The notes below the pieces were generated by a model. That model saw only the letters and a list, made by a program, of their open reading frames with translations. It had not been told where the DNA came from and made no database searches. From Verrucomicrobiota bacterium (GTDB taxonomy: Bacteria; Verrucomicrobiota; Verrucomicrobiia; Opitutales; Opitutaceae), in the NCBI GenBank assembly GCA_016235555.1, contig JACRKC010000016.1, positions 62,001 through 126,000 of the forward strand: a stretch of DNA of 64,000 bases. The letters run 5' to 3'. A program made the position numbers and the translations under genes. This document shows, piece by piece, positions 1-64,000 of the stretch; within the stretch, counting starts at the first letter, position 1; each line of letters opens with the position of its first letter.

Positions 1-2
1 CG

Positions 3-2024
3 GTGCCGTTGCGCGAGCCGTCGTGGAACCGCCACGTGCGTTTCTCCGGTCCCGACGGCGGCCTCTGGGCCGAGCCGATCCAGCCGGGCGGCGGCAACGC
101 CACGCAGCAGGCCGGCGAGCGATTCGAGGGCGGGCGATTCTACACGGCCAGCGCCACGGAGCAGCATGCGATCTGGAGCGACTTCAAGCTGGCGCAGCCC
201 ACGGCGGATGGCTTCGCGATCCACAAGCGCACGGGCGCGGCGAGCACGTGGGTGTTTGCCGGCGGCGGCGGGCGGGCCTCGGGTCTGGCGTTTGTCGGCG
301 ACGTGAGCGGCGGCCTCGCGATCGGTGTGAAGGATTTCTGGCAGAGTCATCCGAGCGGGCTCGAAATCCGTGATGCGGCGAAGGACACGGCGCAGCTCAC
401 GGCGTGGTTGTGGTCGCCCGACGGTCCGGCGATGGACATGCGGCACTACGCGACGCGCGCACACGGGCTCAACGCCACCTATGAAGACGTGCAGGCCGGC
501 ATGAGCGTGGCCTACGGCGTGGCGCGCACCAGCGAGCTGACGATTTTTCCGACCGCGGCGGTGCCCGCGAAAGCGGCGATGGTGGCGATAGCGAAGGCGG
601 CGGAGCGGCGGCCGTTGCTCGCGGCTGCGCCGGCACACCTGCGCGCGGCGGACGTGTTCGGCGTGTGGAGCGTGGTGGATCGGTCGACGCAGATGAAAGC
701 GGCGATGGAGGATCGGCTCGAGTCCGTGCTCAAGTTCTACCAGCAGCAAGTGGACGAGCGCCGCTGGTATGGGTTCTGGTATTTCGGCGACTTCATTCAC
801 AGCTACAGCCTCGCGGGGCACGTGTGGTATTACGACTGGGGCGGGCATGCGTGGGACAACACCGAGCTCGGCGTGCCGCTCTGGCTCTGGGCGAGCTACG
901 TGCGCACGGGCAAGGCGGAGTGGTTCCGCCTCGCCGAGGCGCTCACGCGCAACACGAGCGAGACGTGCGTCTATCATCTCGGCCCGATGGCCGGGCTCGG
1001 CTCGCGGCACAACGTCGTGAAGTGGGGCGATGGCGCCAAGGAGGCGCGCGTGAGCCAGGCGGCGCACTGGCGGCCATTTTATTATCTCACCACGGACGAG
1101 CGCACGGGCGACATCATGCGCGCGCAACTCGCCTCCGACCTCGCCGCGATCAAGCACGACCCGATGCGCCTCGCGCAACCGGTGCTGCCGCAGGACCCGA
1201 AGGTGCCCGGCCGCATCCGCCTCGGTCCCGATTGGTTCGCGCTGGCGGGCAACTGGATGACGGAGTGGGAACGCACGGGCGATCCGAAGTGGCGCGACCG
1301 CATCAACGCCGGCGTCGATTCGATCCTCGCGATGCCTTATTGGCTGCGCTCCGGCGTGCGCAACGGTCTCAACCCCGATCTCGGCAAGGACGCGAACGGA
1401 CAGCCGCGCATCGGTGCGCTGAAAGGCGGCGGCAGCATGACCGTCGGCTACGACCCGGCGACGGGGAAGCTTATCCCGATCCCCGATCCCGTGGTCGGCA
1501 AGCAGGTGCCCGTGAACTACAATCTCTCGACGATCCAGGGCGGCGCGCAGGTGATGTTCGAGCTGGTGCCGCTGCTCGGGCGCGCCGATTTCGCGAAAGC
1601 GTGGCTGCAATACTGCCGCCTCGGCGCCGCGCCGGCGGAAGTGCTCGACCGGGATCGCACGACCGGCACCGAGGGCGCCGATGCAAGCTACGTCGAATCC
1701 GCGCAGGGCGGGCCGCGGCTCGCAGCGTATGCCTACGCGCAGACGAAGAACCGGGCGTTTGCGGATCGCGCGATCGCGGCGTTGGGTCGCGCGCGGGGAG
1801 CGACGCCGCGCCTGGTCAGCGCGCCCGACGTGTTGAATCCGGTGCATGAGTCGCCGGGCATCTCGACCAACGACGCCGCGCAGTCCGGGCTGACGATGAT
1901 CGAGATTCTCGCGCTGTGCGCCGATGCGCTGCCCGCCGAGGCTCCGCCGCCGCCGACCGATTTTCCGGGCCGTGGCCGCCGGGGTGGTGGACCGCCGCCG
2001 AAGGCCTCGCCCAAGGGCAACTGA
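3..2024 (+). CDS. Exo-rhamnogalacturonan lyase family protein (PL26-like), 5' end outside window
   Basis: The frame is open from the window edge to the TGA at 2022, so at least 673 residues are visible and the true start with any signal peptide is missing. An N-terminal beta-rich part (about residues 1-230) precedes an aromatic-rich helical part with WYGFWYFGDFIHSYS and WYYDWGGHAWDNTELG (about 255-290), typical of the RIFT-barrel plus alpha/alpha-toroid proteins related to the PL26 exo-rhamnogalacturonan lyase. That family removes unsaturated disaccharides from rhamnogalacturonan I. The C-terminus is a Pro/Gly/Arg-rich tail. A GH105 gene follows 77 bp downstream and a GH106 gene is nearby, which fits RG-I breakdown. 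The exact CAZy family is recalled from sequence pattern, not searched. Confidence 0.72.
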   Translation: MPLREPSWNRHVRFSGPDGGLWAEPIQPGGGNATQQAGERFEGGRFYTASATEQHAIWSDFKLAQPTADGFAIHKRTGAASTWVFAGGGGRASGLAFVGDVSGGLAIGVKDFWQSHPSGLEIRDAAKDTAQLTAWLWSPDGPAMDMRHYATRAHGLNATYEDVQAGMSVAYGVARTSELTIFPTAAVPAKAAMVAIAKAAERRPLLAAAPAHLRAADVFGVWSVVDRSTQMKAAMEDRLESVLKFYQQQVDERRWYGFWYFGDFIHSYSLAGHVWYYDWGGHAWDNTELGVPLWLWASYVRTGKAEWFRLAEALTRNTSETCVYHLGPMAGLGSRHNVVKWGDGAKEARVSQAAHWRPFYYLTTDERTGDIMRAQLASDLAAIKHDPMRLAQPVLPQDPKVPGRIRLGPDWFALAGNWMTEWERTGDPKWRDRINAGVDSILAMPYWLRSGVRNGLNPDLGKDANGQPRIGALKGGGSMTVGYDPATGKLIPIPDPVVGKQVPVNYNLSTIQGGAQVMFELVPLLGRADFAKAWLQYCRLGAAPAEVLDRDRTTGTEGADASYVESAQGGPRLAAYAYAQTKNRAFADRAIAALGRARGATPRLVSAPDVLNPVHESPGISTNDAAQSGLTMIEILALCADALPAEAPPPPTDFPGRGRRGGGPPPKASPKGN

Positions 2025-2101
2025 CCGATGAGCGAAATGTGCAACAAGACAGGCGCGCAGGCTGGTTTTCCGCCACCGCGCGAGGGACAAAATTCCAGAC
2101 G

Positions 2102-3496
2102 ATGAAAACAGCGAAAGTCCGTGCTGCCAAAGCCGCCCTTGGTTCCGAAGCGCCTCGCGTCGCGCCGGCCGGCGGCCCCGGGATCATCAACCCGGTGTTC
2201 AATGCCGCGCGCCCGCGTGCCGAATACTCCGCCCCCTACGGCGTGCCGCAGGCCGACGAGATTGCGCGGGTGCTGGCCCGCATCCGCGACTACCTCGCGG
2301 CCAACTCGCCCGCGCGGGTGGTCCACCGCGACACCGGCGAGGAGATCACGAGTTTCAAGAAGCCGAATCCCGCGGCCACGCTCGAGCGCGGCGCGTTCAA
2401 CGTGATCAGCTACGAGTGGGGCGTGACCTACGCGGGCATGCTGCTCGCGGCGGAGGTGACCGGCGACCAGGCGTTTGCCGGTTATGCGGACCAGCGCCTG
2501 CGCTTCGTCGCGGAGAAGACCCCGTATTTCCGCGCGCAGATGCAGGCGGCGGGCCAGCTCGGGCGCGGCGCGACGCCGATGCGCGGCGGCATCGATCTCT
2601 TCCGCTCGGTGATCAACCCGCGCACGCTCGACGACTCCGGCTCGATGTGCGCCGCGATGATCAAGGCCCAGCGCGCCGGCCTCGGCGGCGCGTTGCGTCC
2701 GCTGATCGACAACTACATGGCGTGGATCGCCACGAAGCAGCAGCGGCTGGCCGACGGGACCTTTTCGCGCAGCCGCCCGCTGCCCGACTCGCTCTGGCTC
2801 GATGACCTCTACATGAGCGTGCCCGCGCTCGCGCAGATGGGCAAACTCACGGGCGAGCAGGCATATTTCGACGACGCGGTGAAGCAGATCACGCAATTCG
2901 CGACGCGGATGTTCAACCGGGAGAAGAAACTCTGGTGCCACGGCTGGGTGCAAAGCATGGAGACGCATCCGGAGTTCCACTGGGCGCGCGCCAACGGCTG
3001 GGCGCTGCTGGCGATGACCGAGCTGCTCGACGTGATCCCGGACAAACACCCGGGCCGTGCCGCCGTGCTGGAGCTCTACAAGGCGCACGTCCGGGGCCTC
3101 GCCGAGCGCCAGGGCAAGGATGGACGCTGGCATCAGTTACTCGACCGGCCGGACTCGTTTCTCGAGACCTCGGCGACGGCGTTGTATTCGTTCTGCATCG
3201 CGCGCGGCGTCAACCGCGGCTGGCTGGACGGCCTCGCACACGCGCCGATGGCCGTGCTCGCGTGGCACGCGGTGTCGACGCAAGTCAACGCGCAGGGCCA
3301 GGTGGAAAACGTGTGCGTCGGCACCGGCATGGGCTTCGACCCGGCGTTTTATTATCACCGGCCGGTGAGTGCCGTGGCGGCGCACGGTTACGGCCCCGTG
3401 CTGCTCGCCGGCGCCGAGATGATCGCGCTCGCGAAAACCGGCAGGGCGCTGCTCAACGACGAAGCGGTGATGTTCGGCCGGGCGACGGGGATGTGA
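2102..3496 (+). CDS. GH105 unsaturated rhamnogalacturonyl/galacturonyl hydrolase
   Basis: A 464-residue protein of the GH88/GH105 (YteR/YesR) type. It hydrates the 4,5-unsaturated galacturonic acid that pectate or RG lyases leave on oligosaccharides. The motif SLWLDDLYMSVP (about residues 230-241) matches the region of the family's catalytic Asp (Asp234/Asp235 here). Aromatic toroid motifs such as WCHGWVQS and HWARANGWALLAM follow. I chose ATG 2102 because the open frame further upstream overlaps the preceding lyase gene and has no family similarity. No signal peptide is visible, so it is probably cytoplasmic, acting on imported products of the upstream lyase. Confidence 0.9.
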   Translation: MKTAKVRAAKAALGSEAPRVAPAGGPGIINPVFNAARPRAEYSAPYGVPQADEIARVLARIRDYLAANSPARVVHRDTGEEITSFKKPNPAATLERGAFNVISYEWGVTYAGMLLAAEVTGDQAFAGYADQRLRFVAEKTPYFRAQMQAAGQLGRGATPMRGGIDLFRSVINPRTLDDSGSMCAAMIKAQRAGLGGALRPLIDNYMAWIATKQQRLADGTFSRSRPLPDSLWLDDLYMSVPALAQMGKLTGEQAYFDDAVKQITQFATRMFNREKKLWCHGWVQSMETHPEFHWARANGWALLAMTELLDVIPDKHPGRAAVLELYKAHVRGLAERQGKDGRWHQLLDRPDSFLETSATALYSFCIARGVNRGWLDGLAHAPMAVLAWHAVSTQVNAQGQVENVCVGTGMGFDPAFYYHRPVSAVAAHGYGPVLLAGAEMIALAKTGRALLNDEAVMFGRATGM

Positions 3497-3540
3497 GGCG
3501 CAAAACGCCGTCGACACAGTTGTGCGCTGCCTGTGGCGAC

Positions 3541-3987
3541 TCAGTTTTTTGCACTGAGGGCCGCGAGCCGCCGCTCCATTTCCGCAATCGTGCGCAGGTG
3601 CGCTTTGACTAGCGGGTGAGCTTCTCGATAGCGGAAGCGTAACTTCGTCAGAATCTGCTTGGCCATCTCGAGCCGAGTCGCGAGGTCAGCCGCCTGCTCG
3701 TCGGGCGTGGCCTCAGGGCGAACCTTTGCCATTCTCAGCGGCAAGGTGAGCGTCTGCTCAAAGGTCATGACCGTCAGAGTCTCGGCGGCACGATCGAAGC
3801 GCGTGATTGTATAGCCGCCAAACGACTCGCCGTTTGTGAGCCAATCAGAGTTCTTTCCCACGGTGAGGTCGCGCAGGACGAAAAACTCGTGACCTGCTGT
3901 GTGCATATAGGCCCTGAATTCGAGGGTGTCGCTAGCTGCGGCTTTGCAAGCAAGGACGGCGAAGAGGAGTGCAAATCGGAAAAGCAT
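3541..3987 (-). CDS. Small secreted protein of unknown function
   Basis: A 148-residue protein if ATG 3987 is the start. A TTG-initiated form would be 11 residues longer. The N-terminus MLFRFALLFAVLACKAAAS is a signal peptide, possibly with a lipobox-like LAC. The mature part has an SH3-like beta segment (residues GESFGGYTITRF) of the sort seen in small secreted proteins that sense or bind a partner, then a basic helical C-terminus (KQILTKLRFRYREAHPLV). I do not recognise a named family. It is convergent with the GH105 gene and sits alone between the GH105 and GH106 genes. Confidence 0.6.
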   Translation of the reverse strand: MLFRFALLFAVLACKAAASDTLEFRAYMHTAGHEFFVLRDLTVGKNSDWLTNGESFGGYTITRFDRAAETLTVMTFEQTLTLPLRMAKVRPEATPDEQAADLATRLEMAKQILTKLRFRYREAHPLVKAHLRTIAEMERRLAALSAKN

Positions 3988-4110
3988 TGATGCGCGCAGG
4001 CGAAGCAGAACCGAGTGCAATCCAGAAGCTTCGTCCTATGAATAGTCGAGTGGATTGGAGCGAGCGGTTCAGGGCGCATCTCGGTTTCCTGCAATGTGCC
4101 GCACGCGGGG

Positions 4111-4189
4111 GTGGGCCGGGCGCTCCGCGCCCGGCCAGCGCGCTGTGATTCTCGCTCGCTCCTGGCCGCCCGCGGAGCGGCCGGCCCAC
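4111..4189. repeat. REP/BIME-like palindrome, GTGGGCC family
   Basis: Two GC hairpins (GGCCGGGCG..CGCCCGGCC and GGCCGC..GCGGCC) between outer arms GTGGGCC and GGCCCAC. A shorter copy of the same family lies in frame inside uvrA at 41963-42005. Confidence 0.85.
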
Positions 4190-4199
4190 CTTTCGGCCT

Positions 4200-4223
4200 G
4201 CTGCAAGAAAGTGAGATGCGCCC
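4200..4223 (+). repeat. 24-bp dispersed motif (AGAAAnTGAGATGCGCCC type)
   Basis: GCTGCAAGAAAGTGAGATGC followed by GCCC. Near-identical copies lie at 14264, 35130 and 35233. Here it begins 11 bases after a GTGGGCC palindrome. It has no dyad of its own and its function is unknown. Confidence 0.6.
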
Positions 4224-4300
4224 AACGGTTCAGACATGGCAGACGGTCCGACAAAGATGCGCGTGGTCATGTCCAGCTGAGTTCGCCACAACACGCGGGC

Positions 4301-7165
4301 ATGAAACCCCGTTTGTGGTGTGGCCTCGCTCTGGTGTTTTCCTCGATTGCGTTCGCCGGTGATCTCGATTGGCCGGCGATTTCGGCGCAGACGAAACCGT
4401 GGTCGCGGTGGTGGTGGCTCGGTAATATCGGGACCAAGCAGGATTTCACGACCGAGATGGAAAAATACGCGCAGGCCGGGCTCGGTGGCCTCGAAATCAC
4501 ACCCATCTATGGCGTGCGCGGGCAGGAGGGGCAGTTCCGGGACTATCTTTCGCCGCAGTGGATGGAATTGCTCGACCACGTGCTCGACGAGGGGCAACGG
4601 CTCGGGCTCGGTATCGATATGTCGACGGGCACGGGCTGGCCGTTTGGCGGGCCGTGGGTGTCGCCGGACAGCGCTGCGCGTCACGTGGTGGGAGAGACCT
4701 ACACCGTGAAAGCAGGGGAGCGGCTGGCCGAGCCAGTGGTGGCGACGGACACACCAATTGTCCGCTTGGCGGGGCCGCGACGTGTGACCATCGGGGAACT
4801 CACGGACCCGGTCACGTCGAACAAGAATCTACAGGACCTCGCGCTCGATCAGGTGCGGTTTCCGCGGAAGGCGTCGTTGCAGGCGCTCGTCGCCGTGTCG
4901 AGCAATGGCGAGAAAATCGATCTGACCGCGCGAGTGGATGCGGCGGGGAAACTCGACTGGGTGGCGCCGGCAGTAGGGCGGGTCTCTGCCCCGCCCTCGA
5001 GCGCCGCGGGGCAAACAAAGGGCGGGTCGGAGACCCGCCCTACCTCGGACTGGACCCTCTATGCGGTGTTCCTTGGCTGGCACGGCAAGCAGGTCGAGCG
5101 GGCCGGGCCGGGCGGCGAGGGCGATGTGATCGACCATTTCAACGCGGGGGCGCTCGCGAAATACCTGAAACGCTTCGACGACGCCTATGCGGGTCATCGG
5201 GCGAACCGCCTGCGCGCCTATTTCAACGATTCCTACGAAGTCGACGATGCGAACGGCGAGTCGAACTGGACGGCGCGATTCTTCGAGGAATTCAAGCGGC
5301 GTCGCGGCTACGATCTGCGCGACGAGTTGCCGGCGTTTTTCGGCCAGGACACGCCCGAGAAAAACGCCCGCGTGATGTGCGACCACCGTGAGACGATTTC
5401 GGATTTGCTGCTCGAAGAATTCACGGTGCCGTGGGCGAAGTGGGCAAAATCGCACGGCGCGATCATCCGCAACCAGGCGCACGGCTCGCCGGCGAACATC
5501 ATCGATCTCTACGCGGCGAGCGACATTCCCGAGACAGAGGGAAACAACATCATCGGGATGAAGCTGGCCTCGTCGGCGGCCCACGTGACCGGCAAGCAAC
5601 TCACGTCGGCGGAGACGGCGACGTGGCTCGATGAGCACTGGGTGTCGACGCTCGGCGACATCAAGCGCCGCGTCGACCAGATGTTCCTCGGCGGCGTGAA
5701 CCACAACTGTTACCACGGCACGGTGTTCTCGCCGCCGGGCGAGCCGTGGCCGGGTCATCATTTTTACGCGGCGGTCGAGCTCGACCCGAGCAACTCGATC
5801 TGGGCCGACGCGGACGTGCTCAACGCCTACGTGGCGCGCGTGCAGTCGTTCCTGCAAACCGGCCAACCGGCGAACGACATCCTGCTCTACCACCCGATCC
5901 ACGATGCGTGGATGCAGCGGGGCGATGGCGCGATGCCGCACTTCGGTGGCGGGGCGCGCGCGGGCGGGCAGGGCATCGCGGGCGAGCTGCACGCGCGCGG
6001 CTGCACGTTCGATTTTGTGACGGACCGGCTGCTGGCCGGCGTGGAGTTCCGCGATGGTGCGCTGCGCACGGGTGGCGTGAGCTACAAGGTCGTGGTCGTG
6101 CCCGAGGTGAAATTCATGCCGGCGGCGACGCTGGAAAGGCTGGCAGCGCTGGCGCGCGCAGGGGCGACGGTGATCTTTCACAAGAGGCCGCCCGGGGATG
6201 TCCCTGGACTCGGCGACTTGGAACGGCAACGGGCGCGCCTTCGGAGCGTGGGCACGGAGCGATTCAAAATCGGGCCGGACATCGAAGCACTGCTCGCCCA
6301 GGCGGGCGTGCGGCGCGAGACGCTCGTGGATCGCGGGCTGCAATTCGAGCGCCGCGCGCATGAAAAGGGGCACGTATATTTTCTGCGCAACGGCGGCGAG
6401 AAGCCGATCGAGGGCTGGGTGCCGCTCGCGACGACGACGAAGTTGAGCGTGGTGTTCGAGCCAATGTCCGGGCGGCGCGGCGTGGGGGCGGTTCAGACGG
6501 GCGCGATGGGCCAAGTCGAGACATGGATGCAACTCGCGCCGAGCGAGACCGTAATCGTAAAGACCTTCACGGATCGCGACAGCGGTTCGCCGGGGTTCGA
6601 GTTCTTCGCGAAGGCTCGGCCAGTGCCGGTGGCTGGCAGTTGGACGGTGCAATTCGTTCGCGGCGGACCGACGCTGCCCGGGGCAGTGACGACCTCCGAG
6701 CTTCGCTCCTGGGTGGACTTCGGCGGCGATCCGGTGAAGGCGTTCGCTGGCACGGCCGTCTATACGACCAAGTGGAAGGTGGCTCGCGGAACGGGCGACC
6801 TCATGCTCGATCTCGGCCGGGTAAGCGACAGCGCGCGAGTAAAGGTGAATGGCCGCGAAGTCGGCGCGCTCATCGAGCCACCGTGGCGGGTCGTCATTCG
6901 GCGCGATGCGCTGCACGACGGAGAGAACACGCTGGAAATCGCGGTGACGAACGTCGCCGCCAACCGCATCGCCGACCTCGACCGGCGCGACCCGAGTTGG
7001 AAGAAATTCTACAACACGAACTATCCCGCGCGCATCGGGGCGAATCGCGGCGCGGATGGAAATTTCAGCGCGGCGAAGTGGACGCCAAGGCCGGCGGGGT
7101 TGCTCGGGCCGGTGACGATCGCGCCGATTGCGACGGTGGGGGTTGGCAAGCTGGATTTAGAGTGA
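4301..7165 (+). CDS. GH106-type alpha-L-rhamnosidase, secreted
   Basis: A 954-residue protein with a clear signal peptide (MKPRLWCGLALVFSSIAFAG). The start of the mature protein (PWSRWWWLGNIGTKQDFTTE, GLGGLEITPIYGV, STGTGWPFGGPWV) is diagnostic of glycosyl hydrolase family 106. A C-terminal beta domain with DLGRVSDSARVKVNGREVG (about 845-863) resembles the sugar-binding domain of such enzymes. It removes rhamnose from RG-I or other rhamnosides. I placed the start at ATG 4301. The open frame 82 codons further up reads through a palindromic repeat and lacks signal-peptide character. Residues 225-248 (RVSAPPSSAAGQTKGG..ETRPT) are encoded by a palindromic repeat at 4973-5043. Confidence 0.9.
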   Translation: MKPRLWCGLALVFSSIAFAGDLDWPAISAQTKPWSRWWWLGNIGTKQDFTTEMEKYAQAGLGGLEITPIYGVRGQEGQFRDYLSPQWMELLDHVLDEGQRLGLGIDMSTGTGWPFGGPWVSPDSAARHVVGETYTVKAGERLAEPVVATDTPIVRLAGPRRVTIGELTDPVTSNKNLQDLALDQVRFPRKASLQALVAVSSNGEKIDLTARVDAAGKLDWVAPAVGRVSAPPSSAAGQTKGGSETRPTSDWTLYAVFLGWHGKQVERAGPGGEGDVIDHFNAGALAKYLKRFDDAYAGHRANRLRAYFNDSYEVDDANGESNWTARFFEEFKRRRGYDLRDELPAFFGQDTPEKNARVMCDHRETISDLLLEEFTVPWAKWAKSHGAIIRNQAHGSPANIIDLYAASDIPETEGNNIIGMKLASSAAHVTGKQLTSAETATWLDEHWVSTLGDIKRRVDQMFLGGVNHNCYHGTVFSPPGEPWPGHHFYAAVELDPSNSIWADADVLNAYVARVQSFLQTGQPANDILLYHPIHDAWMQRGDGAMPHFGGGARAGGQGIAGELHARGCTFDFVTDRLLAGVEFRDGALRTGGVSYKVVVVPEVKFMPAATLERLAALARAGATVIFHKRPPGDVPGLGDLERQRARLRSVGTERFKIGPDIEALLAQAGVRRETLVDRGLQFERRAHEKGHVYFLRNGGEKPIEGWVPLATTTKLSVVFEPMSGRRGVGAVQTGAMGQVETWMQLAPSETVIVKTFTDRDSGSPGFEFFAKARPVPVAGSWTVQFVRGGPTLPGAVTTSELRSWVDFGGDPVKAFAGTAVYTTKWKVARGTGDLMLDLGRVSDSARVKVNGREVGALIEPPWRVVIRRDALHDGENTLEIAVTNVAANRIADLDRRDPSWKKFYNTNYPARIGANRGADGNFSAAKWTPRPAGLLGPVTIAPIATVGVGKLDLE
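4973..5043. repeat. In-frame palindromic repeat inside the GH106 gene, GTAGGGCGGGTC family
   Basis: Begins GTAGGGCGGGTC, ends GACCCGCCCTAC, with one hairpin at each end. It is closely related to intergenic copies at 25266 and 50320. It adds about 24 residues of Ser/Gly/Pro-rich sequence between conserved stretches without breaking the frame. Confidence 0.9.
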
Positions 7166-7256
7166 CGGCTGCGATCGTTTTCGCGCCGGGATTTTGAACG
7201 CGCAGTCGAACGCCACCTCTCGGGTTGCGTCGGACCGGCCGACGTCGCCGTTGCGG

Positions 7257-7991
7257 TCAGGGCTCAGGTCGGGGGGGCACGAAATTGAACGACAACTGGC
7301 CGACAGGCGAGCGCCCAAAGAGACGCAGCAGCCGGCCGGTCGCGGTCTCGAAGGTGAAGCGCATGTCGATGTAGCCGCCCTTCGCGCCGAGCGGCAACGT
7401 ATCGTAGCGGTAGCGAAACGTCGTCTGGTCGCCATCGTGGCTGCGCTCGGTCGGATGGCCGAGGAGCGATTCGAGCGAGGCGGTGGTGACGCGGGCGACG
7501 AGTTGCGCGCGCTCCGCGACGGTGAAGCTGACCTCGGCTTCGCGTTTCGCGCGGTCGACGCTGGCGGAGCCGAGGCCGCGGAGCAGCCCGATGAAAAACG
7601 ATTTCGGCACGAAGACGAAGTAGCGTTCGTTCATGAACACCTGCGTGAAGCGTCCGTCGGCGAACATCAGCTCGAGTTCGAGGTCGCGGGGCTCGGGATC
7701 GCGCACGCCGGCGGGCAGCTGTTTCTGCCAGCGCACGCGCCATTGCTCGGCGACGCCGAGTGTGCGCTTCGTCTCGGGCGTGACGCCCATCCACGTGAAG
7801 TCGTCGCTGAGCAGCACGGGATCGCGGCAGAGGAGGCGGAGGCCGTCGGTTTGTTGCAGCGTGAAGTGCCGGTCGAAGTCGGCGAGCTGGCGCTTCATGG
7901 CCAGCAGGCGGAGATAGACGCAGCCGGCGAGGGCGAGCGTAGCGGCGCAGAGCGCGGCGGCGGCGAGCAGGCGCGGCCGGCGCGGTTTCAT
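7257..7991 (-). CDS. Lipoprotein of unknown function
   Basis: A 244-residue protein with a type II signal peptide: basic n-region MKPRRPR, hydrophobic core, lipobox LAGC (Cys about residue 24). The rest looks like one globular alpha/beta domain ending in Pro-rich VPPRPEP. It contains a repeated alternation of charged strands (FTVAERAQLVARV, DQTTFRYRYDTLP). No named family recognised. Its start is 4 bp from the stop of the next minus-strand gene (7996-8682), so the two are probably co-transcribed with rsmA, which lies upstream of both. Confidence 0.75.
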   Translation of the reverse strand: MKPRRPRLLAAAALCAATLALAGCVYLRLLAMKRQLADFDRHFTLQQTDGLRLLCRDPVLLSDDFTWMGVTPETKRTLGVAEQWRVRWQKQLPAGVRDPEPRDLELELMFADGRFTQVFMNERYFVFVPKSFFIGLLRGLGSASVDRAKREAEVSFTVAERAQLVARVTTASLESLLGHPTERSHDGDQTTFRYRYDTLPLGAKGGYIDMRFTFETATGRLLRLFGRSPVGQLSFNFVPPRPEP

Positions 7992-7995
7992 CCGG

Positions 7996-8682
7996 TTACT
8001 TTTTCTCCGCGGCCGCGGGTTTGGCGGCCGGCGGCTTGGCGAACTCGATTTTCGCGACCACGTCCAGCAGGCGCTGGCGGAGGAGGTCGTCCTCCTCGGT
8101 GGTGGTCTTCTTGTAGGCCCGGCCCTCGATGACTTTTTCGGAGAGCTCGACGCTGATGACGAAGATGTGGCCGTTCCGGACGAACAGGAGGTTGCCGCGC
8201 TTGGCGACGGGCACCGGACCGCCGGCGATCTGCGGGACCTTGTCCATGAACATCGAGCCGCCGGGCAGCAGGATGTAGGTGAGCAGGGAACCGTCGAGCG
8301 TGCCGGGGACGAACTTGGCGCTCTCGACCTGCACCCCCTCGAACGTCTGCTTGAAGTCGCCCAGCACGAAGTTGCTGAAGAAATAGATCAGGTAGTCCTT
8401 CACGCCGCGGGTGGAGAGTTCCCAGCGTTGCGTGGCGTCCTGCGGAAAGGCGGCGATGCTGATGTGGACGTTGAAATCGTCCTGGAAGGTGACGACGTTG
8501 GGCGTGTCGGTGATGTTGCCGCCGAGCTCCGGGAGGACGGGGATGGTGACCTTGTAGGCACCGGTGGGGGAGGCGTATTTCTTGCCCTCGACTTTGCCCT
8601 CGAGCGCCGGTGGCGGAAGCTCCTGGGCGAGTGCGGTCAGCGAGGTGGCAAGAAGGGCGAGAGCAAACAGGCGACGAGACAT
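7996..8682 (-). CDS. Secreted protein of unknown function
   Basis: A 228-residue protein starting at ATG 8682 with signal peptide MSRRLFALALLATSLTALAQ. The open frame extends much further upstream but overlaps rsmA and has no similarity there. The mature part (YASPTGAYKVTIPVLPELGG, VSVELSEKVIEGRAYKKTT) resembles periplasmic proteins that carry a mostly-beta domain. The C-terminus is a low-complexity Ala/Pro/Lys tail. It sits between rsmA and the lipoprotein gene on the same strand, suggesting one transcription unit. No biochemical role can be read from the sequence. Confidence 0.75.
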   Translation of the reverse strand: MSRRLFALALLATSLTALAQELPPPALEGKVEGKKYASPTGAYKVTIPVLPELGGNITDTPNVVTFQDDFNVHISIAAFPQDATQRWELSTRGVKDYLIYFFSNFVLGDFKQTFEGVQVESAKFVPGTLDGSLLTYILLPGGSMFMDKVPQIAGGPVPVAKRGNLLFVRNGHIFVISVELSEKVIEGRAYKKTTTEEDDLLRQRLLDVVAKIEFAKPPAAKPAAAEKK

Positions 8683-8714
8683 GGCGGTCGAATCTGTGAA
8701 GTGTGGACGGTCTT

Positions 8715-9599
8715 TCAAGCTGAGTTTGGCGGGAGCAGGGCGAAGCGCCGCCACCAGTCGGTCGGGAGGGCTTCGGGCCTGGTTTGCTCTGAGAGGCCGT
8801 CGGCCCGGAGAAGTTCCCGCCAGCTGTCCCCGGCTACGCGGTGGCGCAGGAGCGAGCCGATCTGCTTGCGGCGCTGTTGGAAACAGGAGCGCACGAGGGC
8901 CTTGAATCCAGCGGCGAAAACGAACGGCCGCGGTTTTCGCACAAGATGGAGCAGGTGCGACTCGACATCCGGCCGGGGATAGAAACACCCGGCGCCGACC
9001 GTGTGGCCGGGGGCCACGTCGTAGGCCGACTGGAGGAAGATGGAGATCGCGCCAAACGACTTTGTGCCGGGCTGCGCGGTGTAGCGTTGGGCGGCTTCGA
9101 GCTGGAGCATCAGCACCATGCGCTGCGGCAGCGGACCGCTCAGCACGGCGTCGAGCCACGGCGTGGCGATGGCGTAGGGGAGGTTGGCGACGATTTTGAA
9201 ATCAGCGGGAGCGCGATCGCCCCCGGTCGCGGCGGAGGGCGAAGACGAGACCGGGGGCGGTCGCGTTCCCAGGCCCGCCAGCGGTTGGTCGACCGCATCG
9301 CCTTCGAGCAGGTGAAAGGTCTGCGGAAAACGCGGTGCGAGCGTCTCGGTGAGGTGGGCGTGCAGCGTGCGGTCTTTCTCGACGGCCCAGACTTCGGCGC
9401 CGGCTTCGAGCAGGGCGGTCGTGAGCGTGCCGAGCCCGGGGCCGATTTCGATCACAACGTCGCCGGCGCTGACCCCGGCGAGTTCGAGGGATTTGTGGAC
9501 GATGTTGCCGTCGACGAGAAAATTCTGGCCGAGGAAACGCTTCGGCGAGTGGCCGAGCCGGGCGAGTTGCTCGCGCGTGCTGGTGGGGGTGAGCGGCAT
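8715..9599 (-). CDS. rsmA: 16S rRNA dimethyladenosine transferase RsmA (KsgA)
   Basis: A 294-residue protein. It dimethylates two adjacent adenosines in the 3' terminal hairpin of 16S rRNA during small-subunit maturation. Family motifs are in order: LGQNFLVDGNIV (about 23-34), SAM-binding VIEIGPGLGTLTTALL (about 48-63), and catalytic NLPYAIATPWL (about 138-148), where the usual NLPYNIS is NLPYAIA. A Ser/Pro/Ala-rich stretch (GTRPPPVSSSPSAATGG, about 110-126) just before the catalytic motif is not a family feature and coincides with an imperfect inverted repeat at 9208-9270. Confidence 0.95.
   Translation of the reverse strand: MPLTPTSTREQLARLGHSPKRFLGQNFLVDGNIVHKSLELAGVSAGDVVIEIGPGLGTLTTALLEAGAEVWAVEKDRTLHAHLTETLAPRFPQTFHLLEGDAVDQPLAGLGTRPPPVSSSPSAATGGDRAPADFKIVANLPYAIATPWLDAVLSGPLPQRMVLMLQLEAAQRYTAQPGTKSFGAISIFLQSAYDVAPGHTVGAGCFYPRPDVESHLLHLVRKPRPFVFAAGFKALVRSCFQQRRKQIGSLLRHRVAGDSWRELLRADGLSEQTRPEALPTDWWRRFALLPPNSA
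9208..9270. repeat. In-frame imperfect inverted repeat inside rsmA
   Basis: Left arm GGGAGCGCGATCGCCCCCGG, right arm GACCGGGGGCGGTCGCGT then TCCC. The arms are imperfect complements with about 20 bases between them. The translated segment is a Pro/Ser/Ala-rich insert relative to ordinary RsmA proteins, so this is probably another repeat tolerated in frame. Confidence 0.65.
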
Positions 9600-9643
9600 G
9601 GGCTAGAAATTGACATGCAGCCCACAGGTCGCGGCCGCCGGGA

Positions 9644-9713
9644 GCAGGGCAGGTCTGTGGCCTGCCCTGCGGATATTCACCGCGTGAATGGGCAGGTCAC
9701 GGGCCGGCCCTAC
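9644..9713. repeat. REP/BIME-like palindrome, GTAGGGCGGGTC family (variant)
   Basis: Hairpins GGGCAGG..CCTGCCC and GGGCAGGTC..GGCCGGCCC facing each other, ending CCCTAC. It lies between rsmA and the DUF5069 gene. The left end reads GCAG instead of GTAG. Confidence 0.75.
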
Positions 9714-9757
9714 CTCGACGCCACGCCCAGATCGTCGCTGGAAGTTCATGACGGACT

Positions 9758-10177
9758 CTAAGGCGCGCGGCCTTCGTCGACCTCGTAGTAATCGAAGAAC
9801 GTGACGAGGTCCGTGCGATGCGCGAGGCCGCTCTCGGCTTTGTTTTTCTCGAGGTTGACGGTGGCCTCGTCGCGCCAGCCGCGCTTGCGACAGAACGTGC
9901 TGAAAATCGCGATGTCCTCGTCGCGCAGCGGCCGGCCGTGCTGGCGCACCCACGCGTAAATCTCGTCGTCCGTGCCGCCCTGCAGCGTGCGGGCCTTGAG
10001 CGCGGCGTAGTCGATCCCGAAGAAGCGACAGTAGCGTCCGTCGAACCCCTGGCCGATCATCTCGTGGAAATCCTCGCGCAATTCGCCGCGCGCGTGCTTG
10101 CGGATTTTGTCCAGCATGCGGGCGAAGTAGGGCACGCCTTGGGTGAGGAGGAGGGCGCTGATGGGCGTTTGTTTCAT
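9758..10177 (-). CDS. DUF5069 domain-containing protein
   Basis: A 139-residue soluble protein. The order YFARMLDKIRKHARGEL, FHEMIGQGFDGRYCRFFGI and DDEIYAWVRQHG matches the DUF5069 family, which is frequent in Verrucomicrobia and has no assigned biochemistry. There is no signal peptide or membrane segment. It starts 7 bp after trpC ends on the same strand, so it is probably translated from the trpC transcript. This proximity says little about function. Confidence 0.8.
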   Translation of the reverse strand: MKQTPISALLLTQGVPYFARMLDKIRKHARGELREDFHEMIGQGFDGRYCRFFGIDYAALKARTLQGGTDDEIYAWVRQHGRPLRDEDIAIFSTFCRKRGWRDEATVNLEKNKAESGLAHRTDLVTFFDYYEVDEGRAP

Positions 10178-10184
10178 GGAGGAA

Positions 10185-10985
10185 TCAGAAGCCGCGGAAA
10201 GCCGCGACGAGTTCGCCGGGTTCGCGGGCCTTCATCAAGGCCTCGCCGACGAGGATGGCTTGCGCACCGGCGGCGCGGACACGGGCGGCGTCGGCGCCGG
10301 TGAAAATCCCACTTTCGCTAACCGGAATCACGCCGCGCGGAAATTTTGGGATGAGGCGTTCGCTGAGGGCGAGGTCGGTCTTGAAGACGGCGAGGTCGCG
10401 GTTGTTGACGCCGATGATCCGAGCCTCGTGGGCGATGGCGCGGGCCAGATCGTCTTCATTGTGAATCTCGAAGAGCGAATCGAGGCCGGCCGCCTGCGCT
10501 GCGCGGTGGAGCAGCGTGATGTCATCGTCGCCGAGCGCGCGCACGATGATGAGGATGGCGCTGGCGCCGGCGGAGCGCGCCTGGAGCACCTGGACAGGGT
10601 GCACAAAGAAATCCTTCCGGAGGCAGGGTTTGGCCGGTGGGGTCGCGCGATAGTATTCCGTGACGCCATGAAGATCGGACAGCATGCCGCCGAAGAATTT
10701 TGTGTCCGTGAGGATGGAAAGCGCGTCGACGCCAGCCGCCTGATAGCGTCGGGCCTGTTCGAGTGAGGAGGCGGTGGCGGCGATGTCGCCGGCCGAGGGG
10801 GAGCGGCGCTTGATCTCGGAAATCACGGCGAGGCGGCCGTCGGCCCGCCGGAGCGCGGCCGCGAATGGCGGTGGCGGCGGCAGCGACGCGTGCAGGTCGG
10901 CCAGCTCCGCCTCGGTGACGTGCCGGATGAGCGGCGCGATCTCCTGGCGCTTCCAAGCCATGATCTCGGTGAGTTTGTCGGACAT
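10185..10985 (-). CDS. trpC: Indole-3-glycerol phosphate synthase
   Basis: A 266-residue TIM barrel that closes the indole ring in tryptophan biosynthesis. Motifs: VISEIKRRSPSAGDI (substrate-binding and catalytic Lys), PCLRKDFFVHPVQVLQARSA (catalytic Lys in KDFF), IGVNNRDL, PVSESGI and LVGEALMK. The start is ATG 10985. The frame stays open upstream through a repeat and the opposing mazG gene, but that part is not homologous. No other trp gene is visible, so trpC is separated from the rest of the pathway here. Confidence 0.96.
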   Translation of the reverse strand: MSDKLTEIMAWKRQEIAPLIRHVTEAELADLHASLPPPPPFAAALRRADGRLAVISEIKRRSPSAGDIAATASSLEQARRYQAAGVDALSILTDTKFFGGMLSDLHGVTEYYRATPPAKPCLRKDFFVHPVQVLQARSAGASAILIIVRALGDDDITLLHRAAQAAGLDSLFEIHNEDDLARAIAHEARIIGVNNRDLAVFKTDLALSERLIPKFPRGVIPVSESGIFTGADAARVRAAGAQAILVGEALMKAREPGELVAAFRGF

Positions 10986-10991
10986 GACGGC

Positions 10992-11070
10992 ACCACGAAA
11001 TACACGAACCACACGAAAACCAGACCAGAGTGAGCCGGATTTTTCGTGTGTTTGGCGGCCTTCGTGGTTT
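10992..11070. repeat. Inverted repeat of ACCACGAA / CACACGAA type between trpC and mazG
   Basis: ACCACGAAATACACGAACCA and onward, then the inverted arm TTTTTCGTGTGTTTGG..CCTTCGTGGTTT. It fills the divergent trpC-mazG gap almost completely, so the promoters of both genes must lie in or overlap it. A second copy is at 29573-29640. Confidence 0.85.
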
Positions 11071-11081
11071 CTGCTCTGCGC

Positions 11082-11768
11082 ATGAGTGCGATCGAAGATT
11101 TGAAGCAGACCATGGCCCGGCTCCGCGGGCCCGGCGGGTGTCCGTGGGATCAGGAGCAGACGCACGCGACGCTCGTGCGCTGCCTGATCGACGAGGTGAG
11201 CGAGCTCATCGATACGATCGATCGCGGCGACTACCCGCACATGCGCGAGGAACTGGGCGACGTGCTCATCCAGATCGTGTTTCACGCGCGGATCGCGGAG
11301 GAGCGCGGGCAATTCAACTTCGATGACGTCGCCCGTGAGATCAACGACAAGCTCGTGCGCCGCCATCCGCACGTCTTCGGCGACGGCAAACTCGATAACT
11401 CCGAGCAGGTGCTCGCGCAGTGGGAGGTGATCAAGGCCGGGGAAAAGAAAAACGGCCCGCCGAAGAGCGGCGCGGGCGTGTTCAAAGAACTGCCACCGCG
11501 GCTGCCGGCGCTGATGTTCGCGGAAGCGATCTGGAAGCAAATCCAGAAGAAGCAGCTCGACGCGGCGGGTGTGGTCGACGCCGCGCAGGTCGAGGCGCTC
11601 GGCCGGCAGCTCGACGACGCGACGCTGGGGCGGATGCTCTTCGAACTCACCGCCGCGGCGAGGGTCAAGGGACTCGACCCGGAGGGCGCGTTGCGGCAAC
11701 ACGCGACGAACGTGATGCGCGAAGTCGAGACGAAGGCAGGGGCCGACCTCCGGGCGGCCCGCGCCTGA
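11082..11768 (+). CDS. mazG: Nucleoside triphosphate pyrophosphohydrolase MazG
   Basis: A 228-residue protein that hydrolyses NTPs to NMP and diphosphate, cleaning the pool of non-canonical nucleotides. GGCPWDQEQTHATLVRCLID (about 18-37) and the Mg-binding EVSELIDTIDRGDY then MREELGDVLIQIVFHARIAE are the classical MazG signature. The second, C-terminal repeat is degenerate. I use ATG 11082, as the 12 upstream codons are repeat sequence. It is followed after 29 bp by the Xer recombinase gene on the same strand. Confidence 0.93.
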   Translation: MSAIEDLKQTMARLRGPGGCPWDQEQTHATLVRCLIDEVSELIDTIDRGDYPHMREELGDVLIQIVFHARIAEERGQFNFDDVAREINDKLVRRHPHVFGDGKLDNSEQVLAQWEVIKAGEKKNGPPKSGAGVFKELPPRLPALMFAEAIWKQIQKKQLDAAGVVDAAQVEALGRQLDDATLGRMLFELTAAARVKGLDPEGALRQHATNVMREVETKAGADLRAARA

Positions 11769-11771
11769 GAT

Positions 11772-11796
11772 GGCCCGCCCGGAGGTCGGGCCCTAC
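11772..11796 (+). repeat. Half REP hairpin that presents a ribosome-binding site upstream of the Xer gene
   Basis: Stem GGCCCG (11772-11777) pairs with CGGGCC (11787-11792) and the loop CCCGGAGGT holds a Shine-Dalgarno-like GGAGGT 11 bases before ATG 11798. The complement begins GTAGGGCC, so this is one half of a GTAG-headed element. Confidence 0.65.
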
Positions 11797-11797
11797 C

Positions 11798-12820
11798 ATG
11801 TCTGCCGCCGTGCCGCCTGCCACTGAAGGGTCCGGTCGGAGACCGGACGTGCCATCCGAGGTCGTGGCCGAGTGGTGGCTGCCGTTCGCCGGGTTTCTGG
11901 CGGAGGAGCGGCGCTATTCGGGCTACACGGTCCGCAACTACCGGCAGGCGTTCGAGGATTTCTACCGCTGGTTGCAAGGCGCGGACTTGTGGTCACGCGG
12001 CCTCGATGCGCTCGACAGCCGCACGATGCGCGACTTCGTGATCGAGGCGCAGCGGCGGTTTGATCGGCGGACGCTGCACAACCACGTGTCGGGGTTGCGG
12101 GCATTTTTCAAATACTGGATGAGGCACGGCCGGCTGCGTCGCGATCCGTTGCTCGGCGTGCCGCTGCCCAAGCTCGAAAAACGCCTGCCAAAATTTCTCA
12201 CCGAGGAGCAGATGAAGTTGCTCCTCACTGGGCCGCAAAAGCTCATCGATGCCGGCGAAATCGACGCTGCGACCGGCTGGCGCGACCGCCTGGCGATGGA
12301 GTTGCTCTATGGCGCGGGCCTGCGCGTGAGCGAGCTGGCGGGACTCACCTACGGCACGGTCGACTTCGAGACGGGCGTGGCCCGCGTGATCGGCAAAGGC
12401 CGCAAGGAACGCCTGTGCCCGCTCGGACGCGTGGCGCTGGCGGTGCTGGTGAAGGTCCGCGATGAGTTCGCCAAGCGCACGGCGCCAGCGAGCCCGGTGT
12501 TGGTGAACGCCGACGGTCGGCCGACGCCGGTGCGAGACATCCAGCGCATGTTGAAACGCTATCTCGCGCTCGCCGGTCTGCCGCTCGACCTGACGCCGCA
12601 CAAGCTGCGCCACAGCTACGCAACGCACCTGCTCAACGCGGGAGCCGATTTGCGGCTTGTGCAGGAGCTGCTCGGGCACTCGCAGCTCGCGACGACGCAG
12701 GTTTACACGCACGTGAGCGTGGCGCGGTTGAAGGAAATCTACGCGAAGGCGCACCCGCGGGCGCAGGTGGACCGATCCCGTCGACGGAGCAGCCGACGTA
12801 AGGAGGCTGGAGGCGGGTGA
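11798..12820 (+). CDS. Tyrosine recombinase XerC/XerD family
   Basis: A 340-residue site-specific recombinase of the type that resolves chromosome dimers. It has an N-terminal SAM-like core-binding domain (LPFAGFLAEERRYSGYTVRN onwards, about 27-115) and a catalytic domain with Arg176 (GAGLRVSEL), the beta-hairpin Lys in GKGRKER, His268/Arg271 (HKLRHSYATH), His294 (LGHSQLATTQ) and nucleophile Tyr303. All catalytic residues are present. The start is ATG 11798 directly after a repeat. Residues 8-18 (ATEGSGRRPDV) come from another half-hairpin (TCCGGTCGGAGACCGGA at 11831). XerC and XerD cannot be separated by eye. Confidence 0.92.
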   Translation: MSAAVPPATEGSGRRPDVPSEVVAEWWLPFAGFLAEERRYSGYTVRNYRQAFEDFYRWLQGADLWSRGLDALDSRTMRDFVIEAQRRFDRRTLHNHVSGLRAFFKYWMRHGRLRRDPLLGVPLPKLEKRLPKFLTEEQMKLLLTGPQKLIDAGEIDAATGWRDRLAMELLYGAGLRVSELAGLTYGTVDFETGVARVIGKGRKERLCPLGRVALAVLVKVRDEFAKRTAPASPVLVNADGRPTPVRDIQRMLKRYLALAGLPLDLTPHKLRHSYATHLLNAGADLRLVQELLGHSQLATTQVYTHVSVARLKEIYAKAHPRAQVDRSRRRSSRRKEAGGG

Positions 12821-12888
12821 GATGCCATGACCAGCCTCTTTACCTCGGCTGCTACCTTCTGCACGACCGACGCCCTACGGAAGAGGCT

Positions 12889-13926
12889 TCAGACCGCGGT
12901 CCGGTAATACTCCGTGTGCGGGCCGGGGCCGAGCACCCACGACGGATTGCGGGGGAAGAGCGGCGTGTATTTGCCGGCGAGGTCACGCATCGCGGCGAGG
13001 TCGGCGTCGACTGCGGGTTTGAAACTCTTGCCGGCGAGGATCGATTTCTCGGTGAGATCGACGAACGACGTGGGCACGACGGTCACCACGGGATCGAGCG
13101 AGAGGGCGAAGCGGATGGCCTGATCGATCTCGGCCTGTTCCTCGAGCACCCGATACCACCAGTTGTTGCGGGTTTTCTTTTCACCGGGCCGCCACGCGCC
13201 GGCGGAGATGGGCTTGATGGCGACGACCGCGGCGCCGTGTTGCCTGGCGAGCGTGAGCACCTCGGGGTCGAATTGGTGGGTGAAGTGCTCGATGAAGTTC
13301 ACGGGATACATCACCGTGTCGAATTTGAAGCGACGGAGCATTTCGAGCGCGGCTTCCTTCGTGTGCGCGGAGAAGCCGAGCCAGCGCACCTTGCCCTCCT
13401 CGCGGGCCTTCAGGAGCGTTTCCATCGCGCCGCCGGAGCCGAAGGCCTGCTCGAGCTCGGCCTTCGTCGACATGACGTGCATCTGATAGAGATCGAAGCG
13501 GTCGGTCTTGAGACGCGTGAGGGAGCGTTCGAGTTCGCGGCGGGCGCCGTCGGCGGTGCGGTCCTTGGTTTTGCAGGCGAGGAAGATGTCGTCGCGCGGG
13601 ATTTTACCGTCGGCCAGCGCGATGCCCATCTTGATCTCGGCGTCGCCGTAGGCGGGGGCGACGTCGAAATAGTTGATGCCCGCGTCGAAGCCCGCGCGCA
13701 GGGCGGTCGTGGCGGCGGGTTGCGGGATTTTGGAAAGCGCGAGCCCGGGGTAGGTGATGATCGACACCTGACGGCCGGTGCGACCGAGCACGCGCCGGGG
13801 CATACCGCTGGCATGCGGAATGAGTTGCCGATCGGCGGCGGCGGGGTCGGCGAAGAGCGGGCGGTAGCCGAGGGCGAGGCCGCCGGTGGCGGCACCAACG
13901 GTTTTCAGGAAGGCGCGACGTTGCAT
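12889..13926 (-). CDS. Tat-exported aldo/keto reductase
   Basis: A 345-residue protein with twin-arginine leader QRRAFLKTVGAATGG and an aldo/keto reductase TIM barrel. The tetrad is visible: Asp and Tyr in NYFDVAPAYGD, Lys in FLACKTKDR, His in YQMHVMS. Such Tat-exported NAD(P)-dependent family members are common in Verrucomicrobia and Planctomycetes; substrates are unknown. ATG 13926 is preferred to a TTG seven codons upstream. It is convergent with the Xer gene (68 bp gap) and faces away from the next plus-strand gene. Confidence 0.9.
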   Translation of the reverse strand: MQRRAFLKTVGAATGGLALGYRPLFADPAAADRQLIPHASGMPRRVLGRTGRQVSIITYPGLALSKIPQPAATTALRAGFDAGINYFDVAPAYGDAEIKMGIALADGKIPRDDIFLACKTKDRTADGARRELERSLTRLKTDRFDLYQMHVMSTKAELEQAFGSGGAMETLLKAREEGKVRWLGFSAHTKEAALEMLRRFKFDTVMYPVNFIEHFTHQFDPEVLTLARQHGAAVVAIKPISAGAWRPGEKKTRNNWWYRVLEEQAEIDQAIRFALSLDPVVTVVPTSFVDLTEKSILAGKSFKPAVDADLAAMRDLAGKYTPLFPRNPSWVLGPGPHTEYYRTAV

Positions 13927-14063
13927 GGCAGGGAGGCGGTTGGACAAAGACGCGGGACGCCGGATTTTTGAACCGCAGGCGGGCGAGGGTCAAGCGGCGG
14001 GGCGAAGGTGCAGAGGGGAATGGGTGTAATTCAAAGTGCGGTCAGTTTCCGAATGCCTCGGCT

Positions 14064-14133
14064 GTAGCGGCGGTCTATGACCGCCGGCGTTGCGCCAAAG
14101 GGGATTCGTTCGACGGTCATGGACCGCCGCTAC
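14064..14133. repeat. REP/BIME-like palindrome, GTAGCGGCGGTC family
   Basis: Starts GTAGCGGCGGTCTATGACCG, ends GACCGCCGCTAC. One hairpin per end, about 25 bases between. Confidence 0.85.
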
Positions 14134-14263
14134 AAATCGCTTACCTCAGTTTGACTCACATCCAAGGTGAATGGCGTATGTCAGTTGCTGGCAGTCCGGC
14201 TGGAGCGACGGAGCGGCGGTTTTCAGCCGCCGGGCGTGGGCGCTTGGAAAAGCACCCCTCCGC

Positions 14264-14287
14264 GCTGCAAGAAACTGAGGCGCACCC
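14264..14287 (+). repeat. 24-bp dispersed motif, second copy
   Basis: GCTGCAAGAAACTGAGGCGC then ACCC. It differs from the 4200 copy at three positions or so and again follows a GC-rich hairpin. Confidence 0.6.
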
Positions 14288-14419
14288 AGAGATGAAAAAG
14301 GCCGGATGTCGCTCGACACGCTCGGCGGCTCCCGCGCATCCTCGCCGGCCAATCGAAGCGGCCGCGGCGACGTGTAATTTTTTTGCGCGTTTTTGGCGGC
14401 CGCTTCGTCCTGCCACCCC

Positions 14420-16678
14420 ATGCTGCCTTTCGCCCTGACGATTTTCACCGGAGCGTTCCTGCTCTTCCAAGTCCAGCCGCTCATCGGCAAATACATCCTG
14501 CCTTGGTTTGGCGGCAGCCCCGGCGTGTGGACGACGTGCCTGTTGTTTTTCCAGACCCTGCTGCTGGGCGGATATGCCTACGCGCACTTCACTTCAACGC
14601 GCCTGAAGCCGCGCGCGCAGGCGATGGTGCACCTGGGGCTGCTGGCCATCGCGCTGCTGTGCCTGCCGATCATTCCGGCGGAAAGCTGGAAGCCGACGGA
14701 CGGTGACGCGCCGGTGTGGCGCATCCTGCGTTTGCTGACGCTGTGCGTGGGGCTGCCGTATTTCGTGCTCTCGTCGACGGGGCCGTTGATGCAGCGGTGG
14801 TTCAGCCGGACGAATCCAGGCGTGTCGCCCTACCGGCTTTATGCCTTGTCCAACGTCGGCTCCCTGCTCGCGTTGCTCAGCTACCCGGTGTGGTTCGAGG
14901 TGCAGTTTTCGCGGCGGGAGCAGGCGGTGTGGTGGTCGGTGGGGCTCGCGCTGTTTGCGGTCCTGTGCGCCTACTGCGCGTGGCGGGTCTGGAAAACGGG
15001 CGACGCGCCGGAAGTCTCGACCCCGGAGGGATCAGGAGCGACCTCAGCAGAGGACGAGCCCACGCCGGTGATCGACAAAGTGCTCTGGCTGGTGCTGCCG
15101 GCGGTGGCTTCGCTGCTGCTGCTCGCGACCACGAACAAACTGTGCCAGGAGATCGCGGTCATTCCGTTTCTCTGGATCATCCCGCTGGCGCTCTACCTGC
15201 TGACGTTCGTGATCTGTTTTGACCACGCCCGCTGGTATCGGCGCGAGGTGTTCATCCCGCTGCTCGTGGGCGGAATCGCGGCGATCTGGCAGTTGCAGGA
15301 CGCGGGGCGCGATGCGCCGATGAAACTCCAGATCGTCGGCTACAATGTGGTGATGTTCATCGCGTGCATGGTGTGCCACGGCGAGCTCTACCGGCTGCGG
15401 CCGCCGGCCAGCCGGCTCACGGGCTACTATCTGCTCATCTCGGCGGGCGGGGCGCTCGGCGGGCTGTTCGTGGCGGTGGTTGCGCCGATGATTTTCGTGG
15501 ACTACCGCGAACTCGAGATCGGACTGGGCTTCATTGCCGCGGCGGTGGCGGCGCTGTGCTTTCGCCATCGCAGCCGCGAGCTCGTCATGGCCGTGGCCGC
15601 GGGCACGATGGCGGTGACGCTCATGGTGCCGTGGATGCGCGGCACCATCGACAGCAGCACGGGATTCGTCGCCGAGTGGGTCTCGTATCACAAACGCTTC
15701 CTCTGGCTGATCGCGGGCGGGCTGATGCTGTTTGTCGCCGCGGCGGCGGACTTTCGGACGCGACGCCTGGTGGGAGACTGGTCCTGGCGCATGGGGACGC
15801 TCGTGGGCGCGCTGGCGGTCGCGTTGTGCGGCGGGCTGGTGTGGCAGGCGCGGACTGAAGACACGCACACCGTGATCCGCGCTTCACGCAACTTCTACGG
15901 CACGCTGAAGGTGTTCGACTACTCGCGCGACGACGAAGGGGATCGCTACCTGTCGCTGATGCACGGGGCGACCACGCACGGGATCCAGTTTTCGTCACCC
16001 GACAAGGCGTTGTTGATCACGAGCTACTACGGCGACACGAGCGGAGTGGGCCTGGCGTTCAAGCACATCATGCCCGAGGGGCCGCGGCACATCGGCGTGG
16101 TCGGGCTCGGCACGGGCACGCTGGCGGCGTATGGGCGCAAAGGCGATCGCGTGCGCTACTACGAAATCAACCCGGCCGTCGAGCAGCTGGCCCGCGACCC
16201 CTTCACCTACCTCTCGCGCACGCCGGCCAAGGTCGACGTGGTGTTCGGCGACGCGCGGCTCACGATGGAGCGCGAACTCGCGGAGAAGCAGCCGCAGCAA
16301 TTCGATTTCCTCGCGCTGGACGCCTTCAGCAGCGACTCGGTGCCGGCGCATCTGCTCACCCGCGAGGCCTTCGAGATCTTCCTGAAGCACATGAAGCCGG
16401 ACGGCGTGATCGCCGTGCACATTTCGAACCGTTACCTCGAACTCCAGCCGGTGGTCGACGCGATTGCGCAGCATTTCAAGCTGGGGATCGCCACGATCTC
16501 GGACGACTTCGAGGAGTATTGGTATTACTACACGTCGACCTGGGTGCTGCTCAGCAGGAATCACACGGTGCTCGGGAAGGATGCGATCATCGCCGCCAAG
16601 GAGGAGCCGCGCGCGCATCCGCGCCCGCCGATCGCGTGGACGGATGACTACGTGAGTTTGTTCAAGGTGCTGAAGTAG
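14420..16678 (+). CDS. Fused multi-pass membrane protein / spermidine synthase-like protein
   Basis: A 752-residue protein from ATG 14420. The first half has roughly ten or more hydrophobic segments (FALTIFTGAFLLFQVQPLIG, VLWLVLPAVASLLLLATTN, FLWIIPLALYLLTFVICF) of the fused-MFS type. The C-terminal part (from about 490) is a class I aminopropyltransferase/methyltransferase fold with HIGVVGLGTGTLAAYG, RYYEINPAVEQLA and LALDAFSSDSVPAHLL. Polyamine synthesis is not proven for these fusions. The TAG stop (16676) is bases 2-4 of a GTAG-headed hairpin. Confidence 0.88.
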   Translation: MLPFALTIFTGAFLLFQVQPLIGKYILPWFGGSPGVWTTCLLFFQTLLLGGYAYAHFTSTRLKPRAQAMVHLGLLAIALLCLPIIPAESWKPTDGDAPVWRILRLLTLCVGLPYFVLSSTGPLMQRWFSRTNPGVSPYRLYALSNVGSLLALLSYPVWFEVQFSRREQAVWWSVGLALFAVLCAYCAWRVWKTGDAPEVSTPEGSGATSAEDEPTPVIDKVLWLVLPAVASLLLLATTNKLCQEIAVIPFLWIIPLALYLLTFVICFDHARWYRREVFIPLLVGGIAAIWQLQDAGRDAPMKLQIVGYNVVMFIACMVCHGELYRLRPPASRLTGYYLLISAGGALGGLFVAVVAPMIFVDYRELEIGLGFIAAAVAALCFRHRSRELVMAVAAGTMAVTLMVPWMRGTIDSSTGFVAEWVSYHKRFLWLIAGGLMLFVAAAADFRTRRLVGDWSWRMGTLVGALAVALCGGLVWQARTEDTHTVIRASRNFYGTLKVFDYSRDDEGDRYLSLMHGATTHGIQFSSPDKALLITSYYGDTSGVGLAFKHIMPEGPRHIGVVGLGTGTLAAYGRKGDRVRYYEINPAVEQLARDPFTYLSRTPAKVDVVFGDARLTMERELAEKQPQQFDFLALDAFSSDSVPAHLLTREAFEIFLKHMKPDGVIAVHISNRYLELQPVVDAIAQHFKLGIATISDDFEEYWYYYTSTWVLLSRNHTVLGKDAIIAAKEEPRAHPRPPIAWTDDYVSLFKVLK

Positions 16679-16705
16679 GTCTGCCGGCCGGTGGCAGACG
16701 ACTAC
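16675..16705. repeat. GTAG-headed hairpin carrying the stop codon of the upstream gene
   Basis: GTAGGTCTGCC pairs imperfectly with GGCAGACGACTAC over a short loop. The TAG of GTAG is the stop codon of the spermidine synthase-like gene. It may also act as a weak terminator, but there is no T-run. Confidence 0.7.
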
Positions 16706-16740
16706 ACAGAGCGTCAGAAGTCGCCGACCGAGATTGGCCA

Positions 16741-16812
16741 TAGCAGCGGCGGGCGTCCCCGCTCGCCGAGTATGACGCATGGGGACCGGCATGCCGGGAC
16801 GCCTGACGCTAC
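16741..16812. repeat. REP/BIME-like element, GTAGCGTCAGGCGTCCC type
   Basis: Right end reads CGGGACGCCTGACGCTAC. The left end is a related but diverged arm (TAGCAGCGGCGGGCGTCCCC), so the two halves are less similar than in other elements. Confidence 0.65.
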
Positions 16813-16855
16813 ACCGCGACTTCTGATACCAACGTCTGTTGAGATTTGGATAATC

Positions 16856-16922
16856 GTAGGTCGGGCTTTACGCCCGACACTTGTCCGCCTACGGCGGATG
16901 TCGGGGATAAACCCCGACCTAC
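16856..16922. repeat. REP/BIME-like palindrome, GTAGGTCGGG family
   Basis: GTAGGTCGGGCTTTACGCCC hairpin facing GGGGATAAACCCCGACCTAC. Almost the same sequence occurs at 28573-28639, and a compact version lies inside uvrA at 43481-43530. Confidence 0.9.
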
Positions 16923-17042
16923 CCACGGGACCCAATAGTCCATTCTTCAGCAGCCGTTGGTATGACGCCCTGTATAGCTCCGCCGCTGCGGGGCGGGTGG
17001 TGTGCCTGAGTGCGACGACTGCGCGCGAGCGGGCAGGTCCGG

Positions 17043-17369
17043 TCAACCGGCCAGACCGTGACGCGAACGCGGTGGTCGCGGCGGGTCGCGCATGAGTTTC
17101 TCCAGTCCGGCACGGCCTACGCACCAACTGGTGAAATTGAAAATCTCCGCGGCAAAACGGCCCGCCGCCCAGGCGAAACAACCGACGGCGAGCAGCGCCG
17201 ACAGGGCGAGCGCCGGGGCCATCAGCCACCAGCCGCCGGAAGTCGGCGGCAGGTAGAGCGCGAGAACGACGGTGCCGGGCAGGGCGAGGCCGAATAACAC
17301 CAACTGCCGCAGCAGGGTGGAACGGGAGTGGCGGGGGTGACGCCGCCGGTGATGCGAGTGCCGGCTCAT
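17043..17369 (-). CDS. Small two-pass membrane protein, unknown
   Basis: A 108-residue protein from ATG 17369. A very basic N-terminus (MSRHSHHRRRHPRHSRS) is followed by two hydrophobic segments, VLFGLALPGTVVLALYL (about 24-40) and LMAPALALSALLAVGCFAWA (about 48-67), and a soluble basic C-terminus. The pattern fits an inner-membrane hairpin protein with its ends in the cytoplasm. Family not recognised. It lies downstream of fba on the same strand, beyond a strong terminator, so probably has its own promoter. Confidence 0.55.
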   Translation of the reverse strand: MSRHSHHRRRHPRHSRSTLLRQLVLFGLALPGTVVLALYLPPTSGGWWLMAPALALSALLAVGCFAWAAGRFAAEIFNFTSWCVGRAGLEKLMRDPPRPPRSRHGLAG

Positions 17370-17419
17370 GCGCGCAGTGTGGCGCGGGCCGGGCCGGATT
17401 CGAGCCAAAATCCGCCCAA

Positions 17420-17451
17420 GAAAAAGCCGCGGCGCTGAGGGCGCCGCGGCT
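17420..17451 (-). terminator. Intrinsic terminator of fba
   Basis: On the minus strand a GC stem (GCCGCGGCGCC with GCGCCGCGGC) and 4-base loop are followed by TTTTTCTT. It lies 30 bp beyond the fba stop codon. Confidence 0.85.
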
Positions 17452-17480
17452 GGGTGAAAGATCGGACCGATGGCCGACGG

Positions 17481-18431
17481 TTACTTGCCGAGGCTCTGCT
17501 TCAGATCGGCGAGTTGGTTGGCGCTGCCGAGGAGCACATTGCGGCTCGCGATGAACTTCGCGTATTCCTCGATGAAGATCTTGCCCGGCGGACGGAAGTC
17601 GAACTCGGTCGGCTTGTCGCGGAAGAACTCGCGATGCACGCGGGTCCAGACGAGGCGGCCGTCGGTATCGATGTTGATCTTGGTGACGCCGAGCTTGGCG
17701 GCGGGGAGGTATTCGTTGACGTCGACGCCGACCGCGCTGCCGAGCTTGCCGCCGGCGGCATTGATACGGGCGACCTCGTCCTGCGGCACGGAGGAGGAGC
17801 CGTGCATGACGAGCGGGTAGCCGGGCATGAGCTGCTGGATGTCCTTCAGCACATTGAAATGGAGCGATTGCTTGCCCTTGAACTTGTAGGCGCCGTGCGA
17901 GGTGCCGATGGCGCAGGCGAGGCAGTCGGCACCGGTCTTCTGAACGAAATCCTGGGCCTCGGCGGGGTTGGTGAGGGTGGCGTGGCCATCCTCGACCTTG
18001 ATGTCTTCCTCGACGCCGCCGAGCATGCCGAGCTCGGCCTCGACGGAGATGCCCTTCTTGTGGGCGGCCTCGACGACGCGCTTGGAGATTTCGACGTTCT
18101 TGGCGTAGGTCTCGTGCGAGGCATCGATCATCACCGAGCTGTAGAAGCCCGAGTTGATGCAGTCGTAGCAGGTTTCCTCGTCACCGTGGTCCAGATGCAC
18201 GGCGAAGATAGCGTCGGGGAAGATGGAGTCGGCGGCGCGGATGATGGCCTCGAGCATCTTCTTGTCGGTGTATTTCCGGGCACCCTTGGAGATCTGGATG
18301 ATGAACGGCGCCTGGGACGAGATGCAGCCCTTGAAGAGGCCCATCGCCTGCTCGGCGTTGTTGATGTTGTAGGCACCGACGGCGTATTTGCCGTAGGCGT
18401 GTTTGAACAACTGCGCGGTGGTGACGATCAT
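17481..18431 (-). CDS. fba: Class II fructose-bisphosphate aldolase
   Basis: A 316-residue zinc-dependent aldolase that cleaves or forms fructose-1,6-bisphosphate in glycolysis and gluconeogenesis. Family motifs: AVGAYNINN (17-25), AVHLDHGDE (catalytic Asp and zinc His), GTSHGAYKF, PLVMHGSSSVP and KINIDTDGRL. The start ATG 18431 gives the normal N-terminus (MIVTTAQLFKHAYGKYA). Upstream codons of the open frame are not homologous. A terminator follows. Pgi and enolase are also in the window but on separate transcripts, so glycolysis genes are scattered. Confidence 0.97.
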   Translation of the reverse strand: MIVTTAQLFKHAYGKYAVGAYNINNAEQAMGLFKGCISSQAPFIIQISKGARKYTDKKMLEAIIRAADSIFPDAIFAVHLDHGDEETCYDCINSGFYSSVMIDASHETYAKNVEISKRVVEAAHKKGISVEAELGMLGGVEEDIKVEDGHATLTNPAEAQDFVQKTGADCLACAIGTSHGAYKFKGKQSLHFNVLKDIQQLMPGYPLVMHGSSSVPQDEVARINAAGGKLGSAVGVDVNEYLPAAKLGVTKINIDTDGRLVWTRVHREFFRDKPTEFDFRPPGKIFIEEYAKFIASRNVLLGSANQLADLKQSLGK

Positions 18432-18590
18432 GGTGAAAACGGGTGAGCGGCGAGTGTCCCGTTGCAGAAAACATGCCGCAAGGGTTTTCTCTGTGCACCA
18501 TTGGCGAAGTCCTGCGCGTGATTTGCGCGCGCGGTCGGCGGAGCGGCTCGGTCCGGCGCGTGAGACAAGGGGCAAATTTTTGCTGCCGAG

Positions 18591-18665
18591 GTGGAGCGCG
18601 TTGACCCCAACGCGCTTGGGTTACGGCGTGGCTACTGAAAGCGCGTTGAGTTCAACGCGCTCCAC
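18591..18665. repeat. REP/BIME-like palindrome, GTGGAGCGCGTT family
   Basis: GTGGAGCGCGTTGACCCCAA and onward, ending TTCAACGCGCTCCAC. It lies between the divergently placed fba promoter region and the end of the next minus-strand gene. The same element, with another repeat nested in it, is inside uvrA at 41299-41412. Confidence 0.9.
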
Positions 18666-18716
18666 CTCGATCCGGTGATTCGCCTGCGAACACTGGTTCA
18701 ACAGCACAATGCCGGT

Positions 18717-19898
18717 TCAGTTGCCTCGCTTGCGCTGGCCTGGCTGCCCCGGGGGCGGGCCGCCCTCCGCGCTGCGATTTCCGGGATTGGGCGCCACGGT
18801 CTCGCGCACGATCTGGGCGAGCTGTTGCTGGGCCTGCTGTTGTTGTTGGAGTTGCTGAAGCGCCGACACTTGCGGCTGGGAGAGCACGGATTGCGACTGG
18901 TTGACGGCGGCCGCGCTGATGACAGCGCCGGCGGGTGCCGCGGGTCCGCCCCGTCCACCGGGACCTGCCGGGCCGGGGCCGCCGCCCGTCATGGCGCCAA
19001 TCATTCCGCCGAGATCACCGCCCAAGACGCCGCCCACAATCGCACCGAGGTCAGGACCCCGCCCACCAGGACCGCCGGGGCCGGGTCCGCGGGGAGGTGC
19101 TGCCGGGTCGGCCGGTTGCGCTGCAGCGGCTGGTCGCGGGCCGGGATTGGAGGCCAGAATCTGCACGAGCTGCTCGGCCTGGATCGGGGTGAGGGGCGTG
19201 TCGGTGTAGCTGAGGCGTTGCTGGAGCTGGTTGACGAGGTTGCGCTGCGGGAGCGTCTGTTCGTAGGTCTGGAATTGCGCGAACCCGCTCTCGCCGAGCA
19301 GCGACTGGAGGGTGCTGGAGAATTCGTTGCGCGCGTCGCCCATCAATTTGCGGATGGTCTCCGGATCGCGCACGCCCTGCTCGCGCGCGGCGGTCAGCAC
19401 GTCCATTTGCGTGGCCTGAAAATCCATGATCGCGCTTTCGAACTTGGCGCGTTGCTCGGGCGAAAGGTTGAGCGATTTGAACAGCGCGGCGTAGCGCGCC
19501 TCGATGCCGGCTTTCTGCTGCACGTTCATCAGGGCCTGCACCTCGGGTTTGGCGAGAAGCTGGCGCACGGCCTCCATCTGCTGCATCGGGTTGGGCGGTC
19601 CGCCACGACCGCCACGCGGGCCGGGACCACCGCGACCGCGGGCTTCGTCCTCCGGTCGCTCGGCGGAGACCAGCGCCTCGCCGGGGGTGCCGCGGCGGGC
19701 GGCGGCGAGTCGGTCCTGCAGCTCCCGGTTGAGTTTCTCGGCATCCCAAAGGCGTTTTTGGAGATCGGCGCGCTCGTCCTTGTTCAGCGCGGCGGCGCGC
19801 AGCTCGACGAGTTCCTGGTATTGCTGCCAGGCGAGAAAAGCGCCGCCGAGCGTGGTGAGTGCGAGCAACGCGATCGCGTAGGGCTGGGGTGATTTCAC
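18717..19898 (-). CDS. Membrane-anchored protein with coiled-coil and Gly/Pro/Gln-rich segments
   Basis: A 393-residue protein starting with GTG. The N-terminal hydrophobic segment (YAIALLALTTLGGAFLAW, about 7-24) is an uncleaved anchor or signal. A helical region (about 28-70, DERADLQKRLWDAEKLNREL) is followed by a Gly/Arg/Pro linker, a helical domain (about 105-250, LNLSPEQRAKFESAIMDFQ) like Spy/LTXXQ-type periplasmic helical proteins, then long GGPG repeats and a Gln tract (about 345-365). Similar multi-linker proteins occur in Verrucomicrobia. The function is unknown. The helical core could bind a partner in the periplasm, but that is inference. Confidence 0.75.
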   Translation of the reverse strand: MKSPQPYAIALLALTTLGGAFLAWQQYQELVELRAAALNKDERADLQKRLWDAEKLNRELQDRLAAARRGTPGEALVSAERPEDEARGRGGPGPRGGRGGPPNPMQQMEAVRQLLAKPEVQALMNVQQKAGIEARYAALFKSLNLSPEQRAKFESAIMDFQATQMDVLTAAREQGVRDPETIRKLMGDARNEFSSTLQSLLGESGFAQFQTYEQTLPQRNLVNQLQQRLSYTDTPLTPIQAEQLVQILASNPGPRPAAAAQPADPAAPPRGPGPGGPGGRGPDLGAIVGGVLGGDLGGMIGAMTGGGPGPAGPGGRGGPAAPAGAVISAAAVNQSQSVLSQPQVSALQQLQQQQQAQQQLAQIVRETVAPNPGNRSAEGGPPPGQPGQRKRGN

Positions 19899-19959
19899 GG
19901 GAGGAGCGGACGCAACCTTGCGGCCAAAGTTACTGGTTTCGCCCGGACGAATTCCAGCC

Positions 19960-22812
19960 CTATCGCGGCGGGAACTCGAACTCGGCCTTCACGCCCGTCT
20001 TCGACAGCACGAGGTAGGCGGAAAAGTTCGCGCCACGTTTCGAAACGAAGCCCTGGATCAGCTCCGTGCGCCCGGTCTCGAACATCCGCAACGCCTCCTC
20101 GCGCGGAATTTCTTTCTGGCAGAGGTGCTTTTTCAGCGTGAAGACGATGCGATTGTCCTGCTCGGGCCGGCGCACGTAGTAGGCGTCGGGCGCCTCGAGA
20201 ATCTCGCCGTCCTTGTGCGACTTGCTCTTGCCGATGACGGTGGCCTTCGAGAGATCGGGCGGGGTCTTCGCCTTGCGGGCGATGGGCTTGCCGTCCTTGT
20301 CGAGTTTCGGGGCGCGCGGCGGAAACTCCCACGCGATGCGCTCGCCTTCGCGCTTGAGAAACGCGTCGAACGGCCGGCCCTTTTTCGAAATGAAGCCCTG
20401 GATCAGGTCGGTCTTGCCGGCGGTGACGAGTTGGACGGCGGCCTCGCGCGTGATCGCCTTCTGGCACATCAGACGGCCGACGCGGAAGGACTGCTTGAAC
20501 CCCTCGCCGTCGCGCTCGCGCAGGATGTAGCTGTTGCCGTTTTCGCACAGCGCCGCGCCCGTGGCGGGATCGGTCCAGAACGGCTCGAGCGTGCCGAGAT
20601 CCGCCTTTTCGCCGAAGTCATACTGCGCGACCCATTTTCCTTTTTCCTCATCCTTGACGAGTTTCAGCAGCGCCGAGAAGCGCGCGCGCGTTTTGGCGGA
20701 GACGAAGCCGTCGAGCGGGCCGACCTTGCCGGTGGTGACGAGCTCGCGCACCTCGGTCTCCTCCATTTTCCGGCCGCCGATGATCTTGTAGACCATGAAC
20801 TCGCCGTCCTGCGATTTGTAGCCGCGCAACGTCTCGCGCAGAGGCTTGCCGTCGGTGGGCGAGGGGATGTCGGTCTCGCGCGCGATGGAATCGTCCTCCT
20901 CGAAACCTTTCACGCGTTCGACGATGCCCTTCGTCTCGGCGACGATCTGCTTCATGAACGCGTCGCGCGAAAACTTGCCGTGCTCCATCTGGCGGAGCTG
21001 ATACTCCCACTCACCCGTCATCGCTGGGCTGGTGAGATCCTCGGCCTTCACGGCCGAGATGAACTGGATCACCTGTTCGGCCTTGGCGGTGGGAATGAGT
21101 TCGCGCTGCGGGCGGTCGATATACTTCTGATTGATGAGCCCGTCGATCGTGTCGGCGCGCGTGGCGGGCGTGCCGAGACCGCGTTCCTTCATCGCGTCGG
21201 CGTGATCGTCGTCGTCCACCAGCTTGCCGGCGGTCTCCATCGCAGAAAGCAGCGTCGCTTCCGTGTAGCGCGGCGGTGGCTTGGTCTGCTCGGCGTGGAG
21301 GGCGACCTCGACGGTCTTGGCCTGCGCGGGAGAGCCGTCCTCGGGCGAGAGGGCGGGGAGCGCCTTGGCGTCGGCGCCTTCGTCGACGGTCGTTTTGCCG
21401 TAAACGGCGAGCCAGCCGGGGACGGTGAGGACCTTGCCCTCGGTCTTGAAATCAAACGTGGCATGGGTCTCCTGACCCATGGAGGCGGAATCACGGGTCG
21501 GGAGACCCGTGCCACGCCAAGCGACCGTCGAGGTGCGCGTGGTGACATCGAACTCGGCCGCCGGATAAAATGCCGCGACGAAACGGCGGGCGATCATGTC
21601 GAAGATTTTCGCCTCCATTTCGTCGAGGTGCTTGGCCTCGTGCGTCGTGGGGATGATCGCGAAGTGGTCGCTGATCTGTTCGTTGTTGAAGATGCGTTTG
21701 TTTGGACGGACCCAACCCTCGTCGAGCACCTTCTGGGCGTGGGGCGCGAGACCGCCGTGGAGGTTGCGCAGCGTCTCGCGGCAGGTCGGGATGTAGTCCT
21801 CCGGCAGCGCGCGCGAGTCGGTGCGGGGATAGGTGATCATCTTGTGGCGCTCGTAGAGGGCCTGCGCGATCTGGAGCGTGCGGCGGGCGGGGAGGCCGAA
21901 GCGGTTGTTGGCCTCGCGCTGGAGCGTCGTGAGATCGTAAAGGCGCGGAGAGGCCTGCGTGCTGGCCTTCTTTTCGTCGACGATGCGGGCGGGCGGCTGG
22001 CCCTGGCACGCGGCGACGACGGCATCGGCGATCGCCTTGTCCCACACGCGATCGATCCGGTCGTGCTCGTCGTTTTCGGCGCGTTTGAAGTTGGCGCGCT
22101 GGTAAACGCCCTCGTAGCGGCCCTTCCCGACCTCGAAGGTCGCGGTGACCCGCCAGTAATCGCGCGGCTTGAAATTCCGGATCTCGAGCTCGCGCTGGTA
22201 GACGATCGCGAGCGTGGGCGTCTGCACGCGGCCGACGGAGGCGACGTTGCCGGCGCGCGACCCGAACATGCGCTTCGTAAGCGCGCGCGTGCCGTTGATG
22301 CCGATGAGCCAGTCGGCCTCGCTGCGGCAGCGCGCGGCGTCGGCGAGGCCGGCCATCTGCTGGCCGTCACGCAGCGACTTGAATGCGGCGAGGATGCCCT
22401 CGGTGGTCATCGTCTGCATCCACGCGCGCTTCACGGGCAGTTTGCACTTCGTGAGCTGGTAAAGGTAGGTGAAGATCAGCTCGCCCTCGCGACCGGCGTC
22501 ACAGGCGTTGACGACTTCGCTGACATCTTTTCGCGCCATGAGCTTTTTCAGCTCGTTGAAACGGTCCTTGGACTCCGGCACCGGCTTGAGGCCGAATTTT
22601 TCCGGGATGATGGGGAGCGTCTCAAGCCGCCAGAAGCCGTATTTCTTCTTGTCGATGTCCTCGGGCATCTCGAGTTCGACCACATGGCCGAGGGCATACG
22701 AGATGACATGGGTGTCATCCTCGTAGTGATCGCCCTTCTTCGGAATTTTGCCCAAAGCACGCGCGAGGTCGGCGGCGACCGACGGTTTCTCGGCGATGAC
22801 AAGTGACTTCAT
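19960..22812 (-). CDS. topB: DNA topoisomerase III-type type IA topoisomerase
   Basis: A 950-residue enzyme. The TOPRIM domain carries IAEKPSVAADLARALG (5-20) and DAGREGELIFTYLY. The active-site tyrosine is Tyr328 in MITYPRTDSRALP. The core includes QTPTLAIVYQRE and GTPATRADTIDGL. The C-terminal 300 residues contain three or more copies of a short topoisomerase-tail repeat (GFVSAKTRARFSALL, GFISKKGRPFDAFL, GFVSKRGANFSAYL). It decatenates and relaxes negatively supercoiled DNA. The start is ATG 22812, which gives the canonical MKSLVIAEKP. A repeat-derived insert (WRGTGLPTRDSASMGQETHA, about residues 432-451) lies between conserved parts. Confidence 0.93.
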   Translation of the reverse strand: MKSLVIAEKPSVAADLARALGKIPKKGDHYEDDTHVISYALGHVVELEMPEDIDKKKYGFWRLETLPIIPEKFGLKPVPESKDRFNELKKLMARKDVSEVVNACDAGREGELIFTYLYQLTKCKLPVKRAWMQTMTTEGILAAFKSLRDGQQMAGLADAARCRSEADWLIGINGTRALTKRMFGSRAGNVASVGRVQTPTLAIVYQRELEIRNFKPRDYWRVTATFEVGKGRYEGVYQRANFKRAENDEHDRIDRVWDKAIADAVVAACQGQPPARIVDEKKASTQASPRLYDLTTLQREANNRFGLPARRTLQIAQALYERHKMITYPRTDSRALPEDYIPTCRETLRNLHGGLAPHAQKVLDEGWVRPNKRIFNNEQISDHFAIIPTTHEAKHLDEMEAKIFDMIARRFVAAFYPAAEFDVTTRTSTVAWRGTGLPTRDSASMGQETHATFDFKTEGKVLTVPGWLAVYGKTTVDEGADAKALPALSPEDGSPAQAKTVEVALHAEQTKPPPRYTEATLLSAMETAGKLVDDDDHADAMKERGLGTPATRADTIDGLINQKYIDRPQRELIPTAKAEQVIQFISAVKAEDLTSPAMTGEWEYQLRQMEHGKFSRDAFMKQIVAETKGIVERVKGFEEDDSIARETDIPSPTDGKPLRETLRGYKSQDGEFMVYKIIGGRKMEETEVRELVTTGKVGPLDGFVSAKTRARFSALLKLVKDEEKGKWVAQYDFGEKADLGTLEPFWTDPATGAALCENGNSYILRERDGEGFKQSFRVGRLMCQKAITREAAVQLVTAGKTDLIQGFISKKGRPFDAFLKREGERIAWEFPPRAPKLDKDGKPIARKAKTPPDLSKATVIGKSKSHKDGEILEAPDAYYVRRPEQDNRIVFTLKKHLCQKEIPREEALRMFETGRTELIQGFVSKRGANFSAYLVLSKTGVKAEFEFPPR
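21458..21515. repeat. In-frame palindromic repeat inside topB, GTGGCAYGGGTC family
   Basis: Left arm GTGGCATGGGTCTCCTGACC, right arm ending GGGAGACCCGTGCCAC: two hairpins with GTGG/CCAC ends. Its translation replaces what should be a plain linker between two domains of the topoisomerase. Confidence 0.85.
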
Positions 22813-22908
22813 GCGGTCGCGAGCCGTTAGCGGCGCGCGAGCGAAGTGCAAGAAATAGTTTTGCGCGCGCGGAAAAAACGCACGCGCAAAGTCGCGGACA
22901 ACACGAAC

Positions 22909-23997
22909 TCAGGCCGCGACTTTCGGCGTCTCCGCCAGCGCGGCGTCGAAGGACTTCAGCATCGCGGCGATGGTCGCATCGGTCTCGTCACCCATGTTGG
23001 AGATGCGGAAGGTTTTTCCCTTCAACTTGCCGTAGCCGCCGTCGATGACGAGCTGGTGCTTCGATTTGAGCGTCTTGTTCAGCGCGGCGAGGTCGAAGTT
23101 CAGGTTGTTCGCGAAGCAGTTGAGGGTGACGGAGCCATAGCCATCCTTCGGGAACAGCTTGAAGCCTTTCGCGAGCACGTGGTCGCGCACGGTTTGGTTC
23201 AGACGGGCGTGGCGGGCGTAGCGGTTTTCGAGGCCTTCGGCCTTGATGTCCTCGAGTTTCGACTTGAGCGCGTAGATGTGCGGGATCGTCGGCGTGCTCG
23301 GAGTCATGCCGGCCTCGTGGTTCTTCTGGAATTCGACGTAGTCGAAATAGTAGCCGCGGTCGGTGACGGTTGCGGCGCGGTCGAGTGCCTTCTTGGAAAC
23401 CGAGAGGAACGAGAGACCGGGCGGCAGGGCGAACGCCTTCTGCGAGCCGCTCACGAGCACGTCGATGCCGAGTTCATCCTTCGGGATGCGCATCGCGCTG
23501 AGCGAGCTGACGGTGTCGACGATCGCGATGACGTCGGGAAATTCGCGCACGACCTGCATGATCGCGGCGAGGTCGCTCATGCAGCCGCACGAGGTCTCGT
23601 TGTGAATGAGCGTGAGCGCGTCGTAGGCGCCGGTGGCGAGTTCCCGGCGCACCGCCGCGGGATCGACGGGCTGGCCCCAGTCGAATTTGAGGGCGGTGGC
23701 CTGGTTGCCGCAGCGGAGCGAGACGTCATACCACTTGTCGGAGAAGGCGCCGTTCATGCAGTTGAGCACCTTCTTTTTGACGACGTTGCGGAGCGAGCCT
23801 TCCATCACGCCCCACGCGCTGCTGGTGGAGAGGTAAACCGGGTCTTTCGTGTAGCACAGCGCCTGGAGTTCGGGCTGGATGGAGTTGTAGAGCGCGACGA
23901 AGTCCGTGCTGCGATGCCCGATCATGGGCTGCGACATGGCGCGGAGCGTTTTCTCCGAGACGGCGATGGGACCAGGGATGAACAGTTTGTAGCTCAT
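22909..23997 (-). CDS. Class V PLP-dependent aminotransferase (alanine--glyoxylate/serine aminotransferase type)
   Basis: A 362-residue fold-type I enzyme. MSYKLFIPGPIAVSEKTLRA followed by MIGHRSTDFVALYN is typical of the serine-glyoxylate/alanine-glyoxylate/phosphonoacetaldehyde group. The PLP lysine is in VSGSQKAFALPPGL, and the Asp-Thr-Val-Ser motif AIVDTVSSLSAM precedes it. The exact substrate pair cannot be set. Some family members act as phosphoserine aminotransferases. The start ATG 23997 gives the family N-terminus; the upstream 18 codons are not conserved. It is divergent from lpxK with a 73-bp gap. Confidence 0.88.
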   Translation of the reverse strand: MSYKLFIPGPIAVSEKTLRAMSQPMIGHRSTDFVALYNSIQPELQALCYTKDPVYLSTSSAWGVMEGSLRNVVKKKVLNCMNGAFSDKWYDVSLRCGNQATALKFDWGQPVDPAAVRRELATGAYDALTLIHNETSCGCMSDLAAIMQVVREFPDVIAIVDTVSSLSAMRIPKDELGIDVLVSGSQKAFALPPGLSFLSVSKKALDRAATVTDRGYYFDYVEFQKNHEAGMTPSTPTIPHIYALKSKLEDIKAEGLENRYARHARLNQTVRDHVLAKGFKLFPKDGYGSVTLNCFANNLNFDLAALNKTLKSKHQLVIDGGYGKLKGKTFRISNMGDETDATIAAMLKSFDAALAETPKVAA

Positions 23998-24070
23998 GGA
24001 AAAGTGCGCGTAGGCGGCGTGGAAAACAGATTGCACGGCGCGGTGCGTCAACCTTCATTCCCGTCACGAC

Positions 24071-25282
24071 ATGTCGCCGCACTGGCTGAAGCGAAAAATC
24101 AACGCGCTCGAACTTTACACGATCGATGTAATTCTCGGGCGGCGGGCCGACACGGGTGCGGCGATCTACGGGGCCTTCCTGCAGGCGCTGTCCTGGCTGT
24201 TCTCCGGGCTGGTGCAGTTGCGGCTGTGGCTTTACCGGCACCGGGTGTTGCGCGACGAGCCGCTCGGCTGCCTCGTGGTCGTGGTCGGCAACCTGACGGT
24301 CGGCGGCACGGGCAAGACGCCAGTGGTCGAGAAATTCGCGCGGGCACTGCGCGACCGCGGCCGGCGCGTGGCGATCCTCAGCCGTGGCTACAAAAGCAAA
24401 ACCGCGCCGTTCTGGAAAAAATGGTGGTGGGATCTCACCCACACCGAGGAGCCGCCGCCGCGCATCGTGAGCGACGGCCAGGACGTGTTGCTCGACTCCG
24501 AGCACGCCGGCGACGAGCCCTACATGCTCGCGCGCAATCTCCCCGGCGTGGTCGTGCTCGTGGACAAGAACCGCGTGAAGGCCGGCGCCTATGCGATCAA
24601 GAAGTTCGGGTGCGACACCCTTGTGCTCGACGACGGGTTTCAATACCTGCCGCTCAAGGGCAGTCTCAACCTCCTGCTCGTCGACAAGACCAATCCGTTC
24701 GGCAACGGGCACATGCTGCCGCGGGGCATTCTGCGGGAACCGATCAAGCACCTGCGGCGCGCCAACTACGTCTTCCTCACCAAGTCCAACGGTCATCGCG
24801 ATCCCGACCTCGAGGCGCTGATCGCGCAGCATCACCCCGGCGCCGATCTGATCGAGTGCGCGCACCGGCCGCAGTATTTGCAGCGGTATGGCAAGGATGC
24901 CGACGGTCACGACGCGCGCCAGCCGCTGGCGTGGCTGAAAGGGCGGCGCGTGGTGGCGTTTTCCGGCATCGCGACGCCGGAGAGTTTCGAGAAATTCCTG
25001 CGTGACCTCGGCGCCGTGATCGTGGCGCGCGAGCGCTACCTCGACCACTACCGCTACGATGAGGAGGACATCGCCGAGCTCGCCGAGATCGCGGAGCGCG
25101 AGCGGGCGGAAGTCCTGGTGACGACCGAGAAGGACGCCGTGCGCATCCCCGACCAGCAGTCGTGGCCGATGCCACTGTATTATTTGCGGCTGGAGATCGA
25201 TATCATCAGCGGCGCGGCCGATTTCGACGAGGCGGTGTCGCGGATTTGTTTTTCGGAGCGAGGAGGCAGGGCGGGTCTGTGA
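24071..25282 (+). CDS. lpxK: Tetraacyldisaccharide 4'-kinase
   Basis: A 403-residue membrane-associated kinase that phosphorylates the lipid A precursor at the 4' position. Walker A is [17 protein letters not shown] (about 73-89), followed by [12 protein letters not shown], an Asp-rich [11 protein letters not shown] and [17 protein letters not shown]. Its presence means a Gram-negative outer membrane with lipid A. The last seven codons (GGRAGL and stop) are encoded by a palindromic repeat, whose TGA at 25280 is the stop codon, so the native C-terminus was probably different. Confidence 0.95.
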
Positions 25283-25334
25283 CCCGCCCTCGACTATCCG
25301 GCGGGTAAAAGGGCGGGTCACAGACCCGCCCTAC
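25266..25334. repeat. REP/BIME-like palindrome, GTAGGGCGGGTC family
   Basis: Starts GCAGGGCGGGTCTGTGACCC, ends GGTCACAGACCCGCCCTAC. The left hairpin overlaps the 3' end of lpxK. The left end has GCAG in place of GTAG. Confidence 0.9.
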
Positions 25335-25381
25335 CTTTGCCCTTGCGGACGGTGCGGCGGCGGCCCGTTATTCGAGGCAAC

Positions 25382-26503
25382 ATGCTAGTCGATCCCCGTT
25401 TTACTCAACTGGCCGAAGGACTCACGAGCTTCTCGACCGAACTCAAGCAGGATGAGCGCGTGCTCATCGACGCGTTCGATGTGCCGGATGCAATGGTCAT
25501 CGCCCTCATTCGCGCCGCGCGCGCCCGGGGCGCGCATCCTTACGTGAACATCCACCGCGCCCGCGTCACGCGGGAGCTGACGCTCGGGGCCGCCGAGGAG
25601 CAATACGCTCCGCACGCCGAGATCGAGCTGGCGCGCATGCAGAAGATGGACGCCTACATCGCGCTGCGCGGCTCGGAGAATATTTTCGAGGCGTCCGATG
25701 TGCCGTCGGACAAGGTGCAGCTCGTCTCCAAGCTGATGAAGCCCGTGCTCGATCATCGCGTGGGCAAAACCAAGTGGGTCGTGTTGCGCTGGCCGTCGCC
25801 GTCGATGGCGCAGCAGGCGGGCATGAGCACGGAGGCGTTCGAGGATTTTTATTTCCGCGTCTGCACGCTTGACTACTCGCTGCTGACGCCGGGCATGAAG
25901 GCGTTGTCCGACCTGATGGCGAAGACGGACCGCGTGCACATCAAAGGGGCGGGCACCGACCTGAAGTTCTCCATCAAGGGGATCGGCGCCGAAGCCTGCG
26001 GCGGGTTGCGCAACATCCCGGACGGCGAAGTCTATTCCTGCCCGGTGAGGGAGAGCGTCGAGGGCCACATCCAATACAACGCGCCGACCGTCTATCTCGG
26101 ATCGTCGTTCGACCAAATCCGGCTCGCGTTCAAGAAGGGCAAAATCGTCGAAGCCACGGCGAACAACACGAAGCGGCTGAACGAAATTCTCGATAGCGAT
26201 CCGGGCGCGCGCTACATCGGCGAATTCGCGATCGGATTCAACCCGCACATCCTCGAACCGATGCGCGATATTCTCTTCGACGAGAAGATCGCGGGCTCAT
26301 TCCATTTCACGCCGGGCCAGGCTTACGAGGGCGTAGGCAATGGCAACAAGTCGCAGGTGCACTGGGACATGGTGTGCATCCAGCGGCCGGAATACGGCGG
26401 CGGCGAAATCTGGTTCGACGGGAAACTCATCCGCAAGGACGGGCTCTTCGTGCCGAAGGCGCTGCAAAAGCTGAATCCGGACAACCTGCTCAAGAAAAGG
26501 TAG
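25382..26503 (+). CDS. M29-family aminopeptidase
   Basis: A 373-residue metallopeptidase of the thermophilic aminopeptidase (M29, AmpS/PepT-like) family, which removes N-terminal residues from peptides in the cytoplasm. The N-terminal domain contains [32 protein letters not shown]. The metal-binding part includes [31 protein letters not shown] and [12 protein letters not shown], with Glu, His and Asp ligands. Start: ATG 25382, with the frame open 15 codons upstream into repeat sequence. It ends in GGTAG where TAG is bases 2-4 of a repeat. Confidence 0.88.
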
Positions 26504-26567
26504 GAGCGCGCTGGCGCGCGATGCGGGCGCGTTCTGCCGTTCCTATCGCCTGCAAGCAGGCTCCTAC
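26500..26567. repeat. REP/BIME-like palindrome, GTAGGAGC family
   Basis: GTAGGAGCGCGCTGGCGCGC and, at the other end, GCCTGCAAGCAGGCTCCTAC. The head supplies the stop codon of the M29 peptidase. The adenosine deaminase-like gene starts 9 bases after the tail. Related copies at 27556 and 47104. Confidence 0.9.
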
Positions 26568-26575
26568 CTGAAATC

Positions 26576-27559
26576 ATGATCCGCGAGTTCATCCAGGCGC
26601 TGCCGAAGACCGAGACGCACCTTCATGTCGAAGGGGCGTTGCCCTACGAGCTGCTGGAGGCGTGGCGGCCGGCGGACTATCCGGCCAGCCCGCCGTTCCG
26701 CGAGCGGAGCTACCGTTACAAGTCGTTTCCCGATTTTGAAAAAATCCTGCTCGATGCGGCGCTGCCGTGGTTCACCAACGCCGACCGCTACCACGAGGCG
26801 TGCAAGGTGATGTTCGCGAAACATGTCGCGCAGAACGTGCGTTACGTGGAGACGAGTTTTCACCTGCCGGTGACCAAGTTCATCAACGTGCCCGGCCCGG
26901 AGATCATCGCGGCGATCCGCGCGGCGGCGCCGGCGGGGCTCGAAGTGCGGGTCTTTGCGGGCATGCTCCGCAGCGATCTCACGGGCGACTTGCGGCCGAC
27001 GATCAATCACCTGCACGAGTGGGAGCACCTCGCGGGCGTGGACCTGCACGGCTTCGAACAGATGCCGACCGCGATCGAGACGGCGGAGGTCTGGGCGCGG
27101 GTGCGCGCGGCGGGCAAGGTGACCAAATGCCACGCGGGTGAATTCGACGGCGCCGCGCGCGTGCGCGAGGCGATCGAGTTGCTCGGCGTGAAGCGCGTGC
27201 AGCACGGCGTGCGGGCGGTCGAGGATCCGGCGGTGGTGAGGCTGGCCGCGGACCGCGGCGTCACATTCGACGTGTGCCCGATCAGCAACGTCGGCCTCAA
27301 AGTGGTGCCGTCCATCCGCGACCATCCGCTCCGGCGGCTGATGAAGGCGGGCATCCGTTGCACGGTGAGCACGGACGATCCGCTGTGTTTCGCGAACTCG
27401 CTCAATGAGGAATATACGGCGCTCGCGCTGGAGGGGAATTTCACGCGCGCCGAGCTCGCGCAGCTCGCACGCAACGGCTGGGACGTGGCGGACGTGCCGG
27501 CGGGCACGCGCCGCGCGATGGTTGCGGAAATCGATCGGCTGGCGGGGGGCGAAAGGTAG
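26576..27559 (+). CDS. Adenosine deaminase family protein
   Basis: A 327-residue TIM-barrel amidohydrolase. Zinc and catalytic motifs: [14 protein letters not shown] (HxH), [10 protein letters not shown] (His then Glu), [10 protein letters not shown] (His) and VSTDDPLCF (Asp pair). Adenosine deaminases convert adenosine or deoxyadenosine to inosine. Some family members act on adenine or other purines, so the substrate is not fixed. All metal ligands appear intact. Both flanks are GTAGGAGC repeats, and the stop codon is the TAG of the downstream one. Confidence 0.88.
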
Positions 27560-27622
27560 GAGCCTGCTTGCAGGCGATGGGACGTGGCCTCACACCTGAA
27601 TCGCCTGCAAGCAGGCTCCTAC
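27556..27622. repeat. REP/BIME-like palindrome, GTAGGAGC family
   Basis: GTAGGAGCCTGCTTGCAGGC, then 25 bases, then GCCTGCAAGCAGGCTCCTAC. The element fills the whole gap: its head holds the stop codon of the preceding gene and ATG of rluD (27623) follows its last base. Confidence 0.92.
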
Positions 27623-28543
27623 ATGTCACAATCGTATACGGTTCCTGAAAGCATACGCGGAACCCGGGCGGACAAGCTGCTCGCCGCCGCGTTTCCCGAT
27701 CACAGCCGCGCGGAATTTCAGCGCGCGTTCGATCAGGGGCTCGTGCGCCTGCGCGGAGCGGTGATTGCGCGGGACCGGGCAGTCGGGGCGGGCGAGGAGA
27801 TCGAGTTTTCGTTTCCCGATGCGAAGCCCTCGGAGCTGCGGCCGGTGGACATCCCGCTCGACGTGATTTTCGAGGACAAGCACATGCTCGTCGTCAACAA
27901 GGCCGCGGGGATGATCGTCCATCCCGGAGTGGCGACCGGCGAGGACACGCTGGTGCATGCGTTGCTGGCCCATTGTGCGGGCTCGTTGAGCGGGGTCGGC
28001 GGAGTCGAGCGGCCGGGCATCGTGCACCGTCTCGACAAGGAGACGACCGGGCTGATCGTGGTGGCGAAGAACGACGCCGCGCACCGGGCGTTGAGCGACC
28101 AATTTGCGGAGCGCACCTTGCGGAAGGAATATCTGGCCCTGGTGGCCGGCGTGCCCTCGTTGCTCAGCGGAACCATCGATCGCGCGATCGGGCGGCATCC
28201 GGTGCACCGGCACCGCATGACGACCGGCGAGGGCGGACGGCCGGCGCGCACGGACTGGGCGTGCGAGGAGAAGTTTGGCGCCGTGGCGGCGCTGTTGCGG
28301 TGCCGGATCCACACGGGGCGCACGCATCAAATCCGCGTTCATCTGAAATCGATCGGACATGTCATTCTCGGCGACGTCACCTATGGCTGGAAACCGGACC
28401 CGGTGCGGCCGATTCACGCGCCACGCGTGATGCTGCATGCGGAGCATCTCGTGATCGCGCATCCGAAGTCGGGCAAGGCGATGGATCTGCGGGCGCCGCT
28501 GCCGGAGGATTTCAGAAAACTGCTGGCGACGCTGCGTGGGTAG
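27623..28543 (+). CDS. rluD: RluD-type pseudouridine synthase
   Basis: A 306-residue RNA-modifying enzyme of the RluA/RluC/RluD family. An S4-like RNA-binding segment (TRADKLLAAAFPDHSRAEFQ, about 13-32) is followed by the catalytic motif IVHRLDKETTGLIVVAK with the essential Asp. RTHQIRVHL and MLHAEHL complete the family pattern. Family members convert uridines in 23S rRNA (RluD: the helix 69 sites) to pseudouridine. RluD is the best guess because of the S4 domain, but RluC or a related enzyme is possible. ATG 27623 immediately follows a repeat, and no good ribosome-binding site lies before it. Confidence 0.9.
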   Translation: MSQSYTVPESIRGTRADKLLAAAFPDHSRAEFQRAFDQGLVRLRGAVIARDRAVGAGEEIEFSFPDAKPSELRPVDIPLDVIFEDKHMLVVNKAAGMIVHPGVATGEDTLVHALLAHCAGSLSGVGGVERPGIVHRLDKETTGLIVVAKNDAAHRALSDQFAERTLRKEYLALVAGVPSLLSGTIDRAIGRHPVHRHRMTTGEGGRPARTDWACEEKFGAVAALLRCRIHTGRTHQIRVHLKSIGHVILGDVTYGWKPDPVRPIHAPRVMLHAEHLVIAHPKSGKAMDLRAPLPEDFRKLLATLRG

Positions 28544-28572
28544 TGCGGTGCTTTAGCCCGCGCACGATTCTT

Positions 28573-28639
28573 GTAGGTCGGGCTTCATGCCCGACGTCCA
28601 CCGCAGGCGGACAAGTGTCGGGGATAAACCCCGACCTAC
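28573..28639. repeat. REP/BIME-like palindrome, GTAGGTCGGG family
   Basis: GTAGGTCGGGCTTCATGCCC and GGGGATAAACCCCGACCTAC. On the minus strand the GTAG head gives the TAG stop (28638-28636) of the Ppx/GppA gene. Confidence 0.92.
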
Positions 28640-29568
28640 CCAAGCAATTCGGCGGCCAGACCGTAGCGGAGATTGTGGAGGGAATTGCGGAAGGCGGGGA
28701 GCGAGCCGGCTTGGGCGACGGCGAGGAGGGTCACGAGCGCGGTAGGAAACACGTCGGCGCGCGGCGGCGGGAGGCCGGGGATTTTTCTTCGATCGACCAA
28801 CGGAAGGGCGGCGAGGGCGGACGCGAGAGAGTCGAGTTGGGCGACCGTGACGTTCGAATCGGTTTGCTCGAATGTGATGCCCGCGCGAGCGGCGGCGATC
28901 GCCCGGACGGTGCTGACGGTGCCCCCGCTGCCGACGGCGGTGGCGGACGCCGGGAGAGAGAAGCGGAAGGCGGACTCGGCGAGGAGCTGACGGGTGTGGG
29001 AGGCAATCGCGACGGCGGTGACGGACGCGAGCGGTTGAGTGGGGTCGGCGACGAATTTTTCGGTGAGGCGCACGCAGCCGAGTTGGAGGCTGACGGCTTG
29101 CTCGACGCGGCGGTCGCGGAAGGCGAGGCATTCGAGGCTGCCGCCGCCGAGGTCGAAGACGTAGAAGTCGCGCAGCTCGGCGAGCGCGGGATCGCTGGTG
29201 AGGCCGCGGCCAATGAGGTTGGCTTCCTCCTCGCCGGTGAGGATGCGGATTTCGTGACCGGTGGCGGCGCTCACGCGGACGCGGAAATCGGGGCCGTTGC
29301 GGGCGTCGCGCACGGCGCTGGTCGCGACGAGCACGGTGCGCGCGGGCGCAAACGGCGCGGCTTCGGCGAGGAGGGCGGCGATGGCGTCGAGTCCGCGAGC
29401 CATGCCTTCCTCCGACAGGCGCGGGTCGGACTTGCTGATGCCCGCGCTGATCCGGGCGTCTATCGTGCGAGACTTGAGCGCGGTCACGCCGCCGTCAGGC
29501 GCGCGGGCGGCGACGAGCACTTTGATGGAGTTGCTGCCGATATCGAGAACGGCGACGGGACCAGACAT
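28636..29568 (-). CDS. Ppx/GppA phosphatase family protein
   Basis: A 310-residue protein of the ASKHA superfamily. VAVLDIGSNSIKVLVAARA (5-23) is the phosphate-binding loop. GHEIRILTGEEEANLIGRG and VFDLGGGSLECLAFRD are the further hallmark motifs. The family comprises exopolyphosphatases and guanosine pentaphosphate phosphatases; which reaction applies cannot be told from sequence. It lacks the C-terminal HD domain of long forms (310 against about 500 residues). The stop codon is the TAG of a repeat. Confidence 0.9.
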   Translation of the reverse strand: MSGPVAVLDIGSNSIKVLVAARAPDGGVTALKSRTIDARISAGISKSDPRLSEEGMARGLDAIAALLAEAAPFAPARTVLVATSAVRDARNGPDFRVRVSAATGHEIRILTGEEEANLIGRGLTSDPALAELRDFYVFDLGGGSLECLAFRDRRVEQAVSLQLGCVRLTEKFVADPTQPLASVTAVAIASHTRQLLAESAFRFSLPASATAVGSGGTVSTVRAIAAARAGITFEQTDSNVTVAQLDSLASALAALPLVDRRKIPGLPPPRADVFPTALVTLLAVAQAGSLPAFRNSLHNLRYGLAAELLG

Positions 29569-29572
29569 GGAA

Positions 29573-29640
29573 AACCACGAAACACACGAAACACACGAAA
29601 GGAAGACTCAGTTTTCCGTGTGATTCGTAGGTTTCGTGGT
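29573..29640. repeat. Inverted repeat of ACCACGAA / CACACGAA type between gppA-like gene and rsmI
   Basis: AACCACGAAACACACGAAAC then CGTGTGATTCGTAGGTTTCG then TGGT. A second copy of the 10992-11070 element. It occupies the whole gap between the rsmI stop (29643) and the Ppx/GppA start (29568). Confidence 0.85.
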
Positions 29641-29642
29641 GC

Positions 29643-30356
29643 CTACAAAACAAAATCGCCGGGGGCGACCAAGAGGACGAATTCGCCTTTGAGGCTGGTC
29701 TTGGCGAGGCGCGCCTGCACGTCGGCGGCGGAGCCGACGAGAAAATTTTCGTGCAGCTTGGTGACTTCCTTGGCGACGCAGATGACGCGGGTGGGGCCGA
29801 GCGTGGCGACGAGTTCGTCGACGGCCTTGTCGATGCGGTGACAGCTTTCGTAGAGCGCGAGCGTGTAGTCGAAGTCGCGGTGCTTTTCGAAAAATGCGAT
29901 GCGCGCGGCGCTTTTCGGCGGGAGGAAGCCGACGTAGAGGAAGCCGTTGGTCGGAAGACCGCTGGCGCTGAGGACGGCGGTGAGCGCGCTGGGGCCGGGC
30001 ACGGGGACGACGGGCAAGGCACGGCGGCGACACGCGCGCACGAGGCGGAAGCCGGGATCGCTGAGGGCGGGAGTGCCGGCGTCGCTGACGACGGCGACGG
30101 ACTGGCCGGTGGCGAGGAGGTCGGCGAGTTTTTCGGCAGCCTCGGTTTCGTTGTGCTCGTGGTAGGGGACGAGTTCCTTGTGCAGGCCGAGGCGGGCGAG
30201 GAGGGCACCGGTGGTGCGGGTGTCTTCGCAGGCGATGAGGTCGACGGCGGCGAGGATGGCACGGGCGCGGTCGGTGAGATCGGCGAGGTTGCCGATCGGG
30301 GTGGCGACGACGTAAAGGTGGCCGGGCTGCGGGGTGAGCGAGGTGTTGGCGGTCAC
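29643..30356 (-). CDS. rsmI: 16S rRNA (cytidine-1402 2'-O) methyltransferase RsmI
   Basis: A 237-residue tetrapyrrole-methylase-fold enzyme. HLYVVATPIGNLADLTDRA (about 12-30), CEDTRTTGALL, YHEHNE, VVSDAGTPALSDPG and PVPGPSALTAVLSASGL are the RsmI signature. It methylates the ribose of C1402 in 16S rRNA. I chose the GTG start at 30356: the open frame upstream translates a repeat (CSRERERVDDET) and the terminator, so it cannot be native. The TAG stop is followed directly by an ACCACGAA-type repeat, reading GTAGG. Confidence 0.93.
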   Translation of the reverse strand: MTANTSLTPQPGHLYVVATPIGNLADLTDRARAILAAVDLIACEDTRTTGALLARLGLHKELVPYHEHNETEAAEKLADLLATGQSVAVVSDAGTPALSDPGFRLVRACRRRALPVVPVPGPSALTAVLSASGLPTNGFLYVGFLPPKSAARIAFFEKHRDFDYTLALYESCHRIDKAVDELVATLGPTRVICVAKEVTKLHENFLVGSAADVQARLAKTSLKGEFVLLVAPGDFVL

Positions 30357-30370
30357 GGTGGTCTCATCAT

Positions 30371-30394
30371 CCACTCGCTCACGCTCGCGGCTAC
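30371..30394 (-). repeat. Half REP element, GTAGCnGCGAG family
   Basis: Minus strand: GTAGCCGCGAGCGTGAGCGA then GTGG. The same head occurs at 38480-38529 and inside uvrA at 45652-45674. Confidence 0.65.
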
Positions 30395-30395
30395 A

Positions 30396-30422
30396 AAAAA
30401 TCCGGCGCGAAGCCGGATTTTG
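30396..30422 (-). terminator. Intrinsic terminator of the small lipoprotein transcript
   Basis: Stem ATCCGGC with GCCGGAT, loop TTCGC, then TTTTTTG on the minus strand. It lies 24 bp downstream of the lipoprotein stop and separates it from rsmI. The A-run on the other side makes it bidirectional. Confidence 0.85.
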
Positions 30423-30445
30423 CGGGAGTGAACTGGCGTCTGCGA

Positions 30446-30613
30446 TCAGCGGCCGCTGCCGGTGGGCGTGCCCATGCCGGGGATCTGTCCTTCCCAACCG
30501 GCGGGGCGGCTCCACGGGATGGACGTATCTTTCTGCGGTTGGAGCGAACAACCCGCGAGTAGTGCGCCGAGGGTGAGCAGCAGGAGCGAGACGGGTTTCT
30601 TGAGAGTGTTCAT
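30446..30613 (-). CDS. 55-residue lipoprotein (small gene)
   Basis: The reading frame MNTLKKPVSLLLLTLGALLA, lipobox cysteine at 22 (LLAGC), then a 33-residue mature peptide ending in a Gly-rich GMGTPTGSGR. The signal sequence is textbook type II and the mature part contains TSIPWSRPAGWEGQIPGMG, which I think recurs in related genomes (recollection, not checked). It is preceded 3 bp upstream by the coiled-coil gene on the same strand and followed by a terminator, so it forms the end of a two-gene operon. No function is known. Confidence 0.8.
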   Translation of the reverse strand: MNTLKKPVSLLLLTLGALLAGCSLQPQKDTSIPWSRPAGWEGQIPGMGTPTGSGR

Positions 30614-30616
30614 GGT

Positions 30617-31363
30617 CTAGCGGACTAATAGAGCGGAATCGCCTTTCTGCAAGACTCCACGGAGGGTGTCCGGCTGGACTTGGGCGACGGAGAAGTTGGC
30701 GCGGACATCGCTGATGAGAACGGTGGCGACGATCTGGGTTCCCTGGCTGACCTCGAGTTTCTGGCCGACCTTGGCGCCCCGGGCCGAACCGAAGTTCAGG
30801 ACGACAAACGCGCCCTGCGGCCCGACCGTCAGCACGGTGGCGCGGCCGGGGCGGCTGGAGAACACGGCGGTGGACGCGCCCGCGGCGGTGGGGGCGGCGG
30901 CGCCGTTGCGGGCGTTGGCGAGCTGGCGTTCGAGCTCGGCGATGGTGTTTTTGTAGGCGGCGACCGCCTCGGGCGAGGCGTTGGAGTTGCGGGCGTCGTC
31001 GAGGTCGTGGCGCAGCGACGAGACCTCGGTGGCGAGGGCGCGGGCGTTTTGCTCCTGCAGGGCGAGCAGGGATTTCGTTTTGGCGAGATCGTGGTCGAGG
31101 ACGACGGCGCGGAGTTCGGCGGAGGTGAGCTTTTCGCGCGTGGTTTCGAGTTCGGCCGTGCTGGACGCGAGGTTGGCCTTGAGGGTGCCGTTTTGCTCGT
31201 TGGCGGAGGCGAGGTCGGACTCGAGCTTGGTGGTGCGGGCCGTCGCACCCGCGAGCTGCACTTCGAGGAGTTTCTTGGAGTTGCCGATGCGGAAATAAAG
31301 CACCGCCGACGAGGCCGCGCCGAGCAGGGCGAAGACGGCGAGGACGATCGGGAAGCGGTGCAT
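30617..31363 (-). CDS. Membrane-anchored coiled-coil protein
   Basis: A 248-residue protein: an N-terminal hydrophobic anchor (PIVLAVFALLGAASSAVLYF, about 5-24), a coiled coil of about 110 residues (KKLLEVQLAGATARTTKLES onward to LERQLANARNG), then an Ala-rich linker and a C-terminal beta domain (VGPQGAFVVLNFGSARGAKVGQKLEV) that resembles an SH3/RNase-G-like barrel. It probably spans the periplasm with the small lipoprotein, whose gene follows after only 3 bp. Known families of this architecture exist but none is named here. Confidence 0.75.
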   Translation of the reverse strand: MHRFPIVLAVFALLGAASSAVLYFRIGNSKKLLEVQLAGATARTTKLESDLASANEQNGTLKANLASSTAELETTREKLTSAELRAVVLDHDLAKTKSLLALQEQNARALATEVSSLRHDLDDARNSNASPEAVAAYKNTIAELERQLANARNGAAAPTAAGASTAVFSSRPGRATVLTVGPQGAFVVLNFGSARGAKVGQKLEVSQGTQIVATVLISDVRANFSVAQVQPDTLRGVLQKGDSALLVR

Positions 31364-31397
31364 GAATGTGCGGAAACGGAACGGCGCCGCTACAGCG

Positions 31398-32978
31398 TCA
31401 GCGACCGCGGTAGGTCGAGGCGAACCACGGCGTCTTCACGCGCTTCTTCACGCCGCTGTTTTTGTTGGCGGCGAGGTGTTCGAGGATTTTGAAGACGAGC
31501 TCGGTCTTGTCGGGCACGCCGGCTTCGGCGGCGAGTTGCTCGGCGGTGAATTGCTTGCCGGGCGCGGCCTGAAGGGCGGCGGTGAGCTTGAGTCTGAGCG
31601 CGATGACGCCGCCGGCGGCCTTCTTGCCGGCTTCGACGCCGGGCTGGTGGTAGGCGTTGATGCCGACGAGCGAGGCGTAGAGACCGGTCACGCGTTCGTA
31701 GAGCGCGATGAGCATACCAAGCGAGCGCGCGGAGACATCGGGCAAGGTGAGCGTGATCGAGTGGCGGTCTTTTTCGCTGAGGGCGTCGCGGGTGCCGAGG
31801 TAGAAGCCTTGGAGGTAGTCGCCCGTGGTGACGCCGGGTTCGACTTCGAGGGAGGTCTTCGCGTCGCGGTCTTTGAGGACTTCGATGAACGTCACGAAGA
31901 AATTGTTCACGCCCTCGCGGAGCTGCTGCACGTAGGCGTGCTGGTCGGTGGAGCCCTTGTTGCCGTAGACGGCGATGCCTTGGTTGACGACGTTGCCCTG
32001 GAGGTCGAGTTCCTTGCCGAGCGACTCCATCACGAGTTGCTGGAGGTAGCGCGAGAAGAGCAGCAGGCGGTCCTTGTAGGGGAGGACGACCATGTCCTTG
32101 GTGCCGCGGCCGTCGGTGGCGAAATGCCACATGAGGGCCATGAGCGCGGCGGGGTTTTGCGCGATATTGGGCTGGCGCGTGACCTCGTCCATCGCGGCGG
32201 CGCCGGCGAGCATGGCATCGATGTCGAGGCCTTGGAGCGCGGCGGGGAGCAGGCCCACGGCGCAGAGTTCGCTCGTGCGGCCGCCGACCCAGTCCCACAT
32301 CGGGAAGCGGGCGAGCCAGCCTTCGCTGATCGCGGTCTGATCGAGCTTCGAGCTGGCCCCGGTGACGGCGACAAATTGCTTCGGGTAATCGAGCCCCGCG
32401 GCCTTGAACGCGGCGATGGCCTCGAGCATGCCGTTGCGCGTCTCGGCGGTGCCGCCGGATTTGGAGATGACGACGACGAGCGTTTTTGCGAGCTGGCCGC
32501 GGAGGCCGTTGAGCACGTAGTCGATGCCGTCGGGATCCGTGTTGTCGAAGAAATGAACAGCGAGCTTGTCCTTGCGCGGTTGGCCGAGCGCGTGGGCGAC
32601 GAGCTGCGGGCCGAGCGCGGAGCCGCCGATGCCGATGACGAGGAGGTTTTTGAATTTACCCTTGGGGCCGGCGACGGTGCCGGCGTGGACCCGGGCCGTG
32701 AACTCTTTCACCGCGGCGAGGGCGGTGGTGATCTCGCTGGCGAGGGCCGGCGTGGGCGCGAGTTGCGGGGCGCGGAGCCAGTAGTGTCCGACCATGCGTT
32801 TCTCGTCGGGGTTGGCGATGGCGCCCTTCTCCAGCGCGGTCATGGCGGCGAACGCCTGCTCCATCTTCGGCGCCATCTGCACCAGAAACTCGTCGGGAAA
32901 CGGCATGCGACTGACATCGAGCGACACGCCGAGCTGGGTGTTGTGGTAGAAATGCGTTTTGAAACGTGACCAGATCAT
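31398..32978 (-). CDS. pgi: Glucose-6-phosphate isomerase
   Basis: A 526-residue enzyme interconverting glucose-6-phosphate and fructose-6-phosphate. [20 protein letters not shown] (about 113-132), [37 protein letters not shown] and [17 protein letters not shown] contain the phosphate-binding and catalytic residues. The length is usual for the long form. The gene lies upstream of the coiled-coil and lipoprotein genes on the same strand (34-bp gap), so some read-through is likely. Confidence 0.97.
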
Positions 32979-33056
32979 GGCGGTGATTCTCGCCGGGTTG
33001 GCGGCGATGTAAAGGGCGGCGAGGGGCCGAGCGTGTCAGTGAGTTTTCTACGAGCA

Positions 33057-33080
33057 ACGAGGCGGGACGCCTCGTCCACG
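33057..33080 (-). repeat. REP hairpin, GTGGACGAGGCGTCCC family
   Basis: Minus strand: GTGGACGAGGCGTCCCGCCT then CGT. A single hairpin. Same sequence at 35185-35209 and, in coding sequence, at 63890-63913. Confidence 0.85.
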
Positions 33081-33115
33081 TCGGCGGCGTGGCCGACCTG
33101 GGTGCGGCTTGCGCG

Positions 33116-33523
33116 TTACTTGCGGTCCTTGAGTCGGCGCACGAATTTCAAGCCGGAGTAGGTGTCGTTGATCGAGCAGACCTTGATGTCCACGAGGCCG
33201 GTGGCGAGCAGGGTCTCGCGCACGATGCCTTCGCGCAAATCCGTGGTCACGCCGCTCGCGAGCTTCGGCCACGCGATCCACAGGGCGCCGGCCGCGGGGA
33301 GTTTCTTGATGAGGGACGGGAGGTGCGACGCGAGGGCTTTCAGGTTCGCGGCGAAAAACACAATGAGATCCACCTCGGCGGCGCGCGGAGCCACGGCCAC
33401 GGCGGAGGGCGGCAACGTGGGCAGTTCCTGCAAAAAGCCCGGTGGGGCGCCGACGAGCAGGTAGCGGGTCTGATCCTTGAATCCGAGTTTCTGGGCGAGC
33501 GGTGTGGGTGAGTAGGCGGGCAT
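33116..33523 (-). CDS. DUF3052-type protein
   Basis: A 135-residue soluble protein with the DUF3052 pattern: LAQKLGFKDQTRYLLVGAPPG (9-29), DLIVFFAANLKALASHLPSL and LWIAWPKLASGVTTDLRE. The fold is thought to be small alpha/beta, with no proven function. It stands alone between pgi and rlmI and is divergent from the small gene at 33561. Confidence 0.8.
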   Translation of the reverse strand: MPAYSPTPLAQKLGFKDQTRYLLVGAPPGFLQELPTLPPSAVAVAPRAAEVDLIVFFAANLKALASHLPSLIKKLPAAGALWIAWPKLASGVTTDLREGIVRETLLATGLVDIKVCSINDTYSGLKFVRRLKDRK

Positions 33524-33560
33524 GGCTTAAGTTTTTCCCAAAAGTGCCGATCCGGGCGGC

Positions 33561-33680
33561 ATGAAGGCAATCCTGTCAGTGGTGGTCTACCTCTGCCTCG
33601 TATTCGCCCTCGGTGTGGTCATGGCGTTGACGAGCCGCAGGGAGGAATCCGACATGCCGGTGGTCGACGACGATTTCTAG
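33561..33680 (+). CDS. 39-residue single-pass membrane peptide (putative small gene)
   Basis: The frame begins MKAILSVVVYLCLVFALGVV, a clean N-in transmembrane helix, and ends in an acidic tail (EESDMPVVDDDF) with a TAG stop. Nothing about it looks like a repeat, and it sits in the otherwise empty 200-bp gap before rlmI on the same strand. No strong ribosome-binding site is seen, so evidence is limited to composition. Confidence 0.45.
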   Translation: MKAILSVVVYLCLVFALGVVMALTSRREESDMPVVDDDF

Positions 33681-33729
33681 GCGTGGAATTTTTCCTCGCG
33701 GCGCGCGGCGAACCGGCAACGGTGGCGGC

Positions 33730-34896
33730 GTGAACGGCCTGCCTTCGCTCAAACTCAAGCCCAACGTCCGCGCCCGGGCGGCGACCGGACACCCGTGGGT
33801 GTTCGCCAACGAAGTGGAATCGCTTCTCCCGGCCGAGCACAACGGCGAGGTGGTCGAGTGCCGGGACCGCGGCGGGCGTTTTATCGGATGCGGCATCTAC
33901 AACGTCCAGTCGCAGATCTGCTGGCGCCGGTTGAGCCGCGAGCGCGTGACGCTGGATGCGGCGTGGTTGCGCGGGGCGCTCGAGCGGGCGATCGCGCGGC
34001 GGCCGGCTGGCGGGGTGCGGCGGCTGGTGTGGAGCGAGTCGGATGAACTCCCCGGGGTGGTCGTCGATCAGTTCGGCGACGCACTCGTCGTGCAAATCCA
34101 GACGCTCGCCATGGAACGGCGCGCGGCGCTCATCGGCGACGCGCTGGCGGACCTGCTGAAGCCGGCGGAGATCATTTTTCGCAACGACTCGAACATCCGC
34201 CGCCTCGAGGGGCTGCCGGTGGAAGTCCACACGCGTTCGGGCGCGGCGTGGGAGCCACGCTGGGTGCCCATCGATGGCTTCGACTACTGGCTCGATTTGC
34301 AGGGCGGACAGAAAACGGGTTTCTACCTCGACCAGCGCGTCCAGCATGCGACGGTGGCAAAGTATTGCCGGGGCGTGCGTGTGCTCGACGCCTTCTGCAA
34401 TCAGGGCGCTTTCGCGCTGCACGCGGCGAGGGCCGGCGCGACGGACGTGCTGGGGCTCGACAGTGCGGAAGAGGCGATCGTGGCGGCGAAGAAGAACGCC
34501 GAACGCAACGGGGTCGCGGCCGAGTTCGCGGTGGCCAACGTCTTCGATTGGTTCAACGACCCCGCCCGCGCCGTCGAGCCGATGTGGGATGTGATTGTGC
34601 TCGATCCGCCGCCGTTCGCGAAGTCGCGCGGGGCGCTCGAGGGAGCGTTGCGCGGCTACAAGGAGATCAACCTGCGTGCGCTGCAGCGCCTCGCACCCGG
34701 CGGCGTGCTGGCGACCTACACGTGTTCGCACCACATGCAGGACGAGGATTTGCGCGGAGTGATCGCCGCGGCGGCGGCCGACGCCAAGCGGCGGGTGCAC
34801 GTGCTCGAGTGGTGCCACCAGCCACCGGACCATCCGGTGCTCGCGACGATGTCCGAGAGCGAATACCTCCGGGGCTACATTTTGCGGGCGGAGTGA
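33730..34896 (+). CDS. rlmI: 23S rRNA m5C methyltransferase RlmI-type (class I SAM, PUA domain)
   Basis: A 388-residue enzyme. An N-terminal PUA-like domain (LKLKPNVRARAATGHPWVFA, 7-26, KRGGRFIGCGIYN-like segment near 50) is followed by a Rossmann methyltransferase domain with LDLQGGQKTGFYLDQR, VLDAFCNQGAFALHAA, LDPPPFAKSRGALEG and TYTCSHHMQ (catalytic Cys). E. coli RlmI methylates C1962 of 23S rRNA. It starts with GTG or nearby; the assigned start is directly after GGCG. It is monocistronic. Confidence 0.9.
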   Translation: MNGLPSLKLKPNVRARAATGHPWVFANEVESLLPAEHNGEVVECRDRGGRFIGCGIYNVQSQICWRRLSRERVTLDAAWLRGALERAIARRPAGGVRRLVWSESDELPGVVVDQFGDALVVQIQTLAMERRAALIGDALADLLKPAEIIFRNDSNIRRLEGLPVEVHTRSGAAWEPRWVPIDGFDYWLDLQGGQKTGFYLDQRVQHATVAKYCRGVRVLDAFCNQGAFALHAARAGATDVLGLDSAEEAIVAAKKNAERNGVAAEFAVANVFDWFNDPARAVEPMWDVIVLDPPPFAKSRGALEGALRGYKEINLRALQRLAPGGVLATYTCSHHMQDEDLRGVIAAAAADAKRRVHVLEWCHQPPDHPVLATMSESEYLRGYILRAE

Positions 34897-35129
34897 TACC
34901 TGCTTCACCTTGCTTTTGGACTGCAGGTCCGGCCGGTGGCCGGGCTGGCCGCCCTGCGGGCGGGCCGCCGACGGAAAGTCTGAAAGCTGCGGGACGTTGG
35001 CATGAGCCGCGGCCTCGAGGGGCGCTTCATAGTTTCCTGCACGCCGAGCGCAGAGCTGCCAGAGCGGCGGTTTTCCCCGCCGAATTCAGAACTGCGACAC
35101 TTGCATCGCGCCGCTCCGGCTACGGCGAC

Positions 35130-35153
35130 GCGAGAAACTGAGATATGCCCGGT
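35130..35153 (+). repeat. 24-bp dispersed motif, third copy
   Basis: GCGAGAAACTGAGATATGCC then CGGT. Followed 80 bases later by the fourth copy. The two bracket a GTGGACGAGG element. Confidence 0.6.
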
Positions 35154-35184
35154 GTCGAAGAGCGCACCTCGCTTTTCTGCAATC

Positions 35185-35234
35185 GACGAGGCGGGACGCC
35201 TCGTCCACGTGGCTGAGGCGTCTCGCCTCAGTCA
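35185..35234. repeat. Two-hairpin element of the GTGGACGAGG family
   Basis: Hairpin one GACGAGGCGGGACGCCTCGT, spacer CCACGTGG, hairpin two CTGAGGCGTCTCGCCTCAG. The two 24-bp motifs sit on both sides of it in the same orientation. Confidence 0.8.
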
Positions 35235-35256
35235 GAAAACTGAGATAAGCCCGGTA
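35233..35256 (+). repeat. 24-bp dispersed motif, fourth copy
   Basis: CAGAAAACTGAGATAAGCCC then GGTA. Together with 35130 it forms a direct repeat around the palindromic element. Confidence 0.6.
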
Positions 35257-35315
35257 TCGAATTTCTGCGCAGAGGCGGCTTGAAGAATGCACCCGATCAG
35301 GCCTAGCTAGCGCTT

Positions 35316-35738
35316 ATGGGCCGGCCGACCAATGCGTTGATCGTGGATGATGAGGTGCATGTGCGCGTGTTTTTGCGCGTGTTGCTAAAGGAGCTTGGCA
35401 TCACCGAGGTCTGGGAGGCGGCCGATGGGGCGGAAGGTTTGGCGATGGCGGGGAAGTTCCGCCCCAGACTTGTGTTGCTGGATGTCAACCTGCCGATGAT
35501 GAATGGCCTCGACGTGCTCAGACACCTGATCGTCGAACTGCCGCATGTGCCGGTGGTCATGGTGACTTCGCAAAGTGCCATGAAGACCGTGATGGAAGCG
35601 GCCAAGCTCGGGGCGGCAGGCTACCTCCTGAAGCACAGTGCGCGTGCGGAGGTGTTGAAACTCTTGCGCGAGATCGTCGACCGAGCGGATCAGAACGAAG
35701 ACGAGGACGGGGATCCCGCGGCATCCGAATCGGGCTAA
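35316..35738 (+). CDS. Stand-alone response regulator (receiver domain)
   Basis: A 140-residue CheY-like receiver. LIVDDEVHVRVFLRVLLKEL (8-27), phospho-acceptor Asp56 in LLDVNLPMMNG, Thr in VMVTSQS and Lys in YLLKHSARAE make a complete active site. There is no output domain, so it must signal by protein contact. It is followed after 30 bp by a paralogue with the same DDEVHVRxFLR motif. No histidine kinase gene is adjacent. Confidence 0.92.
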   Translation: MGRPTNALIVDDEVHVRVFLRVLLKELGITEVWEAADGAEGLAMAGKFRPRLVLLDVNLPMMNGLDVLRHLIVELPHVPVVMVTSQSAMKTVMEAAKLGAAGYLLKHSARAEVLKLLREIVDRADQNEDEDGDPAASESG

Positions 35739-35768
35739 AGTCGCAGGGGGCGGTGCCGATAAGGCACC

Positions 35769-36215
35769 ATGGAACCGGAAACCGGAGATCTGAACGCGGC
35801 TCCATCGGCCGCCTATGCCGGTCGCGAGCGAGTCACGGCGCTCATCATTGACGATGAGGTGCATGTCCGCGCGTTCCTGCGCACGGCTCTGCGGTCACTC
35901 GGCCTCAAGGAAGTCCATGAAGCTCACGACGGCGAGGATGGCGTCGCGAAATTCCGGCAGCTGCAGCCGGCCCTGGTCCTGCTCGATATCAACATGCCTG
36001 TGTTGTCAGGCGAGGCGGCGATCCAGCAAATCATGGAGATCGACCCCGAGGCGGTCATCATCATGATCACGTCCGACGGCCGGCACGAATCCGTGCGCAA
36101 GTTTCTGGATCTCGGGGCCTCGGGCTACGTGCTCAAATACCGCACGGCCGACGGTGTGCGGGCCGCCCTCGACGAGTTGTTGAGCGGTTTTGACGTCGTG
36201 GTCGAAGCCGCCTGA
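35769..36215 (+). CDS. Stand-alone response regulator (receiver domain), paralogue
   Basis: A 148-residue receiver with a 20-residue N-terminal extension. LIIDDEVHVRAFLRTALRSLG, Asp73 in LLDINMPVLSG, MITSDGRH and YVLKYRTAD complete the phosphorylation site. It is clearly a duplicate of the preceding gene, but with a different helix 4-5 surface, so the two may contact different partners. Both are probably on one transcript. Confidence 0.92.
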   Translation: MEPETGDLNAAPSAAYAGRERVTALIIDDEVHVRAFLRTALRSLGLKEVHEAHDGEDGVAKFRQLQPALVLLDINMPVLSGEAAIQQIMEIDPEAVIIMITSDGRHESVRKFLDLGASGYVLKYRTADGVRAALDELLSGFDVVVEAA

Positions 36216-36245
36216 GAAGCATGGCCGCCGGCTCGCGCCCGGGGC

Positions 36246-36899
36246 TCAGCGGAGGGATTTTTCGAGTTCGCGGCGGTAGGAGCGGAGCGCCTCGAGTTCC
36301 TTCTGCAACTCGGCCCGTTCTTCCTTGGTCTTCGCGGCTTTCATGGTCTCCAGCAGGTCGCGCTCCTCTTCCATGATCTTGACGCGCTCACTTGCGACGG
36401 TGGCCCGCTGTGAACTCGACTCGCCGCCGAAAATGGAGAGGGCCTTCGCGACCTTGGGGTGGTTGAGCGCCTTGTCGACCTCCGTGGGCTTGGTGTTGAC
36501 CTTCTCGTGAGCGATTTCGCGCTCCTGCTCGATGATGCGACCGTCGATTTCGTTGATGCGGCTGCGGTTGACCTCGACCTTGGGGAGAATGGTGGCGGGC
36601 TCCTGCTTGGCGGCCGTGGCAGCTTCCTTGGCGGCGGCTTTCGGCGATTTTTTGGCGGCGGTGTCGGTGGATTTCTTCGCGTCGGCGGGCGCCTGGTTGG
36701 CGGCGGGCGCGGCGTTTTTCTCTTCGGTGGAAGTGACGGGGGTGGTCGTGCCGGATGCAGCCTGTTTTTTGGCGTTTTCCTCGAGGATGCGGGCACGGAG
36801 CATGTCACGCGAAGTGATCTTCGTGTCCTTCTCGTCGGCGGCCATGGCGGCGGCCAGGCCGAGGCTGAGCAGCAGAAGTCGAATGGTGCGCGCGTTCAT
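36246..36899 (-). CDS. Secreted Ala/Lys-rich coiled-coil protein
   Basis: A 217-residue protein with signal peptide MNARTIRLLLLSLGLAAAMA. An Ala/Lys/Thr/Pro low-complexity region (about 45-105) joins it to a C-terminal helical coiled coil (RINEIDGRIIEQEREIAHEK, about 112-131; EEERDLLETMKAAKTKEERA, about 175-195). The gene is convergent with the response regulator pair (30 bp gap). The charged helices imply oligomerisation; no enzymatic motif and no known family. Confidence 0.7.
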   Translation of the reverse strand: MNARTIRLLLLSLGLAAAMAADEKDTKITSRDMLRARILEENAKKQAASGTTTPVTSTEEKNAAPAANQAPADAKKSTDTAAKKSPKAAAKEAATAAKQEPATILPKVEVNRSRINEIDGRIIEQEREIAHEKVNTKPTEVDKALNHPKVAKALSIFGGESSSQRATVASERVKIMEEERDLLETMKAAKTKEERAELQKELEALRSYRRELEKSLR

Positions 36900-36940
36900 G
36901 GTGTGGTGCGACGGAAGTAAGCCGGGAGCGCGACGAAGAC

Positions 36941-36971
36941 AAAGAAAAAGGCCGGGCGTGGCGCCCGGCCT
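36941..36971 (-). terminator. Intrinsic terminator of eno
   Basis: Minus-strand stem GGCCGGGCG with CGCCCGGCC followed by TTTTTCTTTG, 32 bp after the enolase stop codon. Confidence 0.88.
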
Positions 36972-37002
36972 GGGAAAACCTGCGGGGTGGCGTCGTAGAG
37001 CG

Positions 37003-38556
<1,554 letters not shown>

Positions 38557-39582
38557 CTAGAATGGCGCGCGCGAGCGGCCCAGATTGCGCCAGAACCGCC
38601 GCCAGGCACTCACGGCTTTGGGACGGGAAAGCTCGGGGATTTGATGCAGGAATCCACGGTCGACGGCGAGTTGGGCGACGGTCATGCCCTCGTAGTTGCG
38701 CGTCAGCACGCGCTCGGCCGTGAGTAATTGCGCCGGAATCTGGTCGAGGTGGCCCTCGTAGGCGGCGGCGTGCAGGGGCGTGTCGCCGTTGTCGTTGCGC
38801 GTGAGCAGCAGGTCGGTGGTGAGTTGCGCGGGCGGAATCTTGCTGAGCTGGCCGGTTTCGGCGGCGGCGTGGATGGCCGTGAAGCCCGTTTTGCTGGAGA
38901 TCACGAGATTGTCGTGGGTCAGCAGCGCGGCGGGTATCTGCTCGAGGTGCCCGGCGATCGCCGCGGCGTGAAAGACGGTGTCGCCGGCGCTGGTGGTTTC
39001 GCGCAGGGCGCCGACCGAGAGCAGCGCGGGCGGGACCTGGTCGAGGTGGCCGTTGAAGGCGGCGACGTGGAGCACGGTTTCGCCGCCGAGGTTTTTCTGG
39101 GCGACGTTTTCGGTCGTAAAAAAGCGGGCCGGAATGCGATCGAGTGTCCCATTTTCCGCGGCTTCGTGGAGCAGCGTGTTGCCGATGTCGGTCTTGCCGA
39201 GGACGACCTCAGTGGTGACGAGTGCGACGGGGATCTGGTTCAGGTGTCCGCCGGCGGCCGCGACGTGAAAGACCGTGTAGCCGGCGTTGCTGCGGACGGC
39301 GAGGTGATCGGCGGTGACGAAGCCGGCCGGAACCTCGTCGAGGTGGCCGCCGAGCGCGGCATGATGCAGCGGGGTGTAGCCGGCGTCATTCTTCCGCAGC
39401 ATGGTGTCGGCGCTGAGCGCACCGGCGGGCAATTCCCGCAGGCGGCCGAGCTTGGCCGCCAAATGGAGCGGCGTGTTGCCAGACGCATTCCGCTCCGTCA
39501 GCCGCTCGACCGTGAGCGCCTCGGGGGGAAGCTGGGCCAGCAATCCGCTGCGCAGCGCCGCATCGAGATCGAATTTGTCCAT
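38557..39582 (-). CDS. Ankyrin-like repeat protein with a distinct 34-residue unit
   Basis: A 341-residue protein made of about eight tandem 34-residue units, e.g. NDAGYTPLHHAALGGHLDEV then PAGFVTADHLAVRS. The first half of each unit matches the ankyrin consensus (GxTPLHxAAxxGHL), but the second half is QIPAxLLTxxxLLxRN instead of the usual KLLLExGADVN. It looks cytoplasmic (no signal peptide). Ankyrin arrays bind protein partners. ATG 39582 is preferred; upstream codons are not repeat units. It is divergent from the third response regulator. Confidence 0.8.
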   Translation of the reverse strand: MDKFDLDAALRSGLLAQLPPEALTVERLTERNASGNTPLHLAAKLGRLRELPAGALSADTMLRKNDAGYTPLHHAALGGHLDEVPAGFVTADHLAVRSNAGYTVFHVAAAGGHLNQIPVALVTTEVVLGKTDIGNTLLHEAAENGTLDRIPARFFTTENVAQKNLGGETVLHVAAFNGHLDQVPPALLSVGALRETTSAGDTVFHAAAIAGHLEQIPAALLTHDNLVISSKTGFTAIHAAAETGQLSKIPPAQLTTDLLLTRNDNGDTPLHAAAYEGHLDQIPAQLLTAERVLTRNYEGMTVAQLAVDRGFLHQIPELSRPKAVSAWRRFWRNLGRSRAPF

Positions 39583-39704
39583 CGGGAGAAGCAGCGAAGT
39601 CGGATGCAAGTCGCGAGGCAAACAAAAGCTGGGCGTAAAACCACCACGGGCGGGCGTAGTGTTTGGATTTGCCAACCCGGCGATGGAAAACAGCATGGGC
39701 GCCA

Positions 39705-40139
39705 ATGAATCCAGCCGCGACTCCCGCCGCGCCCAAGAAAGACGCCGTGTTGCTCGTCGACGACGAGAAGCCGTTGCTTGATGTGTTCACCGCGGCGCTG
39801 TCGCCGCTTTTCGAGGTCACCTGTGCCACGACGGCCCGCGAGGCCGATCTGATTCTGCACAAGAACCGTTTCAAGGTCGTGGTGGCGGATCACCTGATGC
39901 CCGGGGGCAACGGGATGAATTTCCTCACGCGCGCGCGGGAAGAGTATCCGCACATGCAACGCATCCTCGTGACCGGCTACATGAAGCCGGAGATGCTGCT
40001 GCGCAGCGTGAACGAGGCCGCGCTGTTCCGCTATTTGCTGAAGCCCGTCGCGATCGCCGAGTTGATCAAGGTCGTGCAGGACGCGGCCAAGGCGCACGAC
40101 GCGAGCGTGGCCGCGGCGGCGAAAGCCAAGCCGGCGTGA
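39705..40139 (+). CDS. Stand-alone response regulator, RpfG-type receiver
   Basis: A 144-residue receiver with short N- and C-terminal tails (Ala/Lys-rich). AVLLVDDEKPLLDVFTAALS (16-35), Asp62 in VVVADHLMPGGNG, VTGYMKPE and YLLKPVAIAEL are intact. The MPGGNGMNFL and LTGYxxxE-type pattern is characteristic of receivers of HD-GYP and hybrid-kinase systems. It is divergent from the ankyrin-like gene (122 bp), which makes it a third orphan receiver within 5 kb. Confidence 0.9.
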   Translation: MNPAATPAAPKKDAVLLVDDEKPLLDVFTAALSPLFEVTCATTAREADLILHKNRFKVVVADHLMPGGNGMNFLTRAREEYPHMQRILVTGYMKPEMLLRSVNEAALFRYLLKPVAIAELIKVVQDAAKAHDASVAAAAKAKPA

Positions 40140-40227
40140 GAGAGCGTCGGAGAAGGATGTTGGCGTGAGTAGCCAGCGCGGGTGGGTGCGCAGTTTTGGC
40201 GGCTTTTTTGACGCCCATTGACGCCCG

Positions 40228-43200
40228 TCACCGGCCGAGGCGGCGGCGGAGGTAGGGCGCGGTGGGGCTGCGCTTCACGTTCAGCAGGCCCGCCAGCGGG
40301 CCTTGATAGAGCAACTCGCCGCCTTCGGGTCCGCCGACGGGGCCGAGTTCCACGATCCAGTCGGCTTCGGCGAGCAGATCGAGATGATGCTCGATCACGA
40401 CCACGGTGTGCCCCTGGTCGACGAGGGAGTGGAGGACGTGAATCAATTTCTCACAGTCGCTGAGGTGGAGGCCGATGGTCGGTTCTTCCAGTAGGTAGAG
40501 GTTGCGTGGGAGTTCGCCGCGGCTGCGCTCGCGATACGTGGCGAGGCCACGCGAGAGTTCGGTGACGAGTTTGAGGCGCTGCGCCTCGCCGCCGCTGAGC
40601 GTGGGCGAACTCTGGCCGAGCGTGAGGTAGCCGAGGCCGCAATCGCACATGAGTTTGCAGACCTGCGAAAGCTGCGAATGGAAATCGAAGAATGGCGCCG
40701 CTTCCTCGAAGGTGAGTTGCAGGACCTGGCCGATGCTTTTGCCCTTCCACGCGACGTCGTTCAACTCCGGCCCGTAGCGCAGCCCGCGGCAGTCGTCGCA
40801 CGGCAGAAACGTGTCGGGCATGAACGCCATCTCGAGCCGGATGCGCCCCGCGCCCTCGCACGTCGGGCAGCGGCCGCCGGCGGTGTTGAAGGAGAACCGC
40901 GACGCGGTGTAGCCGCGCATCTTCGCCTCGGGCAACGAAGCGAAAAATTGCCGGATGAGATCGAAAATACCGAGGTAGGTCGCGGGCGTGGAGCGGGGCG
41001 TCTTTCCGATGGGGGACTGGTCGACCTCGATGACGGATTTGAAGCTGTTCGCGGAAAACAGTTCGACAAAGGGCGGGGCGGCGGAGTCGAAGTCCGTGGC
41101 TTTCGCGAAGGTGCGGCCGTTGAGTTTTTTCGCCTTTGCCTTGATCGCGTGCGCGACGGCGGGGTGAAGCACGTCGCGGAAGAGCGTGGATTTGCCCGCG
41201 CCGCTCGGGCCGGCGACCATGATGAGCCGGCCGTGCGGGAGGCGGAGATCGAAGTGCTTGAGGTTGCGGAAGCGGACGCCGGTGAGAATGAGTTCGGGGT
41301 GGAGCGCGTTGTTCAGAACGCGCTTGGTCGAACGCGTAGCGAAACGGCTTTCCGTTCCGCCGGAGCCGGAAGCGGCTCCGCTACGAAGCGCGTTGGGGTC
41401 AACGCGCTCCACCTCCCGATAGCTCCCGCGCAGCGGGTGGGCGATGCCCTTGGCGAGGAAGAGGCCGGTGAGCGACTTGGCGCTGCGTTTGATTTCGTCG
41501 GGCGTGCCGTGGGCGAGCAGCTCGCCGCCGTGCACGCCGGCGGCCGGGCCAAGGTCGATGATGCGGTCGGCGCGCTCCATCAACTCCTCGTCGTGCTCGA
41601 CCACCAGGAGCGTGTTGCCCTTCGCGCGGAGGGACTGGAGGGTCTCGATGAGGCGGTCGTTGTCGCGCGCGTGGAGGCCGATGCTGGGCTCGTCGAGCAC
41701 GTAGAGCACGCCGGCGAGATTCGTGCCGAGCTGCGCGGCGAGGCGGATGCGCTGCGCTTCGCCGCCGGACAGGGTCTCGGTCGGCCGGTCGAGCGAGAGA
41801 TAGCCGAGGCCGACGTGGTCGAGAAATTTCAGGCGCTCCTCGATCTGCGGGACGATGTCCTGGGTGATGAGCTTGCCGCGGGCGTCGAGGTCGAGCTGCC
41901 GCAGGTGGGCGAGGAGCTCGGCCGGGGTGGACGCGAGCAAGGCGGGGAGCGAGAGCGCATAGGTGGGCCGCGCACTCCGGGCGCGGCCGGCCGCGCCCGG
42001 CCCACCAAAGTGGAGCTTCACCGCGCGGCCGATGCGGTTGAGGCGCGCGCCGTGGCATTCGGGGCAGGTTTCGCCCGCGTCGGAGATGTCGTCCGCCGAA
42101 TCGACGCCGAACGCGCGCAGGCGCAGCGCGGCGTCGGCTTCCTCGCCCTCGGCAGTTTCGTCGAGTTGGAGCATCCACGGAAACACCCGGCCGTGGCCGC
42201 GGCACGCCGGGCACCAGCCGCGCGGCGAGTTGAAGGAGAAATTCTTCGGATCGAGTTCGGGAAAACTCTCGCCGGTCTCGATGTCGGTGCGCGTGGTCGA
42301 GAACCACGAGAGAATTTCGCCCTGCGGTGTGAGCAAGAAACACGAGCCTTTGCCGAGTTTCAGGGCGGTCGCGAGAGCCTCGGCAGGCTTGGGTAGGGAC
42401 GGCTCTCCGAGCCGTCCGGAGTTTTGGGGTGATTTGGACTTTGAACTTAGGATGCCTCGGAGAGGCGTCCCTACCTTCAGGTCAGCGACGACGACTTCGA
42501 TGTCGTGCTCCTTGTAGCGGTCGAGTTTCTGGAAGGCGTCGACGCGCGTGAGGCGGCCGTCGGCGCGCATGAGGCCGTAGCTTTGGTTCGCGATCCACGT
42601 GGCGATGGGTTGGTGGTGCCCCTTGCGGCCGCGGATGAGCGGGGCGCAGAGGTAGAGGTGCTTCGCCTTTCTGGCCCGGGGCGTGGCGAGGACGCGCGTG
42701 AGGAGAGTTTTCAACTGGCCGACGGAAAGCGGCTGCACCGGCTTGTCGGTGTCGGGGTGGTGTTGCACGCCGAGGCGCGCATAGAGGAGGCGGAGATATT
42801 GGGCGACCTCGGTGATGGTCGCCACAGTGGACTTGCGCGAACCATGCGTGACGCGTTGTTCGATCGCGACGGTGGGCGGGATGCCGGTCAGCCGGTCGAT
42901 CGCGGGGCGGGCGAGCTGCTCGACGAACTGCCGGGCGTAGGGCGACATCGACTCCATGAAGCGCCGCTGGCCCTCGGCGAATACGATGTCGAACGCGAGC
43001 GTGGACTTGCCCGAGCCCGAGACGCCGGTGACGACGTTGAGCTGACGGTGCGGGATCGAGAGCGAGAGGTTTTTGAGGTTGTTTTCGCGTGCGCCGGTGA
43101 TCGTGAGATCGGCGGTCCCGAGCGTGAGGGATGATTGGTAAAGTGCCGCATCCTCCGCCGCCGAGAGCTCCGCGGGTTTGTAACGTAATACGTTACAATC

Positions 43201-46200
43201 ATCGAGGGCGGTGCGGAGGAAAGGGGAGGTGGCGGTGTCGGTGGAGGCGACGCTTTCGGGCGGGCCTTCGGCGACGATGCGGCCGCCGTTGGCGCCGGCG
43301 TCGGGGCCGATTTCGATGAGCCAGTCGGCGGACTTGAGCACGTCGAGGTTGTGCTCGATCACGACGACGCTGTGGCCGCGGTCGACAAGCGCTTGGAGCA
43401 CGCCGAGGAGGCGTTTCACGTCGTGGCGGTGCAGGCCGGTGGTCGGTTCGTCGAGCACAAGCAGGGCGCCGGATGGATCGGTAGGTCGGGGTTTATCCCC
43501 GACATCTGTCGGGCGTAAAGCCCGACCTACATCGTCGGTCGCGAATGCACCGAGATACCGCACGAGTTTCAACCGCTGCGATTCGCCGCCGCTGAGGGTG
43601 TTGAGCGGCTGGCCGAGGGTGAGATAACCCATACCAACGGAATCGAGGGTCGAGAGGCGTTGCTGGATTTCCGGGTGCTCGGCGAAGAGCGACAGTGCGT
43701 CGCTCACGCTGGTCGCGAGCAGATCGGCAACGGAGCGATTCTGCCAGTGGATCGCGAGGACTTCGGGTTTGAAGCGGCGCGTCTCGCAGACGGGGCACGG
43801 CACGAAGACATCGGAGAGAAACTGCATCTCGACCCGCTCGTAGCCGAGGCCCTGGCAGTGGTCGCACCGGCCGTCGCCGCTGTTGAATGAGAAGGACGAC
43901 GGGCTGAAGCCGGCCTCCTGCGCGGCGGGCGTGGCGGCGAAGAGTTCGCGGATGAGTTCCCACGCTTCGGTGTAGAGTGCGGGGTTGGAGCGCGGCGTGC
44001 GGGAGAGCGGCGACTGGTCGACGAGGACGATTTCGGAGAACACGCCCGCAGCGGGCGTGAGTTGAGAGCTGGGAGTTGAGAGTTGAGAGTCGGAGAAGGT
44101 GATCGCCTCGATCGCGGCGGGGTCCTCCGTGAGCTGGTGGCGTTGAGTGAGGAGACCCTGGTAGATGACGTTGTCGAGGAGGGTGGATTTGCCGGAGCCG
44201 GAGACGCCGCTGAGGCAGACGAAGCGCTGGAGCGGGAGGCGGAAGGAGAGGTTTTGCAGATTGTGTTTCGAGGCGTTCCTGAATTCGAGCCAATGGACGG
44301 AAGCGCTGCTGGATTCTTCGCTGCGCTCAGAATGACAAACCACCGGGCGGCGTTGTGAGGGCGTCTCGATCGATTCGCGGCCGGAGAAGTAACGACCGGT
44401 GATGCTGGCGGGCGAGGCGAGCATCGCGGAAACGGGGCCTTGGAAAACGATGTGGCCGCCGCGGCCGCCGGGCTCGGGGCCGACTTCGATGACGTGATCG
44501 GCCGCGCGGATCATCGCTTCGTCGTGCTCGACGACGACGACGGTGTTGCCCGCGTCCGTGAGCGAGCGGATGATCGCGATGAGGCGGTCGATGTCGCGCG
44601 GGTGAAGGCCGACGCTCGGCTCGTCGAGGACGAAGAGCGTGTCGACGAGCGAGGTGCCGAGGCAGGAGGTGAGGTTGACGCGTTCGACCTCGCCGCCGGA
44701 GAGCGTTTTCGACGGGCGGTCGAGCGTGAGGTAACCGAGACCGACCTGCTCGAGGTAACGAAGGCGGGTGACGATCGATTCGTAGGCGAGGGTCGCGCTG
44801 CGGTCCGCGGTGGCGCGCGGAAAAGTGTCATTTAATAGATGACACTTTTCCAGGCGAGCGAGGAGGTCGGAGACGGGGAGTTGATAGAGTTGGGGGAGAG
44901 TCTGCCCCTGCCAATGCCAGCAGAGCGCTTCGGGTTGAAGGCGCTGGCCGGCGCAATCGGGGCAGGGATTGTAGGCGCGGTAGCGCGAGAGGAACACGCG
45001 CACGTGCATCTTGTAGGTGTTCTTCTCAAGCCAGCGGAAGAAGCCCTTCACACCATACCAATACTGCGGCCACGTCTTGCCGTTGGCCTCGCCGTAGCCG
45101 GGCTCGCCGTCGATGATGAACGCCCGCTGCTCAGGCGAGAGCGCGGCGAACGGAACGTCGGTCGGAATTTTCTTCTTTTTGGCGAAGACGCGCAGGTCGT
45201 TGACCGACTCCTGGTAGATTTCGCCCTCCCAGCACTTCAGGGCCCCGTCGTCGATCGAGAGCGACTGGTCCGGGACGGCGAGACGGTAATCGATGTCGAT
45301 GACGCGGCCGAAGCCGCGGCACTTCGGGCAGGCGCCGAGCGGAGAGTTGAAGGAAAAGAGCGCGGGCGACGCGGCGCGGAAGCTGCGGCCGGTCTTCGGC
45401 GAATGGAGACCGCGGGAGAAGTGGCCGAGCTCTTCGAATTTTTGATTTTCGATTTCCGATTTTTGATTTCCAAACAAACGCACCTCGCCCTGGCCGAAGT
45501 GGAGGGCGGTTTCGACGGCTTCGAGGAAACGGGATTTTTGCGACGGTTCGAGCGTGACGCGGTCTTGGGCGACGAAGAGGTGGTCGGTTTTGGCGAGTGG
45601 TTTCGGGGTGGCGGCGAGTTCGTCGAGGCGATGGAGGGAGAGAGTGGAATCGGCTCGCTGGCGCTCGCCGCTACTAACCAGCACGCGCACGTAGGACTGG
45701 CCCTGGAGGTTTTTGATGATCTCGGGCCAGGTGAGATTGGCGGGTTTGGTGACTTTGAACGCGACGATGGCCTGCGCGCCGGGGTGGGCGGCGGCGGATT
45801 TTTCCCAGATGGTCTGCGGGTTGTCGTCTTCGACTTTTTCGCCGGTGGCGGGATCGAAGCACTCGGCGACGTGGCTGAACCAGACTTTGAAGAAATCGGT
45901 CAGCTCCGTCATCGTGCCAACGGTGGAGCGCGAGGTCTTGACCGTGTTGGTCTGCGCGATGGCGATCGACGGGCGGATGTTTTCGATCGAGTCGACCTTG
46001 GGTTTATCGAGGAGGTCGAGGAACTGGCGCGTGTAGGCGGAGAAGGTTTCGACGTAGCGGCGCTGGCCCTCGGCGTGAAGCGTGTCGAAGACGAGCGAGG
46101 ACTTGCCGGCGCCGCTGAGCCCGGTGACGACGACGTAGCGGCCGAGGGGCAGGTCGAGGTCGAAGCCCTTGAGGTTGTTCTGGCGGACGCCGCGCAGGCG

Positions 46201-46233
46201 GATGCACTCGGGAGTGGGAGGTGTTTTAACCAC
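40228..46233 (-). CDS. uvrA: Double-length UvrA (four ABC ATPase modules), excision-repair damage sensor
   Basis: A 2001-residue protein, twice the usual UvrA, with the UvrA plan repeated in tandem. Walker A motifs: GLSGAGKSSL (about 38), GVSGSGKSTLL (about 673), GVSGSGKSTLAFD (about 1070), GPSGAGKSTLF (about 1675). Signature motifs: LSGGEVERVNL (about 512), LSGGESQRLKL (about 880), LSGGEAQRIRL (about 1490), LSGGEAQRLKL (about 1880). Zinc-finger CxxC pairs occur throughout. The last Walker B reads LLEEPTIGLH, with Glu replacing the usual Asp. UvrA finds lesions for UvrB/UvrC. Chlamydial UvrA is also double-length. It starts at GTG 46233 inside a repeat. About ten repeat-derived tracts interrupt the protein; they are listed separately. 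Confidence 0.95.
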   Translation of the reverse strand: MVKTPPTPECIRLRGVRQNNLKGFDLDLPLGRYVVVTGLSGAGKSSLVFDTLHAEGQRRYVETFSAYTRQFLDLLDKPKVDSIENIRPSIAIAQTNTVKTSRSTVGTMTELTDFFKVWFSHVAECFDPATGEKVEDDNPQTIWEKSAAAHPGAQAIVAFKVTKPANLTWPEIIKNLQGQSYVRVLVSSGERQRADSTLSLHRLDELAATPKPLAKTDHLFVAQDRVTLEPSQKSRFLEAVETALHFGQGEVRLFGNQKSEIENQKFEELGHFSRGLHSPKTGRSFRAASPALFSFNSPLGACPKCRGFGRVIDIDYRLAVPDQSLSIDDGALKCWEGEIYQESVNDLRVFAKKKKIPTDVPFAALSPEQRAFIIDGEPGYGEANGKTWPQYWYGVKGFFRWLEKNTYKMHVRVFLSRYRAYNPCPDCAGQRLQPEALCWHWQGQTLPQLYQLPVSDLLARLEKCHLLNDTFPRATADRSATLAYESIVTRLRYLEQVGLGYLTLDRPSKTLSGGEVERVNLTSCLGTSLVDTLFVLDEPSVGLHPRDIDRLIAIIRSLTDAGNTVVVVEHDEAMIRAADHVIEVGPEPGGRGGHIVFQGPVSAMLASPASITGRYFSGRESIETPSQRRPVVCHSERSEESSSASVHWLEFRNASKHNLQNLSFRLPLQRFVCLSGVSGSGKSTLLDNVIYQGLLTQRHQLTEDPAAIEAITFSDSQLSTPSSQLTPAAGVFSEIVLVDQSPLSRTPRSNPALYTEAWELIRELFAATPAAQEAGFSPSSFSFNSGDGRCDHCQGLGYERVEMQFLSDVFVPCPVCETRRFKPEVLAIHWQNRSVADLLATSVSDALSLFAEHPEIQQRLSTLDSVGMGYLTLGQPLNTLSGGESQRLKLVRYLGAFATDDVGRALRPTDVGDKPRPTDPSGALLVLDEPTTGLHRHDVKRLLGVLQALVDRGHSVVVIEHNLDVLKSADWLIEIGPDAGANGGRIVAEGPPESVASTDTATSPFLRTALDDCNVLRYKPAELSAAEDAALYQSSLTLGTADLTITGARENNLKNLSLSIPHRQLNVVTGVSGSGKSTLAFDIVFAEGQRRFMESMSPYARQFVEQLARPAIDRLTGIPPTVAIEQRVTHGSRKSTVATITEVAQYLRLLYARLGVQHHPDTDKPVQPLSVGQLKTLLTRVLATPRARKAKHLYLCAPLIRGRKGHHQPIATWIANQSYGLMRADGRLTRVDAFQKLDRYKEHDIEVVVADLKVGTPLRGILSSKSKSPQNSGRLGEPSLPKPAEALATALKLGKGSCFLLTPQGEILSWFSTTRTDIETGESFPELDPKNFSFNSPRGWCPACRGHGRVFPWMLQLDETAEGEEADAALRLRAFGVDSADDISDAGETCPECHGARLNRIGRAVKLHFGGPGAAGRARSARPTYALSLPALLASTPAELLAHLRQLDLDARGKLITQDIVPQIEERLKFLDHVGLGYLSLDRPTETLSGGEAQRIRLAAQLGTNLAGVLYVLDEPSIGLHARDNDRLIETLQSLRAKGNTLLVVEHDEELMERADRIIDLGPAAGVHGGELLAHGTPDEIKRSAKSLTGLFLAKGIAHPLRGSYREVERVDPNALRSGAASGSGGTESRFATRSTKRVLNNALHPELILTGVRFRNLKHFDLRLPHGRLIMVAGPSGAGKSTLFRDVLHPAVAHAIKAKAKKLNGRTFAKATDFDSAAPPFVELFSANSFKSVIEVDQSPIGKTPRSTPATYLGIFDLIRQFFASLPEAKMRGYTASRFSFNTAGGRCPTCEGAGRIRLEMAFMPDTFLPCDDCRGLRYGPELNDVAWKGKSIGQVLQLTFEEAAPFFDFHSQLSQVCKLMCDCGLGYLTLGQSSPTLSGGEAQRLKLVTELSRGLATYRERSRGELPRNLYLLEEPTIGLHLSDCEKLIHVLHSLVDQGHTVVVIEHHLDLLAEADWIVELGPVGGPEGGELLYQGPLAGLLNVKRSPTAPYLRRRLGR
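41299..41412. repeat. In-frame GTGGAGCGCGTT element in uvrA with a second element nested inside
   Basis: Outer arms GTGGAGCGCGTT and AACGCGCTCCAC match the intergenic 18591-18665 element. Between its halves sits a separate GTAGC...GCTAC element (41336-41384). Encodes residues about 1608-1645 (VERVDPNALRSGAASGSGGT and onward). Confidence 0.92.
41336..41384. repeat. Nested GTAGC-headed element inside the uvrA GTGGAGCGCGTT element
   Basis: Runs from GTAGCGAAACGGCTTTCCGT to GGAAGCGGCTCCGCTAC. The interruption is at the loop between the two hairpins of the outer element. Confidence 0.85.
41963..42005. repeat. In-frame GTGGGCC palindrome in uvrA
   Basis: GTGGGCCGCGCACTCCGGGC and GGCCGGCCGCGCCCGGCCCAC. 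Encodes FGGPGAAGRARSARPTYAL near residue 1412, just after a conserved zinc-finger segment. Confidence 0.88.
42393..42474. repeat. In-frame GTAGGGACGGCTCTCC element in uvrA
   Basis: GTAGGGACGGCTCTCCGAGC and, at the other end, CTCGGAGAGGCGTCCCTAC. Same family as 50184-50264. Encodes residues about 1254-1281 (KVGTPLRGILSSKSKSPQNS and onward). Confidence 0.9.
43178..43198. repeat. Perfect 21-bp palindrome in uvrA
   Basis: TTGTAACGTA, one central A, TACGTTACAA. AT-rich, unlike the GC-rich surroundings. Encodes part of DDCNVLRYKPAEL (residues about 1012-1020). Confidence 0.85.
43481..43530. repeat. In-frame GTAGGTCGGG element in uvrA
   Basis: GTAGGTCGGGGTTTATCCCC and GGGCGTAAAGCCCGACCTAC with only about ten bases between. 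Encodes DVGRALRPTDVGDKPRPTDP between the second signature motif and its Walker B (LLVLDEPTTGLH). Confidence 0.93.
44041..44089. repeat. Palindrome plus tandem GAGTTGAGAG repeats in uvrA
   Basis: CACGCCCGCAGCGGGCGTG palindrome followed by three imperfect GAGTTGAGAG units. Encodes SQLSTPSSQLTPAAGV (about 716-731). This tract follows the second Walker A region. Confidence 0.75.
44311..44337. repeat. TGTCATTCTGAGCG-type tract in uvrA
   Basis: On the minus strand TGTCATTCTGAGCGCAGCGA then AGAATCC. Encodes CHSERSEESS (about residue 633). The same motif is at 58553-58648 as a full inverted repeat. Confidence 0.9.
44819..44851. repeat. 33-bp perfect palindrome in uvrA
   Basis: Arms GGAAAAGTGTCAT and ATGACACTTTTCC around TTAATAG. 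AT-rich. Encodes LEKCHLLNDTFPR near residue 466. Confidence 0.88.
45433..45471. repeat. Tandem GATTTYYGATTT repeat in uvrA
   Basis: TTGATTTTCGATTTCCGATT then TTTGATTTCC. Encodes NQKSEIENQKFEEL (about 255-268). A simple AT-rich direct repeat in a GC-rich gene. Confidence 0.78.
45652..45674 (-). repeat. GTAGCnGCGAG half element in uvrA
   Basis: Minus strand GTAGCGGCGAGCGCCAGCGA then GCC. Encodes SSGERQRADSTL near residue 190. Third copy of the head seen at 30371 and 38480. Confidence 0.6.
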
Positions 46234-46260
46234 GGATGAACACGGATGGACACGGATGAA
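46229..46260. repeat. ACCACGGATGAACACGG repeat at the start of uvrA
   Basis: Three tandem ACACGGATGRA-like units. The GTG start codon of uvrA (46233-46231) is inside the repeat, reading CCGTGGTTAAAA on the minus strand. Confidence 0.82.
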
Positions 46261-46311
46261 GCGATGGCAACACGACGGGCGCGTGGCGCCAAATCTCCTG
46301 ACAGGACGCTG

Positions 46312-47091
46312 TCAGGAGCGCAGCTTCTTCTCGGCCAGCGTCAGTTTTGCGCCGGCCGCCTCGATCGCGCACTCGACCTCGGGTGGAGGGCGCACGTCGG
46401 TGATGATGGTGAAGCGCGACTCGAACGGGGCGGCCAGGGTGAGCGCCTTGCGTCCGAACTTGGTGTTGTCGAGGGCGAAGATCGTGCGGTCGGCGGCGGC
46501 CATCATGCGGCGCTGGGCTGAGACGATGAGAGCATTCTGTCCCCAGACGCCGTCCTCGGTGATGCCGATGCCGCCCAGGATGGCGAGGTCGGCGTGCATG
46601 TTGGCGAAGGACTGCTCGCACAGCGGGCCGAGAAGGACGCCGAGGCGGCGGTAGATGCTGCCGCCGGTGACGATGGTCTCGACGCTGCCGATCTCGCCGA
46701 ACAGCGAAGCGATCGGAAGCGAGTTGGTGATGACCTGGAGTTGTTTGTCGACCACGAGCCGGGCCACGGCGAACGTGGTGCTGCCGCCGTCGATGATCAC
46801 GGTCATGCCGGGGCGGATGTGCTCGGCGACGAGGCTGGCGACGATGAATTTCTCGTCGGGGTTGCGCTGGTTGCGGGCGATGAAATCGTATTCCTGCGCG
46901 AGGGCGTCCGTTTCCACGAGCGAGGCGCCGCCGTGGTGGCGACGCACGATGCCGCGGGCCTCAAGCTGATCGAGGGCCCGGCGGACGGTGGAGACCGAAC
47001 CGCAGAAGCGCTCCGCGAGCGTGCGGAGGTCGGCGTATTTGTGTTCGCGCAGGTGTCGCTCGATGAGGTCGGTGCGCTGCTTGTTGGTCAT
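46312..47091 (-). CDS. DeoR/GlpR-family transcriptional regulator
   Basis: A 259-residue repressor-type protein. Helix-turn-helix TLAERFCGSVSTVRRALDQLEARGIVRR (about 21-48), the typical GGASLVE hinge (about 55-61), and a C-terminal DeoR sensor domain (VIIDGGSTTFAVARLV, TNSLPIASLFG, LGGIGITEDGVWGQN, DNTKFGRKAL). Such regulators respond to phosphorylated sugars. The target genes are not identifiable here, as its neighbours (glycosyltransferase and uvrA) are not sugar-utilisation genes. 75 bp to the glycosyltransferase gene upstream. Confidence 0.9.
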   Translation of the reverse strand: MTNKQRTDLIERHLREHKYADLRTLAERFCGSVSTVRRALDQLEARGIVRRHHGGASLVETDALAQEYDFIARNQRNPDEKFIVASLVAEHIRPGMTVIIDGGSTTFAVARLVVDKQLQVITNSLPIASLFGEIGSVETIVTGGSIYRRLGVLLGPLCEQSFANMHADLAILGGIGITEDGVWGQNALIVSAQRRMMAAADRTIFALDNTKFGRKALTLAAPFESRFTIITDVRPPPEVECAIEAAGAKLTLAEKKLRS

Positions 47092-47103
47092 GGGCGGTGG
47101 AAT

Positions 47104-47170
47104 GTAGGAGCCTGGCTTGCAGGCGATGGAGAACTCAGGGTGAGCGAATCGCCCGCAAGCGGGCTCCTAC
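47104..47170. repeat. REP/BIME-like palindrome, GTAGGAGC family
   Basis: GTAGGAGCCTGGCTTGCAGG and GCCCGCAAGCGGGCTCCTAC. On the minus strand the head supplies the TAG stop (47169-47167) of the glycosyltransferase gene. Confidence 0.92.
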
Positions 47171-48267
47171 CTGGCGGAGGCGGAAGGATGGGCGAGTTTT
47201 TCGAAAAGCTCGAGATAGGCGGCAACCTGCCGCGCGCGATCGAAGGTGGTGCGGGCGTGGTTGCGGGCGTCGGCGGAGCGTTCGGCGTGGGCGACGGCGG
47301 GTTCGCTGATGCGGCGCGTGAGCGTATCGCGGAAAGCGAGGCGGTCATGGCGCGGGATGACCCAGCCGGTGCGACCCGGGAGGAAACACTCGCCGATGCC
47401 CTGCGCTGCGTAGGCGATGGCGAGCAAGCCGTGGGCCTGGGCCTCGATGAGAAAATTGGAAAGCGCTTCGCTCCACGAGGCGTGCACGGCGATATCGGCG
47501 GCGCAGTAGAGCGGAGTGGGATCCTTGAGGAAGCCGAGAAACTTCACGCGGGAACCGAGTTTCTTTTCGGCGACAAGCTGTTCGCAAGCGGCACGCTCGG
47601 GGCCGTCGCCCGCGAGCCAGAGCTGCCAGTCGAGCTGCTCGGGCAGGCCGGCGACGATCTCGATGAGTTCGCGCTGGTTCTTCTCACGGCGGAACATCGC
47701 GACGCAGAGCAGCACGGTGGTGCGGGAAGTGGCGCCGTGCTGGGCGCGCAGGGGCTCGTTGCGCCAGAGGGCGGATTGCGGCGCGAAGACGAGGGAGTTG
47801 TAGATGACGGAGATGCGGTCCGAGGGCACGTGGTGCTGGCGGACGAGGGTGTCACGGGCGTCCTGGCTGTTGGCGACGACGTGGCTGACGGTGCGCAGGG
47901 AGTGGCGGAAAAGGGCGGGCAGGGCCTTGCCGGTGCGCATGGTGCCGACGACGGCGGTGGCCGGGAGGCGATGTTGCAGGCCACCCGCGTAGCAGTTGGC
48001 CATGCGGCCCATGCAGAGGATCACGTCGTAAACCGAGCGGCGGGCGAAGCGAAGGAGACCGGGCGCGAACCAATCCAACCCGAGATCGAAAGGCTGGAGG
48101 ATGTGGTGCGGTGCGGCGGGCGCGACGGTGGCGGCGAGCGCTCCGCCGGGGCGGAAAGTGAGCAGAGTGGCGTCGTGTCCGGCGGCGGCGAATTCGTTGG
48201 TGAGGAGCACGGATTGGCGCTCGGTGCCACCGCTGCGCAGGTAGTCCTGGACGACAAGGATTTTCAT
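47167..48267 (-). CDS. Glycosyltransferase, GT4 type
   Basis: A 366-residue GT-B fold protein. The N-terminal half starts MKILVVQDYLRSGGTERQSVLLTN (the GGTE loop). The C-terminal domain has VLLCVAMFRREKNQRELIEI, LAGDGPERAACEQLV, VKFLGFLKDPTPLYCAADIAVHASWSEALSNFLIEAQAHGL with the sugar-nucleotide binding EALSNFLIEA site. Probably adds a sugar to a cell-surface glycan or lipid, but the acceptor is unknown. Its stop TAG is from a repeat. Confidence 0.9.
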   Translation of the reverse strand: MKILVVQDYLRSGGTERQSVLLTNEFAAAGHDATLLTFRPGGALAATVAPAAPHHILQPFDLGLDWFAPGLLRFARRSVYDVILCMGRMANCYAGGLQHRLPATAVVGTMRTGKALPALFRHSLRTVSHVVANSQDARDTLVRQHHVPSDRISVIYNSLVFAPQSALWRNEPLRAQHGATSRTTVLLCVAMFRREKNQRELIEIVAGLPEQLDWQLWLAGDGPERAACEQLVAEKKLGSRVKFLGFLKDPTPLYCAADIAVHASWSEALSNFLIEAQAHGLLAIAYAAQGIGECFLPGRTGWVIPRHDRLAFRDTLTRRISEPAVAHAERSADARNHARTTFDRARQVAAYLELFEKLAHPSASAR

Positions 48268-48292
48268 TGCGCGAGGCGGCGACGGACGGACA

Positions 48293-48709
48293 GTGGCGCG
48301 CGTGAACTCACCGTTTTTTCAGCTGCTGCTACGCTGGGCGATCCTGGCGCTGGGCGTGGTGCTGGCGACCAAGCTGGTGCCCGGCATCGAATGCCGCGAC
48401 GGCATGTCGTTGCTCGCGGTGGTCATGCTGCTGAGTTTCTTCAACGCGATCATCAAGCCGCTGTTGGTGTTGTTCACGCTGCCGTTCATTTTGGTGACGA
48501 TGGGGCTCGGACTGGTCGTGATCAATGCCTTGTTGTTTCTGGCGGTGGGCAAACTGGTGGACGGGTTCCACGTCGCGGGATTCTGGACCGCGGTTGGAGG
48601 GGCGCTCGTGGTGAGTGTGACGAACTGGATCGTGAGCGCGTTTGTGCGGGGCTCGGCGAAAGAGTCGCGGCCGGTGAAGCGCAAGCCCGATGACGTGATC
48701 GATATTTAG
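48293..48709 (+). CDS. Phage holin family (PF04020-type) membrane protein
   Basis: A 138-residue protein (or 135 if GTG 48302 is used) with four hydrophobic helices, including ILALGVVLATKLVPG, VVMLLSFFNAIIKPLLVLFT, LVTMGLGLVVINALLFLAVG and FWTAVGGALVVSVTNWIVSA. The pattern matches the small 4-TM family found in many bacteria without phage context. No experimental function. It is divergent from the glycosyltransferase gene and 41 bp from lpd. Confidence 0.85.
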   Translation: MARVNSPFFQLLLRWAILALGVVLATKLVPGIECRDGMSLLAVVMLLSFFNAIIKPLLVLFTLPFILVTMGLGLVVINALLFLAVGKLVDGFHVAGFWTAVGGALVVSVTNWIVSAFVRGSAKESRPVKRKPDDVIDI

Positions 48710-48750
48710 TTTCCGTTTGACCGAGACCCTTGCCGTGCGACGGTGGGAGC

Positions 48751-50151
48751 ATGGCAGAAACTACGGAATACGATCTCATCGTCATCGGCGGCGGACCGGC
48801 GGGCTATGCGGGCGCGATTCGCGCGGGGCAACTCGGCAAGAAGGTCGCGTGCATCGAGCTGGAGCGGGCGGGCGGCACGTGTCTCAACTGGGGCTGCATC
48901 CCGACGAAGGCGCTGCTCAAAAGCGCGGAGCTGTTCCGGTCTTTCCAGAAGGCGGAGACGTTCGGCCTGGCGGCCGGCGGCCTGACGTTCGATTTTCAGA
49001 AGGTGATGCAACGCTCGCGCGGGGTCGCCGACCAGATGGCGAAGGGCGTCGAGTTCCTGTTCCGGAAGAACAAGGTCGACTACTTCGTCGGCCGCGCGCA
49101 GGTGGCCGCGCCGGGGATGGTCGAACTCACCGAGGGACCGCAGAAGGGAAAATTTTTCAAAACGAAGAACGTGCTGCTCGCGACCGGGTGCAAACCGCGC
49201 CAACTGCCCGGCGTGCCGGTGGACGGCGAGCGCTTGATGACTTCGCGCGAGGCGTTGGTGCCGCGCAAGAGTCCGCCGAAGTCGATCGTGATCATCGGGG
49301 CCGGCGCGATCGGCGTGGAGTTCGCCTATTTCTTCAACGCGTTCGGCACGAAGGTGACGCTGGTCGAGATGCTGCCGCAAATCGTGCCGGTCGAGGACGA
49401 GGATGTGGCGAAGGCGTTGCAGCGCTCGTTTGAGAAGCAGGGCATCGCCGTGCACACCGGCACGAAGGTCGAGAATGTGCGCGTGAAGGCCGACAAAGTG
49501 GAGCTGACGCTCGCGAAGGACGGCAATCCGACCGAGATCGAGGCGGAGACGCTGCTGGTGGCGGTCGGGGTGACGCCGAATCTCGAGGGCACGCTGGCGA
49601 AGAACGTGAAGCTCGAACTGGACCGCGGCTACGTGAAGGTGAACGAGAATTACGAGAGCAGCGTGAAGGGCATCTACGCGGCGGGCGACATCATCGGGCC
49701 GCCGTGGCTGGCGCACGTGGCGACGTTCGAGGCGGTCAACGCGGTGGCGGCGATGTTCGGCCACCATCACTCCGGGCGCGTGAAAATCTTTCCGGGCTGC
49801 ACCTACTGCCAGCCGCAGATCGCGAGCACGGGACTCACGGAAAAGGCCGCGAAGGAAAAGGGGCTGAACTACAAGGTGGGCAAGTTTCCGTTCACGGCGT
49901 CGGGCAAGGCGGTCGCGGCGGGTGACGCGGAGGGCTTCGTGAAGGTCATCAGCGAGGGGAAGACCGGCGAGATCCTCGGCGTGCACATCCTCGGCAACGA
50001 GGCGCCGGAGCTCATCGCCGAATACGTGCTCGCGATGAACATGGAGGGCTCGGTGGACGAAGTGCACCGGTCGATCCACGCGCACCCGACGCTGAGCGAG
50101 GCGTTGATGGAGGCCGCGGCCGCGACGAGCGGCGAGGCGATCCATATTTGA
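48751..50151 (+). CDS. lpd: Dihydrolipoyl dehydrogenase
   Basis: A 466-residue flavoprotein disulfide reductase, the E3 subunit of 2-oxoacid dehydrogenase complexes. FAD-binding IVIGGGPAGYAGAIRAGQLG (11-30), redox pair in GGTCLNWGCIPTKALL (43-58), NAD-binding IIGAGAIGVEFAYFFNAFG, GIYAAGDIIGPPWLAHVA, and C-terminal active-site HAHPTLSEALMEA. Start: ATG 48751; the frame is open further up but MAETTEYDLIVIGGG is the canonical N-terminus. No E1/E2 subunit genes are next to it. Confidence 0.95.
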   Translation: MAETTEYDLIVIGGGPAGYAGAIRAGQLGKKVACIELERAGGTCLNWGCIPTKALLKSAELFRSFQKAETFGLAAGGLTFDFQKVMQRSRGVADQMAKGVEFLFRKNKVDYFVGRAQVAAPGMVELTEGPQKGKFFKTKNVLLATGCKPRQLPGVPVDGERLMTSREALVPRKSPPKSIVIIGAGAIGVEFAYFFNAFGTKVTLVEMLPQIVPVEDEDVAKALQRSFEKQGIAVHTGTKVENVRVKADKVELTLAKDGNPTEIEAETLLVAVGVTPNLEGTLAKNVKLELDRGYVKVNENYESSVKGIYAAGDIIGPPWLAHVATFEAVNAVAAMFGHHHSGRVKIFPGCTYCQPQIASTGLTEKAAKEKGLNYKVGKFPFTASGKAVAAGDAEGFVKVISEGKTGEILGVHILGNEAPELIAEYVLAMNMEGSVDEVHRSIHAHPTLSEALMEAAAATSGEAIHI

Positions 50152-50183
50152 GTCTTAGCGGGCATCGAAAAGGCCGGTTCGTG

Positions 50184-50264
50184 GGTAGGGCCGGCTCTCC
50201 GAGCCGGCCTGAGTTGGCAGGGGCGAGCGCGGGAACCCAGGCCCGCTCGGAGAGCGGGCCCTAC
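50184..50264. repeat. REP/BIME-like palindrome, GTAGGGCCGGCTCTCC family
   Basis: GTAGGGCCGGCTCTCCGAGC and GCTCGGAGAGCGGGCCCTAC. The related coding copy is in uvrA at 42393-42474. Confidence 0.9.
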
Positions 50265-50319
50265 CTTTTCGATGCGCTTTGGAGTCTGGCATGAACTTCG
50301 CGCGGAGCGAAGGTTGGGA

Positions 50320-50389
50320 GTAGGGCGGGTCTGTGACCCGCCCAGCGAGCGCTCAGTGCGCGAAAGGGCAGGTCACAGACCCGCCCTAC
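50320..50389. repeat. REP/BIME-like palindrome, GTAGGGCGGGTC family
   Basis: GTAGGGCGGGTCTGTGACCC and GGTCACAGACCCGCCCTAC. Nearly identical to the 25266-25334 element. Confidence 0.92.
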
Positions 50390-50484
50390 CTTGGAGTCCG
50401 CCTGTCTTGGCAGGCCAAAGGGCCTGACAACCTCGAAGGGAATGAGAGAGTGGCCTTGGCTGTGCTCTTCACTCTCTCTGTCCC

Positions 50485-52203
50485 TCAACTGCGGGGCAGC
50501 GCGCCGTCGGCGGCCATCTCGCGCAGCAGGCTGGTGAGGTAGGGGATGAGCTGCTTCTTGCGGCTGACGATGCCGGGCATGTCGAAAATCTCGTCCTGTT
50601 CGACGTGCGGGTAGCTGATGCGGCGGATGAAATCGGCGTCGCCCTTCACGAGCAGCAGCGAGTTCTGTGTGTTGATGTCGGTGACCAGCAGGGCGGCAAA
50701 CGCGAGCTTCTCCTCGTCGCGCAACTCGGCGAGGGCGGCGGCGATGGGTTTGGCATGTTGCCAGAAATTGCCGAAGCCGAGTTCCTCCACCTGCGAGACG
50801 GCGAAGCGGATGCCCTCCTCCTCGTAGACCTTGTGGTCGGAGCGGACGATCTTCTCGGGCGGATTGGCGAGGATGACGGAGCCGGAGTTGAAAATTTCGT
50901 CGGCGAGTTTCTTCGACTCGACGCCGGCGATCTCGGCGAGCCAGGCCAAAATGATGGCGTCCTTTCCGGTGGTGGTCGGGCCGTTGAGGTGGAGCGTGTC
51001 GGAGATGAGGCCGGACATCATGATGCCGGCGATGTCGGGTGAGGGCTGGAGATTTTCGCGTCGGAACAGATCGGCGACGATGGTGCAGGTGGAGCCGACG
51101 GGCTCATTGATAAAAAGGATCGGCTGGGTGGTGTTGAGAGCCCCCAGGCGGTGATGGTCGATGATCTCGGTGATCGAGACTTCGTCGGCGCCGGGGACGG
51201 CCTGCGTAAGTTCGTTGTGATCGACGAGGACGAGGCGGGTGGGCGGCGGCTTGAGGACGTCGGTCTTCGTGAGAAAGCCGATCAATTCGCCGTCATCGGA
51301 AGTGACGGGGAAAGCGTGCGCGCTGCCGGTGGAAAATTTCTTGCGGGCGTCGGCGATGCGCAGATCGGCGTTCACCGTGGCGACGTCCTTTTCGATCACG
51401 CGATCGAGCGTGGACGCGGTGCGGACGACCCAGGAGGTGGTCGCCGAGTCGTAGGGGCTGACGATGAGCGAGACGCCGCGGCGCTGGGCGAGTTCGATGG
51501 TCTCGTCGTCGGGTTCGAGGTTGCTGGTGATGACGAGGGCGCGGATGCCGAGTTCGATGGAACGGCGCTGGATGTCGTGGCGGTCGCCGACGATGACGAT
51601 GGCTTGATCGGCGGCGATGTTTTCGCGGATGGAGATGCTCCAAAACGAGCTGAGGTCCATCGTGCCGAGGCGGACGAAGAGTTCCTCGATGCGGTCGGCG
51701 TTGACGAGGTGGAGGGCGCGGGCGTGCAGGGCGCGGGTGATGCGCGAGAGCGAAGTGTTGACCTGGCGCATCGTGCGGGGGTCGTTGACGCGCGGGATGA
51801 ACACACTGCCGAGCGCGCTGAGGGAGACGACGCCGGCCAGGCGGTTCCGGCCCGAGGTGACGGGCAGCACGCGGATGTGGTGGCGGTCGATCAACTCGAG
51901 CGCCTCGGCGCAGGTGGCGTTTTCGGAAATCGAATGGACCTCGGTGGCCATGAGGTCACGGACGCGGGGCGACACGTCGCTCAGGTAGTAGGGGAGGGGT
52001 TGGTGGAAGCGGGCCAGAATGGTGTCGATGCGGGCGTTGGAGTTGCCGCAGCGGGCGGCAATGTAGCCGCGGTCGCCGCGCGCTTCCTTGTAGGCGGCGT
52101 AGGCGATGGCGGAGCAAATCGCGTCGGCGTCGGGATTGCGGTGGCCGACGACGAAGGTCGGGTGGCGGTCCCGGTCGGCGGTCTCTGGGCGGGCTGATGT
52201 CAT
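50485..52203 (-). CDS. ppaC: Manganese-dependent inorganic pyrophosphatase with regulatory CBS and DRTGG domains
   Basis: A 572-residue DHH-family (family II) pyrophosphatase. Catalytic N-domain motifs FVVGHRNPDADAICSAIAYA (17-36), LVLVDHNELTQ and IIDHHRLGAL; the C-domain has MSGLISDTLHLNGPTTT and RSDHKVYEEEG. Two CBS domains flanking a DRTGG domain are inserted between (about 70-310; IDRHHIRVLPVT, AHAFPVTSDDGELIGFLTKTDV). CBS-containing forms are controlled by adenine nucleotides. It removes diphosphate made in biosynthesis. A family naming caveat: the symbol follows the common family II use. Confidence 0.93.
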   Translation of the reverse strand: MTSARPETADRDRHPTFVVGHRNPDADAICSAIAYAAYKEARGDRGYIAARCGNSNARIDTILARFHQPLPYYLSDVSPRVRDLMATEVHSISENATCAEALELIDRHHIRVLPVTSGRNRLAGVVSLSALGSVFIPRVNDPRTMRQVNTSLSRITRALHARALHLVNADRIEELFVRLGTMDLSSFWSISIRENIAADQAIVIVGDRHDIQRRSIELGIRALVITSNLEPDDETIELAQRRGVSLIVSPYDSATTSWVVRTASTLDRVIEKDVATVNADLRIADARKKFSTGSAHAFPVTSDDGELIGFLTKTDVLKPPPTRLVLVDHNELTQAVPGADEVSITEIIDHHRLGALNTTQPILFINEPVGSTCTIVADLFRRENLQPSPDIAGIMMSGLISDTLHLNGPTTTGKDAIILAWLAEIAGVESKKLADEIFNSGSVILANPPEKIVRSDHKVYEEEGIRFAVSQVEELGFGNFWQHAKPIAAALAELRDEEKLAFAALLVTDINTQNSLLLVKGDADFIRRISYPHVEQDEIFDMPGIVSRKKQLIPYLTSLLREMAADGALPRS

Positions 52204-52251
52204 GAGGGTCGGCGACTTTGCGCGGCGAAAGGAGTCGGGGAAAGCGGGAAA

Positions 52252-52281
52252 TAAAAAACCCGGCCGCGGGTGCGGCCGGGT
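52252..52281 (-). terminator. Intrinsic terminator of the prepilin-like gene
   Basis: Minus strand: stem CCCGGCCGC with GCGGCCGGG, 4-base loop, then TTTTTTAT, 22 bp downstream of the stop. Confidence 0.9.
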
Positions 52282-52302
52282 GGGAGAGTGTGGACGGTGC
52301 GC

Positions 52303-53088
52303 TTACTGACCGCGCTGGGCCAGCGTGCCGTTGACACCACCGAGCGTGGTGCCGCCAGGGGGCGGGATGCCCCAGAGGCGGGCGCTGAGCGTGGAGTTGG
52401 ACGTGTTGAACGGGATGGCCTGTTGGATGTTGCCAATCTTCCGGTTCGAAAAGTTGGAGGTCAGCACGGCAGTCGGAGTTGCGGTGTTGGTGAAGAACTC
52501 GACGTTGCCGCCGAGGAAGGCGATATAGCCGCCGACGTCCTTGTAGGTGCCGCTCGCGACGCTCCAAGCTCCGTTGGTCTGCAAACCGCGGGTGTAGACG
52601 ACGGGCGATGTGGCCGGGTCGCTGGTCTTCAGGCCGCCGACAAATTCATAGCTCGGAGACACGGCCGCGGAGGTGAAAGTGGAATCAAGCGAGGTCTTGG
52701 CCTGCGTCGCGGTCAGTTGGGAGTTGATGATCGAGATGGGCAGGGTGGCGGGGGCAAACGGATCAAGCTTGGAGAAGTAGATCTTCGGGTCGTTGAGGAT
52801 GCCGTTGCGGGCGATGATGCCGGGCCAGAGCTTGGCGCGCTGCGGGCTGTTGAGGGTGGTGGTCGGGATATTCTGCGGATCCGGCAGGCGGTCGTTGTTG
52901 TCCTGGGCGTAGATCATCGCAGCTTTGGAGATCTCGCGGATGTTGGCGCCGTCCGCGGCGCGTTTGGCACGATCCAGCGCGGAACCGACCGTGGGGAACA
53001 GCAGCGCCGCCAGGATGCCAAGAATGGCGATCACGGTGAGCAACTCGATGAGGGTGAAACCGGCGGTGTGACGGGGGGATTGGCGCAT
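52303..53088 (-). CDS. Prepilin-type secreted protein (type II secretion pseudopilin-like)
   Basis: A 261-residue protein whose N-terminus is a type IV prepilin signal: HTAGFTLIELLTVIAILGIL with cleavage at Gly before Phe and the conserved Glu5 of the mature form. The C-terminal domain (residues about 40-261) is long with DPFAPATLPIS, TRGLQTNGAWSVASGTYKD and the typical VGGYIAFLGGNVEFF near the end. Lentisphaerae and Verrucomicrobia encode many such one-off pseudopilins (DUF1559-like or related). A role in a secretion system is unknown. It starts at ATG 53088 and has its own terminator. Confidence 0.88.
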   Translation of the reverse strand: MRQSPRHTAGFTLIELLTVIAILGILAALLFPTVGSALDRAKRAADGANIREISKAAMIYAQDNNDRLPDPQNIPTTTLNSPQRAKLWPGIIARNGILNDPKIYFSKLDPFAPATLPISIINSQLTATQAKTSLDSTFTSAAVSPSYEFVGGLKTSDPATSPVVYTRGLQTNGAWSVASGTYKDVGGYIAFLGGNVEFFTNTATPTAVLTSNFSNRKIGNIQQAIPFNTSNSTLSARLWGIPPPGGTTLGGVNGTLAQRGQ

Positions 53089-53220
53089 AGAAATAGGTGG
53101 GGCTGCGGGCAGAGAGACGAGTAATGGCGACCGACAGTTTCGCCGAAAAAACGGGAGCACAAGAAGAAATTCCCGCGCCGGGCTGGACAAAACTTTTTCC
53201 GGCCCGCTAACGTGGCGACG

Positions 53221-54087
53221 ATGAAGATTTATCTCGATGGCAGGTTCGTCGACGACGCGGACGCCAAGGTCTCGGTGTTTGACCACGGCCTGTTGTATGG
53301 CGACGGCGTTTTCGAGGGCATCCGGCTTTATGGCGGCAACGTGTTCCGGCTGGAGGAACACTTGGAGCGTTTCGAGTATTCGGCCAAGGCGATCCTGCTG
53401 ACGCTGCCGCTGTCGCGCAAGGAACTGGTCGACGTCACCTGCGAGACCTGCCGGCAGAACGGGCTGACCGACGCCTACATCCGCTTGGTCGCCACGCGAG
53501 GGGTGGGCGATCTCGGGCTGGCGCCGTGGCTGTGCGCGAAGCCGTCGTTGTTCTGCATTGCGAGCAAGATTTCGCTCTACCCGAAGGAATACTACGACAA
53601 TGGCCTCGCCATCGTCACCGTGCCGACGCGGCGGATCGGACCGGCGGCGCTGCCGCCGACGATCAAGTCGCTGAACTATCTGAACAACATCCTCGGAAAG
53701 ATCGAAGCGAAGCAGTTCGGCGCGCTCGAAGCGATCATGCTGAACGAGCAGGGCTACGTGGCGGAGTGCACCGCGGACAACGTGTTCATCGTGCACAAGG
53801 GCGAGATCCTGACGCCGTCGGCGTCGCAGGGCGCGCTCAAAGGGGTGACCCGCAGCACGATTTTCGACATCGCCCAGGAGATCGGGGTCCCGATCCGCGA
53901 GGTCAACATGACCCGCTACGATGTCTGGTGTGCAGATGAATGCTTCCTGACGGGGACCGGCGCGGAGGTGATCCCGGTGGTGAAACTCGACGGTCGCGAA
54001 ATTGGCGCGGGCAAGCCCGGTCCGATCACGCAGCGCGTGCTGGCGTCGTTCCGGCGCCGGGTGCTGGTCGAGGGCACGCGGCTATGA
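53221..54087 (+). CDS. ilvE: Branched-chain amino acid aminotransferase
   Basis: A 288-residue fold-type IV PLP enzyme that transaminates valine, leucine and isoleucine precursors. VSVFDHGLLYGDGVFEGIRL (19-38), PLP Lys in TIKSLNYLNNILGKIEA, LNEQGYVAECTADNVF, GALKGVTRSTI and ECFLTGTGAEVIPV are the class motifs. ATG 53221 gives MKIYLDGRFVDDADAKVSV. A GTG three codons upstream is an alternative. D-amino acid aminotransferases share this fold, but the sequence agrees with IlvE. It is divergent from the prepilin gene and starts 133 bp from it. Confidence 0.92.
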   Translation: MKIYLDGRFVDDADAKVSVFDHGLLYGDGVFEGIRLYGGNVFRLEEHLERFEYSAKAILLTLPLSRKELVDVTCETCRQNGLTDAYIRLVATRGVGDLGLAPWLCAKPSLFCIASKISLYPKEYYDNGLAIVTVPTRRIGPAALPPTIKSLNYLNNILGKIEAKQFGALEAIMLNEQGYVAECTADNVFIVHKGEILTPSASQGALKGVTRSTIFDIAQEIGVPIREVNMTRYDVWCADECFLTGTGAEVIPVVKLDGREIGAGKPGPITQRVLASFRRRVLVEGTRL

Positions 54088-54180
54088 CGGTGAAGACGAG
54101 CTTCGCCGCCGCGTGCGCCGGCGAGCGGTTGCTGGTCCGCCCGCTGGCGCTCGCGGCGGCAAAAAATCGTCTCTAAAGTT

Positions 54181-54213
54181 TGCGCCGAGTGTCACGATTG
54201 CACTCTTGGCGCA
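54181..54213. promoter_or_regulatory. Imperfect inverted repeat upstream of mcsA, possible operator
   Basis: TGCGCCGAGTG, 9-base spacer TCACGATTG, CACTCTTGGCGCA. The inner core GAGTG-N9-CACTC is the mirror image of the CIRCE operator core (CACTC-N9-GAGTG). It lies about 100 bp upstream of the mcsA start and could be a binding site for a heat-shock or stress regulator, but this is only a sequence pattern. Confidence 0.35.
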
Positions 54214-54314
54214 CTGGGTCGCGACGCCGCGGCACGGTTCACGGGACGTCGTGCGCGCACTTGCCAGCGCGGACATCTCTGGCATGGTGCGTGCAGACCC
54301 AATCAAATCTTTTC

Positions 54315-54821
54315 ATGGCCAACCCGCTCAAATGCGACCTCTGCTCGAAACCCGCGACGGTGCACCTGACCCAGATCGTCAACAACAAGGTGCACAAGGT
54401 CGATCTCTGCGAGGCCTGCGCCCAAGCCAAGGGGGTCACGGATCCGAGCGGGTTTTCGCTTGCGGATTTGCTGCTGAAGGCGTCGCTCAACCCTGAGCCG
54501 TCCGTGGCGGGCGTGCGGTGCGAACAGTGCGGATTCACCCAGGCCGATTTCAAGAAACACGGCCGCTTCGGCTGCCCGGCCTGCTACGCGGCGTTCAAAG
54601 GGCTCGTGGAGCCCATGCTCGACAACATGCACAAGGGCACGGCGCACACCGGCAAGGTCCCGCAGCGCGCCATCGAGCGCAAATCGCTCTACGACCGCCT
54701 GACCAAGCTCGAGCTCGACCTCACGGATGCGATCAAGTCGGAACGTTACGAGGACGCCGCGCGCACCCGCGACGAAATCGCCCAACTCAAGCAGTCCGGC
54801 AGCCAGAAGCCGGCGCGCTGA
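54315..54821 (+). CDS. mcsA: McsA-like protein (zinc-finger activator of arginine kinase)
   Basis: A 168-residue protein. Two CxxC zinc modules, KCDLCSKPATVHLTQIVNNK (6-25; paired with LCEACAQ, 32-38) and RCEQCGFTQADFKKHGRFGC (69-88; paired with CPAC), then a UvrB/UvrC-like UVR motif (KLELDLTDAIKSERYEDAAR, about 133-152). McsA activates the protein arginine kinase McsB. Start: ATG 54315. It is 3 bp from mcsB, and then clpC follows after 21 bp, so this is one operon. Confidence 0.92.
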   Translation: MANPLKCDLCSKPATVHLTQIVNNKVHKVDLCEACAQAKGVTDPSGFSLADLLLKASLNPEPSVAGVRCEQCGFTQADFKKHGRFGCPACYAAFKGLVEPMLDNMHKGTAHTGKVPQRAIERKSLYDRLTKLELDLTDAIKSERYEDAARTRDEIAQLKQSGSQKPAR

Positions 54822-54824
54822 CCC

Positions 54825-55913
54825 ATGACGATCGAGTCCCTCATTGCCACGCCCTCGGAACTGGCCGACTCGGCCAGCGTCAAGACGGCGATTGTGTTGA
54901 TGACCCGCGTGCGGCTGGCGCGCAATCTGGCCGGGCAGCCATTCCCCGGCTGGGCCAAACCGGCGGTGCGCGAGCAGTTGCTGGAAACCTGTCGCACCGC
55001 GGTCGCGACCGCGGTGCCGATGAAGCGTTCACTCGATGTCGCCATCGGCGAGCTGGGCGAGCTGGAGCGGCAGATTCTGGTCGAACGGCATCTGATCAGC
55101 CGTGAGTTGAGCGGTGCGAAGTCCGGCGCCGGGGTGGTCATCAGCAAGGACCAGACGATTTCCGTGATGATCAATGAGGAGGACCACCTCCGCATCCAGG
55201 TGCTGCGGTCCGGCTTTCAGTTGAAGAAGACGTGGAGTGTCATCGACGACCTCGACACGGCGCTGGAAGAAAGTCTCGACTACGCGTTTTCGCCGACGCT
55301 CGGTTATCTCACCGCCTGCCCGACCAATCTCGGCACGGCGATGCGGGCCTCCGCGATGATGCACCTGCCGGCGCTCGTGATTTCGAACCAGATGGAAAAG
55401 GTGGTGCGCGCGGTGAATCAGCTCGGGATGGTGGTGCGCGGACTCTTCGGCGAGGGCTCGGATGCGAGCGGCAGCATCTTTCAGATTTCGAACCAGACGA
55501 CCCTCGGCGAGTCGGAGGAGCAGATCATCAAGCGGCTGCAAAGCGTGCTCCAGTCGATCGTCGAGCATGAACTGAACGCCCGCGAAAAGCTGCTGGAAGC
55601 GGATGCGGCCAAGCTTTTCGACAAGATCGGCCGCGCCTACGGGATTCTGCAGAACGGCCACCTCCTGAGTTCAAACGAGGCGATGAACCTGCTGTCGCTG
55701 CTGCGGCTCGGCATCGACCTCGGCGTGTTCCCCGACGCGCAGCGCTGCACCATCGACCGGCTGTTCATCGAAGCGCAGCCCGGCCACCTGCAATACTCCC
55801 AGAAGGGCGAATGCGAGCCCGGCCAGCGCGATTTGCTGCGGGCCGTGCGCCTGCGTTCGGAGTTTGCCAATTTCGCCCGTCCCGACTTCAATTTCACCAA
55901 CGGAAAAAACTGA
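54825..55913 (+). CDS. mcsB: Protein arginine kinase McsB
   Basis: A 362-residue enzyme of the ATP:guanido phosphotransferase fold. It phosphorylates arginines in damaged or regulatory proteins, marking them for ClpC. Motifs: MTRVRLARNLAGQPFP (ATP-site arginines, about 26-41), NEEDHLRIQVLRSGF (the guanido kinase NEEDHL loop, about 113-127), SPTLGYLTACPTNLGTAMRA (about 152-171), and RDLLRA near the C-terminus (about 340), which is the RDxxRA pArg-binding allosteric site. Complete active site. It lies between mcsA and clpC. Confidence 0.95.
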   Translation: MTIESLIATPSELADSASVKTAIVLMTRVRLARNLAGQPFPGWAKPAVREQLLETCRTAVATAVPMKRSLDVAIGELGELERQILVERHLISRELSGAKSGAGVVISKDQTISVMINEEDHLRIQVLRSGFQLKKTWSVIDDLDTALEESLDYAFSPTLGYLTACPTNLGTAMRASAMMHLPALVISNQMEKVVRAVNQLGMVVRGLFGEGSDASGSIFQISNQTTLGESEEQIIKRLQSVLQSIVEHELNAREKLLEADAAKLFDKIGRAYGILQNGHLLSSNEAMNLLSLLRLGIDLGVFPDAQRCTIDRLFIEAQPGHLQYSQKGECEPGQRDLLRAVRLRSEFANFARPDFNFTNGKN

Positions 55914-55934
55914 TTCACCCGCCGCCACCCGACC

Positions 55935-58469
<2,535 letters not shown>

Positions 58470-58493
58470 CAAAACGACGACCACCCGTCGCCC

Positions 58494-58538
58494 AAAGAAA
58501 CCCCGCCCCCCGAGATCAAGGGGAGCGGGGTTTTCTTT
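58494..58538 (+). terminator. Intrinsic terminator of the mcsA-mcsB-clpC operon
   Basis: AAAGAAACCCCGC, CCCC, loop, GGGG, GCGGGGTTTTCTTT: a long stem ending in a T-rich run, 25 bp after clpC. Confidence 0.9.
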
Positions 58539-58552
58539 GAGGGGAAAAGGAT

Positions 58553-58648
58553 TGTCATTCTGAGCGAAGCGAAGAATCCAATTGGAACCACGATGCCCCG
58601 ACCTGCTGCGAGTTTCCTGCTGGATTTTTCGCATCGCTCAGAATGACG
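58553..58648. repeat. Inverted repeat of TGTCATTCTGAGCG type; contains a start codon
   Basis: Left arm TGTCATTCTGAGCGAAGCGA then AGAATCC; right arm GGATTTTTCGCATCGCTCAG then AATGAC. The ATG in the right arm (58643) is the start codon of the transglutaminase-like gene. A half copy is in uvrA at 44311. Confidence 0.92.
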
Positions 58649-60433
58649 CGCTGGCGGACCATCGGCCCGATTCTTGCGCTCGGCGCCCTGCGCCTCGCTG
58701 CGCAGATCCCCGACGCCGAGCTGACACAGGCGCCCACGCCGGCCCGGCTCGCCGCTCTTCGCACGGCTGCCCAGCGCGACGGTTGGGGGCCGCACGTGGC
58801 GCCGCTGCGGGCGGCGGCGTTGCGAGCCTACCAGTTGGACAAGCTCGCGGCGATGGAGGCGTGGCTGAACGTCTACCGCTGGACCGTTTGGTGGGCCCGG
58901 CCGGAAAACGAATTCACCGGGCCGTGGATCCAGGCGGTCAATGCGGCCAAAGTCGGCCACGCCAACATGCCGCGCACCTACCCGGCGCGCGCGGCGCCGC
59001 TCGGGCAGGCGCTGGCCCCGGAGTTACAGGCCTGGCTGCTGGGCAACACCGCGTTTTCCGCCGAGTTTTTCGCGGTGCTCGAACCGGTCGACTACCTGCC
59101 CAACGTTTTTCAGATCCTCAACGAACTGCACCACCGCGATGCCGCGCGCTTCAAGAAATACGCCAGCCTCGCGCTCGCGCTGGCCGTGGTCTACGACGTG
59201 CCACCGCCGCCGGACTGGCCGCATGCGCAGGTCACGGCCGCCGCCCTTCCGCGAAAATTCCCGCCGGCGCACGAGGCTTTCGCCTGGTGGACCCATCAGG
59301 ACGAAATCGGCCGCACCTACCACCGGCTGGCGCGCCTCGGGGCGGCCGAACTGAAATACGTGGTCGATGCGGCCGCCCCGTTCCCGGAATTGGAGTGGGG
59401 CGCCAGGATCTCGGACTACCCGCTCAGCCAGCTCGCGCGAGCCTACACGATGGTGCGCTACCGCAACGACCGCCTCGCCAACAACAATCCCGTCTGGACC
59501 GGCAAAACCTACCGGCTCCCCGACATCCTCGGCGCGGGTGGCATCTGTGTGGACCAGTCGTATTTCGCGACCGAGATCGGCAAGGCGCGGGGCGTGCCCA
59601 CGCTGTTTTTTCACGGTGCCGGCAAGGATGGCCGCCATGCCTGGTTCGGTTTTCTCGACAGCAACGGCAAATGGCAGCTGGATGCGGGGCGCTATGCCGA
59701 GCAGCGCTTCGTGACCGGTTTTGCCCGCGATCCGCAGACGTGGGGCGAACTCACCGATCACGAGCTGCAGTTTCTGTCGGAGCGATTCCGCCAGCTGCCA
59801 TCCTTCCAGCAGTCGCGGGTGCACGCCGCCTTCGCGGCTGATTTCCTCGCCGCCGGCGACTTCGACGCCGCGGCGCGGGCGGCGCGCAAGGCCGTCAACT
59901 ATGAGCGACGCAACCAGGATGGCTGGGAGGTCCTCGTCACCGCCGCGCAGAAGTCCGGTCGCGACGCCAAGACGGTGGAAAACGTGCTGCGCGAGGCAGC
60001 GCTGGCGTTTCACACGCGCTACCCCGATCTCGAAGCAGCTTACGTCAACCGCGTGGCGGCGAGTCTGCGGGCGCGCGGCCAGACCAGCGAGGCGGAGGCC
60101 GAGGTGCGCAACATCGCCAACAAACACAAGGGCGGCCGCTCCGACCTCAGCGTCGCGCAGGCGCGCGATATTTTGCAACGGGCGGTGGCGACCCAGCCTC
60201 TGCCGGAGCAAATCCGTTCCTTCAACACGGTCCTGGACAACTACGGACGCGGCGCCGGGATCGGTTTTTTCGACCAGATCGTCGTCGGCTTTGTGGAGCA
60301 TCTCGTGAATCTGCAGCAGCGGGCCGAGGCGAAGCGGGCGTTGGAGCGGGCCCGGCAGACGTTGAAGGTGGAGCCCAACAGCCAGCTCGAGGGCGAGTTC
60401 GCCCGGGTGGCGAAACTGCTGTCCGCCCAATGA
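58643..60433 (+). CDS. Secreted transglutaminase-like protein with TPR-type C-terminus
   Basis: A 596-residue protein. The signal peptide MTRWRTIGPILALGALRLAAQ is complete at ATG 58643, so the start codon is inside a repeat. A Cys-His-Asp triad of the transglutaminase core is visible: Cys302 in GGICVDQSYFAT, His332 in GRHAWFGF, Asp347 in WQLDAGRYAE (spacing 30 and 15, typical of the fold). Residues about 390-596 are helical TPR-like repeats (FLAAGDFDAAARAARKAVNY). It may be a peptidase or protein cross-linking enzyme. Its stop overlaps the next start (ATGA), so the two are translationally coupled. Confidence 0.78.
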   Translation: MTRWRTIGPILALGALRLAAQIPDAELTQAPTPARLAALRTAAQRDGWGPHVAPLRAAALRAYQLDKLAAMEAWLNVYRWTVWWARPENEFTGPWIQAVNAAKVGHANMPRTYPARAAPLGQALAPELQAWLLGNTAFSAEFFAVLEPVDYLPNVFQILNELHHRDAARFKKYASLALALAVVYDVPPPPDWPHAQVTAAALPRKFPPAHEAFAWWTHQDEIGRTYHRLARLGAAELKYVVDAAAPFPELEWGARISDYPLSQLARAYTMVRYRNDRLANNNPVWTGKTYRLPDILGAGGICVDQSYFATEIGKARGVPTLFFHGAGKDGRHAWFGFLDSNGKWQLDAGRYAEQRFVTGFARDPQTWGELTDHELQFLSERFRQLPSFQQSRVHAAFAADFLAAGDFDAAARAARKAVNYERRNQDGWEVLVTAAQKSGRDAKTVENVLREAALAFHTRYPDLEAAYVNRVAASLRARGQTSEAEAEVRNIANKHKGGRSDLSVAQARDILQRAVATQPLPEQIRSFNTVLDNYGRGAGIGFFDQIVVGFVEHLVNLQQRAEAKRALERARQTLKVEPNSQLEGEFARVAKLLSAQ

Positions 60434-62529
60434 AGCCGTGGGCGCGTCCGTCCGCGGCGACCGCCGCACTCGGTGCGCTCGCCTTCGCCGCCTATGCCAA
60501 CAGCTTCGGCGCGCTGCTGCTGCTCGATAACGCCGCGATCATCGGCGCAGACGTCCGGCTGCGGGCCACGGACTGGAGCGACTTCGTCCAGATCTTCACG
60601 GAGGGATATTGGTGGCCGCAGTTTCTGACCAATCTCTACCGGCCGCTCACGACGTTCAGCTATTGGTGCAACTATACACTGCTCGGCCACGGCGACACCC
60701 CGGCGGGCTATCATCTCGTCAATCTTCTGCTGCATCTCGTCAATGTCCTGCTGCTGCGCCGGCTCGCGTCGCGAATCGGGGCGGCGGACGGAGTCGCCTG
60801 GCTGGCCGCCGCGATCTTTGCCGTGCACCCGCTCGGGGTGGAAGTCGTGACCAACATCGTCGGACGGGCGGATTTGCTTGCGACGCTCGGGGTGCTCGGC
60901 GGATCGCTCGCGTGGCTGCGGGCCGATGACGAGGCGGGCGGGCACCGATCATGGCGCTGGCGGGCGGCGGCCGGGGCGATCGCGCTGGCGGCCGTTTTTG
61001 CGAAGGAGAACGGCATCATGGTTGTGGCGGCGCTCGCTTTGCTGGAGATCCATCGAAGCGGCTGGCGCAGTGGCATCCGAACCTCGGCCACGACCGTGCT
61101 GCCGTGGATGGCGCCGGCGCTCATTGCGATCGCCGTGGTGCGGTTCGTCATGCAGCGGCATGTCGCGGACCTTCCGCCGGCCTTCGTCAACAACCCGATT
61201 GCCTACCTCGGCTACTGGCCGGGGCTGATGACGGCGGGCAACGTCGCCGTCCGTCTGCTCGCGCTCGTGGTCTGGCCGGCGGGGCTCAGTTGCGATTACT
61301 CCTACCCGCAAATCCCGTTATTCGGCGAGAGCGCCGACGGCACCTGGCAGGGCTGGGGCGCGTTGCTGGTGCTCGGGCTGGTGGCGTGGACGGCGGGGCA
61401 AATCCGGCGGACGCGGCCCTTGGTGGCGGCCGGGTTGGTATGGGCGGCCGTGATGTATCTGCCGACGTCGAACTTCCTGGTGCGCATCGGCAGCATCATG
61501 GCGGAGCGGTTCATGTATCTGCCGCTGGCCGGCCTGGCGCTGGCGCTGGCGGCGGCGCTGCACGGATGGGGCCGCCCGCTGAACCGGCGCGTGACGGTCG
61601 CGCTGGCGGCGGTGATCCTCGCGGCGTTCACGGCGCGCACCCTGGTGCGAAACGCCGATTGGTGCGATGAAGTCCGCTTCTGGCGATCGGCGGTGGCCGC
61701 TGCGCCCCGCAGCTTCAATGTCCACAAGGGTCTCGCCAGTGCGCTGTGTGCCGACGGGCGCAGCGAGGCGGGGCTGGATGCCGCCATTGCGATCGTGGAG
61801 CGCGCCCTGCCGTTGCTCGAGGAGCCGCCGCTGCCGCTGGAACGCCGCGACAATTCGCTGTGGGGTGATCTCGGCCAATACTATCGTTCGAAGGGGGAGT
61901 TCGTGCTGGCGCGCGGACCGCGCGACGAGGCGGTGGCGTGGTTCGAGAAGTCGCTGGTGTTCCTCGATCGCGCGCACGCGGTTGACCGCTGGGTGAACGC
62001 CGAGTCGCGCCGCCGGCAGCTCGCCCGCGGGAAAAGTGACGGCGAGGTGAGGGAAAACGGATTCATCCCGGTGCATACGCAGCGTGCGGCAACGCTGATC
62101 CGGCTCGGCCGCCTGGCGGAAGCCCTGGAAACCATCCGGACGTTGCAGCGGTTCGCGCCGCTCTGCGCCGACGGTTTCCTCCTGCTGGCGCAGATCGATC
62201 GGTTGAATGGCGACTGGGAGATCGCGGCGGTGCGTTACGTCGAAGTGCTGATCCTCGACAACAAGAACGAAATGGCGTGGCGCGGCTTCAAGGAGGTCTA
62301 CGAGCGCCTCGGCATTGCGCCCCTGCCGGTGCAGGCGGTCGATGGCCGGCGGGCGTTTGTCGACTCGTCACCGCGGTTGCGGGTGCAAATCAACACGGCC
62401 ATGCGCGACATCGTCGCCCTGTTGCGTGGCGCCAAACTGCACGACGAGGCGGACGACTGGATCAGGCGAGGGATGCGGTATTATGGCTGCCCGCCGGAGA
62501 TTTTCGATGAAGCCGGCCGCGGGAGATGA
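60430..62529 (+). CDS. TMTC-like multi-pass membrane protein with TPR region
   Basis: A 699-residue protein. The N-terminal two-thirds has about ten hydrophobic segments and the motif FAVHPLGVEVVTNIVGRADLLATLG (split, about 135-159), which is the signature of TMTC/GT-C O-mannosyltransferase-like proteins, with earlier YRPLTTFSYW (about 76). Then a soluble TPR-like domain (about 430-650). In animals TMTC proteins add mannose to cadherins; in bacteria the acceptor is unknown. Coupled to the transglutaminase-like gene by a 4-base ATGA overlap. Confidence 0.8.
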   Translation: MKPWARPSAATAALGALAFAAYANSFGALLLLDNAAIIGADVRLRATDWSDFVQIFTEGYWWPQFLTNLYRPLTTFSYWCNYTLLGHGDTPAGYHLVNLLLHLVNVLLLRRLASRIGAADGVAWLAAAIFAVHPLGVEVVTNIVGRADLLATLGVLGGSLAWLRADDEAGGHRSWRWRAAAGAIALAAVFAKENGIMVVAALALLEIHRSGWRSGIRTSATTVLPWMAPALIAIAVVRFVMQRHVADLPPAFVNNPIAYLGYWPGLMTAGNVAVRLLALVVWPAGLSCDYSYPQIPLFGESADGTWQGWGALLVLGLVAWTAGQIRRTRPLVAAGLVWAAVMYLPTSNFLVRIGSIMAERFMYLPLAGLALALAAALHGWGRPLNRRVTVALAAVILAAFTARTLVRNADWCDEVRFWRSAVAAAPRSFNVHKGLASALCADGRSEAGLDAAIAIVERALPLLEEPPLPLERRDNSLWGDLGQYYRSKGEFVLARGPRDEAVAWFEKSLVFLDRAHAVDRWVNAESRRRQLARGKSDGEVRENGFIPVHTQRAATLIRLGRLAEALETIRTLQRFAPLCADGFLLLAQIDRLNGDWEIAAVRYVEVLILDNKNEMAWRGFKEVYERLGIAPLPVQAVDGRRAFVDSSPRLRVQINTAMRDIVALLRGAKLHDEADDWIRRGMRYYGCPPEIFDEAGRGR

Positions 62530-62604
62530 AGCCGCCGTTCGCCTCGATGCGGCGGCAAGGAGGCCGCGGGTCGAAGGTGGCGGCGACCATCCTCCCCCGG
62601 AGCG

Positions 62605-63933
62605 TCAATTACCCCGGGGAGTGACGTTGGTGCGGCCGGGGCTCGCGGCGAAGACAAAGGCCGCGGGTTCGCCGGGGTGCGCGGGATCGAAGCCGGGAAA
62701 ATCATCGACGAGATGCTGCGCGAGAGCGGGCGTCGTGGCGCGCAGGCCGGCGGCGACGGCCCGGGCGAGTTGGTAGGCGCCGTAGTTGTTGTGATGGGTG
62801 ATGTCGCGTTCGCTGGTGAAGGCGCGCACGGATTTCTCCGGGCCGAGCGCCTCGTAGAACACGCTGCTGATCGCGGCGAGGTCGATGAAGGCGACGTTTT
62901 CCTCTTTTGCCACGGCGGCGACGGCGGCGGGGTAGTCGCCGTGGGAATTGCGGATTTTGCCGTCGGGGCCGAACTGGCGGCGCTGCATCGGCGACACGAG
63001 GATCGGCGTGGCGCCGCGGCGGCGGGCTTCGGCGATGAAGACTCGCAGGTAGGCGCGGTAGGTGGTCGCGGCTTCGACATAGGTTTGCGGCCAGTTTTGT
63101 TTTTCGTCGTTGTGACCGAATTGGATGATCAGGAAATCGCCGCGTTTCAGCTGGCTGAGGATTTTGTCGAGGCGCAGCTCGGTGATGAACGATTTCAGCG
63201 TCTCGCCCGATTCCGCGTGATTGGCGACGGCGATGGTGGGCTTGAACCAACGCGGGAGCATCTGGCCCCAACTCGCGCCGGGCTCGCGCGGCTGGTCGGT
63301 GACGGTGGAATCGCCGGCGAGAAACACAGTCGGCAGATCGGGCGCAGGGATGATCTCGAGGGTGCGGACGGCGGGGCGGGGGCCGTTGAATTCGAGCGTG
63401 AGCTTGTCGTCCCAGTGATAGACGAGGCCGGTGGCCAGGCTGTTCTCGCGGTTGTTGAGCTCGACGTGATCGTTGCCGGGGGCGTTGAGCGGCGGGGGCG
63501 GGACTTGGGCGTTGCGGGTGTTGACGATGAATTCGAAGCGCGGGCCGCGGGCACTTTCGATCATGAGTCGGCGCGATTCTGATTTGATCGTGAGCGGCGC
63601 TTCGTTGGGCGGGGTGGTGACGACGACGCGGTAGGTGCCCTCGGGGAGGGCCGCGGAGAAGAGAAACGGTTTGTCGCTCGCGATGGCATCGGCGCCAGCG
63701 GTGAGCGGCGCGCCAGGCTCGAAGCCGAAGCCGCGGCTGGACGAAAACGCGGCGTCGGCGGGGACGGCCGTGAAGCCGGCGGGGGCAGGGGCGGCGCCGA
63801 AGAAGAAGCGGAGCGCGGCGGAGGAAGCCGCGGTAGACGCGCCGAGCGGAATCGTGGCGAGAAAGGCGAGTGCCAGCACCACGGCCAAGCACGAGGCGGG
63901 ACGCCTCGTCCACGACTCGATCGGCGAATTCAT
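62605..63933 (-). CDS. Rhamnogalacturonan acetylesterase (SGNH, CE12-like)
   Basis: A 442-residue protein. Signal sequence plus an N-terminal beta-sandwich (about 40-190), then a SGNH hydrolase: nucleophile Ser209 in FLAGDSTVTDQ, block III FGHNDEKQ (Asn), and the Asp377/His380 pair in RDITHHNNYGAYQLA. It deacetylates RG-I so that lyases can cut. The N-terminus runs MNSPIESWTRRPASCLAVVL, where the WTRRPASC part is a GTGGACGAGG repeat. Start: ATG 63933. It overlaps the end of the upstream gene. Confidence 0.9.
   Translation of the reverse strand: MNSPIESWTRRPASCLAVVLALAFLATIPLGASTAASSAALRFFFGAAPAPAGFTAVPADAAFSSSRGFGFEPGAPLTAGADAIASDKPFLFSAALPEGTYRVVVTTPPNEAPLTIKSESRRLMIESARGPRFEFIVNTRNAQVPPPPLNAPGNDHVELNNRENSLATGLVYHWDDKLTLEFNGPRPAVRTLEIIPAPDLPTVFLAGDSTVTDQPREPGASWGQMLPRWFKPTIAVANHAESGETLKSFITELRLDKILSQLKRGDFLIIQFGHNDEKQNWPQTYVEAATTYRAYLRVFIAEARRRGATPILVSPMQRRQFGPDGKIRNSHGDYPAAVAAVAKEENVAFIDLAAISSVFYEALGPEKSVRAFTSERDITHHNNYGAYQLARAVAAGLRATTPALAQHLVDDFPGFDPAHPGEPAAFVFAASPGRTNVTPRGN
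63890..63913 (-). repeat. In-frame GTGGACGAGGCGTCCC hairpin in the acetylesterase signal region
   Basis: CGTGGACGAGGCGTCCCGCC then TCGTG on the minus strand, the same hairpin as at 33057 and 35185. It encodes WTRRPASC, giving the positive n-region of the signal peptide. Confidence 0.85.
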
Positions 63934-64000
63934 ACGCGATTCGCAAACAACGCGTCGATCTTGCCCGTGCTGTCGCCGACTTTTTCGGTGCGCACGCCGA
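63930..64000 (-). CDS. 3' end of a minus-strand gene of unknown identity (5' end outside)
   Basis: Only 22 complete codons plus stop are visible, ending GVRTEKVGDSTGKIDALFAN then RV. TGA (63932-63930) overlaps the acetylesterase ATG (63933) by four bases, as ATGA, suggesting translational coupling. Too little is present to name it; by position it probably belongs to the same pectin-degradation group. Confidence 0.6.
   Translation of the reverse strand, partial: GVRTEKVGDSTGKIDALFANRV

Follow-up and report, generated by a model that had tools for sequence, protein, structure and literature searches.

Do two genes that overlap by four nucleotides, and whose products both look suited to the cell envelope, form one system, or are they neighbours by rearrangement? 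The question arose from a 64,000-nucleotide stretch of contig JACRKC010000016.1 (hereafter the window) from a member of the Opitutaceae, for which the preliminary description had proposed a joint system of envelope modification. Gene A (58643-60433, plus strand, 596 aa) was defined from the listing of open reading frames (ORFs) and evidence of a transglutaminase fold, and gene B (60430-62529, plus strand, 699 aa) from the same listing and evidence of likeness to TMTC proteins. Both frames lie where they had been described, and their coordinates place the ATGA shared by the stop of gene A and the start of gene B at 60430-60433 on the plus strand. Among 29 co-directional neighbour pairs in the window, drawn from a crude ORF set picked by GC3, this is the sole 4-nt overlap. 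GC3 is 0.851 for both genes, which gives no hint of recently inserted foreign DNA, and a recent foreign origin of gene B was set aside as unsupported. The two genes may well be co-transcribed at present. Scanning 58400-62700 for promoters and terminators yielded nothing usable: a single promoter-like site, on the opposite strand, and five terminator-like sites versus 3.4 expected. At the other end of gene A lies a repeated REPIN-like element made of two inverted copies of a 23-mer (58556-58645, strand unassigned), the final three bases of which are the gene A ATG.

Gene A had been credited with a Cys302-His332-Asp347 triad, and the three residues are indeed cysteine, histidine and aspartate. 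The codon of Cys302, the predicted catalytic nucleophile, falls at 59546-59548 as computed from 58643, and those of His332, the predicted catalytic histidine, and Asp347, the predicted third member, at 59636-59638 and 59681-59683, with residue identity checked for the latter two; all three are on the plus strand. The preliminary description had named loss of the triad in orthologues as one ground for giving up its proposal; what we saw was strong conservation. In an alignment of 56 rows (the window plus 55 of the 80 named homologous gene-A loci), the cysteine is present in 55, the histidine in all 56 and the aspartate in 54, the other two having asparagine, and the GGI-C-x-D-Q and GRHAW blocks that flank the cysteine and histidine are conserved as well. 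In a sample of 288 genomes from across the Verrucomicrobiota, 70, the organism's own included, have a match to the family, in some cases only a weak or partial one. Judged by eye from its N-terminus, the gene A product is probably exported.

The full-length AlphaFold model of the gene A product (pLDDT 89.9) is predicted to consist of a helical N-terminal arm, a core at about residues 247-362 and a TPR-like C-terminal arm at 386-595. Foldseek and VIA searches with this model returned TPR and other helical-repeat proteins; the arms filled the match list, and therefore the core was folded alone, which gave a model with a pLDDT of 91.8. The best 12 Foldseek rows for the core are all enzymes of the papain/transglutaminase fold, namely 3isr, TgpA, TglA, a putative protease, PeiP, PNGases and an arylamine N-acetyltransferase; the best E was 4.2e-3, and no match to the core reached E <=0.001. 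VIA placed transglutaminase 2 first, with a Z of 8.1 (148 residues, 3.2 A), but the rows after it, at Z 7.5 and lower, are in effect level with it, and by the tool's own caution top scores of 7 to 8 are usual when a model has no clear match. The geometry of the full-length model is that expected of the superfamily, a cysteine at the N-terminus of a helix and a histidine and aspartate on the following strands: Cys302 is the first residue of helix 302-315, His332 directly precedes strand 333-338 and Asp347 is within strand 344-348. As far as a predicted model can speak to it, the core has the overall papain/transglutaminase fold, and in this confident model the triad sits within that core, flanked on either side by helical arms that resemble TPRs. 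The TPR-like tail claimed for gene A was supported by the helical hairpins modelled at 386-595 and by a profile search in which a designed TPR protein was matched at a best E of 3.7e-13; Pfam TPR matches in the product were below their cut-offs, and a sequence search of the PDB with the gene A and gene B products gave TPR proteins and weak noise.

Pfam largely passes over this family. Transglut_core (PF01841) has no match in the gene A product, and it matched 9 of 20 family members when E values up to 10 were admitted (best E 7.2e-4), while a rescan of eight members gave four matches, the best at 20.3 bits versus a gathering score of 23. Gene A was also considered as one of the genome's own Transglut_core proteins, and this was rejected, PF01841 matching four other places and not gene A.

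The reading of gene B as a TMTC/GT-C-type membrane protein likewise held up, being supported by most of the published TMTC motifs, with PF08409 and NF046093 below their curated cut-offs. Hydropathy and motifs give its product a multi-span N-terminal part, which is followed by a putative TPR-like C-terminal part, an arrangement it would have in common with the TMTC1-4 O-mannosyltransferases of the GT-C/PMT clan. The motifs DD, RxD, KE, DW and ERxxY are given in PMC7801869 as those of M1, M3, M4, M5 and M7, respectively, and with the TMTC motifs described there gene B shares the first Asp of DD (D33), YRP, RxD (R146-x-D148), KE (K192-E193), the Asp of DW (D289) and ERxxY (E359-R360-x-x-Y363). 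It differs from them in lacking complete DD, SHKSYRP and DW, for which it has DN, LTNLYRP (TNL for HKS, in M2) and DY. Among 17 aligned relatives of gene B, the DD position is DN in 14 and DA, DS and DD in one each, and the DW position is DY in all 17. The PxxP of TMTC proteins (motif M6, TM9) is expected between M5 and M7; the only PxxP strings in the gene B product are at 293, right after M5, and at 466. PF08409 matched residues 255-303 with an E of 0.0012 and 19.2 bits versus a cut-off of 27, and NF046093 matched with an E of 9.4e-6, also below its cut-off. PF08409 matched all five gene-B relatives of one scan, and the six relatives that were scanned all fell short of its gathering score; a whole-genome PF08409 scan found no match anywhere, and with its controls silent as well it was uninformative. 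TPR matches in the gene B product are below cut-offs, and a relative (L241) passes those of TPR_2 and TPR_17. The genome holds 17 gene-B matches, or about 16 TMTC-like loci, versus one gene-A match.

With both family assignments standing, the joint envelope system of the preliminary description turned on the other check set there, conservation of the pair in neighbours, and it failed this: the adjacency was absent at the gene-A and gene-B loci examined in relatives. At E<=1e-5, no gene B was found around the 80 named gene-A loci, where downstream sequence of 2.5 kb or more was available at 65, nor around 23 gene-A loci from relatives, many of which are from the same genomes as the 80; the window's genus was represented in the comparison set by one genome. 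Relaxing the threshold to E<=0.01 added one of the 80 (L099, E 0.007), where a TMTC-like stretch with a broken reading frame runs in the opposite direction. Seventeen other genomes of the family and one of the same order carry a close relative of gene B (E<=1e-30). Of these 18 genomes five have no gene A and 13 have it elsewhere; they yielded 19 gene-B loci, and gene A was near none of these. In four genomes, a gene-B relative (30-35% identity) is found 1.6-5 kb upstream of ilvE and hence on the far side of the cluster that gene A usually follows. Prepilin-like and divergent genes are close to all four of these relatives. In the closest named relative (L092), collinearity stops at the gene A stop codon, where gene B begins in the window: of the 16 ORFs called there, the first seven, of which gene A is the last, have counterparts in the window, whereas for the other nine no match was found either there or elsewhere on the contig. 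Among the papers listed in literature searches, none deals, by its title and the start of its abstract, with the pair or with the gene A family, which is not proof of absence.

What, then, is the place of gene A and gene B in this genome? That they are a lineage-specific pair, in which gene B would glycosylate exported proteins and gene A would cross-link or trim them, with the ATGA coupling their translation, is suggested by the shared strand and an overlap unusual in the window, by equal GC3, by products that would both act outside the cytoplasm, and by the presence of gene A in 13 of the 18 genomes with close gene-B relatives, versus 17 of 36 same-family relatives (18 counting one weak partial match). 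Against this, no second case of the pairing was seen at E<=1e-5 at the gene-A loci above, nor at the gene-B loci, and only 18 of 252 genomes of the family, its own included, match gene B at E<=1e-30; we regard such a pair as quite unlikely. Nor is it at all easy to credit that gene A has the transglutaminase fold but no catalysis, serving instead to bind a substrate or a glycan. The asparagine found for Asp347 in a few homologues, a paralogue (L088) that has lost both cysteine and histidine and a homologue (L170) that has lost the cysteine indicate that the scaffold tolerates such losses in places, but the near-invariant cysteine and histidine and the blocks around them make this reading highly improbable.

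The more persistent neighbour of gene A lies upstream. There, clpC (55935-58469, plus strand) is the last gene of an ilvE-mcsA-mcsB-clpC cluster, named by eye, and it precedes gene A in the same orientation at 63 of the 75 named gene-A loci with enough DNA, in 59 of the 63 within an estimated 573 nt and at gene-A identities down to 44%. In the Opitutaceae, clpC is thus a conserved upstream neighbour of gene A, and gene A could be imagined as the exported arm of a McsA-McsB-ClpC proteostasis cluster serving the same stress response. We hold this to be unlikely: clpC is missing upstream in the other 12 of the 75 and in 11 of the 23 loci from relatives, none of 18 more distant gene-A loci has clpC, mcsB or mcsA nearby, and a gap of 56-330 nt separates clpC from gene A in 56 of the 63. 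ClpC and McsB are also cytoplasmic, whereas the gene A product is probably exported, and genes of the leuC-leuD and exbB-exbD types (named by eye) remain near gene A too, so general synteny may explain the linkage. Clustering of the ORFs around gene A at 35 loci that lack clpC, done in search of a shared neighbour as a clue to function, gave no cluster common to more than four loci, gene A and frames antisense to it excepted. A broader version, in which gene A would define a phylum-wide family, missed by Pfam, of exported enzymes with the transglutaminase fold and a helical arm on each side, and would in the Opitutaceae be the envelope arm of McsA-McsB-ClpC, handling damaged or unassembled exported proteins, strikes us as rather improbable.

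Gene A and gene B, then, do not give the impression of two halves of one system, and we think it likely that they are independent envelope-type genes, an exported thiol enzyme of the transglutaminase fold and one of many TMTC-like proteins, joined by rearrangement. In gene A, Cys302, activated by His332 and Asp347, would act as the nucleophile on a carboxamide or amide bond in an envelope substrate that the helical arms on both sides would hold; a thioester would form, and the acyl group would pass to an amine, giving a cross-link, or to water, giving deamidation or hydrolysis. Gene B, for its part, would take a sugar from a polyprenyl-phosphate donor and attach it to an exported protein.

Among characterised relatives, those of the PF01841 superfamily, such as TgpA of Pseudomonas aeruginosa and 3isr of Cytophaga hutchinsonii, share with gene A the predicted core fold and the order and placement of Cys, His and Asp, while gene A differs in being unrecognised by PF01841 and in the helical arms that flank its core. 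LapG-type periplasmic transglutaminase-like proteases are of the fold class predicted for the gene A core; one of them, 4fgp, is in the Foldseek list for the core as a weak match (E 1.6), and their domain architecture differs from that of gene A. TgpA is extracytoplasmic, as is likely for gene A, and its periplasmic domain is described as having transglutaminase activity in vitro (PMC3507681); the same source describes TgpA as a membrane protein, whereas no 19-residue stretch of the gene A product reaches a Kyte-Doolittle mean of 1.5. The proposed system of glycosylation and cross-linking drops off the list of candidates. It leaves behind a well-conserved family of the transglutaminase fold that lies below the Pfam cut-off, is spread over the Verrucomicrobiota and persistently follows clpC in the Opitutaceae. 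Were its activity as an envelope enzyme to be demonstrated, gene A would join TgpA and a few other characterised extracytoplasmic transglutaminase-like proteins.

The sequence bears out the two reading frames given in the preliminary description, gene A (58643-60433, plus strand; product P0001, 596 aa) and gene B (60430-62529, plus strand; product P0002, 699 aa), and the ATGA that they share at 60430-60433. In a crude ORF set picked from the window by GC3, 29 pairs of neighbours run in the same direction and this one alone overlaps by 4 nt; the overlap is thus genuine and, for this window, somewhat unusual. The proposal that the genes form a joint envelope system was not supported, their adjacency being absent from the other gene-A and gene-B loci compared. 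Gene B lay near gene A at none of 23 loci of relatives and, at E<=1e-5, at none of the best 80 named gene-A loci, 65 of which extend at least 2.5 kb downstream (the two samples have many genomes in common). The sole one of the 80 to appear at E<=0.01, L099 (E 0.007), carries a TMTC-like stretch on the other strand, its frame broken. Likewise, gene A was near gene B at 0 of 19 gene-B loci, from 17 other genomes of the family and one of the same order, several of the contigs ending near gene B. A gene-B match at E<=1e-30 occurs in 18 of 252 family genomes, the window's included. Of the 17 others and the same-order genome, 13 carry gene A elsewhere; gene A occurs in 17 of 36 same-family relatives (18 with a weak match), and co-occurrence of the two across genomes is mild at most.

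The strongest argument for reading the adjacency as a by-product of rearrangement is a break in synteny. L092, the locus of the closest named relative (70% in gene A), runs collinear with the window from 49363 through gene A, and gene B starts at the exact point where this collinearity ends. Sixteen ORFs were called in it, one of them an antisense frame: seven, up to and including gene A, have counterparts in the window, and the nine beyond gene A, which include LysR-, leuC-, leuD- and exbB-type genes (named from sequence by eye), match nothing at E<=1e-10 either there or in the 27 kb that remain before the contig ends. Elsewhere ilvE-mcsA-mcsB-clpC-gene A is the usual order, and LysR-, leuC-, leuD- and exbB-exbD-type genes (also named by eye) often come next. 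A functional link between the genes would be favored by the overlap, unusual in the window, by their shared GC3 of 0.851, and by four genomes with a gene-B relative upstream of ilvE. In the latter (L085, L246, L247 and L249), a TMTC-like gene 30-35% identical to gene B stands 1.6-5 kb upstream of ilvE, with mcsA and mcsB visible in L085 and L247; nearby in all four are a divergent membrane-type protein, with no Pfam match in L246 and L085 (the two scanned), and a prepilin-like gene. This ilvE-linked TMTC subgroup shows some attachment to the region; it lies across the cluster from gene A's usual place, and gene A is absent there. Because gene B begins precisely where the synteny with L092 stops, the pair probably arose as a by-product of rearrangement, a history read from a genome set with a single member of the window's genus. 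The prepilin-like gene and divergent membrane-type protein are also present in another locus, L252, with no ilvE match.

The family assignments made earlier, transglutaminase type for gene A and TMTC/GT-C type for gene B, fared better, as did the Cys302-His332-Asp347 triad, residues 302, 332 and 347 of P0001 being Cys, His and Asp. Neither Pfam nor NCBIfam yields a significant domain for P0001, only weak matches of TPR type. Among 56 other genomes near the window's, 23 have a relative of gene A (that in G004 a weak partial match); in a sample of 288 genomes from across the phylum, 70 do, its own included and several with weak or partial matches. A scan of named genomes gave 207 encoding stretches, the best 80 of which, as kept, are titled Opitutaceae, Opitutae or other Verrucomicrobia assemblies, with one just "bacterium". 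An alignment of 56 rows (the window and 55 of the 80, leaving out L125, which has a stop, and 24 other, unselected loci) conserved C302 in 55, H332 in 56 and D347 in 54; the exceptions were L170 (Cys to Glu, Asp to Asn) and L134 (Asp to Asn). The triad Asp is also Asn in L080, L081 and L089, and in L069 the frame stops ahead of the triad, a stop shared by L125, which its length and place mark as the same contig. L088, a paralogue in genome G051 with Pro for Cys and Tyr for His, and L170, which lacks the Cys, are possible non-catalytic relatives.

An AlphaFold model of P0001 built on the 56-row alignment (pLDDT 89.9, pTM 0.85) placed C302 at the opening of helix 302-315, H332 just before strand 333-338 and D347 within strand 344-348, with 24-183 and 372-595 mostly helical; at full length, Foldseek and VIA-align listed TPR and other helical-repeat proteins. 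With the core modelled alone (residues 148-385, pLDDT 91.8), Foldseek ranks 1-12 were all enzymes of the papain/transglutaminase fold (3isr, TgpA, TglA, a putative protease, PeiP, PNGases and an arylamine N-acetyltransferase), with no match in the list at E<=0.001. VIA-align gave transglutaminase 2 first (Z 8.1, 148 residues, 3.2 A); its later rows (Z 7.5 and lower, mostly transglutaminases) count as tied, and the tool cautions that top Z scores of 7 to 8 are common. Transglut_core was matched by nine of 20 family members at E up to 10 (best E 7.2e-4), and by four of eight rescanned, all under the cut-off. These lines are individually weak, and it is their agreement with the triad and its placement that makes the assignment convincing and supports gene A as a predicted member of the transglutaminase-fold family, for whose product we infer transglutaminase-type chemistry. 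The fold relative TgpA shows transglutaminase activity in vitro, and a role in the cell wall has been suggested by its authors (PMC3507681); a superfamily classification for transglutaminase-like proteins is given in PMC10318531.

Residues 1-21 of P0001 resemble a short signal sequence, of which several relatives show clearer examples; a hydropathy scan of P0001 found no stretch of 19 residues at the threshold used, and pLDDT stays under 50 over the first 19 residues of the model. Gene A's start codon, ATG, coincides with the final three bases of a REPIN-like inverted repeat (58556-58645), in which the 23-mer CATTCTGAGCGAAGCGAAGAATC and its inverse have starts 67 nt apart, so the true start may differ from that of the relatives. 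The 23-mer recurs at 44312-44334, and, with up to two mismatches allowed, its half-copies number 103 genome-wide (reversed control, 0); a search that left one position free but allowed no mismatch found it in four of 34 genomes, its own included. A half-copy also lies in the clpC-gene A gap of two named relatives, L113 and L141. GTAG-type repeats are abundant in O. terrae (PMC3733652); the 23-mer lacks GTAG.

P0002 matched PF08409 (E 0.0012, 19.2 bits, cut-off 27) and NCBIfam NF046093 (E 9.4e-6, 25 bits, cut-off 150). Of the TMTC motifs published in PMC7801869, it keeps D33 (DD), Y70-R71-P72, R146-x-D148, K192-E193, D289 (DW) and E359-R360-x-x-Y363, but the second Asp of DD is replaced by Asn and the Trp of DW by Tyr. 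Among 17 aligned relatives, the first motif is DN in 14 and DA, DS and DD in one each, and the second is DY in all 17; five of nine paralogues in its own genome have the DD region aligned, all five with DD. P0002 has 17 matches there at E<=0.001, two of which are pieces of one frame, leaving about 16 TMTC-like loci, gene B included: a large putative GT-C set for the 8.0-Mb genome, with four on contig C50. A minus-strand run converges on gene B (6605-19985 of the overlapping piece L171, or 62605 to past the window end), with SGNH/esterase-like, DUF1552/DUF1592-like and oligogalacturonide-lyase-like genes, named by eye. In L244, from genome G347, one 1436-aa frame (5455-9762, minus strand) has protein-kinase (PF00069, E 6.9e-54) and FGE-sulfatase (PF03781, E 1.1e-37) domains together with a TMTC-like part, 41% identical to gene B, and a weak TPR match; the fusion is unusual and may give a clue to what this TMTC subgroup does.

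The steady neighbor of gene A is clpC (55935-58469), within an ilvE-mcsA-mcsB-clpC-gene A stretch at 53212-60433. It precedes gene A at 12 of the 23 loci from relatives and, on the same strand, at 63 of 75 named loci with enough DNA (five of the best 80 were too short), with an estimated gap of at most 573 nt in 59 of the 63; ilvE-mcsA-mcsB precede clpC in most named loci (L091-L170) where the contig extends there. None of the four genes was near gene A at 18 loci from more distant genomes (order, class and phylum), which makes the clpC linkage characteristic of Opitutaceae and their near relatives; we rank it as synteny above function, with a modest probability for the latter.
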